Shown one piece after another: positions 1 through 64,000 of a stretch of 64,000 nt of DNA. Within the stretch, counting starts at the first letter, position 1. Each line of letters starts with the position of its first letter. The notes beneath the pieces are model-generated. The model saw only the letters and a program-made list of their open reading frames with translations, was not told where the DNA came from and searched no databases. The DNA lies in IMG/VR virus record IMGVR_UViG_3300019762_000007, positions 24,713-88,712 of that record. The stretch is one strand, 5' to 3'. The position numbers and the translations under genes were made by a program. The stretch is from a virus.

Positions 1-4
1 CATA

Positions 5-796
5 TTACTTTAATTCTAATTTTAATTGTTCTGTAAATGTTTTATCCTCTGCTAATTTCTCAGCTGCTTGTGTAATAGAATAACCTAAGATATTCTCTCC
101 ATGCATTACTACTCCTTCATGGGTAATAGAAACAATATTCTTATTTAAGAACTTTCTAAGTAGCACAGTGTACTTTAATAGTTTATTATCAATAAAGCTC
201 ATAAACTTATTGTAATCTGATTCCATTAAATCGCCTAATTTAGCTTCTACTCCATCTTCAGTAAGTGTTGTAGGATCAAATCCATAAGCATATAGCATAT
301 CAGATCTCTGCTCTAGCGTTAAGTTTTCAAAAGCAGCATTGGCTTTACGTCGTGCTCTACCTCTTTCATTCTCTTTCTTAACTACTTCTTCCTCTACATA
401 TAGAACATAGATAGCATTAGCATTTACATTCAAGTCATCTATACCAACTGCAACTTGTGGTTGTGCTTTAAGGAAGTTGATATAGAGATCTTCTAATGGA
501 TCATCTGAATTAAGCTCCATTACCTTACCATCTACTTTAATACAGAACATGTCCCAGTATTTTGAATTTGGTGCTAACTCTCCAGGTTTTAAATTTAACT
601 TCTGTTCAAATAGTTTCTCTGTACCAGGAATTTTAACAGTCCTCCCTTTATCATCTTTACCTTCTGTGTCGCAAGTTAAACCTGTATTAGGTCTACCATG
701 TTTATCAATAGAAGGTCCAATAGAATCTTTACTTCCTCTGTACTTTAATTTTTTGACCCAAGGGTCCTCTCTTACCAATCTAAACTTGTAAATCAT
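5..796 (-). CDS. Hypothetical virion-type protein downstream of MCP
   Basis: A 263-residue protein whose family I do not recognise. It is the next gene after the major capsid protein in the leftward head operon, so a structural or assembly role is likely by position only. The sequence is soluble, with a charged stretch around residues 138-150 (KKENERGRARRK) and no membrane segment. Its stop codon is followed after one base by an ATG on the same strand at positions 3-1, so another gene of the same operon probably begins at the window edge. A TATATTTG box lies 22 bases upstream of its start. Confidence 0.6.
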   Translation of the reverse strand: MIYKFRLVREDPWVKKLKYRGSKDSIGPSIDKHGRPNTGLTCDTEGKDDKGRTVKIPGTEKLFEQKLNLKPGELAPNSKYWDMFCIKVDGKVMELNSDDPLEDLYINFLKAQPQVAVGIDDLNVNANAIYVLYVEEEVVKKENERGRARRKANAAFENLTLEQRSDMLYAYGFDPTTLTEDGVEAKLGDLMESDYNKFMSFIDNKLLKYTVLLRKFLNKNIVSITHEGVVMHGENILGYSITQAAEKLAEDKTFTEQLKLELK

Positions 797-817
797 ATTT
801 AATTAATTTAATTTCCT

Positions 818-825
818 CAAATATA
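818..825 (-). promoter_or_regulatory. Possible -7 box (TATATTTG)
   Basis: TATATTTG on the minus strand matches the Bacteroidetes -7 consensus TAnnTTTG and sits 22 bases before the start of the 263-residue gene, just after the MCP terminator. No good TTTG is seen at the -33 spacing, so this is a weak call. Confidence 0.35.
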
Positions 826-845
826 CAATAATTTCTAGTAACAAT

Positions 846-878
846 AAAAAAAGAGTTGCAGTTTTTAGTCTGCAACTC
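846..878 (-). terminator. Rho-independent terminator after MCP
   Basis: On the minus strand a perfect 9-bp stem GAGTTGCAG/CTGCAACTC with an 8-base loop is followed directly by seven T. It lies 60 bases past the MCP stop codon and would separate the abundant MCP message from the next gene. Confidence 0.8.
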
Positions 879-937
879 CTGAAATTAAATATTAGATATA
901 GTTGTTGATTGATCTTCTCTAATTAAGATACTAGTTC

Positions 938-2395
938 TTAAAAATTACCGCCTACCATTACCAATTCTCCGCATGATGTAGGATCTTGTACTTGAATACC
1001 GATCTCTGCAAGCATATGAACCTTGTAACCGTCGAATCCAGAAGAACCCATAATAGAGATTGACTTCTTAACTCCAGAAGGAGACATAGAACCGCCCTCA
1101 TACCACATTACAGTCTCACTATCTCTTTTGGCTACTTTACGAATATTAGCTTTACCATTGATAGTGCCAAAGTTCATGAAAGTGATACGGTAAGACTCAA
1201 TTGGACGACCTGATACAGGGTGTAATTTGCGGTTACGAATAGTATCGTCATAAGGAGCAAATTCTTTCATTGCCAAGTTGATACCATTAATAAACTCTAC
1301 ACGTTTATAATGACCAGTTAGTAACAAGTCGGAACCAGAACCTCCAATAAACTTAGTATCGTTCACCGTAATACCCATAAGAGCAGTATACTCCTTCATG
1401 GCTTTACTGAACTCAGACATACCCATTTTACCAGTTAAGCCTACAAAGTTATGATTACCACCACCTTGTGAAGCATTATAAGAAAGCTCCATTAAGAAAT
1501 CTTCTAATAACTCATAAGTAAGTTTAGCATAGAAACGCTTATTTGCTGGACTAATTTGTTGACGGAAACCAGCACCAGTATAAACAGGTCTTTGGTTTTC
1601 ACCCATTAATTTGACTCTACCTTGTGCATCAGAGTTATAAGTAGATATCAAAAGCATACGGTCAATTTCTTGATACCATTGTGCCATAGCAGTCCACTCT
1701 AACAATTGAGTAAAATAACGTGTTTTCTTAGAACCGTCTGGCGAATATAGTTCGATAACCATAACATCAGTAGCAGCAGAACGAGTAATGCTATATTGCT
1801 TACGAATAGTAGTAAGTCTATTTTCCAGAGTCATAGGAGCTTGGAAGTCTGTTCCACCTCCGTCAGTTGATCCTTCAGAAACAGTAGAATAGTCTTTAGA
1901 GAAAGCACCACCTAGGTTAAAGTTTGAAGCAGCATACCATTTATCATTATCTGCTAGAGTAGGTACAATAGTATAAATAAAATCAATACCATTACTACGA
2001 ACTGCTTGTACACGGTACTGGTTACCATCGTTATCTACAATGTTATCAGTAACTTTGAAAAAGTCTTCTGCAAAACGAACCATAATAGGTGTTTGTCCTT
2101 TACCAGGATTCGCTGTAATATTTATTGGTGCTCCAGAGATTTCAATAACACGACCATCTTGCCCATGAAGGTCCCACTTGTACGTATTACTATTAATATA
2201 CTTAGTATTACCGACACCGCCTGTCAAGGCTGCAATAACACTTTCTCCTGTTGTACCAAAAGCATAAGCAAGAACAGATTCAAACTGTTCTGGTTTTGTT
2301 AAGTACAAATTACTTAGGTGAGATGCTTCAGTCATTCCAGTAGGAATAGCTCTCAACTTATGTAATTGTAACGGGCTAACTGTTGTTTGTTTCAT
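938..2395 (-). CDS. Major capsid protein (HK97-fold, crAss-like)
   Basis: A 485-residue protein placed two genes after the portal and directly after an acidic scaffold-like gene, which is the usual place for the shell protein. Its length fits crAss-like major capsid proteins (about 490 residues). No membrane segment; even composition with many Gly and aromatic residues; C-terminus near CGELVMVGGNF. It has its own terminator downstream, as expected for a highly expressed gene. The call rests on context, size and composition; I could not align it. Codons differ slightly from its neighbours (more C- and G-ending), consistent with strong expression. Confidence 0.72.
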   Translation of the reverse strand: MKQTTVSPLQLHKLRAIPTGMTEASHLSNLYLTKPEQFESVLAYAFGTTGESVIAALTGGVGNTKYINSNTYKWDLHGQDGRVIEISGAPINITANPGKGQTPIMVRFAEDFFKVTDNIVDNDGNQYRVQAVRSNGIDFIYTIVPTLADNDKWYAASNFNLGGAFSKDYSTVSEGSTDGGGTDFQAPMTLENRLTTIRKQYSITRSAATDVMVIELYSPDGSKKTRYFTQLLEWTAMAQWYQEIDRMLLISTYNSDAQGRVKLMGENQRPVYTGAGFRQQISPANKRFYAKLTYELLEDFLMELSYNASQGGGNHNFVGLTGKMGMSEFSKAMKEYTALMGITVNDTKFIGGSGSDLLLTGHYKRVEFINGINLAMKEFAPYDDTIRNRKLHPVSGRPIESYRITFMNFGTINGKANIRKVAKRDSETVMWYEGGSMSPSGVKKSISIMGSSGFDGYKVHMLAEIGIQVQDPTSCGELVMVGGNF

Positions 2396-2414
2396 TATTA
2401 TTATAATTTAAAAT

Positions 2415-3413
2415 TTAGTCTTCAATTGTTATCTGTCTATCAAAGAAAGAACCTTCTGGAACTCCTTTACTTTCAGTAACAGTTCTTCTAGTTGTAAGTC
2501 CAGTATTGTGTTTTGGATCAGCTTTTGAGAAGAACTTTCTAGTTTCTCTGACAGCTTCTGTCTTAGCCTTTCTATCAACAGTACCTTTATCGACACCTAG
2601 ATATGACAAATATAAGAGTTTAAGCCTATTTTCCTCTGTATTTTGAAGTTCTGCCTGAGTTTTTCCATCTTTTACTGGCTTAAACAGGAAATCAACAAAA
2701 CCTTTTTTAGATTCAGGTGTCATATCATATCCTGCAAGTTTGTCTAATTTCATAATATTAGACTTTACTTCATCTACATATTCTGCCTCAGCCTTTAATT
2801 CAGCTTCTTTTTGTGCCGCTATCTGAGTCTCTTCAAGTTTACTTAGATATTTCTGTGCGACTTTAGCTTCTTTCTCTCCTTTGTCAAGCTCTAGCATCTC
2901 AGTAATCTTCTCCTCTGCCTCTTCTGGATCATATCCAGTTGATTCGTAATAAGCTTTAAGCAAAGTTCTTTGATTCTCTTCTGAACTAATATCCATAGAG
3001 CCAAATGATCCTACTTCCTCTGTTTCTATAGTAGACATATTAGCCATTAGATTTTCATAATGAGCTTTTATTGCCTTAGTATTATCCTTCAGCATCTCTT
3101 TGAATCCTTTAGGTGTAGGCTCATACTCCTTACCATCTTCTAGAAAGATCAATTCCTCTTCATGTAAAGTATTAGCGATATCCTCAAATATTTCAATACT
3201 ATCTAGCTCTTCTGGAGTTTCTACCGTACCATCTTCTACTACAACTTCGTCTACTAAAACTTCTTCAGTTGTTTTTGTAACTTCTTCTGTAGCTTCTTCC
3301 GCTACTACTACGTCTTCTACTTCAACAGTATCTTCTACTATCTCTGTGTTTTCAACACTCTCTGTAGGTACTTCAAAGTCCCCAAAGAATGTATTAAATG
3401 TTTCATTTGCCAT
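2415..3413 (-). CDS. Scaffold-like acidic capsid-assembly protein
   Basis: A 332-residue very acidic protein. Residues 15-75 are a run of Glu, Val and Thr (for example EDTVEVEDVVVAEEATEEV) and residues about 165-225 look like a charged coiled coil (EAKVAQKYLSKLEE, AQKEAELKAEAEY). The C-terminus is basic and ends in a short TTRRTVTESKG segment. Extended acidic coiled-coil proteins encoded between portal and major capsid protein are normally scaffolds, with a basic tail that touches the capsid protein. The function is inferred from position and composition. Confidence 0.55.
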   Translation of the reverse strand: MANETFNTFFGDFEVPTESVENTEIVEDTVEVEDVVVAEEATEEVTKTTEEVLVDEVVVEDGTVETPEELDSIEIFEDIANTLHEEELIFLEDGKEYEPTPKGFKEMLKDNTKAIKAHYENLMANMSTIETEEVGSFGSMDISSEENQRTLLKAYYESTGYDPEEAEEKITEMLELDKGEKEAKVAQKYLSKLEETQIAAQKEAELKAEAEYVDEVKSNIMKLDKLAGYDMTPESKKGFVDFLFKPVKDGKTQAELQNTEENRLKLLYLSYLGVDKGTVDRKAKTEAVRETRKFFSKADPKHNTGLTTRRTVTESKGVPEGSFFDRQITIED

Positions 3414-3426
3414 CTTTTATCTATAT

Positions 3427-5877
3427 TTAATTTTTACTAGGGTTGGGTTTGTTTTTAGCTATCTCAACCTTAGATTTAATATCTTCTCTTTTAACTTGTA
3501 TATCCTCTGAATGTTGTTTATCCTCTATACTTATCTTATGTTTATCCAAATCAATTTTATTGTTAGAGTCCTGTAAAGATAGTTGTTTTTCTAGAACAAG
3601 CAATTCTTTAGCGTGCTCAAATTTCAATTCTTCTCTAGCATCTTCTCTATCATCTGCCATTTGTTGTAAAGCATCTGCTCTATCTAAGGCTTCTTGCGCT
3701 GCTTGTTGCTCTGCTTCAGCTTGTTGTTGCGCTTGCTGCTCTCTAGATTCTACATTACTTACAAGTATACTTGTCTTTTCAGAAAGAGATTTAGTGTTGA
3801 TTGACTGTGCCAAGTCTTTTAAATTTGCTACTCCTTGTTGTATAGCCACGTTTAAAGCTTCATCTAGTTTGTCTAATTTCTCTCCATCTTCAACAGAGTT
3901 AGATACATAAACCCCTAAAGTAGAAGTATTAAGCAGGTAGTGGTCTAGTTTGATTGTCTCAGATGTTAAGCTATCTGTTACATACTCTAATACATCTGTA
4001 TCTACATAAGCAATCTTTGCTGCTTCCAGCATATAGTTAAGAACTTCTTCTTTAAACATGTCGTGCATGTAGAATAGAGATCTTGTAACATTAGTAGACT
4101 GTATAATAGCTCTTTGTGCTCCAGTAGCTGTCTCTGACCTTCCTATATCTCCCTCTCTTTGTGGTGATACCCCTGTTATTGCTCTAATCTGTTCTTCAAG
4201 TTTACTAAGTATTTGCATATATTCTCCAACTATATTGGACAAAGACATGTCAATTGAGTTAAACTGATTAAACTTAGCTATAGAATTAGGATCTCCCTGT
4301 CTTCCTTCTTCTTGTGAATTAATCCAAGCAACACCAAGGTTATCAAAGTGATACATCCACTGGTCTACTGACCACCCTAAAGATTTAGGAAGTTGTGCCA
4401 CGTCCATAATGAACTTTTTACCTTTAGCCTTAGCCAATTCTAATTCAAGTCTATACCAAACAATAAGGTAAAATATTTGATGAGGTTTAATTAAGTCTAC
4501 TATACTAGTAGGTTTAGAATTAAGTTTATTATGAACTATTCCTACATAAGGTAAATAAGGTAACTGGTTTTCTAAAGGTCTTATGTTAATATAAATATCA
4601 CCACATTTATGCCCTTCCCAGATTTCCCATATCCACTCCCACTTAACAGTTGCTCCAATCTCACTTAACTCTTTTGGCATTACATAAGTATCTTCTACAG
4701 TATCAAGTACTTCCTCTCCAGATAGTGGATCAATATATCTAAGTTCCCCTACTTTTCTGAGAGATCTCCAACATACAGTATCAACTTTAATATAATTAGG
4801 TCTATCGTTACTAGAATTAATTCTACTCATGGAATTAAATTCATAGGCAAATCCTAATTGATCGCCTGTTCCAAAAGAAGATATATTTCCTTCTTCAATT
4901 CTTTGAATTTCACTGTCACTTAAATACTCTCCAAATTCGTCTAGAATCGTACCTACGCTTAACCATCTCTCTTCTCTAAACCAGTTGGCTTTGTGTATAA
5001 ATGGTGTATCATTATCTAAATCATAATCTATATGAAGTAAATTTACATTTCTAGTACTTACTTTATCCTTATCTACTGTAATTTTGATAATTTCTTCAGC
5101 ACCAATAATAGCATCATTTAGAGCTACAGAGAATTTATACTTAAGTTTCTCCTCTCTTGACATGTATTCTATCAATCTATTACATGCAATTTCAGATGGA
5201 TGTGCATATTTAGTAGACATCTGTTCTTGTATTACAGCTGATAAAGCCTCAAAATCAGGGTTTTGTACATCTTCTTCCTGAACTGGTTGTTCTTGTCCCT
5301 CTAAATCAAAAGGTTTTGGTGCTTTCTCTTCTGGTACCATTCCTTGAGCAACCCTGAATTTATTATAACTGTCAAAAATTTTATCCTCTGACTCTGATTC
5401 ATTAGGATTAATTAATGGTGGAGTATCAACAGATGTACCATTGGGTTTTGGAAAAGCTTTATTTAGTTGCTCAATAGCAGCATCTAAAATGGCCCTAGAT
5501 TTCTTCTGGCGTTTCTCTGATATAATAGTACCATTTACTGCGACAGCAGAAAAGGCAAAAGGAAGTTTAAGCTCTTCTCCTACTAGTGCACTGATTTGTG
5601 ACCTTATAATATTATACCCACGCATCCTAGCAGGAGCCTCTCCCTCAGATCTACCAGAATTATAAGGATCTAGAATATATTTAAAATCTATATTCTCGTA
5701 GTTAGAGTTAACTAAATCATAATTATCCTCTTTATCTTGCCTATTAGTTCTACCATACTTATTAGTCGTACTAGCAGATGCTATAATAGCGTCTACGTTC
5801 TCATGTTTCCATGTGTCAGTTTTCTTGCTACTGTGTATCCTCTGTTTTGGTAATGTTAATTTAAACTGTTGTTGCAT
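3427..5877 (-). CDS. Portal protein
   Basis: An 816-residue protein between TerL (34-base gap) and the scaffold-like gene. It forms the dodecameric ring through which DNA enters the head. The long alpha/beta core (residues about 60-650) is followed by a Gln/Ala/Glu-rich coiled coil (about 700-800: AEAEQQAAQEALDRADALQQ), which fits a portal barrel or an extended C-terminal helix. The size is within the range of crAss-like portals. A motif typical of such portals is GVSPQREGDIGRSETATGAQ around residues 570-590. A TATATTTG box (5903-5896) lies just upstream, but without a clear -33 element. Confidence 0.75.
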   Translation of the reverse strand: MQQQFKLTLPKQRIHSSKKTDTWKHENVDAIIASASTTNKYGRTNRQDKEDNYDLVNSNYENIDFKYILDPYNSGRSEGEAPARMRGYNIIRSQISALVGEELKLPFAFSAVAVNGTIISEKRQKKSRAILDAAIEQLNKAFPKPNGTSVDTPPLINPNESESEDKIFDSYNKFRVAQGMVPEEKAPKPFDLEGQEQPVQEEDVQNPDFEALSAVIQEQMSTKYAHPSEIACNRLIEYMSREEKLKYKFSVALNDAIIGAEEIIKITVDKDKVSTRNVNLLHIDYDLDNDTPFIHKANWFREERWLSVGTILDEFGEYLSDSEIQRIEEGNISSFGTGDQLGFAYEFNSMSRINSSNDRPNYIKVDTVCWRSLRKVGELRYIDPLSGEEVLDTVEDTYVMPKELSEIGATVKWEWIWEIWEGHKCGDIYINIRPLENQLPYLPYVGIVHNKLNSKPTSIVDLIKPHQIFYLIVWYRLELELAKAKGKKFIMDVAQLPKSLGWSVDQWMYHFDNLGVAWINSQEEGRQGDPNSIAKFNQFNSIDMSLSNIVGEYMQILSKLEEQIRAITGVSPQREGDIGRSETATGAQRAIIQSTNVTRSLFYMHDMFKEEVLNYMLEAAKIAYVDTDVLEYVTDSLTSETIKLDHYLLNTSTLGVYVSNSVEDGEKLDKLDEALNVAIQQGVANLKDLAQSINTKSLSEKTSILVSNVESREQQAQQQAEAEQQAAQEALDRADALQQMADDREDAREELKFEHAKELLVLEKQLSLQDSNNKIDLDKHKISIEDKQHSEDIQVKREDIKSKVEIAKNKPNPSKN

Positions 5878-5911
5878 ATCTTTATTTTATTTTAACAAAT
5901 ATAGTAATTAA

Positions 5912-8900
5912 TTAAAACAACTTTCTAGTAAAGAACGAATCTACTCTAGTTATGTCTTCTTTTTTCTCTACTACTATTCTATGCATCTGCTGTTTCTGTA
6001 TAATACATAGCATCATTGCAATAACACGGTCAAAGTTTCCAGTAGCATTATAAGTAGCTAACTCAGTTAAAAGTCCTACAGAGTAAATCCTATGTAAGTT
6101 TTTTACACCATCTCCTGCATCTGTAAGTAGCCAATCTCTAAGATAAATCTCAGCCTCTTCTTTTACATTCTTATTCATATGTTGACCGAGCTGTCTATTT
6201 ACTTTAGAATCTACATTTGCTTTAAGTACAGTTGGTGTAGGTGCGAGGTACTGTAAACTATTGTGAGATTCAAAGTAAGATTTAATATTCATCTTCTCGT
6301 TCTCATATAAACAAGTACCATACATATTATAATATACTAATAATCTTCTACAAGTTTCATAGAAGTCTCTAGCTAATGCAGGTCTTGCTGTGTATTCCGC
6401 TACTATCTGATCGTACCCTGATCCTCCTACACATTGCCTCTTCATAATAAAGATAGACCCTAAAGAAACAGAAGTTGCTGCTTTGTCTTGGTCATAAGGG
6501 TCACAGTTATGGTGTGATATGCCTTTAGATAGATATGTATGAGTCTCACATTCTAAGTTATAGACGGGTCCAGTATAAGTAGATTTAGTTACGTCTTTAA
6601 CCTGAAAGTATATGTATTCTAAGTCATTGCTAATAAAGCAGCCCATTTTAGGCTCCTTTCTAATAGTAACTATATCTTGTATTTTAGCTAATTTTATGTT
6701 CTTGTTATTATTTATACCTATTTGTAACTTAATCGTACTATGATGACTAAGTCTTAAGTGATATGTTTCACCAGTTATAGAATTTAAACTATTTATAGTA
6801 GCTGTTCCTGCTTTTCTTAAAAGGTTAATACTGCTGACTATACCTACACTAAATAATATATCTTGAATATCTTCTAGCAATTCTAGACTAATGCTAACAA
6901 ATTCTGTTATAGAATAGCCATTTGTATGTGTTGATATACATCCGTCAGAGTCTAAGTACCCTTCTAACAGTTTGAATTTAAAGTCCTCTTTTATATATTT
7001 AATACTCTCAGATATGTGTTTACCTTTTGCACCTTTTCCAAAAATAGAAGACAAGAAGCGAGATATACCCTCATGAGAGAAGGAGACTTCTACACAATTT
7101 TCTCTAGTTCTACTGTTAGCTGACTTTCTAAATAAATTCTCGATAACAGATTTAAGTCTTTCAATAGTATATAATTCTGTAGCATTAAGTGCTACAGATA
7201 CCCTGTTTCTACCTTTATCACACCAACCATCTCCTAACCACAATCCTACAAACCACCAAAAGTCGTCAGACTCTAGCATCTCTTCTGGGATATAGTGTAT
7301 ATTTAAAGGCTTTACTTTTCTATAAATATTAGGAAACTTAGACCACTGTCCCACAGTTACATCCTTAGCTTCTACATAATCAAAACTAAATAAAGACTCG
7401 TCTATAGTTTTATCTGATCTATAAGGAGTATTACTAACATATATAGGATGCTCCTCTGTAAAATTAGTTGTTCTAAATGTGTTAGACATTTTGAATCTGT
7501 AAGTAGGATGCTCAACTTTATTACGTATTTGTAGATTTATTATACTAATCTCTTCCCCATCTTTATTAATTAACTTATCATCTAAAGAGACCTCTTCTAT
7601 TGATTTCAATCCTGAAGTAGTTATAACCTTTTCACCAGGTGTTAGGCACCCACCCATATACATTCCGTATCCTGCTTCTGGTGTTGGGTGTTCCCATATT
7701 TGGACTGCTCCTGTGTTATCTGCATCAGGTTTTACAGGGTAACCACAAACTTGTAGTTTACCAGAAGTATCAGGTACGAAGTTTACCTTCCCTTCTGCGG
7801 TGGTAATTAGTTCTCCAATCTGTCCTTTTATCTCACCGTCTAAAGAGGCATTTACATAGCCTAATTGGGCACGTAAGTCCGCAACTGGCATAATACTACC
7901 TCCAGCTACTAAGAAGGCCTCTCCGGGGAATATAGGACGCTGTGTAAGCTCGTCATTATATGCTTTCTTATTATTAGCTTTAGCTTTAACTTCTCTAGCT
8001 CTTAATATATAATAAATAGCTGCTTTGTAATCTGTATTACCAAGTTCGTCTTTATACTGGTTGAGTCCCATCCAAGCAGGAATAAACAAGCCAATCTCTT
8101 TATCTGTCTCACCATAGTGATCCTTTCGGGCTACACATGCCCAAGCTCTAGGGTCATAGAATACAGAATAGATAGCTAAACTAGCTCCTCCGTCCATATC
8201 ACCTCCAGTACCTGTCATCCATAATCCTCCAAACTTCTCTCCACCTGCTACCATACACTCTCCTAGCTGTCCCATAGCCCCTAATAGATTATACATTAAA
8301 CCTATCTCGTCTAGAACTCCGAATATATAGCGGTTACCATTACCAGCAAATATATTAGCGTCAAAAGATCTATGTTGGATATTAGATTTAGTACCTTTAA
8401 ATTTCCATGTTCCACCTTCTTTAACTTTATACTCATGTCTAAAAGGATTCTTTCCGTTCCCACAGTCTAGGGAACCAGCTGTAAGCCTAGAGAAAGGGCT
8501 AGGGTAAGTTATAGATCCTACACTTTGAGACCCTACCATTTCCTCCATACCAAGTTTGAACTTTGATACAGTATCACCAGAATACTTAGAGTCAATAGCA
8601 CCTATTAATTGTTCTGCTGTAGGAGGCTTCCCTTGTGAATGGGCTAGCTTAGCAGCTTCATAAGATGTAACACCAGAAGTAATAAAGGTATATCCTACTA
8701 ATCCACTCATTGTATAAGACTTACCTACTCCTCGACTTTCGATATCGGCTAGATTAAGAGCCTCATTAAACATAAGTATTGTACCTAGAGGTTTAGTTTG
8801 GTATTCCCAAAGCATTTCATCTGCTGGTTTATACTTCTTATAAGTACCAGAAGAGGTAAGAAGGCTTTCATGTGCTCTGTCCTTGGCTCCTAGATTGCTC

Positions 8901-9349
8901 AGTCTAAACTTTAGTTCGAGTACATCTTCTTCACTCTCATTAGGATTTAGACCTTCTAGTGCTCTATGTGCTGAAAACTCATCATCTAATTCAAATCCAG
9001 AAAAACCTCGCATTTCATAATATAGATAGAATTTAATCCATTCAACGTCACGTATCTTAGGCCTTCCAATTACTTTACCTTTAATATCAGACTTATCGTC
9101 ATTAAGTTTAATACTCCAGTATTTACCATAAAAGTACATTGCTCCAGGAACCCACTTATGTAATCCTTCATGGCTTACCCAGAATCCATCATATATTCTT
9201 CTTTCTTCTTCTCTCCAATATAACTTATACTTTATTGATAAAGGATTAATAACTTGTACAGGGCCTCTAAGTACCTTATCTAAAGGTATTTTGTTTATAT
9301 ATAGAATCTTATCTATATTAATCTTACCTAAATATTCATCTACTGTCAT
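5912..9349 (-). CDS. terL: Terminase large subunit (TerL) containing an intein
   Basis: A 1145-residue precursor: 764 residues of terminase plus a 381-residue intein (568-948). The ATPase that drives DNA packaging has a variant Walker A (SRGVGKS, residues 205-211) and a Walker B (FGVLDEIG, about 343-350). The nuclease motif I (MYMGG-CDPYDQDKA) is interrupted by the intein exactly before its Cys, two residues ahead of the acidic residues. The start ATG overlaps the stop of the preceding 195-residue gene (ATGA). The gene belongs to the leftward packaging operon. Packaging needs the intein to be removed, because it sits in the nuclease active site. Confidence 0.9.
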   Translation of the reverse strand: MTVDEYLGKINIDKILYINKIPLDKVLRGPVQVINPLSIKYKLYWREEERRIYDGFWVSHEGLHKWVPGAMYFYGKYWSIKLNDDKSDIKGKVIGRPKIRDVEWIKFYLYYEMRGFSGFELDDEFSAHRALEGLNPNESEEDVLELKFRLSNLGAKDRAHESLLTSSGTYKKYKPADEMLWEYQTKPLGTILMFNEALNLADIESRGVGKSYTMSGLVGYTFITSGVTSYEAAKLAHSQGKPPTAEQLIGAIDSKYSGDTVSKFKLGMEEMVGSQSVGSITYPSPFSRLTAGSLDCGNGKNPFRHEYKVKEGGTWKFKGTKSNIQHRSFDANIFAGNGNRYIFGVLDEIGLMYNLLGAMGQLGECMVAGGEKFGGLWMTGTGGDMDGGASLAIYSVFYDPRAWACVARKDHYGETDKEIGLFIPAWMGLNQYKDELGNTDYKAAIYYILRAREVKAKANNKKAYNDELTQRPIFPGEAFLVAGGSIMPVADLRAQLGYVNASLDGEIKGQIGELITTAEGKVNFVPDTSGKLQVCGYPVKPDADNTGAVQIWEHPTPEAGYGMYMGGCLTPGEKVITTSGLKSIEEVSLDDKLINKDGEEISIINLQIRNKVEHPTYRFKMSNTFRTTNFTEEHPIYVSNTPYRSDKTIDESLFSFDYVEAKDVTVGQWSKFPNIYRKVKPLNIHYIPEEMLESDDFWWFVGLWLGDGWCDKGRNRVSVALNATELYTIERLKSVIENLFRKSANSRTRENCVEVSFSHEGISRFLSSIFGKGAKGKHISESIKYIKEDFKFKLLEGYLDSDGCISTHTNGYSITEFVSISLELLEDIQDILFSVGIVSSINLLRKAGTATINSLNSITGETYHLRLSHHSTIKLQIGINNNKNIKLAKIQDIVTIRKEPKMGCFISNDLEYIYFQVKDVTKSTYTGPVYNLECETHTYLSKGISHHNCDPYDQDKAATSVSLGSIFIMKRQCVGGSGYDQIVAEYTARPALARDFYETCRRLLVYYNMYGTCLYENEKMNIKSYFESHNSLQYLAPTPTVLKANVDSKVNRQLGQHMNKNVKEEAEIYLRDWLLTDAGDGVKNLHRIYSVGLLTELATYNATGNFDRVIAMMLCIIQKQQMHRIVVEKKEDITRVDSFFTRKLF
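6506..7648 (-). mobile_element. Intein with LAGLIDADG endonuclease in TerL
   Basis: Precursor residues 568-948 (381 aa). It begins with Cys (CLTPGEKVITTSG, splicing block A), has the block B T-x-x-H motif (TEEH, residues 631-634) and ends in ISHHN followed by Cys, so protein splicing by the standard Cys/Asn mechanism is expected. Two LAGLIDADG motifs are intact: FVGLWLGDGW (about 700-709) and LLEGYLDSDG (about 794-803), both with the metal-binding Asp, so the homing endonuclease is probably active. Splicing would restore GYGMYMGG-CDPYDQDKA. Confidence 0.93.
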
Positions 9350-9933
9350 ACCATTCCACTATCACCTAAAGAAGGAACTGCTCCTCCAAAACTGTTACTT
9401 GCACTTTGATTCTGTAACTCTGCTCTCAATTCTCTAATCTTACCATATATCTTATCAGTAGATGTGATCATAACATCTAGGTCCTTTGCAGTACCTTTAA
9501 CCAATATAGGCTTAGTACTCCCTTCTGGTACATCCCAACTGTCTAAAGAATAAGGAGTATCCCTAATAAACTTGTCTCTCTCTACTAATTTAGATTCTAT
9601 ATCTCTTAAAGACCTAGATAGTTTTGTATCTATAAAATCAATAAAGGCTTTCTTAGTTACATTCCATTCCTCGCTACTTCCTACATATTTAATAAGGTCC
9701 ATATCTACTATCGACACTGCATTCTCATATGCTTCATCTTCTGGGGCATTATATAACTCACTATCTAAATCCAAAAGTAGAGTTAGTCCCCACATTAGCT
9801 TGATACTCTTGTTCTTGTTAGTACTTCTATCTTTCTTAAATATATCTTTAAAGAAAGGGTGTGCTTTAAATACAGGAAACAGTTCCCAGAAGTCATCTGT
9901 AGCATCTCCATTAAAGGCTTCATAATATTTCAT
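9346..9933 (-). CDS. Hypothetical protein in the small-terminase position
   Basis: A 195-residue protein encoded immediately before TerL with a 4-base ATGA overlap, and itself overlapping the preceding 49-residue gene by 4 bases. Mostly helical with a charged C-terminal coiled coil (IYGKIRELRAELQNQ) and a flexible Gly/Ser tail. Small terminase subunits often sit here and have this size and shape, but I see no clear helix-turn-helix, so TerS is only a possibility. Confidence 0.55.
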   Translation of the reverse strand: MKYYEAFNGDATDDFWELFPVFKAHPFFKDIFKKDRSTNKNKSIKLMWGLTLLLDLDSELYNAPEDEAYENAVSIVDMDLIKYVGSSEEWNVTKKAFIDFIDTKLSRSLRDIESKLVERDKFIRDTPYSLDSWDVPEGSTKPILVKGTAKDLDVMITSTDKIYGKIRELRAELQNQSASNSFGGAVPSLGDSGMV

Positions 9934-10079
9934 ATCTCAAACATTTTATCTAAATCGTGCATTGTAATTGGGTCCTCTAGACCATCTCCTACAGCTACCA
10001 ACCATTCAGCCATTTCCTCAGGCTTTGGATCATATAGCTCTAAGACAAATCCACCCATTTGAACTTTTATTATTTCCAT
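9930..10079 (-). CDS. Small conserved-looking protein, 49 aa
   Basis: A 49-residue open frame starting MEIIKVQMGGFVLELYD and ending DLDKMFEI. Its TGA overlaps the ATG of the next gene (ATGA), and its start lies 47 bases after the upstream gene, so it fits the translationally coupled chain of the packaging operon. Acidic and soluble. Function unknown. The overlap on one side and the filled gap make it likely to be real. Confidence 0.6.
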   Translation of the reverse strand: MEIIKVQMGGFVLELYDPKPEEMAEWLVAVGDGLEDPITMHDLDKMFEI

Positions 10080-10084
10080 ATAAG

Positions 10085-10118
10085 TGTAATAAGATTAGGG
10101 AAGTATTTACTCCCCTAA
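10085..10118 (-). terminator. Hairpin between packaging-operon genes
   Basis: On the minus strand TTAGGGGAGT/ACTTCCCTAA forms a 10-bp stem (one G-U) with a 4-base loop, followed by TCTTATTAC. It sits in the 47-base gap after the 282-residue gene. The T-run is poor, so it may be an attenuator or a processing site. Confidence 0.4.
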
Positions 10119-10126
10119 CAATTTAA

Positions 10127-10975
10127 CTATTTAACTACTTCTAAGTATATATCACACAGAGATCTTATAGGAGTTATAAACAACATATCTTTATCCCATT
10201 TACCAAGTTTAGAGTATGTAGGGTAATTTTTACCCACCTTAGTCTTTCTAATTTCTGTAACAACCTTAGCAGTAAAGTCAGAATCTGAAACAGATTTCCA
10301 ATCTACTTCGCTGAACTTAATAGACAGTTTATCCTTAACCTCTTTAACTTTAGCTTCAATTTGTTTATTAAGCTCTTCTATTAATAAATCTCTACAAGGC
10401 TTGCGCTCTTTAAGGTAGTCCAATTTAACTGTATCAGAGTAAGCACTCATAACAGCTCTCTGAGATTCTTTGAAAGCTAATACTGCATCCGAGTCATTCT
10501 CTATACCTTCTGGTTGTTCTGGTATCCCTAAAGAAGCGATAAAGGCTTTAGCATCTTTCTCATCGGGTTCGGCTTTGTCAGATACGTATGTAACATAATA
10601 GTAATAAGGAGATCTTTTACACTTATACAGTTCTTTTCTCCAGAACTCTCTTTCTTCAAACAAAGCATTAAAAGCATCAATGGAAATAGTTTTTCCAGCT
10701 ACATCTACAATCTTAGGTATAAGTTCTACATCCTCACTATTATTACCAACCTTAATCACTTTTGGTTTCATGCCACTCTCACCATTATACAAGATAAACC
10801 CTGTATCTGCTATCTTCATCAATTGATCAAATGCTAAACCATCTGGGATAGATGTAACATCGTAGATAACTTTAAATTGGTTTCTATACTCACTAATCTT
10901 TGCAGGACTAGCATTCTCTAATACCTCTTGTTCTAACTCTAAGGCTTTAACTTCTTTTACTGATAATTTTTCCAT
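10127..10975 (-). CDS. Hypothetical protein, packaging operon
   Basis: A 282-residue protein rich in Lys and Glu with helical ends and a middle part (about 95-150) containing FWRKELYKCKRSPYYYYVTY. No membrane segment or nucleotide-binding motif. Its start shares a base with the stop of the upstream gene, so it is translationally coupled. It lies three genes before TerL, so a DNA-packaging or head-completion role is possible but not shown. Confidence 0.55.
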   Translation of the reverse strand: MEKLSVKEVKALELEQEVLENASPAKISEYRNQFKVIYDVTSIPDGLAFDQLMKIADTGFILYNGESGMKPKVIKVGNNSEDVELIPKIVDVAGKTISIDAFNALFEEREFWRKELYKCKRSPYYYYVTYVSDKAEPDEKDAKAFIASLGIPEQPEGIENDSDAVLAFKESQRAVMSAYSDTVKLDYLKERKPCRDLLIEELNKQIEAKVKEVKDKLSIKFSEVDWKSVSDSDFTAKVVTEIRKTKVGKNYPTYSKLGKWDKDMLFITPIRSLCDIYLEVVK

Positions 10976-11220
10976 TACTTTAAATTTTTTATTAACTCCA
11001 ATTGATCTTTACTAAGATCTATAATTTTGCTAAGATGTTCTGCCCTAGCTTTACTAACTTTAAATATTCCTAAATGCTTTAACCTAACTGCTTCAAACTT
11101 TTCACTACTCATAGCTCTAGCAACTAATTCTAACTGTGCTCTAAGACATGCCCTACTGACATACCTATAAGTACAATGCTCTTCTGCTACTTCTGCATGT
11201 ATCTCATCAATTGCGGTCAT
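10975..11220 (-). CDS. Hypothetical small helical protein, 81 aa
   Basis: An 81-residue helical protein with a basic segment RLKHLGIFKVSKAR (about 45-58). It overlaps the upstream gene by 14 bases and abuts the downstream gene. I do not recognise the family. The short basic segment next to a conserved-looking LG-F motif could bind nucleic acid, which would suit a packaging cofactor. Confidence 0.5.
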   Translation of the reverse strand: MTAIDEIHAEVAEEHCTYRYVSRACLRAQLELVARAMSSEKFEAVRLKHLGIFKVSKARAEHLSKIIDLSKDQLELIKNLK

Positions 11221-11563
11221 ATGTTAGACTTATAGATGTTGGTATAACACTCATATCTATATCACTAAACTTTGTTAAGAACTTCTTATCCTTTAGGGAC
11301 TTAATTAAGTATCCAAGATACTGTTTTGAACCAATACCTAAAGTAGTACCATATTGTGCTCTACTTTCAGTAGACAGCAGGAATGATGGAATAAACTTAA
11401 CAGCTAGTCCATCTTCTGCTAATTGTAGTCTTTTCTCTAATAATAAGGTAGCTAATTCTATCTCATTATCAGATAACTTCCATAAGAAGTTAGACATCTG
11501 GATAATTTTAATGAGAGCATTATTTGCTCTAGCACTCTCTAATGTAATTAATACTGTACTCAT
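11207..11563 (-). CDS. First gene of the packaging operon; winged-helix-like
   Basis: A 118-residue protein that opens the leftward operon, 20 bases downstream of the promoter at 11584-11614. The pattern ELATLLLEKR...YGTTLGIGSKQYLGYLIKSLKDKKFL (residues about 36-96) looks like a helical DNA-binding domain of winged-helix type: two helices, a likely recognition helix, then KKFL at the wing. It could be TerS or a regulator of the late operon. Fold assignment is by eye. Confidence 0.5.
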   Translation of the reverse strand: MSTVLITLESARANNALIKIIQMSNFLWKLSDNEIELATLLLEKRLQLAEDGLAVKFIPSFLLSTESRAQYGTTLGIGSKQYLGYLIKSLKDKKFLTKFSDIDMSVIPTSISLTYDRN

Positions 11564-11583
11564 ATAACTAATTTTAATTTGAA

Positions 11584-11614
11584 CAAATATAGTACATTAC
11601 TGTGTAAGTACAAA
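11584..11614 (-). promoter_or_regulatory. Bacteroidetes-type promoter of the packaging/head operon
   Basis: On the minus strand TTTG (11614-11611), a 19-base spacer, then TATATTTG (11591-11584), matching the Bacteroides primary-sigma consensus TTTG - about 19 - TAnnTTTG. The first operon gene starts 20 bases further on. This is the best host-type promoter in the window and implies that the host RNA polymerase can transcribe the head operon. Confidence 0.75.
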
Positions 11615-11694
11615 ACATTATTGGGTAAATAGTTTCTATAGATGTTGGCATTTCAAAATTTTTTTCTGTGGTAGAAATATACACTCTCTATCCA

Positions 11695-11736
11695 TTACCT
11701 CCCCCACCTCGTCTCTTCGTTCCGACTGGGGGGTAA
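11695..11736. promoter_or_regulatory. GC-rich imperfect palindrome in the divergent control region
   Basis: The 230-base gap between the divergent operons holds an unusually GC-rich inverted repeat: TTACC and GGTAA outside, CCCC and GGGG next, then TCG and CGA around an 11-base loop. It lies between the leftward promoter and the first rightward gene. It could be an operator, a replication-start element or a divergent terminator. The bases around it are AT-rich. Confidence 0.5.
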
Positions 11737-11755
11737 CCAATACAACCAATTTCTA
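11737..11755 (+). promoter_or_regulatory. Copy 1 of shared upstream motif
   Basis: CCAATACAACCAATTTCTA, 39-57 bases before the first plus-strand gene. A 17-of-19 match occurs before the second gene (12276-12294), and a variant with a one-base longer spacer before the RNA polymerase gene (about 26612-26630). No host -7 box is seen here, so it may be a promoter for another polymerase. Confidence 0.45.
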
Positions 11756-11793
11756 CTACGTCAATTTTATTTTAACTATAAAAACTAGAAATT

Positions 11794-12234
11794 ATGAGTA
11801 CATTAACAGCAGAACAGCAAGCAGTAGTAGCACAGATGTTGAGTAAGTTTAACTTAGCTGACGCTAATATTAAACAATCAAATCTTGAAATATCAGGCGA
11901 GATGCCTAATATCAAGGTATCTGATGTTGTAACATTCTTACAAGCATCTGGATTTCCTGATACATACTTTGGTCATTCATCTACAGGCAATGCATTTGTA
12001 TTAGCTTGGTCTAAAGCTGAAGGCAAGAGATTCTTTGTTAACTTCTTTACTACTGATTACAAGAAGATTGATGATAGCATAATGGCTGATATCTCTGAAG
12101 ATACTAATATCACATTCCGTGAAGCTAGATATCGTCAAGATTATACTTATGTTCATCCTACTACTAAAGTAGAGACATTGTATGCTAAAGGCAGTACAAT
12201 CTACTCACTTGTATTAGAAGAGATTGAAGAATAA
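11794..12234 (+). CDS. First rightward (early) gene, hypothetical
   Basis: A 146-residue soluble protein of unknown family that opens the long rightward block. It has its own terminator directly behind it, so it is a one-gene unit, and its codon use (more C- and G-ending codons) suggests strong expression. The sequence looks alpha/beta, with an aromatic middle (FVLAWSKAEGKRFFVNFFTTDY). First-expressed phage genes often encode host-takeover factors. That idea comes from position alone. Confidence 0.6.
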   Translation: MSTLTAEQQAVVAQMLSKFNLADANIKQSNLEISGEMPNIKVSDVVTFLQASGFPDTYFGHSSTGNAFVLAWSKAEGKRFFVNFFTTDYKKIDDSIMADISEDTNITFREARYRQDYTYVHPTTKVETLYAKGSTIYSLVLEEIEE

Positions 12235-12237
12235 TAG

Positions 12238-12265
12238 AAAGAGAGCGTAAGCTCTCTTTTATTTT
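12238..12265 (+). terminator. Rho-independent terminator
   Basis: AAAGAGAGC-GTAA-GCTCTCTTT, a perfect 9-bp stem with a tetraloop, followed by TATTTT. It begins three bases after the stop codon of the first early gene. Confidence 0.85.
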
Positions 12266-12275
12266 CACTTATAAT

Positions 12276-12294
12276 CCAGTACAAACAATTTCTA
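12276..12294 (+). promoter_or_regulatory. Copy 2 of shared upstream motif
   Basis: CCAGTACAAACAATTTCTA, differing from the copy at 11737 in two positions. It lies after the terminator and 62 bases before the next gene, where a new promoter would be needed. Confidence 0.45.
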
Positions 12295-12356
12295 TTGTTT
12301 AATAGTTTTTATCAAGCAATCAATAACGAAACAATCAATAATCAAATAACGCAACC

Positions 12357-12725
12357 ATGAGTAATAGTCTAATATTCAGAGTAAATTTAGCTACATTCCT
12401 AGTAATGCTAGCAATTGGAGTAACAATTGGATTAACCCAAAAGGATAGTAAGGTAATTACACCTAAGGTACACAATGTAATACAGGCTAATCAGAACATA
12501 TTAGTATCTAGTCTAGCATCTAATAACGAGATATTATCTGTATTAGATTCTAAATTAGAATCAGCATTAGAAAACTTGGATAAAGCTACTAGATACACTC
12601 ATGATTCAGGAGCTATTAAGAATCCCCAGAAGTACGAAGAGTGTAAGTTAATAGTTGAAGAGCTACAGAATACAATAGATACTTATGAAAGGATTAATAA
12701 GATACTTAGGAGTTCTTTGAAGTAA
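12357..12725 (+). CDS. Membrane-anchored small protein
   Basis: A 122-residue protein with one N-terminal hydrophobic segment (residues about 5-27, IFRVNLATFLVMLAIGVTIG), followed by a charged helical domain. This predicts a bitopic inner-membrane protein with its body outside or inside the cell. No lipobox. Family unknown. It is flanked by a terminator on each side, so it forms its own transcription unit. An envelope-directed role such as superinfection exclusion is possible but unsupported. Confidence 0.6.
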   Translation: MSNSLIFRVNLATFLVMLAIGVTIGLTQKDSKVITPKVHNVIQANQNILVSSLASNNEILSVLDSKLESALENLDKATRYTHDSGAIKNPQKYEECKLIVEELQNTIDTYERINKILRSSLK

Positions 12726-12754
12726 GCCAGAAGTAGAAGAGGATAGAAAGAATA

Positions 12755-12786
12755 AGCCCAGATCTCCTTTGGACAGAGTCTGGGCT
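12755..12786 (+). terminator. Hairpin terminator
   Basis: AGCCCAGA/TCTGGGCT, a perfect 8-bp GC-rich stem with a 16-base loop, 29 bases after the stop of the membrane-protein gene. It is followed by AT-rich heptamer repeats rather than a clean T-run. Confidence 0.6.
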
Positions 12787-12818
12787 AATTGCTAATTGCT
12801 AATTGCTAATTGCTAATT
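12787..12818 (+). repeat. Short tandem repeat (AATTGCT)x4
   Basis: Four perfect head-to-tail copies of the heptamer AATTGCT followed by AATT, directly after the terminator hairpin. Probably a slippage-prone microsatellite in non-coding DNA. Confidence 0.9.
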
Positions 12819-12904
12819 AACATACTATTTATATCTTATTCTTTATGTATTACCTCTCTTCTACTTTCGGGGCTTAGTAGTTGTTGTTTCTTTTTGAACA
12901 AAAC

Positions 12905-12952
12905 ATACCGCAGCTCTCCTCGCTTGACTGTCGCAAGCTCGGTATTTTTATT
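12905..12952 (+). terminator. Large hairpin with T-tail
   Basis: Outer stem ATACCG/CGGTAT and inner stem GCTTG/CAAGC, followed by TTTTATTT. It lies in the gap before the next gene. It is a second possible stop for readthrough from upstream. Confidence 0.6.
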
Positions 12953-13004
12953 TACATAAACAAGCATTTTACTAACTATTTTATAACTAAATAACGAAAT
13001 AATC

Positions 13005-13385
13005 ATGAAAAAGATTAAGAATTATATAAATAAAAGATTCTTTGCCAGAAGTACAGTAGAGAAAGAACTCATTACTCTGAAGTCTAGGTATGAAACATTA
13101 CTTAGTATTGCTGAAGATGGTGATTGGGAGAGTGCAAAGATATACAGCAAATACTATAATATCTCTTTTGGTATTTGTAAATACTTACATATTAAATTAG
13201 GTATAAGATTTAATCGTGAGGAAAGTATATATCTATTCGGCACTTGTTTGTTTCTAGGAGAAAACTCCATAGGAACCTTTTTATGCTATGGTTCTGCTTC
13301 AGGAATACAAATAAGGATAGATTGGTTAAATAATATTACAGAAGAACAATTAAACATATTAGTTAAACTTTATAAAGAATCTTAG
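13005..13385 (+). CDS. Hypothetical protein
   Basis: A 126-residue protein with a basic N-terminus (MKKIKNYINKRFFARS) followed by a helical and beta-containing domain with five Tyr-rich stretches. No recognised domain. It is followed after two bases by a 35-residue open frame, so this may be the first gene of a short cluster ending in the hairpin at 13650. Confidence 0.5.
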   Translation: MKKIKNYINKRFFARSTVEKELITLKSRYETLLSIAEDGDWESAKIYSKYYNISFGICKYLHIKLGIRFNREESIYLFGTCLFLGENSIGTFLCYGSASGIQIRIDWLNNITEEQLNILVKLYKES

Positions 13386-13387
13386 TT

Positions 13388-13495
13388 ATGAATACTTTAC
13401 CAATAGTAGTAGAACAAGGAAGAAAAGTAATAGCATGTGATGATATTCATCAATTTGCTGAGTTAATTAACTTTTACTTTGATAATAAACAATAA
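13388..13495 (+). CDS. Micro-protein, 35 aa
   Basis: An open frame of 35 residues (MNTLPIVVEQGRKVIACDD at the start) beginning two bases after the previous stop and ending 13 bases before the next start. The tight packing suggests that it is translated. Function unknown. Confidence 0.4.
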   Translation: MNTLPIVVEQGRKVIACDDIHQFAELINFYFDNKQ

Positions 13496-13508
13496 AACAT
13501 TTTGAGTT

Positions 13509-13625
13509 ATGGTAACTTTAGAAACAATATCAAGAGTAACATTGACTGCTGCTGTAATAGTAGGGTCAGTAATAGTAGTATATTCAATAGGTAAGTCAAT
13601 TTATGACTATTTCAAGAAGAAATAA
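13509..13625 (+). CDS. Single-span membrane micro-protein, 38 aa
   Basis: 38 residues with one hydrophobic segment (about residues 11-26, LTAAVIVGSVIVVYSIG) and a basic C-terminus (YFKKK), the shape of a small bitopic inner-membrane protein with the tail inside. Many phage holin-like or regulatory micro-proteins look like this; nothing more specific can be said. Confidence 0.45.
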   Translation: MVTLETISRVTLTAAVIVGSVIVVYSIGKSIYDYFKKK

Positions 13626-13649
13626 GTCTCTTAGAATCGCATAGATGAA

Positions 13650-13677
13650 AATAGACTGTATATCTGTACAGTCTATT
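13650..13677 (+). terminator. Strong 11-bp hairpin
   Basis: AATAGACTGTA/TACAGTCTATT with a 6-base loop, 24 bases after the micro-protein gene. A T-tail is lacking, so termination may be weak or the hairpin may protect the 3' end. Confidence 0.5.
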
Positions 13678-13713
13678 CAATTCTCAGTTAGTTAATAATT
13701 AACCAAAAATATC

Positions 13714-13974
13714 ATGAAAAGAGTAAAACTAGTTAATTGCCTGTATGCTAAAGAAAGCAATACAAGTAAAATAGTAGATTTATATGAGACTCCAGAAGAG
13801 TTATTATCTGCATTACCTAATGCTTTTAACACTATTTTTCTTAAGATAGCTCTTAAAGATCCTAGATGTATAGGATTTGTAGTTATTAATGAAGAAGGAG
13901 ATTGGATACAGGTACTTAAAGATGAAATAATAGAGATTACTGAGGAAAATAACAGTGAGAATGCTTTATTATAA
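13714..13974 (+). CDS. Hypothetical acidic protein
   Basis: An 86-residue protein with no recognised domain. It has a short basic start, a central helical part and an acidic C-terminus (EIIEITEENNSENALL). It stands alone between two hairpins (13650 and 14001). Confidence 0.5.
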   Translation: MKRVKLVNCLYAKESNTSKIVDLYETPEELLSALPNAFNTIFLKIALKDPRCIGFVVINEEGDWIQVLKDEIIEITEENNSENALL

Positions 13975-14000
13975 AGTTTAATTTTAAGTTATAAGTGTTT

Positions 14001-14057
14001 GATAGATAGAGTATTACAGAGGGTATAAACCAATATACCCATTTTACTCTATCTATC
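14001..14057 (+). ncRNA. Long two-tier hairpin RNA
   Basis: An outer perfect 13-bp stem GATAGATAGAGTA/TACTCTATCTATC and an inner perfect 7-bp stem GGGTATA/TATACCC around a 6-base loop, separated by a 7x4 internal loop. Much more stable than its AT-rich surroundings and not followed by a T-run. It may be a processing signal, a mRNA 3' end or a small RNA. Confidence 0.5.
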
Positions 14058-14164
14058 ATTAGTCTTACTATAGATTACTATAGCTTAAACTAGAACAATA
14101 GACTATTATCCTATCACGCTAAATTGCAATTCTAAACAAACTATTAATACTAATTATTAATAAA

Positions 14165-14452
14165 ATGATAATAGATATAACGACTATACTACCTTTTGGT
14201 AAATATAAAGGAGAATCAATAGAAACTTTATTCAATAGAATATCTAAAAGAGAAGCTAATAGTTTAATTAATTATTTTAATTGGGTAGAAAAGAAAACTC
14301 AGCATTCATTAACTATAAAAGCAAACTTATACTTAGAAGGCATAGTAGATTACTTTGCATTACGCATTAGTAGTTATAGTTCTAAACCTAAAAGTGATTT
14401 ATATCTATCTGATAGAATAGATGGTAACAATCCTTGTGCATTTATACATTAA
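14165..14452 (+). CDS. ExoX C-terminal-like small protein
   Basis: A 95-residue protein. Residues 9-17 (LPFGKYKGE) followed by a helix and NYFNW match the FGKYKG...Y-x-W pattern of the small domain found at the C-terminus of exonuclease X and in stand-alone phage and bacterial proteins, thought to bind nucleic acid. No catalytic exonuclease domain is present. The match is by motif only. Confidence 0.5.
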   Translation: MIIDITTILPFGKYKGESIETLFNRISKREANSLINYFNWVEKKTQHSLTIKANLYLEGIVDYFALRISSYSSKPKSDLYLSDRIDGNNPCAFIH

Positions 14453-14489
14453 ATTCTAAACAAATTACTAACGCTAAAAACTATAAGCT

Positions 14490-14915
14490 ATGTCAAAACA
14501 GAATAACATAATAGAACAATTAGAGTTGCCACCATTAGGATTAAAACCAAGAAGACTTCATGATGCTGGTAGAATAAAAGATATAGTAAGTGCTATCAAC
14601 AGATATCGCGAAGCTAAATTGGAAATACCTAAAGAGTGGACAGAAGAGTATAATGATTTAGTTAATACTCCGATGATAGTCACAATACAAGGTGAACTTA
14701 AAGCTGGTAATATAGTAATCAATACTATAGAGGGATTAAGAACTTGTAATATAGAAGAACTTGTTAAGCAACATATAGATGGTTTATTATATGATTTAAA
14801 CTTAACAGAGCCAGAAATATTAGCAAGTAAATCATTAAACTTGATTAATAACTATGCTATCTTTAATGTTATCAAGTTATTACATAAGAAATGTAACGAA
14901 GTGAAAAGAAAGTAA
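14490..14915 (+). CDS. Hypothetical protein
   Basis: A 141-residue helical protein of unknown family with a mid-protein hydrophobic beta stretch (TPMIVTIQGELKAGNIVINTI). Its 3' end runs into a short leader shared with the next three genes (AATACTAAAT-GTAATG), which suggests a common translation signal. Confidence 0.5.
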   Translation: MSKQNNIIEQLELPPLGLKPRRLHDAGRIKDIVSAINRYREAKLEIPKEWTEEYNDLVNTPMIVTIQGELKAGNIVINTIEGLRTCNIEELVKQHIDGLLYDLNLTEPEILASKSLNLINNYAIFNVIKLLHKKCNEVKRK

Positions 14916-14935
14916 CTAACTAATACTAAATTGTA

Positions 14936-15241
14936 ATGATACTACGCAATCAACAAGTCGGAAATAATAAGGATGTGACTGTAATATCTCTTGGCCAGGG
15001 TACAATAGGTATAAGTGCTATTTGGCAAGAAGGAGAAAGAGCTGGAATTACTTTTGTAACAGTACCAAAAGAAGATATAGGTACAGAACAAGATAATGAT
15101 GGCAGTATGGAAGTACTACTATCTTTTGAGAATATCGAAAGCTATAATGTATTTTATGAGTACTTACTTAAAGTTAGAGATAAAATCCCTGGATTTAATC
15201 AGGAAGATTTTATTTGTGGAGAATGTGGTATGGAACAGTAA
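14936..15241 (+). CDS. Hypothetical protein with C-terminal Cys pair
   Basis: A 101-residue alpha/beta protein whose end reads CGECGMEQ, a single C-x2-C pair that could bind metal in a dimer. The leader AATACTAAATTGTAATG at 14922 is nearly identical to those of the next two genes. Family unknown. Confidence 0.5.
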   Translation: MILRNQQVGNNKDVTVISLGQGTIGISAIWQEGERAGITFVTVPKEDIGTEQDNDGSMEVLLSFENIESYNVFYEYLLKVRDKIPGFNQEDFICGECGMEQ

Positions 15242-15258
15242 ATTAATACTAAATCGTA

Positions 15259-15387
15259 ATGGAAGATTGTGAAATAGGGATCTGTGAAGAGGAAGAAGAA
15301 ACCATTTGTCCAGAATGTGGAAAGTTGATTATACTAACATGGAGCGGAATTAGATGTCCCAATTGTGGTTATTTTGACTGTTATTAA
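15259..15387 (+). CDS. Zinc-ribbon micro-protein, 42 aa
   Basis: 42 residues with CPEC (17-20) and CPNC (33-36) spaced by 12 residues, a classic four-Cys zinc ribbon, after an acidic start (CEEEEE). It lies between two genes sharing its leader motif and has no overlap with them. Such mini zinc ribbons usually bind nucleic acid or a polymerase subunit. Confidence 0.65.
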   Translation: MEDCEIGICEEEEETICPECGKLIILTWSGIRCPNCGYFDCY

Positions 15388-15404
15388 ACTAATACTACAT
15401 TGTA

Positions 15405-15716
15405 ATGGAAGATAGAATAAATTTCCTTATTGGCGATAAGAGATATTGGATACCTAATACAGATTATGAGGATGCTAATTCTGCTTTGGACGAGGCTTTT
15501 ATTATTGAAGATGCTTCTAAGATTAAAACCAATGCTGACTCTGATTCATTTTCAAAGGCTTATTGGGATAATATCCAAAAGGCTGAGGATAAAATTGTAA
15601 AAGCAGAGGAATCAATCAAAATAGCTAAAGAAGATGCTGACAAGAAGATTGAAGGCTTTAATAATCAAATTAAAGTACTTGAGAAAAGATTAAATACTAT
15701 TTTATCTTCTAAGTAA
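15405..15716 (+). CDS. Coiled-coil protein
   Basis: A 103-residue protein. From about residue 48 to the end it is a continuous heptad-patterned helix (KAEDKIVKAEESIKIAKEDA, IKVLEKRLN), so it probably oligomerises. Family unknown. A tRNA-like element follows 11 bases downstream. Confidence 0.55.
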   Translation: MEDRINFLIGDKRYWIPNTDYEDANSALDEAFIIEDASKIKTNADSDSFSKAYWDNIQKAEDKIVKAEESIKIAKEDADKKIEGFNNQIKVLEKRLNTILSSK

Positions 15717-15727
15717 TTTAAAACGTA

Positions 15728-15788
15728 GGCTATATACTCATTAGGGAGTTATCTAGATTAGGTGCTGGTTCGATTCCAGCTATAGTCT
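15728..15788 (+). ncRNA. Truncated tRNA-like element
   Basis: Acceptor GGCTATA/TATAGTC (7 bp with one G-U), T8-A9, then CTC...GAG, and a perfect T arm GCTGG-TTCGATT-CCAGC (15764-15780). Only 15 bases separate the D-like and T arms where 22-23 are needed, so there is no room for an anticodon arm, and the total is 61 bases. It is either a decayed tRNA gene or a tRNA-like processing signal. Confidence 0.55.
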
Positions 15789-15826
15789 CTAATTATAATA
15801 TAAACTAATAACTAATAACTAATATC

Positions 15827-16210
15827 ATGACTAAAGAACAAGAGAAACTAAAGAAAGCTTGGGTCAAAGCCCATTTAGAAACTGCTAAAGAATATGAAGA
15901 AAATACACATCGTTGTACTGTTGATTATTGTAAGTTATGTATTACAGTTCGATGTAATGATGGCTCATGTAACCTATGTTCTCAATCTATATTTAGTGGA
16001 ATGGTAGGGTGTAAGGATAGACACTTAGAAGCTAAGCCTAGCTTCTATGTAAAGAATACTATACCTTATATAGAGTATCATAAAGAGGTAGCTAAACTCA
16101 TCAAAGACAGTGATAGACCTTTTAATAAGGATAACACTTTTACTGCTACAATGGGGAAGAAGATAAAACTATTAGATAAAACTATTTATGAGAAGTATAA
16201 CCAGAAGTAG
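15827..16210 (+). CDS. Cysteine-rich protein, probable zinc binder
   Basis: A 127-residue protein. Residues about 29-63 hold eight Cys (C-x4-C-x2-C...C-x4-C-x2-C then GC), plus a nearby CKDRH, suggesting two small metal sites. The ends are charged and helical. No known family recognised. It lies between two tRNA-like elements in the early block. Confidence 0.5.
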   Translation: MTKEQEKLKKAWVKAHLETAKEYEENTHRCTVDYCKLCITVRCNDGSCNLCSQSIFSGMVGCKDRHLEAKPSFYVKNTIPYIEYHKEVAKLIKDSDRPFNKDNTFTATMGKKIKLLDKTIYEKYNQK

Positions 16211-16251
16211 ATATAGATAACTAATCTGTGAGCTAATTATACTAATATATA

Positions 16252-16290
16252 TACAATAAACTAACTTGGAATATAGCTTGGTTTATTGTA
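16252..16290 (+). terminator. 10-bp intergenic hairpin
   Basis: TACAATAAAC/GTTTATTGTA, a perfect 10-bp stem with a 19-base loop, in the 120-base gap before the next gene. No T-tail, so it may act as a processing or stability element. Confidence 0.4.
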
Positions 16291-16330
16291 CATGTATTAG
16301 AGTTTATTAATGGTTTAATATTTTAAAATA

Positions 16331-16720
16331 ATGTTAGAAAATAAAGCTAGAGATATTATAGTAAGTCATGCAAGAGCCACTCTTACTAAAATACCCGTAG
16401 AAAGCGGGGCATGTAGATATAATTTCCGATGTCACAATAATGCTGTAAATGACGCTCTAAATAATAATCAAGATTCTATAGCAATGTGTATTTATATTGA
16501 TGAAGGTTACCCTGTAATTCATTTCATAAATATAGATAATGACGGAATATATACTGATAATACATTAGGAAGATGGAGTGAGACTGTAGAATATTTCTTA
16601 GTAAAGAAAATACCTAAAGTGGATTTCTTTACTGTTAGTACAGTATTCTCCGCTTATAGAAAAGAATTAAAACGAAAAATACCATTCGTTATAAGAATAC
16701 TTAACTGGTACAAATTTTAA
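16331..16720 (+). CDS. Hypothetical protein
   Basis: A 129-residue alpha/beta protein of unknown family with a basic C-terminal helix (YRKELKRKIPFVIRILNWYKF). It starts 4 bases before the acyl-carrier-like gene, so the two are probably co-translated and may act together. Confidence 0.5.
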   Translation: MLENKARDIIVSHARATLTKIPVESGACRYNFRCHNNAVNDALNNNQDSIAMCIYIDEGYPVIHFINIDNDGIYTDNTLGRWSETVEYFLVKKIPKVDFFTVSTVFSAYRKELKRKIPFVIRILNWYKF

Positions 16721-16724
16721 TACT

Positions 16725-17018
16725 ATGAAAATAGAGGATAAAGTAAAAAAGCTAATAGCTGAAAAGTTAGACTTAGATTCTGAAGATGTTAAAGCTATCA
16801 CAGATAAAACAACTTTTGAGTTTTTAAAAGCAGATGAATTAGATATTATAGAAATAATAATGGATTGTGAAAAAGAGTTCAATATTATTTTTACTGTAAA
16901 AGAAGATACTAAAATTGCTGGTACGGAAAATGCTACAGTACGAGATTTAATAGAAATTATTAAATCTCATTTACAAAACACCAACAAAGTTAACAACGCT
17001 AGTGACTCTAAAGAGTAA
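16725..17018 (+). CDS. Acyl-carrier-protein-like protein lacking the Ser
   Basis: A 97-residue four-helix acyl-carrier-protein fold. It aligns over its length: VKKLIAEKLDLDSEDV (7-22), TTFEFLKADELDIIEIIMDCEKEFNI (28-54) and ATVRDLIEIIKSH (near 78-90). In acyl carrier proteins the helix II start is DSL, with phosphopantetheine on the Ser. Here the codons GAT GAA TTA give DEL, so the attachment site is Glu. It therefore cannot be made into a holo form. It may act as a decoy or binding partner of host ACP-dependent enzymes. Fold is confident from the pattern; function is inferred. Confidence 0.75.
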   Translation: MKIEDKVKKLIAEKLDLDSEDVKAITDKTTFEFLKADELDIIEIIMDCEKEFNIIFTVKEDTKIAGTENATVRDLIEIIKSHLQNTNKVNNASDSKE

Positions 17019-17058
17019 TTAACTTTAGATAGCCTGTAATTCTAGAATTGTTGGAATA

Positions 17059-17131
17059 GGTATATGTAATGCTCAGTTGGTTAGAGAGCTACTCAAGGGA
17101 GTGGTCGTAGGTTCAAGTCCTACCATATACC
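17059..17131 (+). tRNA. tRNA-like gene with a shortened anticodon arm
   Basis: Acceptor GGTATATG/CATATACC (8 bp), D arm GCTC...GAGC with GG in the loop (17071-17089), and T arm GTAGG-TTCAAGT-CCTAC (17107-17123). The anticodon region is ACTC-AAGG-GAGT or CTACT-CAAGGG-AGTGG, so no 7-base loop with U33 can be drawn, and four bases instead of two precede the D arm. Length is normal (73 bases). The identity cannot be read. Confidence 0.5.
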
Positions 17132-17132
17132 C

Positions 17133-17223
17133 AAAAGATACTAGAGAATACAGTTCGAGGCTGTACCTGCTTTTCAAAAGGGCGGACAAGTAGCATAATA
17201 ATGGTTAATGCGCAGTATCTTTT
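17133..17223 (+). ncRNA. Possible circularly permuted tRNA-like RNA
   Basis: Closed by a perfect 10-bp stem AAAAGATACT/AGTATCTTTT. Inside, a T-arm-like hairpin TACAG-TTCGAGG-CTGTA (17149-17165) comes first and a D-arm-like hairpin GCAT...ATGC with GG in the loop, preceded by TA (17191-17211), comes second, the reverse of normal tRNA order. The outer stem then falls where an anticodon stem would be. The acceptor pairing is poor (two mismatches in seven), so the tRNA reading is uncertain. Confidence 0.4.
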
Positions 17224-17228
17224 AATTA

Positions 17229-17398
17229 GGACATATAAGCTCATTGGATAGAGCTTATACATATCAAGCGTAAAAAGTATAGATATACGGAGGTAAAGAT
17301 TGAGATACCTGAATAGACAGGCTAAGAACTTCCCATGATATACTCTCAATAGCTTCTAGATATAGTATAGGTAGTTGGTTCGATTCCAACTATGTCCT
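17229..17398 (+). tRNA. tRNA gene interrupted by about 97 bases in the anticodon loop
   Basis: Acceptor GGACATA/TATGTCC, D arm AGCTC...GAGCT (17238-17255), anticodon stem TATAC (17256-17260) with GTATA (17365-17369), 4-base variable loop, and T arm GTTGG-TTCGATT-CCAAC. Between the anticodon-stem strands lie 104 bases instead of 7. The extra RNA has its own helices: ATTGAGA/TCTCAAT (17299-17305 with 17344-17350) and CCTG/CAGG (17308-17321). It is too short for a normal group I intron. Identity cannot be assigned without the splice sites. Confidence 0.55.
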
Positions 17399-17442
17399 CA
17401 AATAGTAATGTGCTTTTTTAGTAAAGTACCTTATATACAATA

Positions 17443-17525
17443 GATAAGTATTTGTATACGAAATACTTATTGCGGAACATTCTTATATACGAATACAGGT
17501 AGAGCGCTCACTGACTGTATACGAA
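17443..17525 (+). repeat. Three TATACGAA repeats and a hairpin between tRNA-like genes
   Basis: TATACGAA occurs at 17455, 17486 and 17518, with a regular 31-32-base spacing. The first copy lies in the loop of a perfect 10-bp hairpin ATAAGTATTT/AAATACTTAT (17444-17470). Between the second and third is ATACAG/CTGTAT around GGTAGAGCGCTCAC, a string seen in tRNA D-arm regions. The 200-base gap 17400-17602 holds no gene. Confidence 0.5.
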
Positions 17526-17602
17526 AATTAAGAAGACCTTGACAGGTGTAGAAAATTACTATAGAGTTTATGAAAAAGGTTCTCTAAAAACCTTTATATT
17601 AT

Positions 17603-17755
17603 GTGCAAGTATCTTAATTGGTAAAGAAGGGAGCGGAAGTTAACTCCCTTAGAGAATTAGTATAGGCTTGAGTTCGATACTAGTTGGCAGATGACTAGAA
17701 ACATTCTCTGATCGCAGAACAGCGGAATATGTAGGTTCGAATCCTACCTTGCACA
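17603..17755 (+). tRNA. tRNA gene (Asn-like) with about 80 extra bases
   Basis: Acceptor GTGCAAG/CTTGCAC, T8-A9, D arm TCTT-AATTGGTA-AAGA, anticodon stem GGGAG/CTCCC (17629-17648) and T arm GTAGG-TTCGAAT-CCTAC are all perfect. The anticodon loop is 10 bases (CGGAAGTTAA; GTT followed by AA resembles Asn but without U33). From 17649 to 17730 an insertion sits in the variable region, with helices AGAGAAT/ATTCTCT and TAGTAT/ATACTA. Confidence 0.55.
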
Positions 17756-17775
17756 CAAATCAAGAATAACCAAAA

Positions 17776-17811
17776 CACTACCAACTGTGAAGTGTGTAGT
17801 GATTGTTTTTC
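17776..17811 (+). terminator. Terminator after the tRNA-like cluster
   Basis: CACTAC/GTAGTG stem (17776-17781 with 17796-17801), then ATTGTTTTTC. It closes the tRNA-like cluster. The remaining bases to 17990 show no gene; they hold a possible -7 box. Confidence 0.5.
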
Positions 17812-17921
17812 ATTTTGTTTTATACATGTACATTACAATACTATAATCCTCCCTAAGAAAGTTGTGAAACTAAACTGGGTAGTATAAACTAGAAGGATAG
17901 TTTACTTATAGTATTTAAAGT

Positions 17922-17929
17922 TAAATTTG
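17922..17929 (+). promoter_or_regulatory. Possible -7 box (TAAATTTG)
   Basis: TAAATTTG matches TAnnTTTG. At the proper distance upstream there is TTTA rather than TTTG. It would drive the gene cluster that starts at 18104. Confidence 0.3.
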
Positions 17930-17992
17930 ACTTTTTTCATTGAGTTTGATTATTGGTTAATTAGTAAAGGTTATTCTTGATTATTTTATTTA

Positions 17993-18078
17993 CCAGAAGA
18001 GTTAGAACTGGTTATAAGATTGCATTTATTGTACTAGGTACAGTAGACAGTTCTATAAAAGCTCTTCTGGTTTTATTT
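17993..18078 (+). ncRNA. Long three-tier hairpin with T-tail
   Basis: CCAGAAGAG/CTCTTCTGG (9 bp), then TAGAACTG/CAGTTCTA (8 bp), and an apical TGTAC-TAG-GTACA, followed by TTTTATTT. All the stems are perfect. It sits just before the 74-residue gene. It could be a large terminator, a 5'-UTR control element or a small RNA. Confidence 0.55.
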
Positions 18079-18103
18079 AAAATTTATATTTAAACTATAT
18101 AAT

Positions 18104-18328
18104 ATGAAATACGAAGATTTAGAGCAACATTTCACAGCTCCTAAAGTAATAAGTGGTATGTTTAGTAGTAAACGTATACCAAGAAAACTAAAGAAGAAAG
18201 TTAAAGCTTTTTGTTATGTACATTGGGAAGATTTAACTAATGGTCAGAGATTGTGGTACTACTTAGGAAATAGTAATAAGAGTTATAAAGCATTTCTTAT
18301 TAAACAACTTTGCAATAATTGTAACTAA
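18104..18328 (+). CDS. Hypothetical basic protein
   Basis: A 74-residue basic protein with a Lys/Arg patch (KRIPRKLKKKVKAF, residues 24-37), Trp/Tyr-rich middle and a C-terminal CNNC pair. It may bind nucleic acid. Family unknown. It opens a set of close-spaced genes. Confidence 0.5.
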   Translation: MKYEDLEQHFTAPKVISGMFSSKRIPRKLKKKVKAFCYVHWEDLTNGQRLWYYLGNSNKSYKAFLIKQLCNNCN

Positions 18329-18339
18329 AACTGTGTAAT

Positions 18340-18612
18340 ATGTTTGAATTGAAAACTAAAAGAAAGTTTAATGAGCTAATTTCTAGCGAATCCTATAAAA
18401 TCTCTGATTTTGAAATAGTTGAATTTAGTAAAAATAAATTTGCAATTAGAAAAAAAAATACTATTGTTTATAGGGATTTAATTACTAGTAGCGACCTTTA
18501 TTGGACAGTAAACGATAAATTCTTTGAAGATTGCCTAACTACTAAATATAAAATAATAAAAGAATTTTATAAAATAGTTCCGCAAAGTTATCTTATTATA
18601 AAAACTTATTAA
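18340..18612 (+). CDS. Hypothetical protein
   Basis: A 90-residue Lys/Ile-rich protein with alternating strand-helix pattern and no recognised motif. It follows the previous gene after 11 bases and shares its A-rich leader, so it is probably in the same transcript. Confidence 0.45.
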   Translation: MFELKTKRKFNELISSESYKISDFEIVEFSKNKFAIRKKNTIVYRDLITSSDLYWTVNDKFFEDCLTTKYKIIKEFYKIVPQSYLIIKTY

Positions 18613-18622
18613 ACACCTTATT

Positions 18623-18796
18623 ATGCAATATTTAATAGGAATTATATTAGGTCTTTATATTCTATATAAAGCCAAAAGAGCTAAGGATTATAACACTAGT
18701 ATTTATAAATCTAAATCAGATAGAGATGGAAGAGAGTACGGGAAAAGAGCTATTTCAGCTTGTAGAAGATCTAAAGAAGGATATAAAGAAACGTGA
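18623..18796 (+). CDS. Small membrane protein, 57 aa
   Basis: An open frame with a hydrophobic start (MQYLIGIILGLYILYKAKRA), then a basic tail. It starts 10 bases after the previous gene but overlaps the next gene by 71 bases in another frame. The overlap lowers confidence; perhaps only the first half is meaningful. Confidence 0.35.
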   Translation: MQYLIGIILGLYILYKAKRAKDYNTSIYKSKSDRDGREYGKRAISACRRSKEGYKET

Positions 18797-19010
18797 GGTT
18801 ATTACTGGAGAAAATATACCATTAGATAGGGAGATAAAACGCTCTGTAAATTATTACCTAGTTAGACATTACCCTAATCTAAAAGCATATAAGCCTTTTC
18901 ATGGTGCCTGTTTACAATGTAAATCCCAAGTAAATCTAGGAATTGGTAGATGTGTTGGGTGCAAGTTTATGGGAGTAGATCATGAACTACCAGATTTAAG
19001 TATGTACTAA
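18726..19010 (+). CDS. Zinc-ribbon hypothetical protein
   Basis: A 94-residue protein with a charged N-terminal helix and a C-terminal four-Cys zinc ribbon (CLQC at about 63-66, CVGC at about 76-79). Ribbons of this kind bind nucleic acid or proteins. Family unknown. It overlaps a small membrane-protein frame upstream. Confidence 0.5.
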   Translation: MEESTGKELFQLVEDLKKDIKKREVITGENIPLDREIKRSVNYYLVRHYPNLKAYKPFHGACLQCKSQVNLGIGRCVGCKFMGVDHELPDLSMY

Positions 19011-19023
19011 AAACAAAATAGTT

Positions 19024-19785
19024 ATGGCAAAAGTAACAATGGATGACTCAGAATACGAGTTATTAAAAGAAAACAAAAGACTTTTAGAAGAAGCTTTAAG
19101 TGAAACTAAAAGACAACAAGCTGAGATTGATAGGCTCAATAAAGAAAAGTTAGAGATTCTAGAGAACTCTAAAATGAAAGTAACTAAGGTAACTAGACTA
19201 GAAACTTATGAATCTGTTTGGATAGATCAGCCTGAGGTTTTTGCTTTAGAGCAATTGAATAGAAATCTTACGCGTCATTTTAATAGTTATGGTACAAATG
19301 TGTCATTTAAAAGTGTTAAGAGCGTAATTGATACTTTCTTTAAAAGAGTAGTAACAACTTCTGACCCTAAAATAGAAATAACAACTTTAGGACTAGATGA
19401 AGTTAGAAAAGAGATTAGAGAGGAGTTACAAAGTAAGATTGATTCAGATATTAAAGACAAATTAGCTAATGCTGATAAAGCTTTAGAAGCTTATTCTATT
19501 TTATCTAAAACTGTAGATGATTTAAGAGAGGAGAATTATAATCTTTCAAAATATAACTCCGACCTTATAGACCATAATGTAAAGCTCAAAGATGCTGAAA
19601 GTAATCTGAGTAAATTAGAAAGTAAATATCAGAGGAATTTAGATCTTCTTACTAAATATACATATTTATGTAAAGAGATCCTAAAAGCAACACCAGAAAC
19701 TGTATCATCTTTTGGTAATAAGGAAATTGTTAAAAAAGTTAAACGATTAATAGAAACAACAAGAACATGGAAAAACCTATTTTAA
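19024..19785 (+). CDS. Long coiled-coil protein
   Basis: A 253-residue protein: N-terminal coiled coil (residues 8-55), a globular middle (about 60-125), and a second coiled coil (about 125-235). It probably forms rod-shaped oligomers. No recognised domain. The last bases overlap a 23-residue open frame that may belong to the next gene. Confidence 0.5.
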   Translation: MAKVTMDDSEYELLKENKRLLEEALSETKRQQAEIDRLNKEKLEILENSKMKVTKVTRLETYESVWIDQPEVFALEQLNRNLTRHFNSYGTNVSFKSVKSVIDTFFKRVVTTSDPKIEITTLGLDEVRKEIREELQSKIDSDIKDKLANADKALEAYSILSKTVDDLREENYNLSKYNSDLIDHNVKLKDAESNLSKLESKYQRNLDLLTKYTYLCKEILKATPETVSSFGNKEIVKKVKRLIETTRTWKNLF

Positions 19786-19825
19786 AAGAAGGAGATTATT
19801 GTGACGGTAAAAAGGTAATTGGGCA

Positions 19826-20299
19826 TTGTTGTATTTAATAGCAGAAAAATTTGGTATCCCAATTAATTATACTGGAGAGAATCCTGATTATGTTATATTT
19901 AAAGAAGGAGCAATTTCCCCAATAGCTACAATAGTATTATCAAGAAATACATTAAAACTACCTAAATTAGGCTTTCTTGAAAGAATGCTAAATATGGTAG
20001 AAACTAAACCTATTAATATAGGTCCTTTTAAACCAGAAGAGTATCCTAGGATGCTAGTCTGGGATGATGTTGAAGAGTGTGCTGAAGAGAGAATAGTATT
20101 ATGTAATTTCACAGATAATTATAATTATCCTGTGATTACAGTTACTGATGACACTGAAAAAGAGTTTTTAACTTACAAAGAGTATTCAACAACTAACTAT
20201 AGAAACTGCAAACCTATTCCAAAAGAACCAGAAACAGTTAAGATGACTGTAGCTGAGATTTCTAAAGCTCTGAGAAAGAAAATAGAAATTGTAGAGTGA
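19826..20299 (+). CDS. Hypothetical protein, start uncertain
   Basis: A frame of 157 residues that has no ATG before residue about 50 and would have to start at TTG (19826 or 19829). A 23-residue frame MEKPILKEGDYCDGKKVIGH (19767-19838) overlaps it in the -1 phase and has a good ATG, so the gene may really start at 19767 and include a frameshift, or the short frame may be a leader peptide. No domain recognised. Confidence 0.4.
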   Translation: MLYLIAEKFGIPINYTGENPDYVIFKEGAISPIATIVLSRNTLKLPKLGFLERMLNMVETKPINIGPFKPEEYPRMLVWDDVEECAEERIVLCNFTDNYNYPVITVTDDTEKEFLTYKEYSTTNYRNCKPIPKEPETVKMTVAEISKALRKKIEIVE

Positions 20300-20353
20300 T
20301 TCTAAGTAACTGAACATTTAATAAATGCTTCGCTGGTACTTATGAAAATAATA

Positions 20354-20426
20354 GAGCTGTAACTTAATTGGACAAAAGAGGGAGACTTTTGACTCTCTTG
20401 ATGTAGGTTCGAATCCTACCAGCTCA
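20354..20426 (+). tRNA. tRNA gene with an 8-base anticodon loop
   Basis: Acceptor GAGCTG/CAGCTC (6 bp only), D arm CTT...AAG with TTGG, anticodon stem GGGAG/CTCTC (one G-U) with loop ACTTTTGA, and T arm GTAGG-TTCGAAT-CCTAC (20403-20419). The loop has eight bases, so it could be read as Lys (TTT) or Gln (TTG). An 8-base loop is known from frameshift-suppressor tRNAs, but a non-functional copy is equally possible. Confidence 0.6.
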
Positions 20427-20447
20427 CTGATTAAAGAAAATAAACTT

Positions 20448-20663
20448 ATGAAAATTAAATGTAGTAAATGCGGGGAAGAACATGAACAGACATTATCTAA
20501 CTGTTGTTGGATTTACTGTGATTGTGGTGCTAAAATATGTGGAAGTTGCGGATCAGAGGCTTTATCACAAATGGATATTTCAGAAGATGATGACGAAGCT
20601 GGTTATTGGTGTACACTTCAATGTGATGCCTGTGGATTAGAGGGATGTGCAATGTGCATTTAA
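20448..20663 (+). CDS. Cysteine-rich zinc-finger protein
   Basis: A 71-residue protein with about 13 Cys: CSKC (5-8), NCCW, CDC, CGSC (31-34), CDAC and a final CAMCI. It probably binds two or three zinc ions. The arrangement resembles RING or DnaJ-type fingers but does not fit one exactly. It lies between a tRNA-like gene and a structured RNA. Confidence 0.55.
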   Translation: MKIKCSKCGEEHEQTLSNCCWIYCDCGAKICGSCGSEALSQMDISEDDDEAGYWCTLQCDACGLEGCAMCI

Positions 20664-20669
20664 AATAAA

Positions 20670-20817
20670 TTAGAAACAAACCTATATTTAAGTCTAAGCC
20701 CCTTAAATGCTAGGTATAGAAGTTATTAAGTAAACTATTATAAGAGCCTTCAGTGTTCATACACTTACTCGTTCTAGAGTAGCTTAGTTTACAATTAATA
20801 ACTTCTATAGTTTCTAA
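20670..20817 (+). ncRNA. Structured RNA with a three-way junction
   Basis: Closing helix TTAGAAAC/GTTTCTAA (20670-20677 with 20810-20817). Arm 1: CCTA/TAGG plus TTTAAG/CTTAAA (20681-20714). Arm 2: a 15-bp perfect helix TATAGAAGTTATTAA/TTAATAACTTCTATA (20715-20729 with 20795-20809), continued by GTAAACTA/TAGTTTAC after a 2-base bulge, with an apical AGTGT/ACACT. It fills almost the whole 196-base gap between two genes, which contains no open frame. Confidence 0.6.
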
Positions 20818-20859
20818 GTAAATATTAAATAAGCTAATTATTAACTAATACTATTAATT

Positions 20860-21108
20860 ATGAATTTATTAAGCTACGTACTTATAGCAGTATTGTTTAT
20901 ATATGCTGTTATCACAGGTGTTTATACTTTCAAACAAAGAATAATCACAAGAAAAATTATTAAAACTAAAATCTCTGCATTAAATGCTGAACTAGAGCAA
21001 GCTAGAGAACAACAATCTTATTGTAAAGAAAGAGGTTGTTTGTATACAGGTAATTTAAATGATATAGGAAAAGAGATCAGTAACCTTAAAAAACAACTAC
21101 TATGGTAA
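20860..21108 (+). CDS. Bitopic membrane protein with coiled coil
   Basis: An 82-residue protein: one transmembrane segment (residues about 3-24, LLSYVLIAVLFIYAVITGVY), a basic stop-transfer (KQRIITRK) and a coiled coil with two Cys. Family unknown. A 27-residue basic frame overlaps its stop codon (ATGGTAA at 21102) and runs to 21185, just past the next start. Confidence 0.5.
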   Translation: MNLLSYVLIAVLFIYAVITGVYTFKQRIITRKIIKTKISALNAELEQAREQQSYCKERGCLYTGNLNDIGKEISNLKKQLLW

Positions 21109-21177
21109 GAACAAAAAGACCTAGAATTGTTAGAAAGAAATACATATTAGTTTATTCTACTGAAAATAGGAGGAAAC

Positions 21178-23664
21178 ATGAGTGATTTACGAATGCCGCT
21201 AAAGGTAGAAACTTTAGTGTTTGAGGAGTCCTCTAATAGCTTTGAAAATGTTAGTTTATGCGGATGTTCTATTGCATCTGGAAGGAAAGACTGTGATGAT
21301 ATACCTTGCGGACGATGTTATTTAAACGAAGATAACAGGAAAGACTTAACTAAATACCTAGAAGAAAATCCTTCTTTATATCCAAATATCCGAAAAGCTA
21401 TAGGTTTACCTAAAGAAGATATTAAAGATGTTCCTAAAGTATCTGATAAGTATTCTGAATATGATAAGTATAAAGAAGCTAGATTGAAGTTACCTATAAG
21501 TACAGCTATACATTGTAACTCTAGAGAAGAAAGAGATTTTATAGTATCAGAACAAGTGGAATCTACTTCTCCTTTTATAGAAAAAGGTTATATAAGACTG
21601 AAATATGGTTATGATACTTTATCTTTTGCTTTTAGAGAAAATATACCTGTGTATTCTTTTGAATCTTATCTTAAAGCTGATTTATCTAAGCCATTAAAGT
21701 TAGATAAAGACGGTAACATATTAAAAGACGAACCTTTTGTAGTTTCTATTGCAGATACTGCTACTGAAGAGCAGAAGAAAGCCAGAAGAGCTATTAAAGA
21801 TATAATGGTTAAGTGTGAGTTACAAATACAATGGGACTTTATAGTAGAGGATTGTAAAATAGATCTCAATGTAGCTAGATGGGGAAGGTATAAAGAAGAG
21901 TCTTATATAGACATTCAAAACAGAACCTATGGTAAATGTCGTGTCACTAACAGTAAAGTCATATCATTTGAAGAGTGGTTACATTATACACCAAAGACTG
22001 AAACTAAAAAAGAACCTTTCCACATGATAGGTGCTGGTAAGATTCAAGAGCTAGAAGTAGAAGGTACTATATATAAAGTTCCTGATATTAGAGGTGTAGC
22101 AAAAGGATACGAAGCGTCCTTAGATGGATTTGATGAAGAAAATTTACATTTTTGTGAAGTATTGAATATCAATAACTGTGTTGTAATACAGTGCAATCAA
22201 TGTATATTAAACAGTTCTACTTTCGGCTTAGATAAATTCAAATCTTTAATAAAAACTAATCCTAATTATGCTGATTTAAAACCTTTATTAACAAAACAAG
22301 ACGAAGATGATAAAACCAATGTTCCCTTGAAATCAGAAGTTAAAGTAGAACCTGTAATTGAGTCTGAAAACAAAATAGAATCTATAACCTCTAGTGATAA
22401 TTCAATTGTCAAGGATTTGAAATATAATATAGGAGATCTAGTAGTAACTGATTCAGGTATTATGCGGAAAGTAGTGGATATAGATAGTAAAGGTTACACA
22501 CTTCTAGAAGGGTCTCCGATTAAATGGAGAGATCATGAAATAGATCATACTCTAACTAATCTACTTCAGAGGAATCCTCATTTATTTGAGAGCGAATCTA
22601 ACTTTAAAGATGTGTATAAAAATTCTAGTATAAATGAAGAACCTATGAAAGAGAGATTTAAACCTGGTGATAGAGTTAAGGTTATTGCCAATACTAGCGG
22701 GCATAGATTTAAAATAGGCTCTATCATTACTGTAAGAGAACTTAGTGAAAACGACTATTCATTTAAAGAAGGAGTATGGTATTTAACAGACAAGGAGCTA
22801 GAGTTACATGTAGAAGATTCTAAACCATCTATACTAGAAAGTAAGTTTAAGGTTGGTGATAAAGTCCGTATTGTTGCTTGTACGCATAATCACGGATTTA
22901 AAATTGGTACTGTAGTCACTATAAAAAGCTATGGCTCAGATTTTTATAGTGTAGAGGAGGACCGTTGGGTGGTTACACCTGAAGAAATTGAATTAGTTGA
23001 AAGGGCTACTCCTGTATCTAATGTACAAGAAAGCAAATTCAAAATCGGTGATAAGGTTAAAATAGTTGCTAATAATTGCAGTCATTATTTCCAAATAGGC
23101 TCTATAAAAACTATAACTTTTGTCACATTTATAGGAAGTAAAAAAGGAGCTAGATATTATTTCAATAGGCAGGATACTTCTGGATATTTTGCAAAAGATG
23201 AAGATTTAGAACTAATTACTGAAGAAACAGAAGTAAGAGACCCAATATTATTTAAAGAAAAAACTTCTATAATAGTAGACTGTATAACTTATGATGTACC
23301 TTGGAATATAGACGTTAATATAACTTGTGATGTTGAAGATGGTTATATATGTGGGTGTGATGCTTCTTCAGTTTCTTGTACAAAGATAGAATGTGGTAAA
23401 TGCTTATTTAATTCAAATAACAGTAAGGTCTTTACTAATTTAGTTAAAACAGATTCTAGGTTTAGTATGTTTAAACATTTGTTACCTAAAGAGACTAAAG
23501 ATCCTGTTGAATCAGTTTCTGAAAGTATTAGTTTAGTTGGTTACGGACTACGGGGCAAATCTTCTAGTAGCTTAATACCAAAGGAAAAACCTATTAAGGA
23601 GTGTAAAAAAGAGGATAGTTTAACAACTTTCTCTCCAAGTATTTATAAAAAATTTAATATTTAA
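21178..23664 (+). CDS. Large modular protein: Cys-pair modules and SH3-like repeats
   Basis: An 828-residue protein. Three Cys modules at residues about 28-47, 324-341 and 724-741 follow the pattern C...C-x(3-4)-C-x2-C-x(3-4)-N and are each followed by a similar helix (for example FTNLVKTDSRF). Three SH3- or KOW-like repeats start at about 491, 555 and 619 with F-K-x-G-D-x-V-x-I-x-A and are preceded by a more distant one at about 420. Such beta-barrels often bind proteins or nucleic acid. An AGGAGG Shine-Dalgarno stands 4 bases before the ATG, rare in this genome, so translation may be strong. No known family as a whole. Confidence 0.6.
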   Translation: MSDLRMPLKVETLVFEESSNSFENVSLCGCSIASGRKDCDDIPCGRCYLNEDNRKDLTKYLEENPSLYPNIRKAIGLPKEDIKDVPKVSDKYSEYDKYKEARLKLPISTAIHCNSREERDFIVSEQVESTSPFIEKGYIRLKYGYDTLSFAFRENIPVYSFESYLKADLSKPLKLDKDGNILKDEPFVVSIADTATEEQKKARRAIKDIMVKCELQIQWDFIVEDCKIDLNVARWGRYKEESYIDIQNRTYGKCRVTNSKVISFEEWLHYTPKTETKKEPFHMIGAGKIQELEVEGTIYKVPDIRGVAKGYEASLDGFDEENLHFCEVLNINNCVVIQCNQCILNSSTFGLDKFKSLIKTNPNYADLKPLLTKQDEDDKTNVPLKSEVKVEPVIESENKIESITSSDNSIVKDLKYNIGDLVVTDSGIMRKVVDIDSKGYTLLEGSPIKWRDHEIDHTLTNLLQRNPHLFESESNFKDVYKNSSINEEPMKERFKPGDRVKVIANTSGHRFKIGSIITVRELSENDYSFKEGVWYLTDKELELHVEDSKPSILESKFKVGDKVRIVACTHNHGFKIGTVVTIKSYGSDFYSVEEDRWVVTPEEIELVERATPVSNVQESKFKIGDKVKIVANNCSHYFQIGSIKTITFVTFIGSKKGARYYFNRQDTSGYFAKDEDLELITEETEVRDPILFKEKTSIIVDCITYDVPWNIDVNITCDVEDGYICGCDASSVSCTKIECGKCLFNSNNSKVFTNLVKTDSRFSMFKHLLPKETKDPVESVSESISLVGYGLRGKSSSSLIPKEKPIKECKKEDSLTTFSPSIYKKFNI

Positions 23665-23691
23665 TTTTAATCATTTTAATAAATTTTAATT

Positions 23692-24168
23692 ATGACAAGT
23701 AAAAAAGTAGAAGTAGTGAAGGTAAAAGAGTTAACAATCATGGCTAGAATCAAAGCTAAGTTTGAAATGGGTGAAATGGGACATATCAACTCTTTCTTTA
23801 TTAAGGAAGTAGATAAGTTGCGTTCTGATATCAAAGACATTCAATGGGATATTGATACCCTTACTCGTGAATATGAGAAAAAGTCTAAAGACTTAGAATC
23901 ACTGGCTTTAACGGCTTTCGAAACTCTTGAAGCTGCTGCTGAAAACATCACTAACGAAGATGTTAAAACAGAAGCTGCTAAAAAAGCATTTGCTCCTAAA
24001 TATTGGAAAGGAGTAGAAAGTGCTGAAGCGGAAGTTAAAGCTGTAGAGGTTAGAGTTGACGAGCTTACTAAAAACTACAATGCTGAGAAAGAAAAGATGC
24101 AAACTGAAATCGCACTTCTTCAAAGCAGAGTAGATCTTATCTATGGCAAAGATGCTATAGAAGAATAA
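23692..24168 (+). CDS. Abundant-type coiled-coil protein
   Basis: A 158-residue, almost entirely helical protein with long heptad regions (about 40-75 and 105-150). Codon use has more C- and G-ending codons than its neighbours, as in the first early gene, suggesting strong expression. It is followed by a good terminator. Family unknown. Confidence 0.55.
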   Translation: MTSKKVEVVKVKELTIMARIKAKFEMGEMGHINSFFIKEVDKLRSDIKDIQWDIDTLTREYEKKSKDLESLALTAFETLEAAAENITNEDVKTEAAKKAFAPKYWKGVESAEAEVKAVEVRVDELTKNYNAEKEKMQTEIALLQSRVDLIYGKDAIEE

Positions 24169-24194
24169 ATAAAAAGAATATATAAATAATATAA

Positions 24195-24225
24195 AGTAAG
24201 CTTCTTAGTTGAGGCTTACTTTTAA
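24195..24225 (+). terminator. Rho-independent terminator
   Basis: AGTAAGC/GCTTACT with a 12-base loop, followed by TTTTAATGTTTTT. It lies 26 bases after the coiled-coil gene. Confidence 0.7.
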
Positions 24226-24235
24226 TGTTTTTATT

Positions 24236-24634
24236 ATGGTACTTACAGATACAGCAGAATATTGGCAAGATGTAAAAAGACATTATCCCTATACTGGACG
24301 TGAATTTTATCATATTCCAAATGCAAATTGCGGACACAGACATTTGCATGAAGCGAAAAGAATTGATGACGTAAATTGTTTTGCTTGTTTAAAGCTTATT
24401 GAACAAGGCTATGAACATGGGTTACCAAAAGGAGAGACGGACTTTAGAAGTAAAAAACAAAAGAAACGTGATAAACAGGCTGAGTTAGCTAAAATTGAAC
24501 GAGAAAAGCTTGGAAAATGTAATTGCGGCTATCAGAGAGTAAAAAGACTAAATAAATCAAAAAACGAATATTTTTTAGGTTGCTCCAATTATCCGAAATG
24601 TAAAATTACTAGTAGTATTTTAAATGTTTTGTAA
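24236..24634 (+). CDS. Protein with topoisomerase-type zinc finger
   Basis: A 132-residue protein. I chose ATG 24236 because the earlier TTG (24209) lies within the terminator hairpin. The N-terminal half has YHIPNANCGH...CFACLKL, resembling a zinc-binding motif of phage proteins. The C-terminus, CNCG...GCSNYPKC (about 98-126), is a four-Cys finger of the type at the end of bacterial topoisomerase I. It probably binds DNA. Confidence 0.6.
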   Translation: MVLTDTAEYWQDVKRHYPYTGREFYHIPNANCGHRHLHEAKRIDDVNCFACLKLIEQGYEHGLPKGETDFRSKKQKKRDKQAELAKIEREKLGKCNCGYQRVKRLNKSKNEYFLGCSNYPKCKITSSILNVL

Positions 24635-24698
24635 CAAGTGAATAAAGTTAATACTTTTATCTAGTAGTAAAAGTTAATACGCAACTAAAATATATTAT

Positions 24699-24805
24699 AC
24701 TAAGGTGGCGGAATTGGTAGACGCATACCTAGAAGCAGTGAAATGAAAGCAGTTACAGGTTCACAAGGTTACGGCAAGTTGCAGGTTCGAGTCCTGCCCT
24801 TAGTA
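24699..24805 (+). tRNA. tRNA-Leu-like gene with an enlarged anticodon loop
   Basis: Acceptor ACTAAGG/CCTTAGT, Leu-type D arm GCG-GAATTGGTAGA-CGC and T arm GCAGG-TTCGAGT-CCTGC are intact. The anticodon stem TACCT (24726-24730) pairs with AGGT at 24757-24760, leaving 26 bases in the loop instead of 7. The loop contains the direct repeat AAGCAGT (24733 and 24747). The long variable region (about 19 bases) fits a Leu or Ser class tRNA. The anticodon cannot be read. Confidence 0.6.
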
Positions 24806-24829
24806 CTGAGTAATTAAATATTTAAACTT

Positions 24830-25285
24830 ATGATAGCAAACATTGTAGAAACATGTGTAAGAAAGCATACTGGAGGAGAAGAGTTCTTTACTGCTTTAGA
24901 TTTAAGATTGAAAGATAGAACTATATTATGTAGCCTCTTAGATGAAGTACTAAAGTTCCAGTACCCAGAAGTAGAATCTATGGGTTTAGTGGTGTCTGGT
25001 AAGTTTGGTCAATTTGTGTCAGATAATTCCCCTACTGGTAACATACTGCACGTATCAGGAGGTTTAAGGGAAGATAAACCCTTAGAGATAATAAGACATT
25101 TAGAAGATACAGAGTGTAAACACTTTATATTTCTAGATGATTCTTTTTATTCTGGTAAGACTAGAGATACTATTAAAGAATATTTAGAGAGTAACGGTAA
25201 TACATTATTAGAGACATTTGTAGTATATGATGGCTCTAAAGAAAAAGATGAGAATGTACATTCTTTGTACAGATATTATAAATAA
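24830..25285 (+). CDS. Phosphoribosyltransferase-like protein
   Basis: A 151-residue protein. Residues about 101-116 (FIFLDDSFYSGKTRDT) match the PRPP-binding motif of type I phosphoribosyltransferases (hydrophobic stretch, DD, then S/T-G-K/R-T), with the GLVVSGKFG-type strand near residue 53. The fold is small for an enzyme of this class. It may salvage a nucleobase or act as a nucleotide-binding regulator. The motif is clear; the substrate is unknown. Confidence 0.6.
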   Translation: MIANIVETCVRKHTGGEEFFTALDLRLKDRTILCSLLDEVLKFQYPEVESMGLVVSGKFGQFVSDNSPTGNILHVSGGLREDKPLEIIRHLEDTECKHFIFLDDSFYSGKTRDTIKEYLESNGNTLLETFVVYDGSKEKDENVHSLYRYYK

Positions 25286-25290
25286 TAGAA

Positions 25291-25459
25291 GCTCCGTGTG
25301 AGGGAGACAATATAATAATAACAAGCTGAAATAGAAGGCTAATCTACTTCTGGTTCCTTTGGGGATAAGTAAGTTATTATTGGCAGCTAAATAGAGCTGG
25401 TTCGATGCCAGCATGGAGATTAAAATCTCATTATCTCTGGAGATCTTTATTTAGCCTTC
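25291..25459 (+). ncRNA. Structured RNA with a T-arm-like hairpin
   Basis: CTCCGT/ATGGAG (25292-25297 with 25413-25418) encloses AATAATAAC/GTTATTATT (25314-25322 with 25373-25381) and a T arm GCTGG-TTCGATG-CCAGC (25396-25412). GAAGGCTAA (25334-25342) is also complementary to TTAGCCTTC (25451-25459), an alternative long-range pairing. There is no open frame in the 276-base gap. It resembles a tRNA acceptor and T arm with a replaced middle, but no D arm is visible. Confidence 0.45.
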
Positions 25460-25502
25460 AAGCATGAAAGTGTTTGTCGTATAGAGAAATCTAATTGTGC
25501 GA

Positions 25503-25523
25503 CCTTGAGTTGATTACTCAAGG
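25503..25523 (+). terminator. 8-bp hairpin
   Basis: CCTTGAGT/ACTCAAGG with a 5-base loop, perfect, followed by AGATATAAAAATT. It ends the structured RNA region before the next gene. T-tail poor. Confidence 0.45.
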
Positions 25524-25561
25524 AGATATAAAAATTAATTACTAAATAAATAAAACTTATT

Positions 25562-25930
25562 ATGAAACAAACAAAAAGTGTTAACGATTTAATGGTAGTT
25601 ACAGATAAAATAACTATAGGATTAGTACCAAGTCAGAGAGTAATGGTTACTAAGAAAAGTATTATTGCTCAAACAGTACTAGCAACTCCTCACTCTTTGT
25701 ACAAGAGTCTTGAAACTCCTATAAGAAAGAATATTTCTAAGGATTTATCAGTAGTAGTAACTAAGCATTCTACAGTAGGTTATCTTACTTACTCAGTCTC
25801 TTTTAAGCCTTTAACTAATTTAGTTAAAGTATCTAATCAAGCTAAAGCTTTAGCAATGGCTACAGCTAGACAATTAAAAGCTTCTGCTATGTTAGAGGAT
25901 GCCCAGTTACTAATTGATTTTACTAAGTAA
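25562..25930 (+). CDS. Hypothetical basic protein
   Basis: A 122-residue basic protein (many Lys, Ser and Thr) with alternating beta strands and a C-terminal helix. No recognised family. The stop overlaps the next start (TAATG), so the two are translationally coupled. Confidence 0.5.
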   Translation: MKQTKSVNDLMVVTDKITIGLVPSQRVMVTKKSIIAQTVLATPHSLYKSLETPIRKNISKDLSVVVTKHSTVGYLTYSVSFKPLTNLVKVSNQAKALAMATARQLKASAMLEDAQLLIDFTK

Positions 25931-26082
25931 TGGTAGGATTATTATCAGTTATCTTAGTTATAGTTGGTTGGAACTCTATTGTTAACTCTGTTAGAATTAG
26001 AAAACTTGAGACTATTAAAGAAGATATTGAGTACCAGCTTCAAGAACTACAAGATGAAGTAGCAGAATTAAAGTGTAAATAA
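25930..26082 (+). CDS. Membrane-anchored coiled-coil protein, 50 aa
   Basis: A 50-residue frame with one hydrophobic segment (MVGLLSVILVIVGWNSIV) and a coiled coil (IKEDIEYQLQELQDEVAEL). Coupled by TAATG to the previous gene and followed by a terminator five bases later, which supports it as a real gene. Confidence 0.55.
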   Translation: MVGLLSVILVIVGWNSIVNSVRIRKLETIKEDIEYQLQELQDEVAELKCK

Positions 26083-26086
26083 CAAT

Positions 26087-26125
26087 AGTGACTCTTCTTT
26101 GCAGGAGTCACTTTAAATAAAATTT
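26087..26125 (+). terminator. Terminator hairpin
   Basis: AGTGACTC/GAGTCACT, a perfect 8-bp stem with a 10-base loop, then TTAAATAAAATTTT. It lies right after the 50-residue gene. Confidence 0.65.
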
Positions 26126-26126
26126 T

Positions 26127-26342
26127 ATGGAAAATAAAGATAGGTCAGCTTTTTCTTGTGTAAATGATATTTACTTACAAGAAGGTTTAACTAAAAGAGA
26201 GTACTTTGCTGCTAAAGCTATGCAAGGTATATTAAGTAATAATCATTTACTTGAAAAGTTAGGTAACGTAGACGGAAATAATACGTCTTTAGCTGTAATT
26301 TCATATAGAGTAGCAGATACTATGTTAAATATAGATAAATAA
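26127..26342 (+). CDS. Hypothetical protein
   Basis: A 71-residue protein with a helical pattern (LTKREYFAAKAMQGILSN). It resembles many small phage proteins of the DUF-type found with 'TKREYFAA', which are of unknown role. It is followed after nine bases by another small gene. Confidence 0.5.
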   Translation: MENKDRSAFSCVNDIYLQEGLTKREYFAAKAMQGILSNNHLLEKLGNVDGNNTSLAVISYRVADTMLNIDK

Positions 26343-26351
26343 ATTAGTATT

Positions 26352-26597
26352 ATGAGTTGGAAATTTGAAAAATCGTTTAGAGAAGCGCATCCTGAAACAA
26401 TAGGGGAAACAGACAGTCATTTTGATTTAGACAATTATAAGGACTGGCTAGAAAAGCAATTAGAAGCTAAAGATAAAACTATAGCATCTTTGCAAGAAAG
26501 TCATGATTTCTTAGAGTGTCTTGAATCTGCTGGAGTAGATAATTGGGATGGTTATGAGCTTGCCCAATGCATGATGAAAGAAGACTATGGGTATTAA
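26352..26597 (+). CDS. Hypothetical acidic protein
   Basis: An 81-residue acidic protein with a short helix-coil pattern (YKDWLEKQLEAKDKTIASLQ). The C-terminal motif VDNWDGYELA is common in small phage proteins of unknown function. It is the last gene before the RNA polymerase promoter. Confidence 0.5.
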   Translation: MSWKFEKSFREAHPETIGETDSHFDLDNYKDWLEKQLEAKDKTIASLQESHDFLECLESAGVDNWDGYELAQCMMKEDYGY

Positions 26598-26611
26598 TAC
26601 CTAATTGTTAG

Positions 26612-26643
26612 TCAATACAGTACAATTTCTTTTAGTATATTTG
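26612..26643 (+). promoter_or_regulatory. Promoter region of the RNA polymerase gene
   Basis: TATATTTG (26636-26643) fits the host -7 box, 24 bases before the ATG at 26668. Just upstream is CAATACA-GTA-CAATTTCT, a variant of the motif at 11737 and 12276. No TTTG stands at -33. Confidence 0.55.
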
Positions 26644-26667
26644 ATAAAATTATTTAATATTAAAAAT

Positions 26668-29600
26668 ATGACGTGTAAAGTAACTAGTAAAGTTGAAGAT
26701 TCTAAAAATCAACTAAAGTCAGTTGTATCACAAGTTGAGCCTAAAGAGTCATTGAATCCAATACCAGCAGGGTTTATATCCCATACTACTTATGGTATAG
26801 CTGTGGACAATATGACTTCAGGCTTACTAAAAGAAATTACTGCTGTTAAAGAAGCAGGAGTTATTACTCAGGTTCCTTTAGGAGAAATTACTTATGAAGA
26901 TATTCATTCTGCTTATAAAAGAGTTGTAAATAGACTTGAAAAGATTCATACCGATAATCTAAGTAAGATTGCTAATATAGAGCAGAGAATGCTTGAAGCT
27001 ACTTTTGATGAAGCTAATAGACCTAAAGCTGAGAATGCAATATCTATAATAAAGGCAGCTAATCTAGAGCTAGTCGAAATGATGAGACCTGATAATCATA
27101 GATTATTAGAGGACACTACCAGAATGTTAAAATCTTTAGGTATTAATGTTTCTTTGGCTAAACTAGAAGTATCTTTAATGTCTGAGGAGGATTATAAAGA
27201 GTTTTCTAAAGAGTATGAAGAGGAAAATGATGCTGAACAGAATAGTAAAGAGAGAATTTATTCTCAGGATTCTGCTTCTATAAACCCAAAAGATACTGTA
27301 GGTACAGTTATCAAGTTGTATCTACAAACTCAAGTTGAGAAGAGATATGATAAGGATGGTAATATAGTACAAGTAAGAGATCATAAAGGTTTCCCAAAGA
27401 AGATAAATGTTAGTAGGACTATTGCAGAGCTTTATTCAGTTCTTTCAGATATCAGTACTTATGAAGGAATGATAGAGAAACTTAAAGTTATTGGAACTGA
27501 AAATGCTAATCTAGCTTCTATAGCTAGTGACTTAGAAACTAAAGCTCTTGAAGACCCAGAAGCAGAATATGCTACTTTCGCTAATACTTTCTTTACAGTG
27601 TTTAATACAAGTTATACAGAAGGTAAAAAGATTATAAAGGATTTACAGATTGTAAATAAAGAAGATAATCCTGAAGCTGAAATGTGGGGATCAGAGTTTG
27701 GTACTGGTGAGCAATCACAAGAAATTGCTAAAATTTCTGTGATATCTTCAAATACTTCAGCAGGAGAAGAAGGTTTATTTAATGAATGGAAGTCTGCTTT
27801 CAATCTAATTCTCATTAAAAATAAGGAAAAAGAAGAAAGAGATTTCTTATTAAAGTCAGGTGCTCAGGTAGCTCTAGACTTGTTGAATGCTGTTTCTTTA
27901 TCTGAGAATACTTCTAAAGGTTTTGAGAAGGTTAAAGATATACTTCATTCTAGGTTTATCAATGTAATGAAAATTGCAGGTATAGAAATGTCTCATGAAG
28001 GTATGAATGCTTTAAAGGAGAGTTTCGATTTCAGGGCCAGAAGGAAAGCTAAGATGGATGGGAAAGAGTATGTTGAAGCTCCTGCTGAATATTTAGCTTA
28101 TCTCAAGAATACTGTTAAATTTACAGTAGATGATTTCTTACATAAAGGAAAGAACTTTATTAATTCTAGTAATCAATCAGACAATCAAGTAGCTAAGATT
28201 AAAGACTTAGCTTCTGCCCAAAGATCCATTGGTACTGATGCTACAGTAGCTTCTTATATTAATGACAACCTCAAGACTTATTTTGCTATCGGCAATTCAG
28301 ATTATGTTAAAACTGTAGTAGCTTCTATTAAAAATGGATCATCTAGAGTTGTTAATAAGATTGCGGAATCTACTAGATTATTTAAAAATCTAAGTAATGT
28401 AGACAATTTAGGGAAACCTTTAGCTGAAATTAATAGATTTGATACTGATGGTAGTGCTGGTGACTTTAAAGAGTATTCTGATTTAAGTCAAGCCTATACT
28501 ACTAGACTTAATATGGCTTTCAATCCTTTATTTAAAGATAAGAAAGTAAGTACTGAAAAAGAGAAATACACTATTAGAGCTAAAGCATTTAATAATGTTG
28601 GTTACTATTTTGTCCCAACTCTTAGTGATAGATCTCATGCTGACTTATTGAAGTCTTCTAGTCTTTTATCTAGAGATAGTAGAGGAGAAATTACATCTCC
28701 ATTTGATACTTCTGGGAACTTAAAAGAAATATTCAGTAGAGAGTTTACTAATATATCTTTAGCTGAGGCTAATGAAGCTAATGAAGTTAGAATGTTACAT
28801 ACTCTAATGTCTAAGTGGGAAAAAGCTACAGATGAGCATTTCAATGAAGTTATTGCTATCTATGAAGAATCTGATTTAGGTACTTGGGTAGCTGAATTAA
28901 AAGAGTCTAAAGATTCTAAATTAGCAGATAAAATTAAATCTACTTTTGTTAAGAATTATCATGTTAATAAAAAAGGTGGTTTAGGAAATGCTGGGTGGCT
29001 ACAAATAGTTCCTCAGCTTAATACTCTTTTAGAATTTGACGAAACTACTGGAGCTATTGCTAATCTTGAGATATTATCTTCTCCTAAAGCATTAGAAGTA
29101 ATTACTTCTTTTGTTAAAGAACAGTATAATTATTTTGAAGAAGAATTGATAGATGGAGGATTCTTAGGTAAGTCTGCAAAAGGTAATTTATTCCTTACTA
29201 GTGATTTAGGTGCTACTTTAATACAGAGCCCTCAAAGTAAGAATATGGTCGATTCTTTACAGTCTATGTTTATCAATGACTTATTGAATAGCTACGAGTA
29301 TATGATTAACTTCCAAGGAGGTGTACAATATAATACAGCAGCTGATTTTCAATCTTATTATGATTCTTATAAAACTGACCCTGCAACTGCAAAGTTAGAT
29401 TTACAAGATATGATTATTGACTCTAATAAGCGTATGTCATTGCTAACTTCTCCCCAAAGTAAAGGTAGAATTTCTACTGATGAAAATCCTGGTGGCATGA
29501 AAGCTACATTTAAAGTAGCTATTTGTAAAGATGTTTATATTCAAAGTGCTTTTATGGACATGTATAAAGCAGTTCTTGCTAATAATGCAGACGTATATAG

Positions 29601-32600
29601 TATTGATAAGTTGAATATGACTGATGCTCAAGGTCTTTGTACTCCTGAAAGATTTAAAGATATTTTAGGTGGTAGAGGTGCTTTTAGTTACGAGAAGTAC
29701 GACTTGTACGATAGACTTATGGATCCTGGTTATGAGGTTACAGTAGAAGATCTTGCAATAGTTCATAGTCATTTAAAAGGCTCTTACTATGGATTACATA
29801 CTCATCCTTCTGGTAGAAAGATGATGATGAATCTAAAGTATTCTGTTATGCCTTTATTTCCTGCATTAATTGCGCATAGTAAAGAATTAACAGAAATAGC
29901 TAAAGTTATGAGAGACCAGAAGATAGATGAGGTTACATTCTCATCTGCTGTTAAAGTTGGCGCTTATAATGTAAATGACTTGGTAGATGAAAATGGAAAC
30001 ATTAATCAAGAATTAATGTCTATTGAATTAGATTCTAATTTCTATGGAGAGCCTGTTACTGAATCTGCTGAAGCTAAATCAGAAGCTGGTTTAGGATCTC
30101 AGATTAATAAGCTTATTAATGGTAATATGGAAATCTACAAAGGAGCTTTATTTAATGTAAATGGAGTTACTTATGCAGCTGAAGATATGGCTAGTATGTA
30201 CAATGACGTTGTTAGTAGTTTATTAGCTGTAGGATACGAAACCTTTAAAGGAGATATTAATACTAAAGAAAAGTTATACAAAACTTTAATTGACGCTTCT
30301 CAGAACAATAAGTATAGCAATGATTCTTCTACTCTTTTAGACCAGTTATCTTATGATAAAGAAACTAACGAGTTAGAGATACCATTTGACTTTCCTTTAT
30401 TAAATCATAGAATAGCTCAACAGTTATTTACAGTAGCTAAAGGTAAAGTATTAAAACTTAAAATGCCTGGCACTGCCGCTATCCTTGCTACTTCTTTAGG
30501 GCAGTATTCTTTACAAGAACAAAAAGAATCTGAGAGACTTAAATTTGTAAGACTTGTTGATTCTACTGGTAAAGAGTTAACTGCTGAAGAAACTAAGAAG
30601 TTTAATGATAACAAGAATAGACTTGTTAAGGCTATTAGAGCAGAAGAGAACAATGCCGAAAGTACATACAGTACTACAGATGTATTGGCTCCTTCTTTAA
30701 TATCAATGGACGATATACAAAATCTTTCTGTAGAAGAGTTAAACTCTTTAGCAGCTGATTTCAATTTATCTAACCCTTTTAAAAATGATACTAATAATGT
30801 AAAATTTAAAGAATGGCTAACTACTGACAAGTTTGATAGAGTTGAGAAGAGGTATCCTAAAGAGATTAAGGTAGATATATATTCTTTTCCTACTTCTAAG
30901 TTACAAGAGATTATTGAGGTATTTTCTAAAGAGATTCCTGGAGAGTATATAGCAGACGGAAGAGATTTTAAATCCCTCTTATTGCAAGAGTATGGAATGA
31001 GTGACTCTCAATATAAGTTTGCTAAGGCTAATGAAGTGTTATTAGACAATCTTAGTAAACTAAGTCTAGATGCTAATTTTGATGTAGTCGCACAAACTCT
31101 ATTAGATGAAAATGTAAGAGTTCGTGATAAAGGTCAATTATCTTTATTTGAAGGTAAAGAGGAATTTATAGACTCTAAAGAATTAGAATCTAAGAAAAAA
31201 GCCTTAGTAGAAGCTATTAATTCTGGAAAAGTTACTATCTCTCAAGAAAATATTATTGATGTTGTTGAAAATACTAAGTTGGATTCTCTTAGACAAGAAT
31301 TAGCTGAATTAAGCCAAGAATACACAGTGGCACCAGCTGAGTGTGTTGCTTCTGGAAGTTATTTCACTAAGAGATTTAAAGAAATAGCTAAGGATTTAAC
31401 TAAGCAATTTCTTTCAGAAAGAAAAGGTATTATTACAGCTTTAGAAGAAGAAGCTAAGTACACTAGTATTTACGAGTCTCTTGTAGAGCAATTCTTATTT
31501 AAAGATGGTTCTTATAATATGGAAGCTCTTGAGGCTGCTGGATTATTAGATACCATTGCTTACAGAATCCCCACTCAATCTAAGTCTTCTGCTGTTCCTG
31601 GTAAGATTGTTAGAATACTACCAGAACATAATGGTGCTGCTATTATCTTTCCTGCTGAACTTACTGCTCAATCAGGAGCTGACTTTGACTATGATAAAGT
31701 ATTTGTAGAAATGCGACCTTTTAATATTGTAATGTATGAAGATGGTAAGATCAAGATGAAAGCTATTCACCCTTTTGGGAAATCAAAAGCATCTTTAACT
31801 TCTAAATTATTTAATATGCAAAGAAGTATTCTTACTTCATCTATGTTCTTTGAAGAGTTAATTACTCCTAATAGTACTAAGATGTTTACAGATGCTTTAA
31901 AGGATATTAAGGCTTTATCAAAGGAAGCTGTTGAAAGAAACCTTTCTTTATTTTCTATAGTTACTCAAGAGAACCATAGAATTAAAAATAGAGATAGTGC
32001 TATTCTTATTGGTGCATTTGCTAATGCAAGTATGTTACATATGATTGCTCAACAAGTTGATATCTCATTCCCTAAAGGGTTCTCAATAGACTCTACAGTT
32101 TATAAGGATTTAGGTAATGTTTATACCAATAGTAATGAGTTGATTTCTGAAGTAGTTAGTCAGGCTTTATCAGCAGCAGTTGATAATGCTAAAGACCCTA
32201 TTTTAGGTAACCTAAATATTAATACTCTTACTGCACCTCTTGTAAATGCTAGTTTATTGCTAGGAGTAGATCTTAATTATGTCACAGAGCTAATTAATTC
32301 TCCTGCAATTACTACTTTTCTCAAAGGAGTAAGTACACTTATTAATAAAGGTGTTAGCCAGGATGTAGCTATTCAAAGATCTTTAAATGCTATTGATGCT
32401 GAGATTATCCAAGCAGATGCTAATGGCAATAGTATCTTAGTCCCTAATAATTCTATAAAACTTAATTATAGAGGAGACAGTACAAATGAAGACTTCATCA
32501 TTGCTTCTTTTGGTAAACTCTTTAATGCTGGTAAATCACTATCTACTTTCTATGGTTCTATTAATTTAGATGCCAAGAAGCCTGTTAGTAATGTTGCTGG

Positions 32601-33750
32601 TAATGTTAGAAAGATTATTAGATTGTCTAAGTATATGCCTAATCTTGTCAAAGAAAGATTCCCTATGCTTGTTACAGCAGAGAAAAGTGATTTATCTGTT
32701 AATGAGGAACAACTTAGTAATCATACTAATGGAGGGTTTATTAAAACTGGTTTATTAGATGTAGTTGAAAGAATTGGAAAGGAAACTGGAGATCTCTCAT
32801 TTGCCCATCAAAGAACCTACTCTATGCTGGATCATACTTTAGGGTTTAAAGCTAGTGAAGCTGACTTTATAAAAGCTTCTAAAGTATTAGCTACTACAGC
32901 TCATTATGGATTAGCTAATTCTTATTTATCAGGATTATTAAACTTCTCTAATATAAATCATATATTATTTAATGAGGATACTAATTTCTCTAATGATTTG
33001 ATAAGTATTAAGAATGCTTTAAATAATTTAGCTGCTAAGAAGGGAATTAAGTCTGTATTAGCTAGAGCATTAACAGTATCTGAGAATGTTTTAAATTCTC
33101 CTAATTTTGGTGCTTTAACAGCCAAAAGGATAACTATACCTGTTGCTTTCTTAAAATCTTTAGAGTCTGGAGAGAAAGCTGATATTCAAAGAGAGATGTT
33201 AGAGTTATATGAAACTTATCCATCTTTAGTTGAGGGTTTAGTTATGTCTGGAATGGCAGTAGAGGGTTTTGATAGATATGCTGGTTCTCTTAAAGATATT
33301 ATTCCTTTAAAGGTTTATGCAGATTTAGGAATTATAGAGGAGCATAAGCAATTAGCCAAACAGTACGAAGATGCTGGTAATGTTACTTTACCTTTAAAGG
33401 CTGTATCTAATTATATTCTTAACAATATGGATAAGTTTAGAAATAGACTTCAGACTATAAAAGCTGAGAATTTAATTGATACTTTAAAAGTATTTAAAAC
33501 AAGATTTGAGGATTATAAATCTGTACCAGTAGTGTTTAATGTTTCTTATAAGAATGGGGAATCTGTTCTTCATAAGTTACAATTAGATTCTAATGGTGAG
33601 CTTACTGCTGTTGAAACACAGTCTAGGGGTTTAGGATTTCTAAATGATTTTACACTTGATGGTGATATGTTTAGTATTTCTAAGATGTCAGAAGTATTGC
33701 CTATAGTTTCAGAATCTGTAGAAGATATGAATGATGGTTGTATAATTTAA
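26668..33750 (+). CDS. Giant phage RNA polymerase (crAss-like, DFDxD type)
   Basis: A 2360-residue single-chain protein. The motif AQSGADFDYDKVFVEM (DFDYD at residues 1672-1676) is the metal-binding D-x-D-x-D loop of the double-psi beta-barrel RNA polymerase family, and the preceding AYRIPTQSKSSAVPGKIVR and NGAAIIFPAELT are typical of the giant crAss-like polymerases, in which beta and beta' equivalents are fused. Such enzymes are packaged in the virion and transcribe early genes after injection. I chose ATG 26668: an earlier TTG lies upstream of the promoter box. The remaining regions are helical and not assignable by eye. It ends at a strong terminator. Confidence 0.8.
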   Translation: MTCKVTSKVEDSKNQLKSVVSQVEPKESLNPIPAGFISHTTYGIAVDNMTSGLLKEITAVKEAGVITQVPLGEITYEDIHSAYKRVVNRLEKIHTDNLSKIANIEQRMLEATFDEANRPKAENAISIIKAANLELVEMMRPDNHRLLEDTTRMLKSLGINVSLAKLEVSLMSEEDYKEFSKEYEEENDAEQNSKERIYSQDSASINPKDTVGTVIKLYLQTQVEKRYDKDGNIVQVRDHKGFPKKINVSRTIAELYSVLSDISTYEGMIEKLKVIGTENANLASIASDLETKALEDPEAEYATFANTFFTVFNTSYTEGKKIIKDLQIVNKEDNPEAEMWGSEFGTGEQSQEIAKISVISSNTSAGEEGLFNEWKSAFNLILIKNKEKEERDFLLKSGAQVALDLLNAVSLSENTSKGFEKVKDILHSRFINVMKIAGIEMSHEGMNALKESFDFRARRKAKMDGKEYVEAPAEYLAYLKNTVKFTVDDFLHKGKNFINSSNQSDNQVAKIKDLASAQRSIGTDATVASYINDNLKTYFAIGNSDYVKTVVASIKNGSSRVVNKIAESTRLFKNLSNVDNLGKPLAEINRFDTDGSAGDFKEYSDLSQAYTTRLNMAFNPLFKDKKVSTEKEKYTIRAKAFNNVGYYFVPTLSDRSHADLLKSSSLLSRDSRGEITSPFDTSGNLKEIFSREFTNISLAEANEANEVRMLHTLMSKWEKATDEHFNEVIAIYEESDLGTWVAELKESKDSKLADKIKSTFVKNYHVNKKGGLGNAGWLQIVPQLNTLLEFDETTGAIANLEILSSPKALEVITSFVKEQYNYFEEELIDGGFLGKSAKGNLFLTSDLGATLIQSPQSKNMVDSLQSMFINDLLNSYEYMINFQGGVQYNTAADFQSYYDSYKTDPATAKLDLQDMIIDSNKRMSLLTSPQSKGRISTDENPGGMKATFKVAICKDVYIQSAFMDMYKAVLANNADVYSIDKLNMTDAQGLCTPERFKDILGGRGAFSYEKYDLYDRLMDPGYEVTVEDLAIVHSHLKGSYYGLHTHPSGRKMMMNLKYSVMPLFPALIAHSKELTEIAKVMRDQKIDEVTFSSAVKVGAYNVNDLVDENGNINQELMSIELDSNFYGEPVTESAEAKSEAGLGSQINKLINGNMEIYKGALFNVNGVTYAAEDMASMYNDVVSSLLAVGYETFKGDINTKEKLYKTLIDASQNNKYSNDSSTLLDQLSYDKETNELEIPFDFPLLNHRIAQQLFTVAKGKVLKLKMPGTAAILATSLGQYSLQEQKESERLKFVRLVDSTGKELTAEETKKFNDNKNRLVKAIRAEENNAESTYSTTDVLAPSLISMDDIQNLSVEELNSLAADFNLSNPFKNDTNNVKFKEWLTTDKFDRVEKRYPKEIKVDIYSFPTSKLQEIIEVFSKEIPGEYIADGRDFKSLLLQEYGMSDSQYKFAKANEVLLDNLSKLSLDANFDVVAQTLLDENVRVRDKGQLSLFEGKEEFIDSKELESKKKALVEAINSGKVTISQENIIDVVENTKLDSLRQELAELSQEYTVAPAECVASGSYFTKRFKEIAKDLTKQFLSERKGIITALEEEAKYTSIYESLVEQFLFKDGSYNMEALEAAGLLDTIAYRIPTQSKSSAVPGKIVRILPEHNGAAIIFPAELTAQSGADFDYDKVFVEMRPFNIVMYEDGKIKMKAIHPFGKSKASLTSKLFNMQRSILTSSMFFEELITPNSTKMFTDALKDIKALSKEAVERNLSLFSIVTQENHRIKNRDSAILIGAFANASMLHMIAQQVDISFPKGFSIDSTVYKDLGNVYTNSNELISEVVSQALSAAVDNAKDPILGNLNINTLTAPLVNASLLLGVDLNYVTELINSPAITTFLKGVSTLINKGVSQDVAIQRSLNAIDAEIIQADANGNSILVPNNSIKLNYRGDSTNEDFIIASFGKLFNAGKSLSTFYGSINLDAKKPVSNVAGNVRKIIRLSKYMPNLVKERFPMLVTAEKSDLSVNEEQLSNHTNGGFIKTGLLDVVERIGKETGDLSFAHQRTYSMLDHTLGFKASEADFIKASKVLATTAHYGLANSYLSGLLNFSNINHILFNEDTNFSNDLISIKNALNNLAAKKGIKSVLARALTVSENVLNSPNFGALTAKRITIPVAFLKSLESGEKADIQREMLELYETYPSLVEGLVMSGMAVEGFDRYAGSLKDIIPLKVYADLGIIEEHKQLAKQYEDAGNVTLPLKAVSNYILNNMDKFRNRLQTIKAENLIDTLKVFKTRFEDYKSVPVVFNVSYKNGESVLHKLQLDSNGELTAVETQSRGLGFLNDFTLDGDMFSISKMSEVLPIVSESVEDMNDGCII

Positions 33751-33770
33751 CTACTTAACAATTTGATTAT

Positions 33771-33803
33771 AAGGCTTACTATTAATTTAGTAAGCCTTTT
33801 TTA
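33771..33803 (+). terminator. Strong rho-independent terminator
   Basis: AAGGCTTACTA and TAGTAAGCCTT form an 11-bp stem with a short AT loop, followed by TTTTTT. It ends the RNA polymerase transcript 20 bases after the stop codon. Confidence 0.9.
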
Positions 33804-33818
33804 TAAGATTAAACTACT

Positions 33819-34040
33819 ATGAGTAAAAAACAGACTTTAGAAAGTAAAGATAGACCTATATCTACACGAACAATTAGTGAAAGTATTCTATTAGATCAAT
33901 TAGATAAATGGACTATTGCATGTGAAAAGCAAGCAGAAGCTATGAGGGCTGCTGGTATGAAAGAAATAGCGATAGGAAGTGAGGCGATGGCGACTGCCTA
34001 TTGGGCAGTAAAGCAGTTCGTAGAAATTAATTCTAATTGA
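33819..34040 (+). CDS. Hypothetical protein
   Basis: A 73-residue helical protein of unknown family. It opens the replication block behind the terminator. Its TGA overlaps the next start (TGATG). Confidence 0.5.
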   Translation: MSKKQTLESKDRPISTRTISESILLDQLDKWTIACEKQAEAMRAAGMKEIAIGSEAMATAYWAVKQFVEINSN

Positions 34041-34306
34041 TGAAGATGATAAATTGGAGATGTATAAAAACAGACGGATTTCCGACTGAGAGTAATAAAA
34101 AATACTTAGTTACTGATGGTAAAGATATTTCTACAAGTGACGCAAGTATAGATAAAAACTATGCTACAGGAAAAACTAAGTTTAATAATTGGACTGGTGA
34201 TGATAATACATGGGAAGACAATTCATGTTGTTCAGGAACTAGAGTATTTGATTTAGTTCCTACTCATTGGTGCCCAATTGATGAGTTAAATTTACCTAAT
34301 TTATAA
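34040..34306 (+). CDS. DUF551-like small protein
   Basis: An 88-residue protein; I chose the coupled ATG 34040 rather than the earlier TTG. The beginning (WRCIKTDGFPTESNKKYLV) and end (VPTHWCPIDELNLP) follow the W...P...Y-LV...THW-P-P-PP pattern of DUF551-type phage proteins, whose role is unknown. Confidence 0.5.
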   Translation: MKMINWRCIKTDGFPTESNKKYLVTDGKDISTSDASIDKNYATGKTKFNNWTGDDNTWEDNSCCSGTRVFDLVPTHWCPIDELNLPNL

Positions 34307-34316
34307 AACAAAGAAT

Positions 34317-34667
34317 ATGACAAAAGAGAAAATTGCCGAAAGTAGTATCAAGTTTAATGGTACTAAGTTGGAGCTTACAGGAGAAGTTCTAAATGTAATG
34401 AACATCTTCAAGATTGAGGGTTATGCCGAAAGAGTATCTAAGGCTAAAGAGAAGACTAAAGAGCTTAAACTTAAAATCGCTGAGTTTAAATCTCAGCTAA
34501 ATGCAGGTAGTTTGACTCCAGATTCAATTTCAAAATATGGAGATTTAAAGCAAGCTTTATATATACTTAAGGACAATAAAAATTGTTCTAGTTACTATGA
34601 CATTGCTATTATTCCTCAATCAATAAGAGGAGACTTAAGACATGGTAAGTACAATAACCGTAACTAA
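34317..34667 (+). CDS. Hypothetical helical protein
   Basis: A 116-residue protein with a Lys/Glu-rich coiled coil (residues about 35-65). Overlaps the next gene by 26 bases. Family unknown. Confidence 0.5.
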   Translation: MTKEKIAESSIKFNGTKLELTGEVLNVMNIFKIEGYAERVSKAKEKTKELKLKIAEFKSQLNAGSLTPDSISKYGDLKQALYILKDNKNCSSYYDIAIIPQSIRGDLRHGKYNNRN

Positions 34668-35130
34668 TATTACGGAAAAGATATTAAATAGTAAAATTTA
34701 TTCATTTGTAGAGTTTGAATTCAAAGGAAGATTTATAGAAGTTGGAGGTAAAAAATTATTAAAGCCTACTAGAACTGCTACTAAAGTCTTCTTTCAACCT
34801 AGTGCGGATTTACCCTTTGAAGTTAATGATATTGTAGAAGGAGATATAATACCCTTTGCCTATCTATACTTTAGGGGCTTTATTCCAGTACTAGGTAACT
34901 CTCTATCTACATCCTTTAGTGCTCTATGTGAGCAAGCTATAGAAGAAGAGATAGAATACAGAAAATATAAGACTCGTAAAAAGCCTGTAACAGGTAGGTC
35001 GGATTTTCCTGAATATCAAATGGTTAAGATTACTAGTAAAAACTTTAGTAAAGTTAAAAGTTCTTTATTTGCTAAAGGTTACTTTCTACATCGTGTAGAA
35101 GATTTAAAAGAACAACATCTTATTTTATAA
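34642..35130 (+). CDS. Hypothetical protein, possible OB-like fold
   Basis: A 162-residue protein with many beta strands in the first 90 residues (ITVTNITEKIL, YSFVEFEFKGRFIEVGG) and a basic segment KYKTRKKPVTGR. The early-strand pattern could be an OB fold, which would suit a replication accessory protein near the polymerase, but no signature is visible. Confidence 0.45.
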   Translation: MVSTITVTNITEKILNSKIYSFVEFEFKGRFIEVGGKKLLKPTRTATKVFFQPSADLPFEVNDIVEGDIIPFAYLYFRGFIPVLGNSLSTSFSALCEQAIEEEIEYRKYKTRKKPVTGRSDFPEYQMVKITSKNFSKVKSSLFAKGYFLHRVEDLKEQHLIL

Positions 35131-35150
35131 TTTTTAATATTACAACAAAA

Positions 35151-35948
35151 ATGATCAATTTTGATTTTTTAAAGAACGTACAATTAGTTGCAACTGAGTC
35201 TAAAATCGCAACACCAGGTAGAGTATCAGTAAGTAAGCAACCAGCAGAAGGCGCAGATTTGCGTCTAATGAAGAATGGAGCAATTTATCCTAGTGAGGCT
35301 TTAGTAGCTAAATATAACTTAGAATTTCCAAACCGAGGAGTTTCTTCAGATGCTCAAGGATTTGATGTATTTACAGGAGGAGCCTGGGAAATGTATCCTG
35401 CAGAATTAGAGAATGTAGTATTTATTGCAGCAGTTTCTAAATCTTTACCTAAAGTAAGCTTATTTGGTAAATGTGCTTATCAAGTTGATGATACACCTTC
35501 TTCTTCTGTAATTGAACAAGGGTCTGTATCTGCTGGTAAATTAGTATATGCAGCCTTACATGAAGCTTATGGTTTTGAGTTTGCAGAAGATCAACAATTC
35601 GTAGATCTATTAATTATGGAAGACATTTCTATTCCTTCTCCAACAAATGTGTTCTATATTCCTAAACCGCTTCTTTCTAGAAAGACTGGAGTTAAGTCTA
35701 CAGAGCATTTACGTAGAGATGGTATTGTAGTTAACCCTTTGGTTATTTACAATCCCGTTGTAGTTGATGTTTGCAATGATGTTCCAGAAGGAGCTAATGT
35801 TGAGGAGTCAGATGACTTATCAAACGAGCAAGTTGTATTTACTGAAGAAGCTAAAGCTGATGTGGTAGTAGAGAATATCTCTGAGAATAATCAAGCAGCT
35901 GCTGCATTTGATGCACAAACTTCAAGTTTCCATAACCCAACTATGTAA
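35151..35948 (+). CDS. Hypothetical protein with acidic disordered tail
   Basis: A 265-residue protein: a folded part (about 1-205) rich in Val, Pro and Ser, then an acidic, Asn/Glu-rich tail (about 210-265). Composition at the codon level suggests good expression. It stands directly before the DNA polymerase gene (2-base gap), so it may be a replisome protein such as a DNA-binding or clamp-like factor. No motif recognised. Confidence 0.5.
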   Translation: MINFDFLKNVQLVATESKIATPGRVSVSKQPAEGADLRLMKNGAIYPSEALVAKYNLEFPNRGVSSDAQGFDVFTGGAWEMYPAELENVVFIAAVSKSLPKVSLFGKCAYQVDDTPSSSVIEQGSVSAGKLVYAALHEAYGFEFAEDQQFVDLLIMEDISIPSPTNVFYIPKPLLSRKTGVKSTEHLRRDGIVVNPLVIYNPVVVDVCNDVPEGANVEESDDLSNEQVVFTEEAKADVVVENISENNQAAAAFDAQTSSFHNPTM

Positions 35949-35950
35949 TA

Positions 35951-37318
35951 TTGGGCACTTTATATTACTACGGAGATGATGTAAATCTCTCTAAATACAA
36001 ACGTAATGTAGAGTTTAACTTTGCATTAGGAAAACTTAAAGAGCTTAAACAAATTGGATTGGACGTTGAGACTAATTTAGCAACTTATGAACAAGGATTT
36101 AAGTTAACTACAGTACAGATTAGTAATATAAAAGGTGATGAAGTTTATGTTTTTCAAATGTCTTTCTTAGATGCTGAAGAGAAACATAAACTTCTCTCAT
36201 ATCTAGCATCCCCAGAAGTAGTAAAGATATGTCAAAATGTGCCCTTTGAGTACAATCGACTTCAACAAGAAGGTTATATTGCAGAGAACTTTTGGGATAC
36301 TATGATAGCTGAGAAAGTTATCAAATCAGGTGAAGCTGAAGTAAAAGGTTCTTATTCTCTAGAAACTGTTATATATGAAAGATTCGGTGTATTATTGAAC
36401 AAAGATATGCAAAAACAGTTCGGAGATAATATTATTACAGATGAGAAGCTTGAGTATGCAGCAATGGATGTTGTTTACTTAGGTAGATTAGCTAGAATAC
36501 AATATCTTCTACTTAAGGCTGACGATCAGTTAGAGGTAATGAAGCTTGAAAATGAGAATATTCTAGCTTTAGCTGATATGTCTTATGAAGGATTTACACT
36601 AGATGTTCCTAAATGGTTAGACAATATTGAGAAAGCACAGCCTTTATTAGATGCTTCAATTGAAGAATTAAATACTATTTTAAAAGAAGACTTTAGAGAA
36701 CAAGCTATTAAAGATAAGTTTCTATTTGTAGAATCTCAAATTAGGTTTAATAAGAGATCTAGTACAGATAAATTAAAATTGCTTAGTTTAGTATTTGACG
36801 ATATAGAAGGTACTTCTGAAGTATACCTTAAATCTTATCTAAAAGAAAAGGATTCTAATTTTCCTAATGTAGATGGTATGACTGCTAGACAGGCTAATCC
36901 TATTATTAAGGAGTATTTATCTGTATATGAGAATAACAATTTTACCTTAATTAAATTGTTACTTAATAAAGACTACCTAACATTCTTCAATGCTTTCCTC
37001 ACTAACTTCAGGGAAACTGTAATAAAGGAAGGTTTATATCTTCCAGAGAACTCTGTAGATATTAATTGGGGCAGTACTTCTAAAGTGTTAAAGGTTTTCC
37101 AATATGTAGATCCTAGAATAACATCTACAGCTGCTGAAGTAGTTGCAGACAATTTGCATAAACATAGGATATTCAAAAGCTATCAAAGAAGACAATTTTC
37201 TAATTCCTTATTAACTAAATTTGGTTACGGATTCTTAGATAAAGTAGATCCAGATGGAAGGATTAGGTCTAGATATGACCCTATTAAAACTACTGGCAGA
37301 ATAGGAAGCAGTTCGCCT
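35951..37318 (+). CDS. polA: DNA polymerase A, exon 1
   Basis: 456 codons of a 743-residue family A DNA polymerase. Exon 1 has the 3'-5' proofreading domain with the D-x-E motif (IGLDVETN, about 37-44), further acidic residues near 100 and 165, and the start of the polymerase domain up to TTGRIGSSSP. No ATG is available, and the first codon is TTG, two bases after the previous stop. The reading frame stops 21 bases into the intron (CWAA-stop). The 5'-3' nuclease domain of bacterial Pol I is missing and is encoded separately at 52589. Confidence 0.88.
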
Positions 37319-38345
37319 AAAATATGTTGGGCAGCGTGACCGTGAGGCACGTAAAAAATATCGGATGAATTGCTGGAAACCCTTTGGGCAATCGGCAGCC
37401 AAGTTAGAGATACATCTCTAAAAGGTTCAGAGACTACCTGAGCAATAAAGTTTGCTTAATAACAGGAAGTAGCCAGTAGTAGTTTATTGGTGAAAAAGCG
37501 TCCGACAACTTTGAATACACTGGAAATTATTGTATTTTTACATAAAATATTAAATTAATACAACAGATACCAGTATGGAATTAACTAAAACAGAGCTTAT
37601 GGCTCTACTATCAACAACAGACTTTCATAAGGAAATAACAGCCAGTACAGGCGTACCTGTGTGGAAACTAGAGAACCTAATAAAGAGATATAGCCTACAA
37701 GGATACAGAGATGAGAATAGATACAAATGTATCGAGCACTTATTAACTGTAGACAGCCCAGATTTTTGTTATTTATTAGGATTATGGGTTACTGATGGGT
37801 ATTGGAATGAAGGTGCTTGGTGTATAGGGCTTAATGATAGAGATGTTTTACATAGACTAGGTAAAATATTTAATTGTAAAGTGTATACGTCTAAACAAAA
37901 AGGAAAGAGCATCAGATATATCTTTACACTACCCTCTAGATTTTGTGATAAAATCAGGGAGTTGGGATACACACAAGGAGCTAAAACTTTTGATGTTCAT
38001 TTACCTTACATACCAAAGGAAAATTGGAAATATGTTATTAGAGGTATGCTAGATGGAGATGGATCAATTACTAAAATAATTAGAAATTACTCTGCTAGTT
38101 TCTTTTCTGTATCTAAAAACTTATTAATGGAATATACTAGGTATTTAACAGAGCTGGGGTTTAAATATAGTATACATTCACACGGGAAGTATGGTAAGTC
38201 TAATGTAGTAGTGAACTCCTTAGATTTTTTACTATATGTGTATACAGATAGATATGATTTATGTTTAGATAGAAAATTAAAAACAGTTAATGATAAAGTT
38301 GAAGAGATAGTCCAAGCCTATTCGATAATAAAGAATAGGAGATAG
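37319..38345 (+). mobile_element. Group I intron in polA
   Basis: A 1027-base insertion. The 5' exon ends in GCCT, which pairs with GGGC (37329-37332) to form P1 with the required U-G at the splice site, and the intron ends in G. Conserved core strings are present: AATTGCTGGAAACC and AATCGGCAGCCAAG (P and Q), GTTCAGAGACTACC (R) and, after the endonuclease frame, AAGAGATAGTCCAAGCC (S), so P7 GACTA/TAGTC forms. Removal joins SSSP-NMQQIP, the conserved template-site motif of family A polymerases. Confidence 0.93.
37575..38345 (+). CDS. LAGLIDADG homing endonuclease in the polA intron
   Basis: A 256-residue protein with motifs LLGLWVTDGY (about 65-75) and IRGMLDGDGSI (about 156-166), both retaining the metal-binding Asp; a typical monomeric double-motif enzyme that would cut intron-less polA alleles. 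The frame runs through the group I S element and its TAG ends on the last base of the intron, so coding and ribozyme sequences overlap. Confidence 0.9.
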   Translation: MELTKTELMALLSTTDFHKEITASTGVPVWKLENLIKRYSLQGYRDENRYKCIEHLLTVDSPDFCYLLGLWVTDGYWNEGAWCIGLNDRDVLHRLGKIFNCKVYTSKQKGKSIRYIFTLPSRFCDKIRELGYTQGAKTFDVHLPYIPKENWKYVIRGMLDGDGSITKIIRNYSASFFSVSKNLLMEYTRYLTELGFKYSIHSHGKYGKSNVVVNSLDFLLYVYTDRYDLCLDRKLKTVNDKVEEIVQAYSIIKNRR

Positions 38346-39209
38346 AACATGCAACAGATTCCTGCAAACGCATTGCCTAAAGATAGACAGAATGATTATC
38401 GTAATGCTTTTATACCTAACTATCCTGGGTGGAAAATAGTATCTGGAGATATGGTTGGTCAAGAATTGGCTATTATAGCTGTAAGATCTGGAGAACCTTT
38501 ATGGCTACATGCTCTTAGAAATTCTTTAGACTTACACTCAATTTCTGCTGCAATAGCTTATGGAGATAAGTGGGTGAAAGCAGCAGAACCAGATTGTGTA
38601 TTTGAGAAATTAAACGAATCTGGAGAGAAATCTTGGTTTAAATGTGACTGTAAAGGTCATAAAGAACTCAGGACTAATGGTAAAGCTGTGAATTTTGGTC
38701 TTGCTTACGGAATATCTTTTATAGGATTAGCTAATGACTTAAAAATACCTGAACAAGAAGCTAAAGATTTAATGAAAGATTACTTTAAAGGTTTTCCTAA
38801 GATTGCATCTTTCTTGTATAGTAGAGGTCAACTGGCTATGAAGTTAGGCTACTCTGAAACAATGAGTAAGTTTAAAAGAAGAAGACATTTTCCTGATTTT
38901 GGTAAACCTGGCTGTGATTATGGAGCTATTGATAGAGCAGGTAAGAACGCTGTGATACAAGGTGAGGCTGCTGACCAGATAAAACTAGCTTTAGTTTACT
39001 GTAGACGCTGGATTAATGATAACAATCTTAGAGATAAGATTAAATTAGTCTGTACTGTACATGATCAAATTGATACTATGTGTGCTCCAGAAGTAGCAGA
39101 AATGTGGCGAGATAAGTTGCAGTTCTTTATGGAGAAGGCAGCTTTTGATTGTTTGGGAACAGATTTATTAAAAGCAGAAGTTAATATAACAGACAAATGG
39201 AGTAAATAG
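38346..39209 (+). CDS. polA: DNA polymerase A, exon 2
   Basis: 287 codons after the intron. It holds the palm: motif A VSGDMVGQELAII (catalytic Asp at residue 491 of the spliced protein), motif B RTNGKAVNFGLAYG (about 565-578, the O helix) and motif C VCTVHDQIDTM (about 691-701). The annotated start by ATG is not a real start; the exon begins with AAC for Asn. A small Cys-rich region (FKCDCKGHKEL) is inserted before motif B. The two exons together give a complete enzyme. Confidence 0.9.
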   Translation, partial: NMQQIPANALPKDRQNDYRNAFIPNYPGWKIVSGDMVGQELAIIAVRSGEPLWLHALRNSLDLHSISAAIAYGDKWVKAAEPDCVFEKLNESGEKSWFKCDCKGHKELRTNGKAVNFGLAYGISFIGLANDLKIPEQEAKDLMKDYFKGFPKIASFLYSRGQLAMKLGYSETMSKFKRRRHFPDFGKPGCDYGAIDRAGKNAVIQGEAADQIKLALVYCRRWINDNNLRDKIKLVCTVHDQIDTMCAPEVAEMWRDKLQFFMEKAAFDCLGTDLLKAEVNITDKWSK

Positions 39210-39210
39210 T

Positions 39211-39360
39211 ATGACAAAAATATTAAAATGTAACTGCGTTAGTGAGTTCCAAGATAAAACTTACGGAGTAGGAAATAGAGTATTTAATGAATCTGAAAAA
39301 GGAGCTACTTGCACAGTATGCGGCTCATATAATTCAGGTAAATCTTCAATTAAGAAATAA
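39211..39360 (+). CDS. Zinc-ribbon micro-protein, 49 aa
   Basis: A frame of 49 residues with C-x-C (7-9) and C-x2-C (34-37), a possible zinc ribbon, directly after polA. Its TAA shares a base with the next ATG (TAATG), which supports real translation. Function unknown. Confidence 0.55.
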   Translation: MTKILKCNCVSEFQDKTYGVGNRVFNESEKGATCTVCGSYNSGKSSIKK

Positions 39361-39602
39361 TGAATGTAGTAGAAAATTATAGAAAAGGGGCATCTAAGAT
39401 ACTAGCTGTTTTTACTAAAACTGTAAAAGAACTAGAAGACTTAAACAGATCAATTGCTAAAAAGAAAGATAGCAATGAGACAGTAGTTAATAACCTAAAA
39501 GGTACTATAAACTGCCTAAAGAGTGAGAATACTTTGTTGTGTTTGGAGCACTCTAAGAATGTAGATACCATCAATAAGTTAAATTCATTATTTGGTAAGT
39601 AA
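39360..39602 (+). CDS. Hypothetical coiled-coil protein
   Basis: An 80-residue helical protein (KELEDLNRSIAKKKD, LKSENTLLCLEHSKN). Coupled to the previous gene by TAATG and followed after two bases by the glutaredoxin gene. Unknown family. Confidence 0.5.
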   Translation: MNVVENYRKGASKILAVFTKTVKELEDLNRSIAKKKDSNETVVNNLKGTINCLKSENTLLCLEHSKNVDTINKLNSLFGK

Positions 39603-39604
39603 CT

Positions 39605-39850
39605 ATGAAGTTAATATTATATGTACAGCCCAATTGTGAGCCTTGTACAATTTTAAAGAATTACTTAGAAACTGAAAGTATTCTACAATACTTTGAAATA
39701 AAGGATGTTACTTTAAAACGTGATATAGCTCTAGAAGCTAAAGGTCATGGAATAAAGAATACTCCTGGAATGATAGGTATTGCTGAAGATGGTAAGGTTA
39801 CTAAACTTAGTAGACTTAATGTCTTAGCTTTCGTAGATAAACACTTTTAG
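39605..39850 (+). CDS. Glutaredoxin-like protein
   Basis: An 81-residue thioredoxin-fold protein with active site CEPC (residues 11-14: QPNCEPCTILK) and the cis-Pro motif NTPGMI (about 51-56). It probably reduces the class II ribonucleotide reductase encoded at 53895. Stop and next start abut. Confidence 0.85.
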   Translation: MKLILYVQPNCEPCTILKNYLETESILQYFEIKDVTLKRDIALEAKGHGIKNTPGMIGIAEDGKVTKLSRLNVLAFVDKHF

Positions 39851-41026
39851 ATGACTAGAGATGAAGCACAAGAATATTGCGTTGATGTCTGGTTAGTAAG
39901 TAATCGTAAAGGTACTTTACACTTATCTACAGGTTTTGGAAAATCAAAAGTTACAATAGATATTCTCACTGCTTTATATGAAGATGGTACTTTAGATGAA
40001 AATTCTAAAGTACTTCTTCTATCTAATTCTGAGGATCTTAGAGATAAGAACTGGAAAGATGATTTTGAGAAATGGGGCAAGTCTGATATTTATAATAAGT
40101 TAGATAGCCAATGTTATCAGACTGTATATAAATGGAAAGATAAAAAATATGACTTTGTAATTGCTGATGAATTAGATTATGCTTTGACTGAAGCGTATTC
40201 AGAAGTATTCTTTAACAACTCTTTTGGCATGGTTCTAGGATTAACTGGAACTATATTTGGAGATGATAAAATAGAGTTACTAAATAAGATAGCTCCAGTA
40301 GTTGTTAAGATTGATCTTAATACTGCACAATCTATGGGAATACTTAATAAAGTAAATGCTGTATTTGTAAAGTACTATTTATCTAATGAAAAGAACATTG
40401 AGGTTCCTGCTAAAAATCAAAAGTTTTTTACTTCTGAAAATGCTCAATATGCTTATTATGTTAATAAAGTATCTAGTTTAATGGTTGAAAAATCAATGAC
40501 TTGGATAAAAGAAGAGAAAGCTAAAATAGATAAAAAGATTACCTTTGTTACTAGGAACAGAGCTAATCTGTTATATAGATCTTCTTCAACAATTAAAACT
40601 ACTAAGCAATTACTAATTAAGTTGCTATCAAAGAAAGTAGCTGTATTCAGTATGTATACAGATATTGCTGACTTATTAGCTCGTAATTCATATCACTCTA
40701 AAAATAAGCAATTGAATAACTTAGAGAGATTCCAGAATGGGGAAATAAGACTACTTTCTATATGTAAGGCTGTAGATAGAGGCGTTAATATACCTGGTTT
40801 AAATACAATAGTACTTAGCACTTTTAACAGCTCTAAGACTAGGCTCCATCAGATTGTTGGTAGAGGTTGTAGATTAAAACCAGAAGAGTATCTTACACTG
40901 TATATAATGCTTCCTTACTATATAGACGTTAAGACTAGTACTGTAAAAGCTACTAGGCAAGTCGAGTGGGCAAGAGAGGCAGTAAAAGGTTTTAAATTTA
41001 ATTCAATGGAGGTTATTAACTTATGA
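39851..41026 (+). CDS. Superfamily 2 DNA/RNA helicase
   Basis: A 391-residue helicase: Walker A STGFGKSK (about 26-33), DEAD-box-like Walker B ADELD (about 108-112), motif III LTGT (about 132-135), motif V DRGVNIPGLN (about 309-318) and motif VI HQIVGRGCR (about 335-343). The layout resembles UvsW/SNF2-like phage helicases that act in replication fork remodelling and recombination. Overlaps the next gene by ATGA. Confidence 0.88.
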   Translation: MTRDEAQEYCVDVWLVSNRKGTLHLSTGFGKSKVTIDILTALYEDGTLDENSKVLLLSNSEDLRDKNWKDDFEKWGKSDIYNKLDSQCYQTVYKWKDKKYDFVIADELDYALTEAYSEVFFNNSFGMVLGLTGTIFGDDKIELLNKIAPVVVKIDLNTAQSMGILNKVNAVFVKYYLSNEKNIEVPAKNQKFFTSENAQYAYYVNKVSSLMVEKSMTWIKEEKAKIDKKITFVTRNRANLLYRSSSTIKTTKQLLIKLLSKKVAVFSMYTDIADLLARNSYHSKNKQLNNLERFQNGEIRLLSICKAVDRGVNIPGLNTIVLSTFNSSKTRLHQIVGRGCRLKPEEYLTLYIMLPYYIDVKTSTVKATRQVEWAREAVKGFKFNSMEVINL

Positions 41027-41469
41027 GAAAATACACACAATTTGAAATTGTGGATAAAATGATAGACTCTGGTGTTATAGCTAGAGTCGGGGAGCAGTAT
41101 GTAATTACTGCCAAGTTTGAGAAGTTTGATAATTCTGCTACTAAAGTTCCTATTAAAGATAAAGTAGACAAGCTAAGTGAGATTGTAGCCCTAGCTAGAG
41201 TTCCTTTGCAAGCACTATCTCCTGTAGGTACTTATTATCCTTTACGAAATAGATCTCAGGCAGCTAAGGATAAAGTTAACTATCTATTATCTACTGGTAA
41301 ATATACCACAGATCAATTAGTTAAGGCTATGAATAAGTATTATAGTACAATTACTACATGCCCGAAAGTAGTAAGTAATATGGTATTAGATGGTATCCTT
41401 GAGGACTATGCAAATAACCTTTCTGATACTTCTGGAATAGTTACTAATACAAATGGGTTTATGTTGTGA
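41023..41469 (+). CDS. Hypothetical replication-block protein
   Basis: A 148-residue protein with a basic middle and helical C-terminus (DQLVKAMNKYYST). Coupled at both ends (ATGA with the helicase, GTGA with the DnaB-like helicase), so it is expected to act with them. It could be a helicase loader, but no motif proves that. Confidence 0.55.
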   Translation: MRKYTQFEIVDKMIDSGVIARVGEQYVITAKFEKFDNSATKVPIKDKVDKLSEIVALARVPLQALSPVGTYYPLRNRSQAAKDKVNYLLSTGKYTTDQLVKAMNKYYSTITTCPKVVSNMVLDGILEDYANNLSDTSGIVTNTNGFML

Positions 41470-42701
41470 GTATATTTCAGAAGGAAGTTTTACAGCCTAT
41501 TTATGATGGGTTAACTAAGAAAGCTAAGATTATACCAATTCATCTTGATAGGATAGGAGAAGTTATACCTATTCGTAAATCAATTTATACACTAGTTGGA
41601 GGTAATACTGGATGTGGAAAGACTTCTTTTGTAGACGATACTTATATCTTAGAGCCTTTAGATTGGTTATCTAAGAATAAAGATAATACTGATGTAAAGT
41701 TGAAAGTTCTATATCGCTCAATGGAAAGAAGTAGAAGTCTTAAATTGATTAAATGGACTTGTTGGAAATTGCATAAAGATTATAATTTATATATAGATGC
41801 AGAGACTTTGCAAGGATTTAAAAAAGATAAGATAGATACTACTACATGGGAATTGATAAAAAAGTGTACAAATTGGGCTGAATCTCTATTAGATAATGTA
41901 CAAATTGTAAGTGATAGATGTACTCCAAAGGAATTAAAGAATTGGGGAGACTCCTACGCTTTTGATAATGGTAAATTATACCAAGCTGATAGGGTGGGTG
42001 TCAAGGAAAATGGCAATGTTGGGTATACTTATAAATTTTCTGGCGATAAGACTAAGACACTATCTACTGGGGAAGTAGTACAATATGTAGAAGTTCCTGA
42101 CCTTTCTGGTAAGTTACATACTCTTGTTCAAGATGATAGGATATATTTTGAAAGAAATGCTAATCTTATAACTGAGGTAATCGCTGACCATATTGGAAAA
42201 TACGCTATGGATCCTGGTGGAAATAGAAAATCTATAATAGATGAAGCCTCCATGCACATGAGTGACTTTAGAGATACATACAAATTTAGTCCTATAGAAA
42301 TATCTCAGTTCAATAGAGCCATAGGAGATATACAAAGGACTAAAGTATTTGGTGCAGATGTATCACCAAAATTGGAAGATTTCAAGGACACATCAAGCAC
42401 GCAAGAGAACTCAGATTTAGTGTTATCTCTATATAATGCTAATAGATATAAGGCTTATGATACTAATGGATTCTATCAAGGGTATAATATTCGTGATAGA
42501 CTTATTTCATATAAGACAGGGGCTGCTAGATTTAGATATTTATCTATCCTTAAGAACTCTTATGGTCCAGATGATATATCAATTGGTTTGAAGTTCTTAG
42601 GAGAGGTTTCAAGATTTACATCTTTGCCTCCAGTACCAAAAGAAGGAGAAACTAGTCTTGCACTAGAGAAAGTGTACGAACAAGTATGCTTAGGATTTTA
42701 A
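41466..42701 (+). CDS. DnaB-like replicative helicase
   Basis: A 411-residue RecA-fold protein. Walker A GGNTGCGKTSF (about 39-49), then RSMERSRSLKLIKW (the H1a-type region), and SPIEISQFNRAIGD (about 277-290), equivalent to the DnaB Q-x-S-R motif. No N-terminal DnaB domain, as usual in crAss-like phages. It starts with GTG in a GTGA overlap. It forms the fork helicase with the primase at 44245. Confidence 0.8.
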   Translation: MSIFQKEVLQPIYDGLTKKAKIIPIHLDRIGEVIPIRKSIYTLVGGNTGCGKTSFVDDTYILEPLDWLSKNKDNTDVKLKVLYRSMERSRSLKLIKWTCWKLHKDYNLYIDAETLQGFKKDKIDTTTWELIKKCTNWAESLLDNVQIVSDRCTPKELKNWGDSYAFDNGKLYQADRVGVKENGNVGYTYKFSGDKTKTLSTGEVVQYVEVPDLSGKLHTLVQDDRIYFERNANLITEVIADHIGKYAMDPGGNRKSIIDEASMHMSDFRDTYKFSPIEISQFNRAIGDIQRTKVFGADVSPKLEDFKDTSSTQENSDLVLSLYNANRYKAYDTNGFYQGYNIRDRLISYKTGAARFRYLSILKNSYGPDDISIGLKFLGEVSRFTSLPPVPKEGETSLALEKVYEQVCLGF

Positions 42702-42718
42702 TAATTAATAAATAATTT

Positions 42719-43414
42719 ATGGCAGATTTAATTCTAGTCGAAGGTGATTCTGGAACTGGAAAGAGTACAAGTTGGAGAAATGTTCCAGCTAATGAGAGTT
42801 TTATAATCAGACCTAATACTAAAAGTTTCCCTTTTAGAGGGGCTAAAGTCAATTATACAGAATTTGTTCCTACTACAGGAAAAGGAAATGTTTGTACTTT
42901 AGCAGATTTCTCTCAAATTGGAAGCTGGTTAAAAGCTATTAGTGATAACCTAAAGCATGTTAAGTATATCCTAATAGAGGATCTTACTCACCACATGACT
43001 AATACAACTTTAGGTAAAGCATTTTTGGCTCAAAATTCAGGTAATGCTGCATTTGCTAGATGGAATAAGTTTGGAGCAGACATTAACGATAATCTATTTA
43101 AGTCTACTTTAGGGCTTAGAGACGATTTATTCATCACAGTGTTCCATCATACTCAAATAGATGATTCAGGTAAAAGAGTATTTAAGACACAAGGGAAACT
43201 AATGGAAAACGCAATTGACCCAGTTTCTCATTTTACTTATGTATTCCATACTAGTATAGTAGCAAGTAATGATAAACGTGAATACATGTTTATTACAAAT
43301 AATGATGGAGTACATCAGGCTAAAACACCAATGGGATGTTTTGCAGATCTTTATATCGAGAATGATATGATGAAAGTATTTGATACAATTAATAAATATA
43401 ATTTAGGAGAGTAA
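42719..43414 (+). CDS. Sak4-like recombination ATPase
   Basis: A 231-residue single-domain RecA-type ATPase: Walker A VEGDSGTGKSTS (about 6-17), Walker B YILIEDLTH (about 82-90), and an FHHTQ sensor (about 141-145). It fits the Sak4 family of phage annealing-associated ATPases. The following gene is SSB-like, the usual partnership of Sak4. Confidence 0.75.
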   Translation: MADLILVEGDSGTGKSTSWRNVPANESFIIRPNTKSFPFRGAKVNYTEFVPTTGKGNVCTLADFSQIGSWLKAISDNLKHVKYILIEDLTHHMTNTTLGKAFLAQNSGNAAFARWNKFGADINDNLFKSTLGLRDDLFITVFHHTQIDDSGKRVFKTQGKLMENAIDPVSHFTYVFHTSIVASNDKREYMFITNNDGVHQAKTPMGCFADLYIENDMMKVFDTINKYNLGE

Positions 43415-43444
43415 TCTCAGTAATAATTTTAATACAATACAACA

Positions 43445-44239
43445 ATGGCACAATTAGGAGTAGGGATTCATGAAGGAATCACTTTAGGTGAAGGAACAGG
43501 TTACGCAGAAGGTAAAAATGGTAAATCATTTATCAAAATAGTTTTCGAACAAATTGTAAAGATAGACAACTACCTTGAAATGTTTGATTCTAATGAGTCA
43601 GCAGAAAATGGTAAGCAATCAATTGTAATCTTTGGTATTAATGCTACAGATTTTAATGGAAATCAAAAAGAGTCAGCAGCTCTAATTGCAGAAGTACAGC
43701 TACTTAAGAGAAAATTACAAGACACGCTAAGTATGCACATGACAGTAGAACAAGCTTCTTCTGTATTTGGTACTAAAGTAATCTTTAATGGCACAGGTGT
43801 TTTAGAGAACCCTGCTAATCTACCTAATCTTATTACTCAACAAGCGGTTTTAGATAAGGTATATGAAAACTTAGGTAAGGCATTTGATACCGCAGCTAAG
43901 AACTTAGTAGGAGTTAATCCGTTTAGAGTTAAGTTACCTAGACAGAGTGAGGCTAAACATTCAGCTACAATTCAATGCTCTAAAGGAGACACTTGGATTG
44001 AGTCTATGCTTGTCCCTAAAGACCAATCTAAGGTAATGTGGACTGCATGGCAAATTGAAACTAAGCGTTTTGACGGTACTCCAGTAGCTCCAGATGTAGT
44101 AGTTGAAGAGGGTGCTCCAGCATTTACAGCTCCTATTGCTCCAGCTTTTTCTGCACCAGAAGAAGTGACTCAAGCAGTAGATCAAACAGAAGCAGCACCT
44201 GATATGTTTTCAGCACCAGCTTTTAGCAGTCCAGAGTAG
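43445..44239 (+). CDS. Single-stranded-DNA-binding-like protein
   Basis: A 264-residue protein. Beta-rich first 150 residues with aromatic residues, then a basic stretch (FRVKLPRQSEAKH), and a C-terminal part rich in Ala, Pro and acid (APDMFSAPAFSSPE), like the flexible acidic tail of SSBs. Directly after Sak4 and before primase; codon use suggests good expression. The OB fold is inferred from context. Confidence 0.5.
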   Translation: MAQLGVGIHEGITLGEGTGYAEGKNGKSFIKIVFEQIVKIDNYLEMFDSNESAENGKQSIVIFGINATDFNGNQKESAALIAEVQLLKRKLQDTLSMHMTVEQASSVFGTKVIFNGTGVLENPANLPNLITQQAVLDKVYENLGKAFDTAAKNLVGVNPFRVKLPRQSEAKHSATIQCSKGDTWIESMLVPKDQSKVMWTAWQIETKRFDGTPVAPDVVVEEGAPAFTAPIAPAFSAPEEVTQAVDQTEAAPDMFSAPAFSSPE

Positions 44240-44244
44240 ATTAA

Positions 44245-45273
44245 ATGGGTATACTAGAGGATAGTCTAAAGTCTTTAGAATTATCTGTCGAGAATATATT
44301 ATCTCTTGTAGATGATTATTCTATTTATACCCATTATATAGAACAGGAATTAGAGTTGGGAGACACTTATTCTTCTCCATTAAGAGATGATGATAGTTCT
44401 CCTTCCTTTAGTTTATTTTACAGTTATGGGAAAAACAAAGTAGATAAGATATATTTTAAAGACCATGCTTTAGGGTCAGGAGATGTATTTGATTTTGTAT
44501 CTCTATTATTTAGGGATAGCTCAGGTAGATTACCTTTTAATAAAGTACTAGAACAAGTAAATAAAGATTTAAACTTAGGTTTAGGTTCTGGAAAGTATGT
44601 ACAGAATTGTACTAAACGAATTAGAACTAGACCAATTGAAAAAGAGAGGAAGAAAATATTCATAGTATCTAAAAAAGTAGAATCTTCTAGATTTTTAGAT
44701 TACTGGAAGTCTTTAGGTATTTCCAAAAGAATAAGAGATATGTATTTCTGTACTGAGCCTAGTACAGTAATATACAAGGGGAAAAATTCTATGGATTACA
44801 CATATCCTAGTGGTTTGACCATTGCTTATAGAATATACGCTGAGTATAAGCTATATAAACCTTTTGCACCTAAGAAAGATAAGTTTAGAAATAATTATCC
44901 TCCTGAATTTGTAGAAGGTTGGTTACAAATTGATTGGTCCAGAACTGATTATATTTGTATAACTAAAGCAATGAAGGAGTGTATGTACTTTAGGGAACAC
45001 TGGGATATTCAAGCTATTGCTGGAAAGAGTGAATCTAATATGATACCTGATTTTCTTATGGCTAAAATATTAAAGCACTTTGATAAAGTTTATATATGGC
45101 TGGACCCAGATGCTACTGGTATACTTTATACTTCTAGATATCTAGAATTGTACCCTACTTTAATACCTTGTCATATGCCAGAAGATGCAATTGATAAGGA
45201 TATAACTGATTTTCATCTTCACAATCCATTTAATTTAACAGACCAATTGGTCAAAACAAATTTTAATTTATGA
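44245..45273 (+). CDS. DnaG-like primase
   Basis: A 342-residue primase. The N-terminus (SSPLRDDDSSPSFSLF and FKDHALGSGDVFDFV, about 31-90) matches the CHC2-like start of phage primases but without zinc-binding Cys. The Toprim domain has ITKAMKE (about 232-238) in the place of TEG-D and WLDPDATG (about 281-288), the D-x-D pair. It would prime lagging strands with the helicase at 41466. Confidence 0.75.
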   Translation: MGILEDSLKSLELSVENILSLVDDYSIYTHYIEQELELGDTYSSPLRDDDSSPSFSLFYSYGKNKVDKIYFKDHALGSGDVFDFVSLLFRDSSGRLPFNKVLEQVNKDLNLGLGSGKYVQNCTKRIRTRPIEKERKKIFIVSKKVESSRFLDYWKSLGISKRIRDMYFCTEPSTVIYKGKNSMDYTYPSGLTIAYRIYAEYKLYKPFAPKKDKFRNNYPPEFVEGWLQIDWSRTDYICITKAMKECMYFREHWDIQAIAGKSESNMIPDFLMAKILKHFDKVYIWLDPDATGILYTSRYLELYPTLIPCHMPEDAIDKDITDFHLHNPFNLTDQLVKTNFNL

Positions 45274-46337
45274 TTGAAAAAATTGTAGGCCTACTTAACT
45301 CTGGAAAGAGTGGAAAAGTAGGCTCTTACGAAGTAAAGCATTTAAATAGACGAGATGTTAGATATAGTTACGTATATAATGACGGAACTAAAATACTATC
45401 AGCAAAGTATACTACTTTTGGGTTGTTTAAAGCACTTGCTTTAGTTGATTATAATGTCACAAGAGATATTATTAAGCTTTTAAAAGAACCTAAATCTCCT
45501 GAAAAGGTGATAGACTGTGATGAAATAATTTCAGCTTTTGTAGGACAATCTGCTTATAAAGATGAGTATTATACAGTAGCAACTAAATCACTGCTTAGTG
45601 AGTATAATGTGACTTTTACTTCCCTATACTACAAAAATAACTTAATGGCTTTAGTAATATCTACTAATACTTACACACAATTTAATATGTACTGTAAGAA
45701 CTCACAAAATCCTTTATTTATGGAGAGATTGCTTAGTACTATTTTACCACCAAATGAATATAAAAAATTGTTAAATGAGAAGTTTGACTGTGTGCGTACT
45801 TTTAACTCTGCTATATTTGTAGGAGGTATTGCAGAGACTCTTATAAGTATGACAAAGACTAGAGAAGATTTCATTGCTAGTCAGGTAAAAAAAGCTACTA
45901 AAGAGGAGGCAAGAGAAAGAAAGTCCTCTGAATTGGAACCTAATCAAAAACAATCTCATTACCCAGAAGAAGAATCACTAATATTGATATCTGATACTAT
46001 TGGACTGAATGGATGGGAATTTGATGTATTTAAAAGATTATATCGTTGCCGAAAGAAAGGAGAGTTTGCTAAGGATTTGGGTAAGATCTTAGATACAATT
46101 GATTTGTACATATCAGAGTATGAAAGGATCAAAGATCTTAAAAATGGTACAATTAGTGAGTTTCTGAGATTAAATTCAAGTTTCAGTTTGTCTAACAAGT
46201 TAGGACTTAATTGTTGGGAATCCAATATTTTTGCTTTAATTTGCCAATGTAGAGTATCTGGACATCTTGAGACAGACTTAAATAAAGCTAAGATAACAGT
46301 AAAAAATTATCTTAGAGAGTATTCACCAACAAAATAA
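45270..46337 (+). CDS. Hypothetical replication-block protein
   Basis: A 355-residue protein overlapping the primase gene by ATGA. Helical, with a basic Lys/Arg-Glu stretch (KKATKEEARERKSSELEP, about 205-222) and two related segments near residues 245 and 315 (IGLNGWEFDVFKRLYRCRKKGEFAKDL versus LGLNCWESNIFALICQCRVSG), so there is an internal repeat. Family unknown. Confidence 0.55.
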   Translation: MIEKIVGLLNSGKSGKVGSYEVKHLNRRDVRYSYVYNDGTKILSAKYTTFGLFKALALVDYNVTRDIIKLLKEPKSPEKVIDCDEIISAFVGQSAYKDEYYTVATKSLLSEYNVTFTSLYYKNNLMALVISTNTYTQFNMYCKNSQNPLFMERLLSTILPPNEYKKLLNEKFDCVRTFNSAIFVGGIAETLISMTKTREDFIASQVKKATKEEARERKSSELEPNQKQSHYPEEESLILISDTIGLNGWEFDVFKRLYRCRKKGEFAKDLGKILDTIDLYISEYERIKDLKNGTISEFLRLNSSFSLSNKLGLNCWESNIFALICQCRVSGHLETDLNKAKITVKNYLREYSPTK

Positions 46338-46340
46338 ATT

Positions 46341-47021
46341 ATGAGATTTTATGCCAAAATTATTCTTTCTATCCTACTATTTTCAGTTCAAATTTCTGTA
46401 ATAAATTGTACTAGAGCAAGATCCTTTGCTTACGAGGACACTCTATTACGGGAAGTTGAAAGTATGGTTAAAAACAACAATTCATTCAAATTAGCTTTAG
46501 CTATAAGAGAGTCTTCAAACAATTATTGTGCTTGGCACAAAGGCGGAGCGTTAGGTAAATATCAATTTATGCCTAGAACTTTAAAAGGTTTAGGGTTAGG
46601 AGATTTTACCTTAAAACAATTCATACAAACTCCTTCCTGCTTTAGTCCTAAATTACAGGAATATGCATTAAATTTAAAAATCAATGATGATATAAGAATA
46701 TTATCTGATTTTAAAGGAATTAATTACCTAGAGAAATATATAGGTAAAGAGTTCCTAGGTACAAAAATAACTTTGGCAGGAATCTTAGCTGCTGCACATC
46801 TTGGAGGAGTCTATGGAACTATAAAGTTTCTTGACTCTTCTGGGAAATACAATCCATCAGATTCTAATAAAACAACTATTGGTAAGTATCTGGTAGAATT
46901 TTCTAAGTATAATTATAATAATAATGTATTATGCGAATTAAAAAAGGTGAAAATAGAGGGCATAAGTCACTCTTTAAAAGAAAGATATATGTCAAGTTTA
47001 CATCTCCTTACTCTCAGCTAA
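46341..47021 (+). CDS. Lysozyme-like peptidoglycan hydrolase, secreted
   Basis: A 226-residue protein. A signal peptide (residues about 1-24, IILSILLFSVQISVI) is followed by a transglycosylase-type fold: AIRESSNNY (about 54-62, with the catalytic Glu) and GALGKYQFMPRTLKGLGLG (about 69-87). The signal implies export to the periplasm by Sec, so lysis may not need a classical holin. The 3' end overlaps the dUTPase gene by 91 bases in another frame. Confidence 0.7.
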   Translation: MRFYAKIILSILLFSVQISVINCTRARSFAYEDTLLREVESMVKNNNSFKLALAIRESSNNYCAWHKGGALGKYQFMPRTLKGLGLGDFTLKQFIQTPSCFSPKLQEYALNLKINDDIRILSDFKGINYLEKYIGKEFLGTKITLAGILAAAHLGGVYGTIKFLDSSGKYNPSDSNKTTIGKYLVEFSKYNYNNNVLCELKKVKIEGISHSLKERYMSSLHLLTLS

Positions 47022-47446
47022 GTTGTAAAGGTAACTGGATTGATGTTTCTGCTGTTGAAGGGTACACTTTTAAAACCAACAATAACAACTTTGAATCTAT
47101 CAACATTCCTTTAGGGATTATTACTGAAATGCCAAAACACTATAGAGCTGCATTAAAATTTAGAAGCTCAACTTGTGATAACTATGGTATTTTACAGAGA
47201 AATCCTGAAGGGGAAATAGAGCCTGATTTTGGTAAAGAGTGGAAACTACCTGTTGTAGTTTTACCTAAATTTATTAGAATGTTCAAATCCATAAACCCAG
47301 GTGATAGAGTAGCACAGATTAATTTTAGTCTGCAATCTACTGCTCCTTGGTATGAAAAGATTAGAGAGTTATTTATTAAACAGGAAATTATAATAGTAGA
47401 TGGGGTAAATTCTACTAGAGAAGGTTTTGGATCAACTGGTAGATAA
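46931..47446 (+). CDS. dut: dUTPase (trimeric family)
   Basis: A 171-residue dUTP pyrophosphatase with the five motifs: IDVSA (37-41), FRSSTCDNYGI (77-87), GEIEPDFGKEWKLP (94-107), PGDRVAQINF (122-131) and REGFGSTGR (163-171). In motif III the residue normally Asp is Glu (GEIE). It removes dUTP and supplies dUMP for the ThyX-like protein. The start overlaps the lytic gene. Its TAA shares the A with the next ATG (TAATG). Confidence 0.85.
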   Translation: MRIKKGENRGHKSLFKRKIYVKFTSPYSQLSCKGNWIDVSAVEGYTFKTNNNNFESINIPLGIITEMPKHYRAALKFRSSTCDNYGILQRNPEGEIEPDFGKEWKLPVVVLPKFIRMFKSINPGDRVAQINFSLQSTAPWYEKIRELFIKQEIIIVDGVNSTREGFGSTGR

Positions 47447-49899
47447 TGGAAATAGATATTAAGAGCACAGGTGGCTCTTCTTCTATTGTTAGGGGTATAG
47501 CTGATGGAGCTATGCCCCTCATTATTAAAACAATTCAAGAAGACCAATATAAGTACCCTATAAAATCTGCTATTAGAGAATTAGCTTCTAATGGAAGAGA
47601 TTCTATCTCTGAGAAAAGACTTGCAATTGATATAATACAAAACGGAGCTGAGATTAGTAAATATTATAACACAGAAGCTGTTGTAAACGATCTAACTAAA
47701 GACAGTTCATTTAACAGAGAGTATTATGATCTAGATTGGCTAGATACTGAAGATTCAGTTCATATTGTATATACAGAAAAACCTAATGAGCTTAGAGACC
47801 ATATCAGCATTAAAGATACAGGTGTTGGGCTAGGTGGTAGACGATTGCAGGGTTATATGGAACTCGGATACTCCACTAAAAGATTAAGCAAAACTGTACT
47901 AGGCTTCTTTGGTTTTGGTGCTAAAGTTGCTATAGCTACTGGAGCAGAGTTCTATAAAGTAGTTTCTAACTATAATGGAAAGAGATTTGAGTTTGATATT
48001 TATGGAGATGATTATGTTAACTGTACGCCTCCGATAGGATATGATTCATTCAACCCAAAAGAGATTTGGGAAGTAGAGGTTAAGCTTCCTACTGGTGAGA
48101 TAGTTAAACAACATAAAGATATTTACTATATCAACACTACTGAGAAAAATAGTGTTACTATATCATTCGATGTTAAAAATCCTAGGGATAATAGAAGAAA
48201 GTATAGAGAAGCTGTTAAAGATCAATTAGCTTACTTTGGTGATATTATTAGATTTGATTGGAAGGATTACTATGATACAGAGAATATAAAATTCTCTCCT
48301 ATAGAGTATGAAGATGAACAAGTTATAATAGCTGAAAGGTCTCCTTATAACGTACCTCATTTAGTTCTTAATGGTGTTAATTATGGTCCTATAGATTTTG
48401 GAGAGATGGAACGTGAGAGAATGACTGGAGGTATAGGAATTAAAGCCGACATCAATCAGCTAGAAGTAAATCAATCTAGAGAGTCTATAAAGTATTCCAA
48501 TAAATCTGTTACCTATATCAACTCACTTTTAGAGGGTATATCTGACAAAGCTCATAAAGAGATTATGGAGAATGTGGATGTATCTTCAATTGTAGGATGG
48601 ATGACAGTTAATAATACCTCTGCTTCTTCTGGTAATGAAGTCTTTAACAGATATAGAGGATTAGTTAAAAGAGACTTATTCAGCAAGACCTTTATTACCC
48701 CTTCTGGGTTTACTTTAAAATCTGCTTCAGATTTAACTACTTTCTTAAATATAAGAGAAGTTAACAAACCTTATGAAAAGGTATGTCTATCAAGCCCTGT
48801 AACAGTTCTAAAACCTTTAGTTGTAGTTAATTTTGATTCTTCTGCTTACTCTTATAGAAAGGTAGAGTATATCTACTCAACTTTGAATAATAATAGTAGT
48901 TTTACCTATATAACACCTAAGTCTTCTTCTAAAGATGTAGACCTAACTGACGAGTTATTAGCTCAGTTCTTAATTGTACCAGAAGTACTAGATTGGGATA
49001 AGGTTATTGTACCTGACGATTATAAGACTAATATTAAAGAGGCTGAAGTAGAATCAGAGGAAGCCAATGAGTTAGGTATAACAGAAAAAGATCTAAAATT
49101 AACTGCTAGAAAAGAAAAGAGAAGTTTTCCTAGCAGAAAAGTAATATATAATAGAGGGTCAGGTGGCTATAATAAATTTATAATACAAGAACAGAATGTT
49201 AAAGATCTTTTAACAGCTCCTAAACATAGTATTATTTATGGCTTTACAGAAAGTAGAGATAATTTATTACTTAGCCATATTGTTACAAATAAAACTGTAC
49301 TTTTAATATCTAAACAATATTCTAAGTATTTTACAAATCAATTACATGTTGATGCTGCGATGTTTAATTGCAGTGATAATAAAATTTATATGACAGAAGA
49401 TTTTTATAAAACAGCTCTCACTATATATATAGAAGATAAGCTAAGAAAAATGGATTTATCATCATATACTGCACTCATACCTAATATTGTAGACAAGTTA
49501 CTAGAGTTACGTAAAAGTCTTAAAGATCATACTAAAGATCTTTCTTATAGTCAGCGAGAGTTTATTGATAAGTTAGGGTTTAGAGATTTTATTCAACCTT
49601 TATGTAAACTACAAGATTTCGGAATAGAAAATTTATCTGAAGAAGAGCTTGCTAAATTAAAGTCTACATATGGGGGTAGTATAGGAGTGATGTCAATATT
49701 CCCAGAAGAGATAGTTGAGAAGCTCAGGGAGGTTAGAACAGTAATTACAGACGATATGTTAGAATTTTTAGATAGTTATAAGTTTAATATTAATAGATCT
49801 AATGTATTACTAAAAGAGTTTCTTGATTACAAAGAAGTATTCAAGATAGACACCAATTTAAAAAAGGAGGAAATAGATGATTCTATTAATGAAGACTGA
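47446..49899 (+). CDS. rIIA-like protein (GHKL ATPase)
   Basis: An 817-residue protein with a Bergerat-type ATP-binding fold: N box IRELASNGRDS (43-53), G1 DTGVGL (about 122-127) and G2 GFFGFGAK (about 153-160). The long C-terminal part is helical. Such a GHKL protein followed by an rIIB homologue is the T4 rIIA-rIIB arrangement. In T4 the two proteins protect against a prophage defence system. It overlaps the rIIB gene by 23 bases. Confidence 0.72.
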   Translation: MEIDIKSTGGSSSIVRGIADGAMPLIIKTIQEDQYKYPIKSAIRELASNGRDSISEKRLAIDIIQNGAEISKYYNTEAVVNDLTKDSSFNREYYDLDWLDTEDSVHIVYTEKPNELRDHISIKDTGVGLGGRRLQGYMELGYSTKRLSKTVLGFFGFGAKVAIATGAEFYKVVSNYNGKRFEFDIYGDDYVNCTPPIGYDSFNPKEIWEVEVKLPTGEIVKQHKDIYYINTTEKNSVTISFDVKNPRDNRRKYREAVKDQLAYFGDIIRFDWKDYYDTENIKFSPIEYEDEQVIIAERSPYNVPHLVLNGVNYGPIDFGEMERERMTGGIGIKADINQLEVNQSRESIKYSNKSVTYINSLLEGISDKAHKEIMENVDVSSIVGWMTVNNTSASSGNEVFNRYRGLVKRDLFSKTFITPSGFTLKSASDLTTFLNIREVNKPYEKVCLSSPVTVLKPLVVVNFDSSAYSYRKVEYIYSTLNNNSSFTYITPKSSSKDVDLTDELLAQFLIVPEVLDWDKVIVPDDYKTNIKEAEVESEEANELGITEKDLKLTARKEKRSFPSRKVIYNRGSGGYNKFIIQEQNVKDLLTAPKHSIIYGFTESRDNLLLSHIVTNKTVLLISKQYSKYFTNQLHVDAAMFNCSDNKIYMTEDFYKTALTIYIEDKLRKMDLSSYTALIPNIVDKLLELRKSLKDHTKDLSYSQREFIDKLGFRDFIQPLCKLQDFGIENLSEEELAKLKSTYGGSIGVMSIFPEEIVEKLREVRTVITDDMLEFLDSYKFNINRSNVLLKEFLDYKEVFKIDTNLKKEEIDDSINED

Positions 49900-50755
49900 T
49901 TACAGTGAATACATTCATGTAACAGCAGGAGTAAAAATCTTTAATTTGCCTTTCAAGGAGGAAACTAAAGATAATGTATTAGAAGCAGTAACAGCATATG
50001 AAGAAGCTGTTGAAGCTGGTGATATTAAACTAGTTAGAAGTATTATTGCAGAAGTAGATACTTACTGTGAAGGATTATTAAACTCGTCGGAAATGCTGCC
50101 AATAGGCAAATACCTATTGCATGATGTAGTTAAAAATGTATTTTACTTTACATTTGAAGATGTAGCATTGAACTATCCACTACCACAAAAGTTTGTAGAT
50201 ATCTTTATGAAAGATGCCGAAAGTGGTAATAGTTCTGATGGACTAGCTTTGTACATTGGAAGGTTTATTAATAACCCTTACTTTGAGTTAAGTAGATTAG
50301 ACCAGTTAGCAGAGGAGATTTCTTCTACTTATACAGTAGCATCTAAACGAAAAGAGTTTGAAAAAGCTGGCTATTCCTATGAAGAAGCTAAAATTAGAGC
50401 CACTGTACCTGATAAACAGGTTACAAATAATGGTATTTTAGTTACTTATAAAGTAGTTGATGAAGTATTGGATGCTTATGCTTTAGACAAAGATGAGAAA
50501 CGAATCACTGTACCTCGTTATCCTTACACTAAAACTGTTGATCCAGATACTGGAGAAATAACTACTGATGTAACTTACCCTGAATTTGTAGAAGGTAGAC
50601 TATTTAAACCAGCCATTCACTCTTCTGGGGACAAATTTCTTTGTGGAGATAAGCTTATGTATAACTATAAAGTAGGTGTAAATCACTCTTTACCAAGTTG
50701 GGATATGGTATCTACTACTGATGGTCGTAGCCATGAAAAAGGATTACATAGCGGT
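49877..50755 (+). CDS. rIIB-like protein, exon 1
   Basis: 293 codons of a 380-residue protein. The string NNGILVTYKVVDEV matches the T4 rIIB segment DGYFYAYKVV, and HEKGLHSG ends the exon at the equivalent of CSRGLHVCS. The start overlaps rIIA, as in T4. The frame continues into the intron and stops 24 bases later. Confidence 0.7.
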
Positions 50756-50861
50756 AAAGTTTGCCGCCTTTCAGCGTAAGCTGTTATTGAAAAGCTAAAT
50801 TTATTTAGTGAAAAATTGTCCAAAAACGGTGAAGGTTAACACTGCTACGGAATAAATTATA

Positions 50862-50869
50862 TATCTTTG
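50862..50869 (+). promoter_or_regulatory. Possible promoter for the intron endonuclease
   Basis: TATCTTTG fits the host -7 box TAnnTTTG and lies 25 bases before the endonuclease ATG, so the gene may be expressed without intron splicing. The -33 element is not clear. Confidence 0.4.
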
Positions 50870-50894
50870 TATATGTTTAATTAATAATATATAC

Positions 50895-51740
50895 ATGTCA
50901 TTAAAAATAAAAGAAGAAAAAATTTTAGATATTATAGATAACCATAAAGTAGATAAACTTTCTGTTAGTGAGATTTCTAAACTTCAAGGTTTACCTAATA
51001 GTACAATATACGCAATACTGAAACGACGATGTGTAACTATAGATAAGTCTTGTACAGATAGAAGAATGTACAAAGTAAATGATAATTATTTTGATGTTAT
51101 AGACACTACTGAAAAAGCATATATTCTTGGTTTGTTAGCAGCAGATGGTTGCGTTACCTCAAGAAACAGATTACTTTTTAAGCTTGAAGTATCGGATATA
51201 GAAGTTGTTAAGTATGTATCTAGTAAGCTAAGTGATAGGCCTCTACAAGATGATAAGCGTATAGCATCTTCTGGTAAATTTTGTCATTCTGTTAGATTGG
51301 AAATAGTATCAAAAAGATTAACATCTTCTCTTTCTAAGTTGGGTATTGGGTTACATAAAACAAGTAATGAAATATTCCCTGACATCAAAGATGAATTTAA
51401 GCCTGCTTTTATACTAGGGTTTTTTGATGGAGATGGTAGTGTATCTAGAAGAAACATACCATTAAAGCGTAAAAAGTCTATACAAGTATACATATGTTGT
51501 ACTAATAGAAAGTTCCTTGAAGATATACAAGTATTTTTAGGGTTCGGTTCTTTGTACACAGAGAGGAGAAAGACTTTAGATATGTATACATTAAGATTTA
51601 ATTCTTTTGAAGATAAGAGAAAGCTTTTTAATTTACTTTACTCTTCACATGATTTTTACATGGAAAGAAAATATAATTTATATAGCAGTTATATTAATAC
51701 CGTGCTAAGCTACGAGAATGGTAGCCAGTGTAACGCATAG
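50895..51740 (+). CDS. LAGLIDADG homing endonuclease in the rIIB intron
   Basis: A 281-residue protein. N-terminal helix-turn-helix (KLSVSEISKLQGLPNSTIY, about 20-38), then the two LAGLIDADG motifs ILGLLAADGCV (about 76-86) and ILGFFDGDGSV (about 175-185), both with the essential Asp. It would spread the intron into intron-less rIIB alleles. Ends well before the 3' splice site, unlike the polA element. Confidence 0.9.
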   Translation: MSLKIKEEKILDIIDNHKVDKLSVSEISKLQGLPNSTIYAILKRRCVTIDKSCTDRRMYKVNDNYFDVIDTTEKAYILGLLAADGCVTSRNRLLFKLEVSDIEVVKYVSSKLSDRPLQDDKRIASSGKFCHSVRLEIVSKRLTSSLSKLGIGLHKTSNEIFPDIKDEFKPAFILGFFDGDGSVSRRNIPLKRKKSIQVYICCTNRKFLEDIQVFLGFGSLYTERRKTLDMYTLRFNSFEDKRKLFNLLYSSHDFYMERKYNLYSSYINTVLSYENGSQCNA

Positions 51741-51900
51741 GTACTGAGCGATATATCAGCAAAAATGTACCCACGAGTGGACGACAACCAACAGTCCGTT
51801 GGTTGAAAATATATGCTAAACTGGGTTGTACTGACCAACCGATGAAAATGAGGGAAACCTCCAGAGCCTAAGATAAAAAACTTAGGGTTAATAATAAATG

Positions 51901-52164
51901 GGACTTGGGTATATAAATAACTACTTAGGGAAAGGCAGACAATTACTTTGTGCATTTGTTGATCCTGCTTTGATTGGTAAGTTTACTGGAGTTGGTGGAG
52001 AACTTACTTCTAAAGACTTATTTATCTATGGTCATGCTAATCCAGAATTAGTTACTGGTAGTTTGTATCACCATAGTAAATTATTCCCAGTTACTGATGA
52101 TTTAAAAGCTTCTATTAAAGAGAATATCGAAAAGATTAACTCTATACTAGACGCTAATATCTAA
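51901..52164 (+). CDS. rIIB-like protein, exon 2
   Basis: 87 codons completing the protein. GLGYINNYLGKGRQLLCAFVDPALIGKF follows the T4 pattern after GLHVCS (YI..., then a beta strand ending in PRDVVSI). The exon begins with GGA; the ATG at 51898 belongs to the intron end. Confidence 0.72.
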   Translation, partial: GLGYINNYLGKGRQLLCAFVDPALIGKFTGVGGELTSKDLFIYGHANPELVTGSLYHHSKLFPVTDDLKASIKENIEKINSILDANI

Positions 52165-52171
52165 TAAATAA

Positions 52172-52194
52172 GGCTACTGTGTAATGCAGTAGCC
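52172..52194 (+). terminator. Terminator-like hairpin after rIIB
   Basis: GGCTACTG/CAGTAGCC, a perfect 8-bp stem with a 7-base loop, followed by TAATTATT. It stands in the 38-base gap before the nuclease gene. Confidence 0.6.
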
Positions 52195-52202
52195 TAATTA
52201 TT

Positions 52203-52607
52203 ATGGCTAAGAATAGAAATAGATCCGCAGGTAATGGGTATGAATTAACTACAGCTCATAGACTTAGAGAGTGTGGGTATCCAGAAGCAGCTAGTACACG
52301 AGAGTGTAATAAAGCTAGAGATAATAAGAAAGTAGATATTTGTAATAGAAATGAGGGTGATGAAGGAGAAGGTAGGATGCCTTTCAACATTCAATGTAAA
52401 AACCTTTGTACTAATGCAAATTACGTAAAAATACTTCAAGAGATGGAGAAACATAATGGTACTAAAAGACCTAATATAGTACTCCATAAAAAAACAAAGA
52501 AGGTTGGTACTAAGTTCATGCCTGAAGGAGAGTATGCAATAATGTCTGCTGAGTCCTTTTATGAGCTTTTAGTTAAATTTAATAAATTATGCAAAGAAGG
52601 ACAGTAA
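52203..52607 (+). CDS. PD-(D/E)XK nuclease (resolvase-like)
   Basis: A 134-residue nuclease. NRSAGNGYELTTAHRL (6-21), then DICNRNEG with Asp, and FNIQCKNLC (about 61-69), the Q-x-K strand, fit the PD-(D/E)XK fold seen in phage Holliday-junction-resolvase-like nucleases. It overlaps the exonuclease gene by 19 bases, which suggests joint action in processing replication intermediates. Confidence 0.7.
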   Translation: MAKNRNRSAGNGYELTTAHRLRECGYPEAASTRECNKARDNKKVDICNRNEGDEGEGRMPFNIQCKNLCTNANYVKILQEMEKHNGTKRPNIVLHKKTKKVGTKFMPEGEYAIMSAESFYELLVKFNKLCKEGQ

Positions 52608-53365
52608 TAGATGCTGATAGTATAATACATGCTGTAGCTAGTATCAATGAGAATAATACTTCTAATGATTTACAAGTAACTACTGAAGTGGCTTTTAGGA
52701 TTAATACAATCCTAAAGAATACCGATGCTACTCATTATGTAGGATTTATTGGTGTTTCAGGAGGTACTTATAGACATAAGTTAGCTGTCACTAAACCTTA
52801 TAAAGGGAATAGACCTACAGAGCCTTCAAAGGGTATGAAAAGATGGAGAAAAGTAATTGAAGATTACATGATGTCTAATTTTAATATCTATCAAGTAAAA
52901 GACGTAGAAGCAGATGATTGTTGTATATCATATGCTGAAATGTTTAGTAATGTTACTATTGCTAGCAATGATAAGGACTTGAGACAGAAAGCTGGAAAGA
53001 TTTATGTTTATACTGGTTCTAAGAATAGAGCTGAAGGTTTACATATAATAACAGAGGAAGAAGCAGAGCTAAACCTTATGTCTCAGATGATTACAGGAGA
53101 TGTAGGCGATTCTATATCAGGTCTCCCTGGTAAGGGCAAGGTATTTTTAGATAAAATGCTTGCTGAAGGTAAGAATCTAAGCGATGTGATAGAGTTATAT
53201 AGAAGTACTGTAGGTGATACATACTTACTAGAGCAATATGAATTACTTAGAATGAAAAGAGATTTATGTCCTATCTATCCTTTTAGACCTGTACCTGAAT
53301 TTGTACAACATACTTCATTTGACACACCAGAGACAAGATTTCCTTTTGCTGCATTCGAGCAGTAG
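52589..53365 (+). CDS. 5'-3' exonuclease (FEN family)
   Basis: A 258-residue flap-type nuclease: VIDADSII (5-12), YKGNRPTEP (about 71-79), VEADDCC (about 109-115), SNDKDL (about 128-133) and ITGDVGDSISGLPGKG (about 168-183), the acidic metal sites and the helix-hairpin-helix. It removes RNA primers, a task that the Pol I N-terminal domain does in bacteria but which the phage polymerase lacks. Confidence 0.85.
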   Translation: MQRRTVIDADSIIHAVASINENNTSNDLQVTTEVAFRINTILKNTDATHYVGFIGVSGGTYRHKLAVTKPYKGNRPTEPSKGMKRWRKVIEDYMMSNFNIYQVKDVEADDCCISYAEMFSNVTIASNDKDLRQKAGKIYVYTGSKNRAEGLHIITEEEAELNLMSQMITGDVGDSISGLPGKGKVFLDKMLAEGKNLSDVIELYRSTVGDTYLLEQYELLRMKRDLCPIYPFRPVPEFVQHTSFDTPETRFPFAAFEQ

Positions 53366-53393
53366 AAGATAGTATGTACCATTAAATTTTTGA

Positions 53394-53885
53394 ATGCCTA
53401 ATATGGTACAAGATTTATATAAAAAGGAAAATTTAATAAAGGACTTTCTATTTCCTTTATTAGATTTAGATAAACAAACACTAGGAGAAGAGTACATCTC
53501 TCATACATCATATATAAAAGGTAAAGGAATAGTACAGATATTTTATACTGTACAAGTAGTAGTAAATACAGAACATAAAAACTATCATTCTGATTTTTAT
53601 ATAGATTCTTTACATTGTGTCGAGTATAAGCTACCTAAAGAGTTTATAACTGATGCTGATAGTATGAGTATTGGAAGCTATCACCTAGTTAAACCTACAA
53701 CTAAGGCAAAGATACTTAGTTGCGGGTCATTAAAATATAGAAAAAACTTTGCTGAAAAGACTGTAATTAGCGACAAACACGCTTTATTACTTATGTGTGA
53801 TGAACATTACTATGAGTTTGTTTGTTCTACTTTAGGCATTGATATGGAGGATATTGACTTTGGTACTTTTGGTGCCTTTAATTAA
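53394..53885 (+). CDS. Hypothetical protein
   Basis: A 163-residue alpha/beta protein of unknown family. It lies between the exonuclease and the reductase; no motif seen. Acidic C-terminus (IDMEDIDFGTFGAFN). Confidence 0.5.
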   Translation: MPNMVQDLYKKENLIKDFLFPLLDLDKQTLGEEYISHTSYIKGKGIVQIFYTVQVVVNTEHKNYHSDFYIDSLHCVEYKLPKEFITDADSMSIGSYHLVKPTTKAKILSCGSLKYRKNFAEKTVISDKHALLLMCDEHYYEFVCSTLGIDMEDIDFGTFGAFN

Positions 53886-53894
53886 AATTTATAT

Positions 53895-56852
53895 ATGCTT
53901 AAATTTAAACTTAATGAGGAGTTTCTAGCCCCTTACAAAAAGTTAAAGCCTAATTTCGGCTTTAATGGTTTAGGAGAACTGGTCTATCTCAGGACTTACT
54001 CCAGAATTAAAGAAGATGGTTCTAAGGAAGTGTGGTTTGATACAGTACTTAGAGTAGTAGAGTGGGTATTTAATACACAAAAAACTCACATAGAGCTTAA
54101 TGGTCTAGGTTGGAAAGAGACCAAAGCTCAGAAATTAGCTATGGATATGTTTGACAGAATGTTTAACATGAAGTTTTTACCATCTGGTAGAGGTTTGTGG
54201 ATGGCTGGATCTAAATATATAGATGAGAAATCTTTGTACGCAGCATTAAACTCTTGTGCTTTTGTTTCTACAGATGACTGCCCTGCGGATAATCCTGCCA
54301 AACCTTATACATTTCTTATGGACATGTCTATGTTAGGTGTAGGAGTTGGATTTAATGTCAATGGTATAGGGATTACTATACATAAACCTAGTATAGAAGA
54401 TAACTATTCCTTTACTATTAAGGATTCAAGAGAAGGTTGGGTAGAGGCTTTAAAGATCGTTATCAACTCATTCTTACTCCCTGATAGAACATTACCTTTA
54501 TTTAACTATAGTGAAATTAGACCGTATGGAGAGTTAATTAAAGGCTTTGGAGGTGTTGCATCAGGTTCTGCCCCATTAGAAAAGCTACTTAATCAAATTA
54601 TAACTCAATTTTCTAACAGAGAGGGAGATACTACTACTATTACAGATATAGTAGATATTATGAATAAGATTGCTTGCTGTGTAGTGGCTGGAAATGTTAG
54701 AAGGTCGGCTTCTATTGCTCTATCTGAGCAAAATCATGAGTTTTCTGAACTTAAGCACTACACATATAACTCTGAGAAGCAGATTTATGAAGGACCAAGT
54801 GCCGAAAGAGCTGAATATGGTTGGGCATCTAACAATAGTATCTATGCTAAAGTTGGAATGGATTATAAAAATATCGCTGAGTCTATAGCAATTAATGGAG
54901 AGCCAGGTTTATTCTGGTTAGATAATGCTAAAGAGTATAGTAGAGTGTGTGATCCTAAAGATAACGCAGATAATAAAGCTTCTGGGGTCAATCCTTGTTT
55001 CACAGGGGATATGAGAATTAGAACAGAGAGTGGTTATAAGACATTTTCGGAGCTAGTAAATACTAGACCTAATTTAGTCAATAGACGTAATGAGATAGTT
55101 CCAGGTCATGTTTGGTCTAACGGAATCAAGCCTATTTTAGAAATTAAAGCTGGTAGTACTAAAAACCCTATTGTTATAAAGTGTACTCCTGATCATAAGT
55201 TTTCTGTAGATGGTTCTGAGGTTATGGCTAAAGACCTTAAAGGAAGACGATTAGAATTAGGCTATTCTATGAGAGATACTGGTTTTGATAATGATACTAC
55301 TAGACTTGGTTTTATTCAAGGAGATGGGGCCATTAGACAAGATTGGAAAAAATCTAGACATAAGACTGTGCAAGTTTGTTTCACTCCTGTTAAAGATGAC
55401 GAGGTTTTAACACTATTTGACTATACTGATACTACTAGACAAAGTATTAAAAACACCTCAATAACATATGAAGAGCTTGAAACTTCTGGATTTGATTTTT
55501 CTATTCGTAAAAATAGACGACTACCTAGGGTACATTTTAATTCTAATGACTTTTTATGTGGTCTGTTTTCTGCTAATGGCTCTGTAATAAAATCAGGAAA
55601 TAGAGTAGCTTTAAAAACAGCTTCTATTGATGAGGCTAAAGATGTTGCTGAAATATTAGCTAGTATAGGTATTGAAAGCTATACTACAACTAATAAGCCT
55701 AAAGAAGTATTATTTTCAAATGGCGCTTATGAGTGTGCGGAGTCATATGATGTTAATATATCACAACTTTCTAGTTTAATTAAATTTGCAGAACAGATAT
55801 CTTTTATACAAACATATAAAAGAGAGAGTCTCTCAGAAATACTTGAAAATAAGAGACCTTACGTTTATAGTATTGCTGAAGCAGGTAACGAAGAAGTATT
55901 TGACTTTAGTCTACAGGACGATACTCATTGGGGTATTGTTGAAGGAGTTATAGCACACAATTGTGTGGAACAGACATTAGAATCTTATGAATTATGTACA
56001 CTTGTAGAAACATTTCCTACAAATTGCAGTGATCTAGAAGATTATAAGAAGACTCTAAGAGCTGCTTATTTGTATGCTAAGACTATTACCCTCTGTAAAA
56101 CACATTGGGCAGAATCTAATAGAGTAATGCTTCGTAATAGAAGAATTGGTACATCTATAACAGGTATAGCCCAATTCAAAGACAAGTTCGGACTACCTAA
56201 ACTAAAGACTTTACTTACTTCTGGGTATGAACACCTTAAAGAACTTGATTCAGTATATTCTGATTGGTTCTGCGTCCCTAAAAGTATCAAGATGACTAGT
56301 GTTAAGCCCAGTGGCTCTGTTTCACTTTTGGCTGGCTGTACTCCAGGAGTACATTATCCAATAAATACTACTTATTTAAGGAGAATGAGATTATCTGCAA
56401 GTTCAGAGCTAGTCTCTAAACTTAGAGAGGCTAACTATAATCTAGAACAAGCTATGGAAGATCCTACAGGTCAGACTTTAATAGTTCAGATACCTGTACA
56501 TCTTTCAAAAGTTAGGTCAGAAAGAGAAGTTAGTATGTGGGAACAGTTAGAGTTAGCTGCATTCTTACAAGAACATTGGGCAGATAATCAGGTATCAGTT
56601 ACTATAACATTTGATCCTAAAACTGAAGGAAAACAAATTGCATCTGCATTGGATTTCTTTCAATATAGATTAAAAGGTGTTTCTTTCTTACCTAGATTAG
56701 AATATGGAGCTTTTCATCAAATGCCTTACGAAGAAATTACTTATGAACAATACGCTGATATTACTTCTAGACTTCTTCCTATTAACTTGTCAGGTTTTTC
56801 TGAAGAAGGTGTAGGAGAAAGCGGGTGTTCAAATGATGGTTGTACATTTTAA
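53895..56852 (+). CDS. nrdJ: Class II (B12-dependent) ribonucleotide reductase with an intein
   Basis: A 985-residue precursor: 663 residues of enzyme plus a 322-residue intein. It is the monomeric triphosphate-type class II reductase: RTYSR (33-37), FLPSGRGLWMAGS (94-106), NSCAFVST (119-126), MDMSMLGVGVGF (142-153), and KPSGSVSLLAGCTPGVHYP in the C-terminal half. The intein separates ASGVNP from CVEQTLESYELC, right at an active-site Cys. The C-terminal GCSNDGC pair is the exchange site for the glutaredoxin. It needs cobalamin from the host and would supply dNTPs under any oxygen level. Confidence 0.88.
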   Translation: MLKFKLNEEFLAPYKKLKPNFGFNGLGELVYLRTYSRIKEDGSKEVWFDTVLRVVEWVFNTQKTHIELNGLGWKETKAQKLAMDMFDRMFNMKFLPSGRGLWMAGSKYIDEKSLYAALNSCAFVSTDDCPADNPAKPYTFLMDMSMLGVGVGFNVNGIGITIHKPSIEDNYSFTIKDSREGWVEALKIVINSFLLPDRTLPLFNYSEIRPYGELIKGFGGVASGSAPLEKLLNQIITQFSNREGDTTTITDIVDIMNKIACCVVAGNVRRSASIALSEQNHEFSELKHYTYNSEKQIYEGPSAERAEYGWASNNSIYAKVGMDYKNIAESIAINGEPGLFWLDNAKEYSRVCDPKDNADNKASGVNPCFTGDMRIRTESGYKTFSELVNTRPNLVNRRNEIVPGHVWSNGIKPILEIKAGSTKNPIVIKCTPDHKFSVDGSEVMAKDLKGRRLELGYSMRDTGFDNDTTRLGFIQGDGAIRQDWKKSRHKTVQVCFTPVKDDEVLTLFDYTDTTRQSIKNTSITYEELETSGFDFSIRKNRRLPRVHFNSNDFLCGLFSANGSVIKSGNRVALKTASIDEAKDVAEILASIGIESYTTTNKPKEVLFSNGAYECAESYDVNISQLSSLIKFAEQISFIQTYKRESLSEILENKRPYVYSIAEAGNEEVFDFSLQDDTHWGIVEGVIAHNCVEQTLESYELCTLVETFPTNCSDLEDYKKTLRAAYLYAKTITLCKTHWAESNRVMLRNRRIGTSITGIAQFKDKFGLPKLKTLLTSGYEHLKELDSVYSDWFCVPKSIKMTSVKPSGSVSLLAGCTPGVHYPINTTYLRRMRLSASSELVSKLREANYNLEQAMEDPTGQTLIVQIPVHLSKVRSEREVSMWEQLELAAFLQEHWADNQVSVTITFDPKTEGKQIASALDFFQYRLKGVSFLPRLEYGAFHQMPYEEITYEQYADITSRLLPINLSGFSEEGVGESGCSNDGCTF
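54996..55961 (+). mobile_element. Intein with a degenerate LAGLIDADG domain in nrdJ
   Basis: Precursor residues 368-689. Starts CFTGDMRIRTESG (block A), has TPDH (431-434, block B) and ends in GVIAHN followed by Cys, so splicing should be intact. The first endonuclease motif is RLGFIQGDGAI, but the second reads FLCGLFSANGSV, with Asn in place of the catalytic Asp. It may be a nickase or inactive. Confidence 0.9.
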
Positions 56853-56861
56853 ATCAATACA

Positions 56862-57209
56862 ATGGTTAATTTTAATATAAATTTAGTGGCATCAGTATGT
56901 CACAACGTAAATAAAGTAATATGTGATTATTTAGGAGATACTTCACAAGTAACTTTTGATATCGCAGAGGAGTGGCAAAAGGAATCTGCTATTAAAGGAG
57001 TTCAGTTTTTACTAGACAATACTGACGCTACTCCTGAAATGCAGCACGAGAGTTGGGTACAAGCTAAACTGGATGATGGCTGGAAATATGGAGTTGTAAA
57101 GGACGCTAATCTTAAAACACATCCTTGCATAGTTCCTTACAATCAATTACCAAAAGAACAACAATTGAAGGACTACGCTTTTCAAGCTGTTGTAGAATCT
57201 TTCTTATAA
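56862..57209 (+). CDS. RyR-domain protein
   Basis: A 115-residue single-domain protein. It matches the RyR domain pattern along its length: SVCHNVNKVICDYLGD (11-26), EEWQKESAIKGVQFLLDN (36-53), HESWVQAKLDDGWKYGVVKD (63-82), THPCIVPYNQLPKEQQLKDY (86-105). RyR domains occur in ryanodine receptors, and in bacteria and phages as small proteins that may bind nucleotides or nucleotide-derived signals. The stop overlaps the next start (TAATG). Confidence 0.8.
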   Translation: MVNFNINLVASVCHNVNKVICDYLGDTSQVTFDIAEEWQKESAIKGVQFLLDNTDATPEMQHESWVQAKLDDGWKYGVVKDANLKTHPCIVPYNQLPKEQQLKDYAFQAVVESFL

Positions 57210-57991
57210 TGGAGATATTAAAGAAAATTAATATAACAGATAATAGTTACTTAGGTCTAGTTGACCTAAGTTCCTATGGTACAGATTATAAGAGATTAGT
57301 TACAGACTGTGCTGCTGTTACTAGAGGTAAAGAACATTGTCAGAATGTAGAATCTAGATACAAAGCTTTAGCTTCTGAACATAATGGTATTTCTGGTAGA
57401 CCTTTTGAATACGTACCTATAAAGATTAAGAAGTCAGTTCTATTTGATTTCTTTGGAGGCATGGCTTATGTTCCAGAAACATTCTTTAGGTTTGCACATT
57501 CTTCAGAAGGTGGAGTATACTTTAAAACTAATCTTAGAAACTTCTTGCAAACTATGCAAGTCAACCCTAGAAAAGTTTATTATGATTTAGCAGACTTCTT
57601 AACTACTGATAGTGACTTTAAAATCATTAGAGGTAGGATACCATTTAAAGCTTATTATCAATTAGCTACTCATACTCAGGTAAGTAGTATGTGTGAGACT
57701 AGTAGAATAGTATCTGCTAAAGGATTAGAATTTGATTGTAGTGATACAGTAAGTCAGAATGCTGCTGATTCTATTCTACAATTATTGATTTCCCTAAAGG
57801 ATAGTGGAATGTCTCAGGATGATTTGAGTAACTTCTATCCTAGGAATCTAATGGTAGATTGTGTATTTGCAGGATGGTCTTCTGATACTTTGGGGTATAA
57901 ACAAATGGTAGAGGTTAGGCTAAATACTAAGCACACACAAGCAGAAGCTAAGAAAGTTACCTCTGCAATTAAAACTTTATGCAATTTATGA
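57209..57991 (+). CDS. ThyX-like protein with degenerate signature
   Basis: A 260-residue protein. I chose the coupled ATG 57209; the earlier ATG lies within the RyR gene. FKAYYQLATHTQVSSMCETSRI resembles the flavin-dependent thymidylate synthase string QL-RHR-x7-S-x-RY in length and position, and FYPRNL...MVEVRLNTKHTQAEAKKV resembles the ThyX C-terminus. But RHR is THT here and the Tyr is Ile, so catalysis is doubtful. Being next to dUTPase, RNR and ligase, a role in thymidylate supply remains possible. Confidence 0.45.
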   Translation: MEILKKINITDNSYLGLVDLSSYGTDYKRLVTDCAAVTRGKEHCQNVESRYKALASEHNGISGRPFEYVPIKIKKSVLFDFFGGMAYVPETFFRFAHSSEGGVYFKTNLRNFLQTMQVNPRKVYYDLADFLTTDSDFKIIRGRIPFKAYYQLATHTQVSSMCETSRIVSAKGLEFDCSDTVSQNAADSILQLLISLKDSGMSQDDLSNFYPRNLMVDCVFAGWSSDTLGYKQMVEVRLNTKHTQAEAKKVTSAIKTLCNL

Positions 57992-59037
57992 TTAAAGGAT
58001 TTAAGCCAATGCTAATTCCTAATTCTAAAGAGGACGATGGTAATAGCCTTCGTTCTCTTAAAGAATTAGGAGTAGATCCTAGAGACTATTATTTCTTTTT
58101 AAAGAAAGATGGTTGTAGGGTAGAACTTATTGATGGCGATGTATTAGGAAGAAGTTTGAAACAAGTTCCTAGTAATTATTACAATGATAAGTATAAAGAT
58201 TTAGCTCAATATCTTAGACAACATGGTGTAGTTTTAGAAGGAGAACTATTCTCTCCAAATATGTCCTTTAGGGAAATATGTAGATTTTATAAAACTACTA
58301 ATGTTATTTATAACCGAAAGGACTTAGAGAAGTCTAAGACATTTGATAAAGATTGGAATGGTAGAACAATAGACTGGATGTCTACTTACCATGATGATTT
58401 GAAACTTTATGTGTTTGATTGTTATGTACAATCTAGACCAGAATTGTCAATATGGGAGAGATTAGATTATCTTAAAATACTTTTAACTAATTCAGGATTT
58501 AATGGTATACTAGAGTTTCCTCAAAAGTTAGAACTTCTTGGTTTACAAGATAAAACTTATGACGAGATCTATGATATTATGGAGGAGACTTTTGAAGAAG
58601 TTCTTTCTAAAGGATATGAAGGTATTGTACTAGTTAATAAAACTAAACCTTATAGATTTGGTAGAGCTACTCTTAAAGAGAAGTGTATCTATAAAATCAA
58701 AGAAGATGCTCTAGAATATGACGGTCAGATTATTAATGTAACTGAAGGTACCCGTGCTAAAGAAGGTGCTCCAAAAAGTACTAACGAGTTAGGTAGAAGT
58801 GTTACATCTAAACTACAAGAAGATAGAGAACCTTCTGGTATTGCTTCTGGATTTGATGTAATGTATAATGGATATAGAAACAATGTATCTTTACAAGGTT
58901 TCAACCATAATGAATTAAGGCAAATACTTATTGATAAAGATAAGTATATTGGTACTTGGATTAAGTATAAAGGCATGAAGCCGACAAAAAATGTACCTAG
59001 ACATTCTAGGTTTTTAGAATTTAGAGATGATAAGTAA
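57988..59037 (+). CDS. ATP-dependent DNA ligase
   Basis: A 349-residue ligase (start ATG 57988 chosen by ATGA overlap; an ATG three codons earlier is also possible). The nucleotidyl-transfer motifs are clear: motif I FLKKDGCRVEL (about 32-42, Lys for AMP), motif III LEGELF (about 83-88), motif IV YEGIVLVN (about 209-216), motif V CIYKIKED (about 232-239). It seals nicks after the exonuclease and polymerase and ends the rightward block. Confidence 0.85.
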   Translation: MIKGFKPMLIPNSKEDDGNSLRSLKELGVDPRDYYFFLKKDGCRVELIDGDVLGRSLKQVPSNYYNDKYKDLAQYLRQHGVVLEGELFSPNMSFREICRFYKTTNVIYNRKDLEKSKTFDKDWNGRTIDWMSTYHDDLKLYVFDCYVQSRPELSIWERLDYLKILLTNSGFNGILEFPQKLELLGLQDKTYDEIYDIMEETFEEVLSKGYEGIVLVNKTKPYRFGRATLKEKCIYKIKEDALEYDGQIINVTEGTRAKEGAPKSTNELGRSVTSKLQEDREPSGIASGFDVMYNGYRNNVSLQGFNHNELRQILIDKDKYIGTWIKYKGMKPTKNVPRHSRFLEFRDDK

Positions 59038-59074
59038 TTTTTAATATTTATAGTTAAATTGACACTAACTATTA

Positions 59075-59111
59075 AGCCCCTTCTGCTCACGCAGTTGGGG
59101 CTATTTTTTTT
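59075..59111 (+). terminator. Strong terminator between convergent blocks
   Basis: AGCCCC/GGGGCT with inner CTGC/GCAG and a TCAC loop, followed by ATTTTTTTT. It ends the rightward transcript, and the stem would also work for the leftward one, though without a clean T-run on that side. Confidence 0.9.
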
Positions 59112-59607
59112 ACTTGTCTAACTTTAATTGAGGTGTCCAGTTTATATAAACTGTTTTACCTTTTGTTTTATCATAGTAAGCTCTTAATATTTGCTTCCGA
59201 TTACCGCTTCTTTTATAAGAGAAGTGTACCCAAGCAGGATCATTATCATTTCCATGCTCATATATAAGTTGGTCAAAGTTTAGTGATGTTCTAATAAAAT
59301 CAAACAATTGTTTATTAGTAACTTTACCATACATGTCCGCATCAATGTCTAATGCCTGTCCTAAACTATGTTGACTTGTAGTACTGCCTCCTACCTTCTC
59401 ATTTACTTCACTACTTCTGTAACCTGATGATATAAATATAGGCACTCCAAAATGAGTTCTTATTATATCAAATACTGAACAAGTCAATTTTAAGTTCTCT
59501 AAATGAGTATAAGTAGGCTCATTATCTATACCATACTTTTGGGCTTGTTTACTTTTTAATACTTCTACTTTAGAAGCATATATACTTAACATTTTATTTT
59601 CCATCAT
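59110..59607 (-). CDS. M15-family peptidase (endolysin-type)
   Basis: A 165-residue zinc peptidase. FISSGYRSSEVNEKVGG (about 61-77), SQHSLGQALDIDA (about 80-92) and WVHFSYK (about 134-140) give the H...D...H zinc site of D-Ala-D-Ala carboxypeptidase-type enzymes (Peptidase M15_3). It cuts peptidoglycan stems; from its place after tail genes it may be a virion-associated lytic enzyme. It overlaps the upstream gene by 14 bases. Confidence 0.85.
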   Translation of the reverse strand: MMENKMLSIYASKVEVLKSKQAQKYGIDNEPTYTHLENLKLTCSVFDIIRTHFGVPIFISSGYRSSEVNEKVGGSTTSQHSLGQALDIDADMYGKVTNKQLFDFIRTSLNFDQLIYEHGNDNDPAWVHFSYKRSGNRKQILRAYYDKTKGKTVYINWTPQLKLDK

Positions 59608-61294
59608 ATATAAATAACCAGTTATATCTCTTTGCTGTATTTGTTGGACTCACTTGCATATTTTCTAATACCCATATCTTTTCAGCAGTACTCCAAGAAG
59701 TAGCTAATGTAGTTAAGTTTCCTTCATCTAAATCATGAGAAAATCCAGATGGTTGTTGAAATACACCATTAGTTACAGTTTCATTAGCTGATGTAGAGTA
59801 ATCCACTTCTTTAATATAAGTGGTTTTCAGTAGATTTCTATTTTCAAACAGCGTATTTATACTATCTGTTACATTTTGTACAGATAAAGAAGTGTTTTTA
59901 AAACTATACCATCTCCATTTAGCTTGTACATAGTTTATCACGGCTCCAAAATTTCCTCTAACAGCAAGACCATTTATTGTAAAAGTACCTCCAAGATTTT
60001 TATCGATGAGTGCTGCTACAGTGCACGAACTTAGTGTACTCATGTCTTCTATATTACCAGTTAAATAATCACTTTCAATCTCTAACCAAGTTAGTTTAGG
60101 TGTATTAAACATGTAGTTGTGATCACTCCATTTACCAGTTACATTGGGTACCTTAAATATATGCCTCTCATATAAAGGAGCGTAAGGTTTAGCTATAAGT
60201 TCTGTTAGGCTTCCTGTTATTCCACTAGAGTTTAAAGCAAATTGTCTAAACCTATAAGGATTTCCTACAGTAAATGGGACATCCCCAAATATTGCAATAT
60301 CACCTACTATATTATCATTTTTATAAAACATATAAAAACTTCTAAGCCTTACTACACCATTGTCCCTTAGTATAGATAGCTCAAATGCCTCTTTTTCTCC
60401 TGGAACATACCACTCAAATAAAGGATATTGTATAGTATTGTCCCATGATCCTGTAATACCAGACTCATTAATTTGTAGCCTTACTAATGATAGATTACTG
60501 TTACTAGTTATAGTTCTTATGTCTCCTACTAATTCTGGATTTTGTTGTGCAGTAAACAATGCTACATTAGTTGATAGTATAGAGTTTGTTATATCAGCTT
60601 TTATATTACAAGCTCCCAGTGTTACGTCAGTGAGCGAACTACTTGATAATGCCTTGTTTACATATTGTTTATACTCTGTCCCATTATTTATATATACCTG
60701 ATTTATATAACCAGATAAATAAAGTTCTGTTAAATTTACTTGAGAGTTTATACCAGATATAAGATTTTTACTCTCGTCTAATAATGTTTTTCTTAGATAA
60801 ATGCTCTTCAATTGTGCAAAATCACCAAAGTTTATGGTGTTGTGTGTAGTAGCACTTGAATTATAAACGTAAATTGATTCTAATGCTGACATATTACTAA
60901 TAGTAGCATTCCAGTAAAAACTTATAGGTAAATACTCCCCTCCTATTCTCTTTATATTAGACAAATCCCCTTTTATATTTATAGTATATACCCCATTTGT
61001 ATATCCTACAGTTATTGGGGTACTTGATGTAACCTCTTCATAATTTGTACCATTTCCAAAATCAATATATACTTTTTTTAAATGGTCGTTATAATCATGA
61101 AGCTCTATAATTATTTTATTAGTTTGTGAGAGTGTCCTATTTATAGTGAATAATGGTAACCATTCTTCTACTACATATATAGAACTATTTCTTTTTATAG
61201 CTTTTATCCCTTTTATACTAGAATCTTCTTTTAATAGAGTAGCAGAGTTTATAACTCCGCTACTTTTAATCTTTATATCTTTAATAGGTATCAT
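59594..61294 (-). CDS. Tail-region protein with leucine-rich-repeat-like pattern
   Basis: A 566-residue protein. Residues about 130-420 have recurring strands with L-x2-L-x-L and G-I/N-I spacing (LKSIYLRKTLL, LTELYLSGYI, LVRLQINESGITGSW, LTWLEIESDYLTGNI), suggesting a beta-solenoid of LRR type. The rest is Asn- and Tyr-rich. Encoded between the tail fibre and the M15 peptidase, it may be the receptor-binding or tip protein. Codon use is AT-rich. Confidence 0.55.
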   Translation of the reverse strand: MIPIKDIKIKSSGVINSATLLKEDSSIKGIKAIKRNSSIYVVEEWLPLFTINRTLSQTNKIIIELHDYNDHLKKVYIDFGNGTNYEEVTSSTPITVGYTNGVYTINIKGDLSNIKRIGGEYLPISFYWNATISNMSALESIYVYNSSATTHNTINFGDFAQLKSIYLRKTLLDESKNLISGINSQVNLTELYLSGYINQVYINNGTEYKQYVNKALSSSSLTDVTLGACNIKADITNSILSTNVALFTAQQNPELVGDIRTITSNSNLSLVRLQINESGITGSWDNTIQYPLFEWYVPGEKEAFELSILRDNGVVRLRSFYMFYKNDNIVGDIAIFGDVPFTVGNPYRFRQFALNSSGITGSLTELIAKPYAPLYERHIFKVPNVTGKWSDHNYMFNTPKLTWLEIESDYLTGNIEDMSTLSSCTVAALIDKNLGGTFTINGLAVRGNFGAVINYVQAKWRWYSFKNTSLSVQNVTDSINTLFENRNLLKTTYIKEVDYSTSANETVTNGVFQQPSGFSHDLDEGNLTTLATSWSTAEKIWVLENMQVSPTNTAKRYNWLFIYDGK

Positions 61295-64000
61295 ACTTCT
61301 GGTGTTTGTAATGCATCTATTTGTGCTTGTAAATTACTTATCAGTGCATCTACTTCTACTTTAGTGTATGTAGTAGCTTTTTCTGCCCTGTCATCTATAA
61401 GTGCATTAATTTCTATTTTTGTATATTCTATTCCTGGTGCAGAGTAAAATATAGTACCATCCTCTTTTGTAAGAGCTGTAGCCTCATCTACCCACTCATC
61501 TAGTAATACTGAAGGAGCAGTATCTTTCCATTTAGGAAGACCAGTTTCTAAAGTTAATACCTGTCCGTCTGTGCCTAAAGTAGGGGCTGTGATTTTTGAG
61601 TCAACTTTATTGTCAATTTCTACTTTAGTATACGTATCAGGTATTAAGTTATCAATCTCTGTTTTATTATAATAATCTTCTAATGTAGTAGAAAGAGACG
61701 ACTCAGTGACTGGTATTTTAGCAATTTCTTCTATAGGCTTAAATACATAGTTATATGTATCTATCTCTGATTGATTGGTCACTTCAGTTATACTAGAGGT
61801 TACATCAAATATTGTAGCAGAATCTAATAAACTGAAAGATGTTGCATCTGCCGTAAGTTTTACCATTACCTTATCAGAAGCTGCGCCTACTATTCTTAGA
61901 CGGATTTCCTCTATATAAATTAAGTCGATACTGCTGTTACTTAATATTGTTATTTTAGGTGAAGATCCTCCTACCACAGAACATCTTACACCACCTCCAT
62001 CAGAAATACCACTGCACCACATAGTAAACTCTCCTGAAGATATATTTTTCTGATTTGTAAAGACAAAATATCTACTTACTGCTGAAGGAGTAAGACTATA
62101 ACTCTTTGTAATGTCTTTTAATCTATATTTACTAGAAAGTGCAATATTTCCTTCATATAAATCCTTAGCTGAAAAATCCTCTAAAATATTACCATTTACA
62201 CTAGCTTTACCTTCTAATAGTGTAGTAATCTCCGCTTTAGTATTATACAAATCATCATGATTGTGAGCATCTGCTGGCATTGAAGCTAACTCTACACCTT
62301 TTTCTAGTTTTCCTATAGCTATACTTATACTATCATCAATGCTTATAGCTTCTTTAGCTAGAGCTTTACCATAAGTTACGCCCATAGTTAGATCGTCAGC
62401 AGTATCAGGTATATCAGGTTTATTTAATAACTCTGCATCCCCAGAAGTAGCGTCCCAATCTGTCTTTACATTCTTTTGGGCATCTGCTGGAGCGTGAGCA
62501 CTCTGACTATGAGAGTAAGCGTCATATATTTTACTAAGTTCGTCTGCTGATATATGAATTTTTCCAGCTCCCTGAAGAGCCATAGAATCGTGGTCCAGGG
62601 TAGAGGATACATTATAAGATACTTGAGCTACATTATCAATTTGTTTATATGTACCATCACCGCTTGTAATAAGTCTACCTAAATAAACATGCTGAGATGA
62701 AATATATTGTGGTACAGAAGGTCTATCAAGATGCTCTCTAGCTAATGCTAAAGAGTCAAATTGAAACTCATCTACTAAAACTGTAGCATAGTTCCTGTCA
62801 GTACCTACATATCTATATACCCAAGCTACCATATACTTATCAACACCTCCAGATTGTAATGTACCAGTAGCAACATCTGAATATTTACCTATAGGGATAG
62901 TAGCTGAATGCGCTGTATACAACCAGGACCTATCTGTATTATAGTAATGGATATCGAATAAAACAGTGTTAGGATCAGCAGAAGAATCAAATTGATTCAT
63001 GTCAGTAGTTATAACACCTTTCCATACTGTACCACCATTTATAAATAAATTATCAGAGCCTCCTATAGATGCCTCAAGACCGTTTTCAATTTCATGTCTA
63101 TTTATTCTTACATCTTTGTTGTGAAGCTTATTAGGAAGGCCTTCAGAGATTCCTATCCACTCTGTAACATATAATCTAGTCTCTGCTCTAAGAAGTGAAA
63201 TAACTGGTAGTATATTGGACTCTTTAATGTCAGCTTTATTAGTATCAACAAAATATTCAGCACCTATAGCTGTCTTACGTATCTTAACATAGTACATTAC
63301 AAGCTCTTGTGGGAATGATACGTTTTCCACTCCTGCCACATTAAGCTTAAGTATCTTACCATAATGACTTGCATTATCATAAATAGAGACTAATACAGGC
63401 AATAAATTTATAGTCCCGTCTCCATTGTCAGTGTACGTTACTGTAGACCTAGATAGACCAGCATTTTGATAAACTTCTTCTTTTACATGAACATTAGGAA
63501 CTTCCAAAGACTCATCTAATGGCGCATAGCCTCCAGCAGCTCCTTTATTAACTATTTGTTCAAAAGAAGAACTGTCCATCCCATCTAATAAATCACTATC
63601 AGGAGCCTTACCACCAGTAGCAGCATCACCAGTCAATCCTTTAGGACCTCTCCACATATAACCTTCTGACCAATCCCCAGAAGTAGATGATAGTTTCTTA
63701 TACATTAATCCTGAGTTATCATCTAAGAATAAGAAGTCCTTAGCAGAGTCGTCATACAAATCTTTATCGACATAAGTTCCAGAAGCATCAGGGAATCCTA
63801 CTTTACCTACTTCTCCGTCATTACCAGCTATGCCATCAATTCCTTGAGCACCTCTAACATTAATAGCAGACGATGCAAACAATGTATAACCTAAAGGACC
63901 TACATATAATGCTTGTTCTATATTGTAAGGCTTACTTCCACTTCCTCCTACCCAATCTACTACTTTAAGAACTGACTTGTAATTGTCAATAAACTCTATA
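61291..64000 (-). CDS. Tail fibre protein, partial (runs off the window)
   Basis: The frame is open from the window edge to a stop at 61291, at least 902 residues. A TTG at 63882 is not a real start, since the frame continues upstream without a stop (reading IEFIDNYKSVLKVVDWVG at the edge). A short collagen-like stretch RGAQGIDGIAGNDGEVGK is followed by strand-rich domains. The C-terminal half has the repeat (Y)TKxEIDxLI at least five times near the end, a known phage-fibre motif. It binds the host surface. Confidence 0.8.
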   Translation of the reverse strand, partial: IEFIDNYKSVLKVVDWVGGSGSKPYNIEQALYVGPLGYTLFASSAINVRGAQGIDGIAGNDGEVGKVGFPDASGTYVDKDLYDDSAKDFLFLDDNSGLMYKKLSSTSGDWSEGYMWRGPKGLTGDAATGGKAPDSDLLDGMDSSSFEQIVNKGAAGGYAPLDESLEVPNVHVKEEVYQNAGLSRSTVTYTDNGDGTINLLPVLVSIYDNASHYGKILKLNVAGVENVSFPQELVMYYVKIRKTAIGAEYFVDTNKADIKESNILPVISLLRAETRLYVTEWIGISEGLPNKLHNKDVRINRHEIENGLEASIGGSDNLFINGGTVWKGVITTDMNQFDSSADPNTVLFDIHYYNTDRSWLYTAHSATIPIGKYSDVATGTLQSGGVDKYMVAWVYRYVGTDRNYATVLVDEFQFDSLALAREHLDRPSVPQYISSQHVYLGRLITSGDGTYKQIDNVAQVSYNVSSTLDHDSMALQGAGKIHISADELSKIYDAYSHSQSAHAPADAQKNVKTDWDATSGDAELLNKPDIPDTADDLTMGVTYGKALAKEAISIDDSISIAIGKLEKGVELASMPADAHNHDDLYNTKAEITTLLEGKASVNGNILEDFSAKDLYEGNIALSSKYRLKDITKSYSLTPSAVSRYFVFTNQKNISSGEFTMWCSGISDGGGVRCSVVGGSSPKITILSNSSIDLIYIEEIRLRIVGAASDKVMVKLTADATSFSLLDSATIFDVTSSITEVTNQSEIDTYNYVFKPIEEIAKIPVTESSLSTTLEDYYNKTEIDNLIPDTYTKVEIDNKVDSKITAPTLGTDGQVLTLETGLPKWKDTAPSVLLDEWVDEATALTKEDGTIFYSAPGIEYTKIEINALIDDRAEKATTYTKVEVDALISNLQAQIDALQTPEV

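What the first reader, a model, noticed from the sequence alone, without database searches (positions are those of the whole stretch)
15728..24805. tRNA-like genes whose anticodon regions are abnormal
Six elements have good acceptor and T arms, yet every anticodon region is unusual: none (15728), 4-base or unreadable loop (17059), about 97 extra bases (17229), 10-base loop plus about 80 extra bases in the variable region (17603), 8-base loop (20354), 26-base loop (24699). This is more than expected from random decay, because the parts recognised by RNase P, RNase Z and CCA-adding enzyme are all kept. They may be RNA-processing punctuation, interrupted tRNAs with a new intron type, or decoys for tRNA-targeting defences.
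Basis: partly seen in the sequence, partly recalled or inferred. Interest (0 to 1): 0.75.

Follow-up and report, generated by a model that had tools for sequence, protein, structure and literature searches.

The report
Non-decoding tRNA-like punctuation in phages
This crAss-like phage carries at least seven tRNA-shaped RNA elements whose codon-reading end is missing or rebuilt, and many smaller relatives in other phages sit between genes, so they probably mark where long viral messages are cut rather than help make protein.

Summary
The window is part of an 88.7-kb crAss-like phage record. All six elements have paired acceptor and T arms but no normal 7-base anticodon loop. I found a seventh (25292-25418) and a possible rearranged eighth (17133-17223). 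Eight canonical T arms lie on the + strand, none on the - strand; chance gives about 0.13 per window. All lie in gaps between + strand genes; six other gaps hold long stable hairpins.

Related crAss-like contigs also carry tRNA-like elements with missing or capped anticodon arms. More telling, pattern scans found a widespread ~42-nt mini element (acceptor stem, D-loop GG, T arm, no anticodon arm), not in Rfam: 62% of 289 have a full 6-bp acceptor against 2.7% for shuffled partners. It lies preferentially between same-strand genes; one 17-kb contig alternates ten copies with small genes.

Best reading: non-decoding tRNA-like elements that RNase P and RNase Z cut to divide phage transcripts, working like plant mitochondrial t-elements. 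Cleavage is untested. Introns are not supported here (no RtcB or RNA ligase found, no group I intron at these sites). Decay and decoy functions remain possible.

The parts
15728..15787 (+). e1: tRNA-like element; acceptor GGCTATA/TATAGTC, D arm CTC/GAG, 5-bp anticodon stem with 3-nt loop, T arm 15764-15780
   Evidence: 11 nt after a stop, 39 nt before the next start
17059..17131 (+). e2: tRNA-like element; 8-bp acceptor, anticodon stem capped by AAGG
   Evidence: Rfam tRNA 37.1 bits; fold z -2.29
17133..17223 (+). possible permuted tRNA-like structure: T arm 17149-17165, closed acceptor-like hairpin, D-arm-like hairpin, 10-bp closing helix AAAAGATACT/AGTATCTTTT
   Evidence: T arm by scan, fold (z only -1.26); acceptor of a true permuted tRNA pairs at 5 of 7 only; uncertain
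17229..17397 (+). e3: tRNA-like element; acceptor GGACATA/TATGTCC, normal D and T arms, about 100 nt between TATAC and GTATA in the anticodon position
17603..17754 (+). e4: tRNA-like element; acceptor GTGCAAG/CTTGCAC, 10-nt anticodon loop CGGAAGTTAA, extra domain in the variable region closed by AGAGAAT/ATTCTCT
20354..20426 (+). e5: tRNA-like element; 8-nt anticodon loop ACTTTTGA, 6-bp acceptor GAGCTG/CAGCTC
   Evidence: ARAGORN tRNA-???, Rfam 43 bits
24699..24804 (+). e6: tRNA-Leu-like element; acceptor ACTAAGG/CCTTAGT, 26-nt loop on 4-bp anticodon stem
   Evidence: Rfam 40.8 bits; fold z -0.63
25292..25418 (+). e7 (new here): tRNA-like element; acceptor CTCCGT/ATGGAG, T arm 25396-25412, long A/T stem with ~50-nt head in the anticodon position
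   Evidence: fold z -2.75; 6 nt after a stop
12240..12258 (+). hairpin in a gap without a tRNA-like element
   Evidence: gap 12235-12356 z -4.69
12726..12875 (+). long imperfect hairpin in a gap
   Evidence: gap 12726-13004 z -4.13
13984..14090 (+). long hairpin in a gap
   Evidence: gap 13975-14164 z -5.73
16240..16305 (+). long hairpin in a gap
   Evidence: gap 16211-16330 z -4.29
17990..18072 (+). long hairpin CCAGAAGAG/CTCTTCTGG
   Evidence: gap 17756-18103 z -5.03
20671..20815 (+). long hairpin closed by TAGAAAC/GTTTCTA, with arms including AGAAGTTATT/AATAACTTCT
   Evidence: gap 20664-20859 z -5.17

Best explanation
These are non-decoding tRNA-like elements kept for the acceptor-T-arm half that tRNA-processing enzymes recognise. 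They lie between genes of one strand of a long early transcript. Host RNase P would cut at the 5' side and RNase Z at the 3' side, releasing the element and separating the messages before and after it. Because no decoding is needed, the anticodon region is free to shrink to a capped stem, vanish, or be replaced by other domains. Shown: structure, intergenic co-directional placement, and, for a mini version in other phages, acceptor covariation and gene-by-gene alternation. Inferred: transcription as one unit, the cuts, the enzymes and the benefit to the phage.
For: Eight T arms on one strand against 0.13 expected. All elements in gaps between + strand genes; six other gaps hold long hairpins, z -4.1 to -5.7. 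Non-decoding tRNA-like elements also in crAss-like relatives G005, G018 (two), G028, and G042/G051/G043. Mini element in many viral contigs: 178 of 289 with a full 6-bp acceptor against 2.7% for shuffled partners; 68% between two same-strand ORFs (control 29%), 31% within 25 nt after a same-strand stop (control 5.7%). Ten copies alternate with small genes in L343, likewise L302 and L353. Precedents: RNase P cuts acceptor-plus-T hairpins (PMC11143913); plant mitochondrial t-elements are cut by RNase P and Z and CCA-tailed but not charged (PMC11658184).
Against: No RNA data. The window elements do not match the mini model beyond the T arm, so the link is by architecture only. e5 and e6 are close to normal tRNAs and could be decaying or odd decoders. 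Four of the eight are clustered in one 1.1-kb gap rather than spread one per junction. e3, e4 and e7 carry large domains that punctuation alone does not need. No encoded CCA; discriminator bases vary.
Confidence: 0.5

Rival explanations
1. They are decaying tRNA genes of a once normal phage tRNA set; the anticodon arm has drifted because the phage no longer needs them.
For: Relatives G017 and G040 have normal tRNA arrays; four elements cluster like an old array; e5 and e6 are near-normal. T-arm searches favour elements whose T arm survives.
Against: Seven of eight T arms have a 6-8-bp acceptor while none has a normal anticodon loop. e1 and e2 have neatly capped stems, not broken ones. The mini family elsewhere is under clear selection on the acceptor, showing that anticodon-free forms are kept.
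Confidence: 0.2
2. They protect the phage from tRNA-targeting defences, as decoys or as sponges that an anticodon nuclease cannot cut.
For: Phage tRNAs with altered anticodon loops that evade anticodon nucleases are described (PMC10264068); all anticodon regions here are altered.
Against: Known escape tRNAs still decode; an element without an anticodon loop is neither substrate nor replacement for an anticodon nuclease. It could only mimic tRNA for enzymes acting on the acceptor end. Position between genes is not explained.
Confidence: 0.1
3. e3, e4, e6 and e7 are interrupted tRNAs whose inserts are spliced out by an unknown intron type or machinery.
For: Normal arms flank the inserts. Elsewhere two phages share a conserved ~50-nt insert in tRNA-Asn (L197, L244), and a Prevotella rtcB gene sits beside tRNAs with inserts.
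Against: No RtcB in the record, no RNA ligase among the proteins scanned, no group I intron at these sites, no shared insert among the elements, and e1 and e2 lack bases instead of having extra.
Confidence: 0.07
4. They are structured small RNAs with a tRNA-like module and a separate working domain (as in bacterial Y RNAs).
For: e3, e4 and e7 have sizeable folded domains in place of the anticodon.
Against: No Rfam Y RNA match in the window; does not explain e1, e2 or the mini elements.
Confidence: 0.08
5. Assembly or sequencing errors in a metagenome contig.
For: The record is a metagenome contig with no resequencing.
Against: Neighbouring reading frames are intact, stems stay paired, and errors would not gather in the anticodon regions or recur in independent contigs.
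Confidence: 0.02

Closest known systems
Plant mitochondrial t-elements (PMC11658184)
   Same: tRNA-like structures at the ends of genes, with acceptor and T arms kept and decoding lost; thought to define mRNA ends through RNase P and RNase Z
   Different: In tailed phages, not organelles; the mini form is only ~42 nt with no anticodon arm and can alternate with many genes in one operon; cleavage not shown here
Phage tRNA genes
   Same: Same acceptor, D and T arms; clustered among early genes
   Different: No 7-nt anticodon loop with a readable triplet in any window element
RNase P model hairpins (acceptor stem + T stem-loop; PMC11143913)
   Same: Mini elements keep just this part
   Different: Natural, with a D-loop-like GG segment, and placed between genes
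tmRNA
   Same: tRNA-like ends without an anticodon arm
   Different: No tag reading frame or tmRNA match in the window; true tmRNAs do occur in relatives G017 and G023
Circularly permuted tRNA genes of algae and archaea (PMC3978253, PMC3218864)
   Same: 17133-17223 has the order T arm, acceptor-like hairpin, D-like arm, with a closing helix where the anticodon stem would be
   Different: Acceptor strands pair poorly in that reading; no bulge-helix-bulge or splicing enzyme shown

Membership tests
Decoding tRNA | 7-bp acceptor and 5-bp T arm with TTCRA loop | tested here: met
   e5 and e7 have 6-bp acceptors
Decoding tRNA | 5-bp anticodon stem with 7-nt loop and readable triplet | tested here: not met
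   None of the elements; ARAGORN finds one with a 4-base anticodon
t-element-like punctuation | tRNA-like structure at a gene boundary, same strand as the genes | tested here: met
   for the window; for the mini family
t-element-like punctuation | Cut by RNase P and RNase Z, CCA-tailed, not aminoacylated | not testable with these tools
   Needs RNA from infected cells or in vitro cleavage
   Window elements match only the T-arm part, best E 0.073; crAss-like G018 has two full matches
Group I intron in a tRNA gene | Match to the group I intron family at the insert | tested here: not met
   Only hit is 37309-37566 in the DNA polymerase gene
Enzymatically spliced (RtcB-type) interrupted tRNA | RtcB ligase encoded by the phage | tested here: not met
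   No PF01139 match in the 88.7-kb record; record may be incomplete and a host enzyme is possible
Circularly permuted tRNA | 3' half upstream of 5' half with pairing acceptor and anticodon stems | tested here: inconclusive
   Order and anticodon-side helix fit; acceptor 5 of 7 pairs
tmRNA | Match to tmRNA model with tag frame | tested here: not met
   No tmRNA from ARAGORN or Rfam in the window
Bacterial Y RNA | Match to the Rfam model | tested here: not met
   No such match in the window up to E 1; Ro protein gene not searched

The most novel reading that the evidence does not exclude
Phages use a dedicated, minimal tRNA-like RNA (acceptor stem, D-loop GG and T arm only) as an RNase P/RNase Z cutting mark between genes, and crAss-like phages such as this one have turned whole tRNA genes to the same use.
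Probability: 0.4. Interest if true: 0.85.

Novelty: new variant of a known kind. Interest (0 to 1): 0.7.

Why it matters
Why phages carry tRNA genes is an old question; elements that cannot decode suggest that at least some serve another purpose. A widespread, unnamed tRNA-derived RNA that separates genes would give phage operons a processing code like that of mitochondria, would explain 'failed' tRNA calls in phage annotation, and could be tested with standard RNA-end mapping in an isolated phage. The mini element is close to the smallest known part that RNase P needs.

Tried and rejected
Shared insert between e3 and e7: no significant similarity. Match of e7 to the Prevotella insert: at best p about 0.03 among many comparisons. 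Rfam family for the elements other than tRNA: none convincing. Isolated phage with a mini-element array: none by DNA similarity. DNA relatives of the region in GenBank phages: none near; distant only an acyl carrier protein gene. Relatives through neighbouring small proteins: none. RtcB as splicing partner in 21 phage contigs, most of them with odd tRNAs or mini elements: none; the only hit was a bacterial genome. Permuted tRNA as a firm claim: dropped, because the acceptor strands pair at only 5 of 7 positions in that reading. Literature searches for anticodon-free tRNA-like elements in phages found none, within an open-access library only. A first context count double-counted elements and is replaced.

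Full report
What the window is. Capsid, portal and terminase proteins match phage families and the capsid protein's relatives are crAss-like phages; the record is an 88.7-kb linear viral contig. The elements lie in the + strand region of small genes next to the - strand structural genes.

Checking the observation. A T-arm scan that ignores all other arms finds eight canonical T arms on the + strand and none on the - strand. Shuffled windows give 0.13 on average. All six elements listed are real. Their anticodon regions are: e1, 5-bp stem with 3-nt loop; e2, AAGG cap; e3, about 100 nt; e4, 10-nt loop plus a closed variable-region domain; e5, 8-nt loop; e6, 26-nt loop. Two more were missed: e7 at 25292-25418, and a permuted-looking structure at 17133-17223. 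I treat the second as uncertain: its T arm, D-arm-like hairpin and 10-bp closing helix are clear, but the acceptor strands of a permuted tRNA would pair at only 5 of 7 positions, and its fold energy is not exceptional (z -1.26).

Place in the genome. Each element is in a gap between + strand genes; coding density around them is 75%. e1 lies 11 nt after a stop and 39 nt before a start, e7 6 nt after a stop. Six other gaps hold structures far more stable than shuffles (z -4.1 to -5.7). The early region therefore looks like a transcript with structured RNA at many gene boundaries. That it is one transcript is an inference.

Relatives. Capsid relatives were collected and 23 longer contigs read in part or whole. 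G017 and G040 have ordinary tRNA arrays. Others have few or no normal tRNAs but carry non-decoding elements: G005 has a normal tRNA-Glu and a second element with no anticodon arm; G018 has two mini elements; G028 has a GAAA-capped hairpin where the anticodon loop should be; G050 has a short form, which overlaps a reverse-strand ORF and is weaker evidence; G042, G051 and G043 share one in a noncoding gap, with compensated acceptor changes between G043 and the others. In these contigs (array phages left out) 28 of 38 T arms have an acceptor, against 1 of 14 in three times as much shuffled sequence; normal tRNAs and overlapping pieces are included in that count.

A wider family. The G018 form, acceptor then AATGGTTAAT then T arm, was used as a DNA pattern restricted to D-loop and T-loop. 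Acceptor pairing was not part of any pattern, so it is a fair test: 178 of 289 distinct cases have a full 6-bp acceptor, against 2.7% when 3' strands are dealt out at random. A model from 26 cases with the 7-bp register shows changes on both sides at all seven acceptor pairs, and 95% of cells paired, falling to about 50% when slid by one column; that set had been filtered for acceptor pairing, so the unfiltered figure is the one to trust. Context: 68% lie between two same-strand ORFs against 29% of random positions, 31% within 25 nt after a same-strand stop against 5.7%, 24% inside an ORF against 77%. L343 alternates ten elements with small co-directional ORFs; L302 and L353 show the same. Related phages L302 and L343 show a C-G to T-A pair change in one acceptor. 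Copies with paired acceptors also occur in some bacterial assemblies, among them Bacteroidota, Brachyspira and Corynebacterium, possibly in prophages; that was not checked.

Mechanism. The parts kept are those that suffice for RNase P: E. [quoted passage not shown] The D-loop GG kept in the mini element would let the tRNA elbow fold (established tRNA structure; here inferred). Plant mitochondrial t-elements are the direct precedent: tRNA-like sequences at gene ends, cut by RNase P and Z, CCA-tailed, not charged (PMC11658184). I therefore think the window's elements divide an early transcript. The cuts, the enzymes and the benefit are inferred. The window elements are not members of the mini family; I claim they work alike, not that they share descent.

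Alternatives. Decay is the main rival, since e5 and e6 are near-normal and four elements cluster. Decoy or scaffold roles remain open for e3, e4 and e7. Introns are unlikely here: no RtcB in the record, no RNA ligase among the proteins scanned, no group I intron at the sites, and two elements lack bases rather than having extra.

Limits. No RNA data; no close relative; IMG/VR contigs are unnamed and often fragments; T-arm searches miss elements with broken T arms; the literature search covers open-access papers only.

Noticed in passing
L357:380-2257 (Prevotella ruminicola KHT3) and L367 (bacterium P3): An rtcB RNA-ligase gene lies directly upstream of three tRNA-like elements with inserts in or near the anticodon region and repeated TTACTTC-type motifs; possibly RtcB-dependent interrupted tRNAs.
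   Followed up: partly
L197:321(-) and L244 near 3062(+): tRNA-Asn(GTT) genes of two phages carry a similar ~50-nt insert between positions 28 and 29, ending GTTACTTCT; removing it would leave a perfect anticodon stem.
   Followed up: partly
L187, L197, L220, L234, L244, L339, L360: A recurring spacer (about GGCTATA..GTTACTTCTA or TTAGAGC..CTTATTTCTA) precedes tRNA or tRNA 3' parts in several phage contigs and one Bacillota assembly.
   Followed up: no
L100:7125-7514(-) (G017), L118:2776-3195(+) (G023), L379:4031-4500(+) (Cellulophaga phage phi14:2): tmRNA genes in crAss-like phages; phi14:2's scores just under Rfam's cut-off.
   Followed up: partly
L379 about 1760-1850 (Cellulophaga phage phi14:2, isolated): Possible tRNA-like element with an abnormal anticodon region in a noncoding gap; weak fold. 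Would make a laboratory test system if real.
   Followed up: partly
window 5912-9349(-), 53895-56852(+), 37309-37566(+), 50895-51740(+): Long terminase ORF with an internal stretch that matches endonuclease-type families (probable intein), an intein-type LAGLIDADG insert in ribonucleotide reductase, a group I intron in the DNA polymerase gene and a free LAGLIDADG gene: a phage rich in self-splicing elements.
   Followed up: no
L313, L322, L350 (acceptors GGGCGCG/CGCGTCC and GGGCGTG/CACGTCC): What looks like a related larger tRNA-like element with a 79-129-nt middle domain recurs in these contigs, which also carry a mini element.
   Followed up: no
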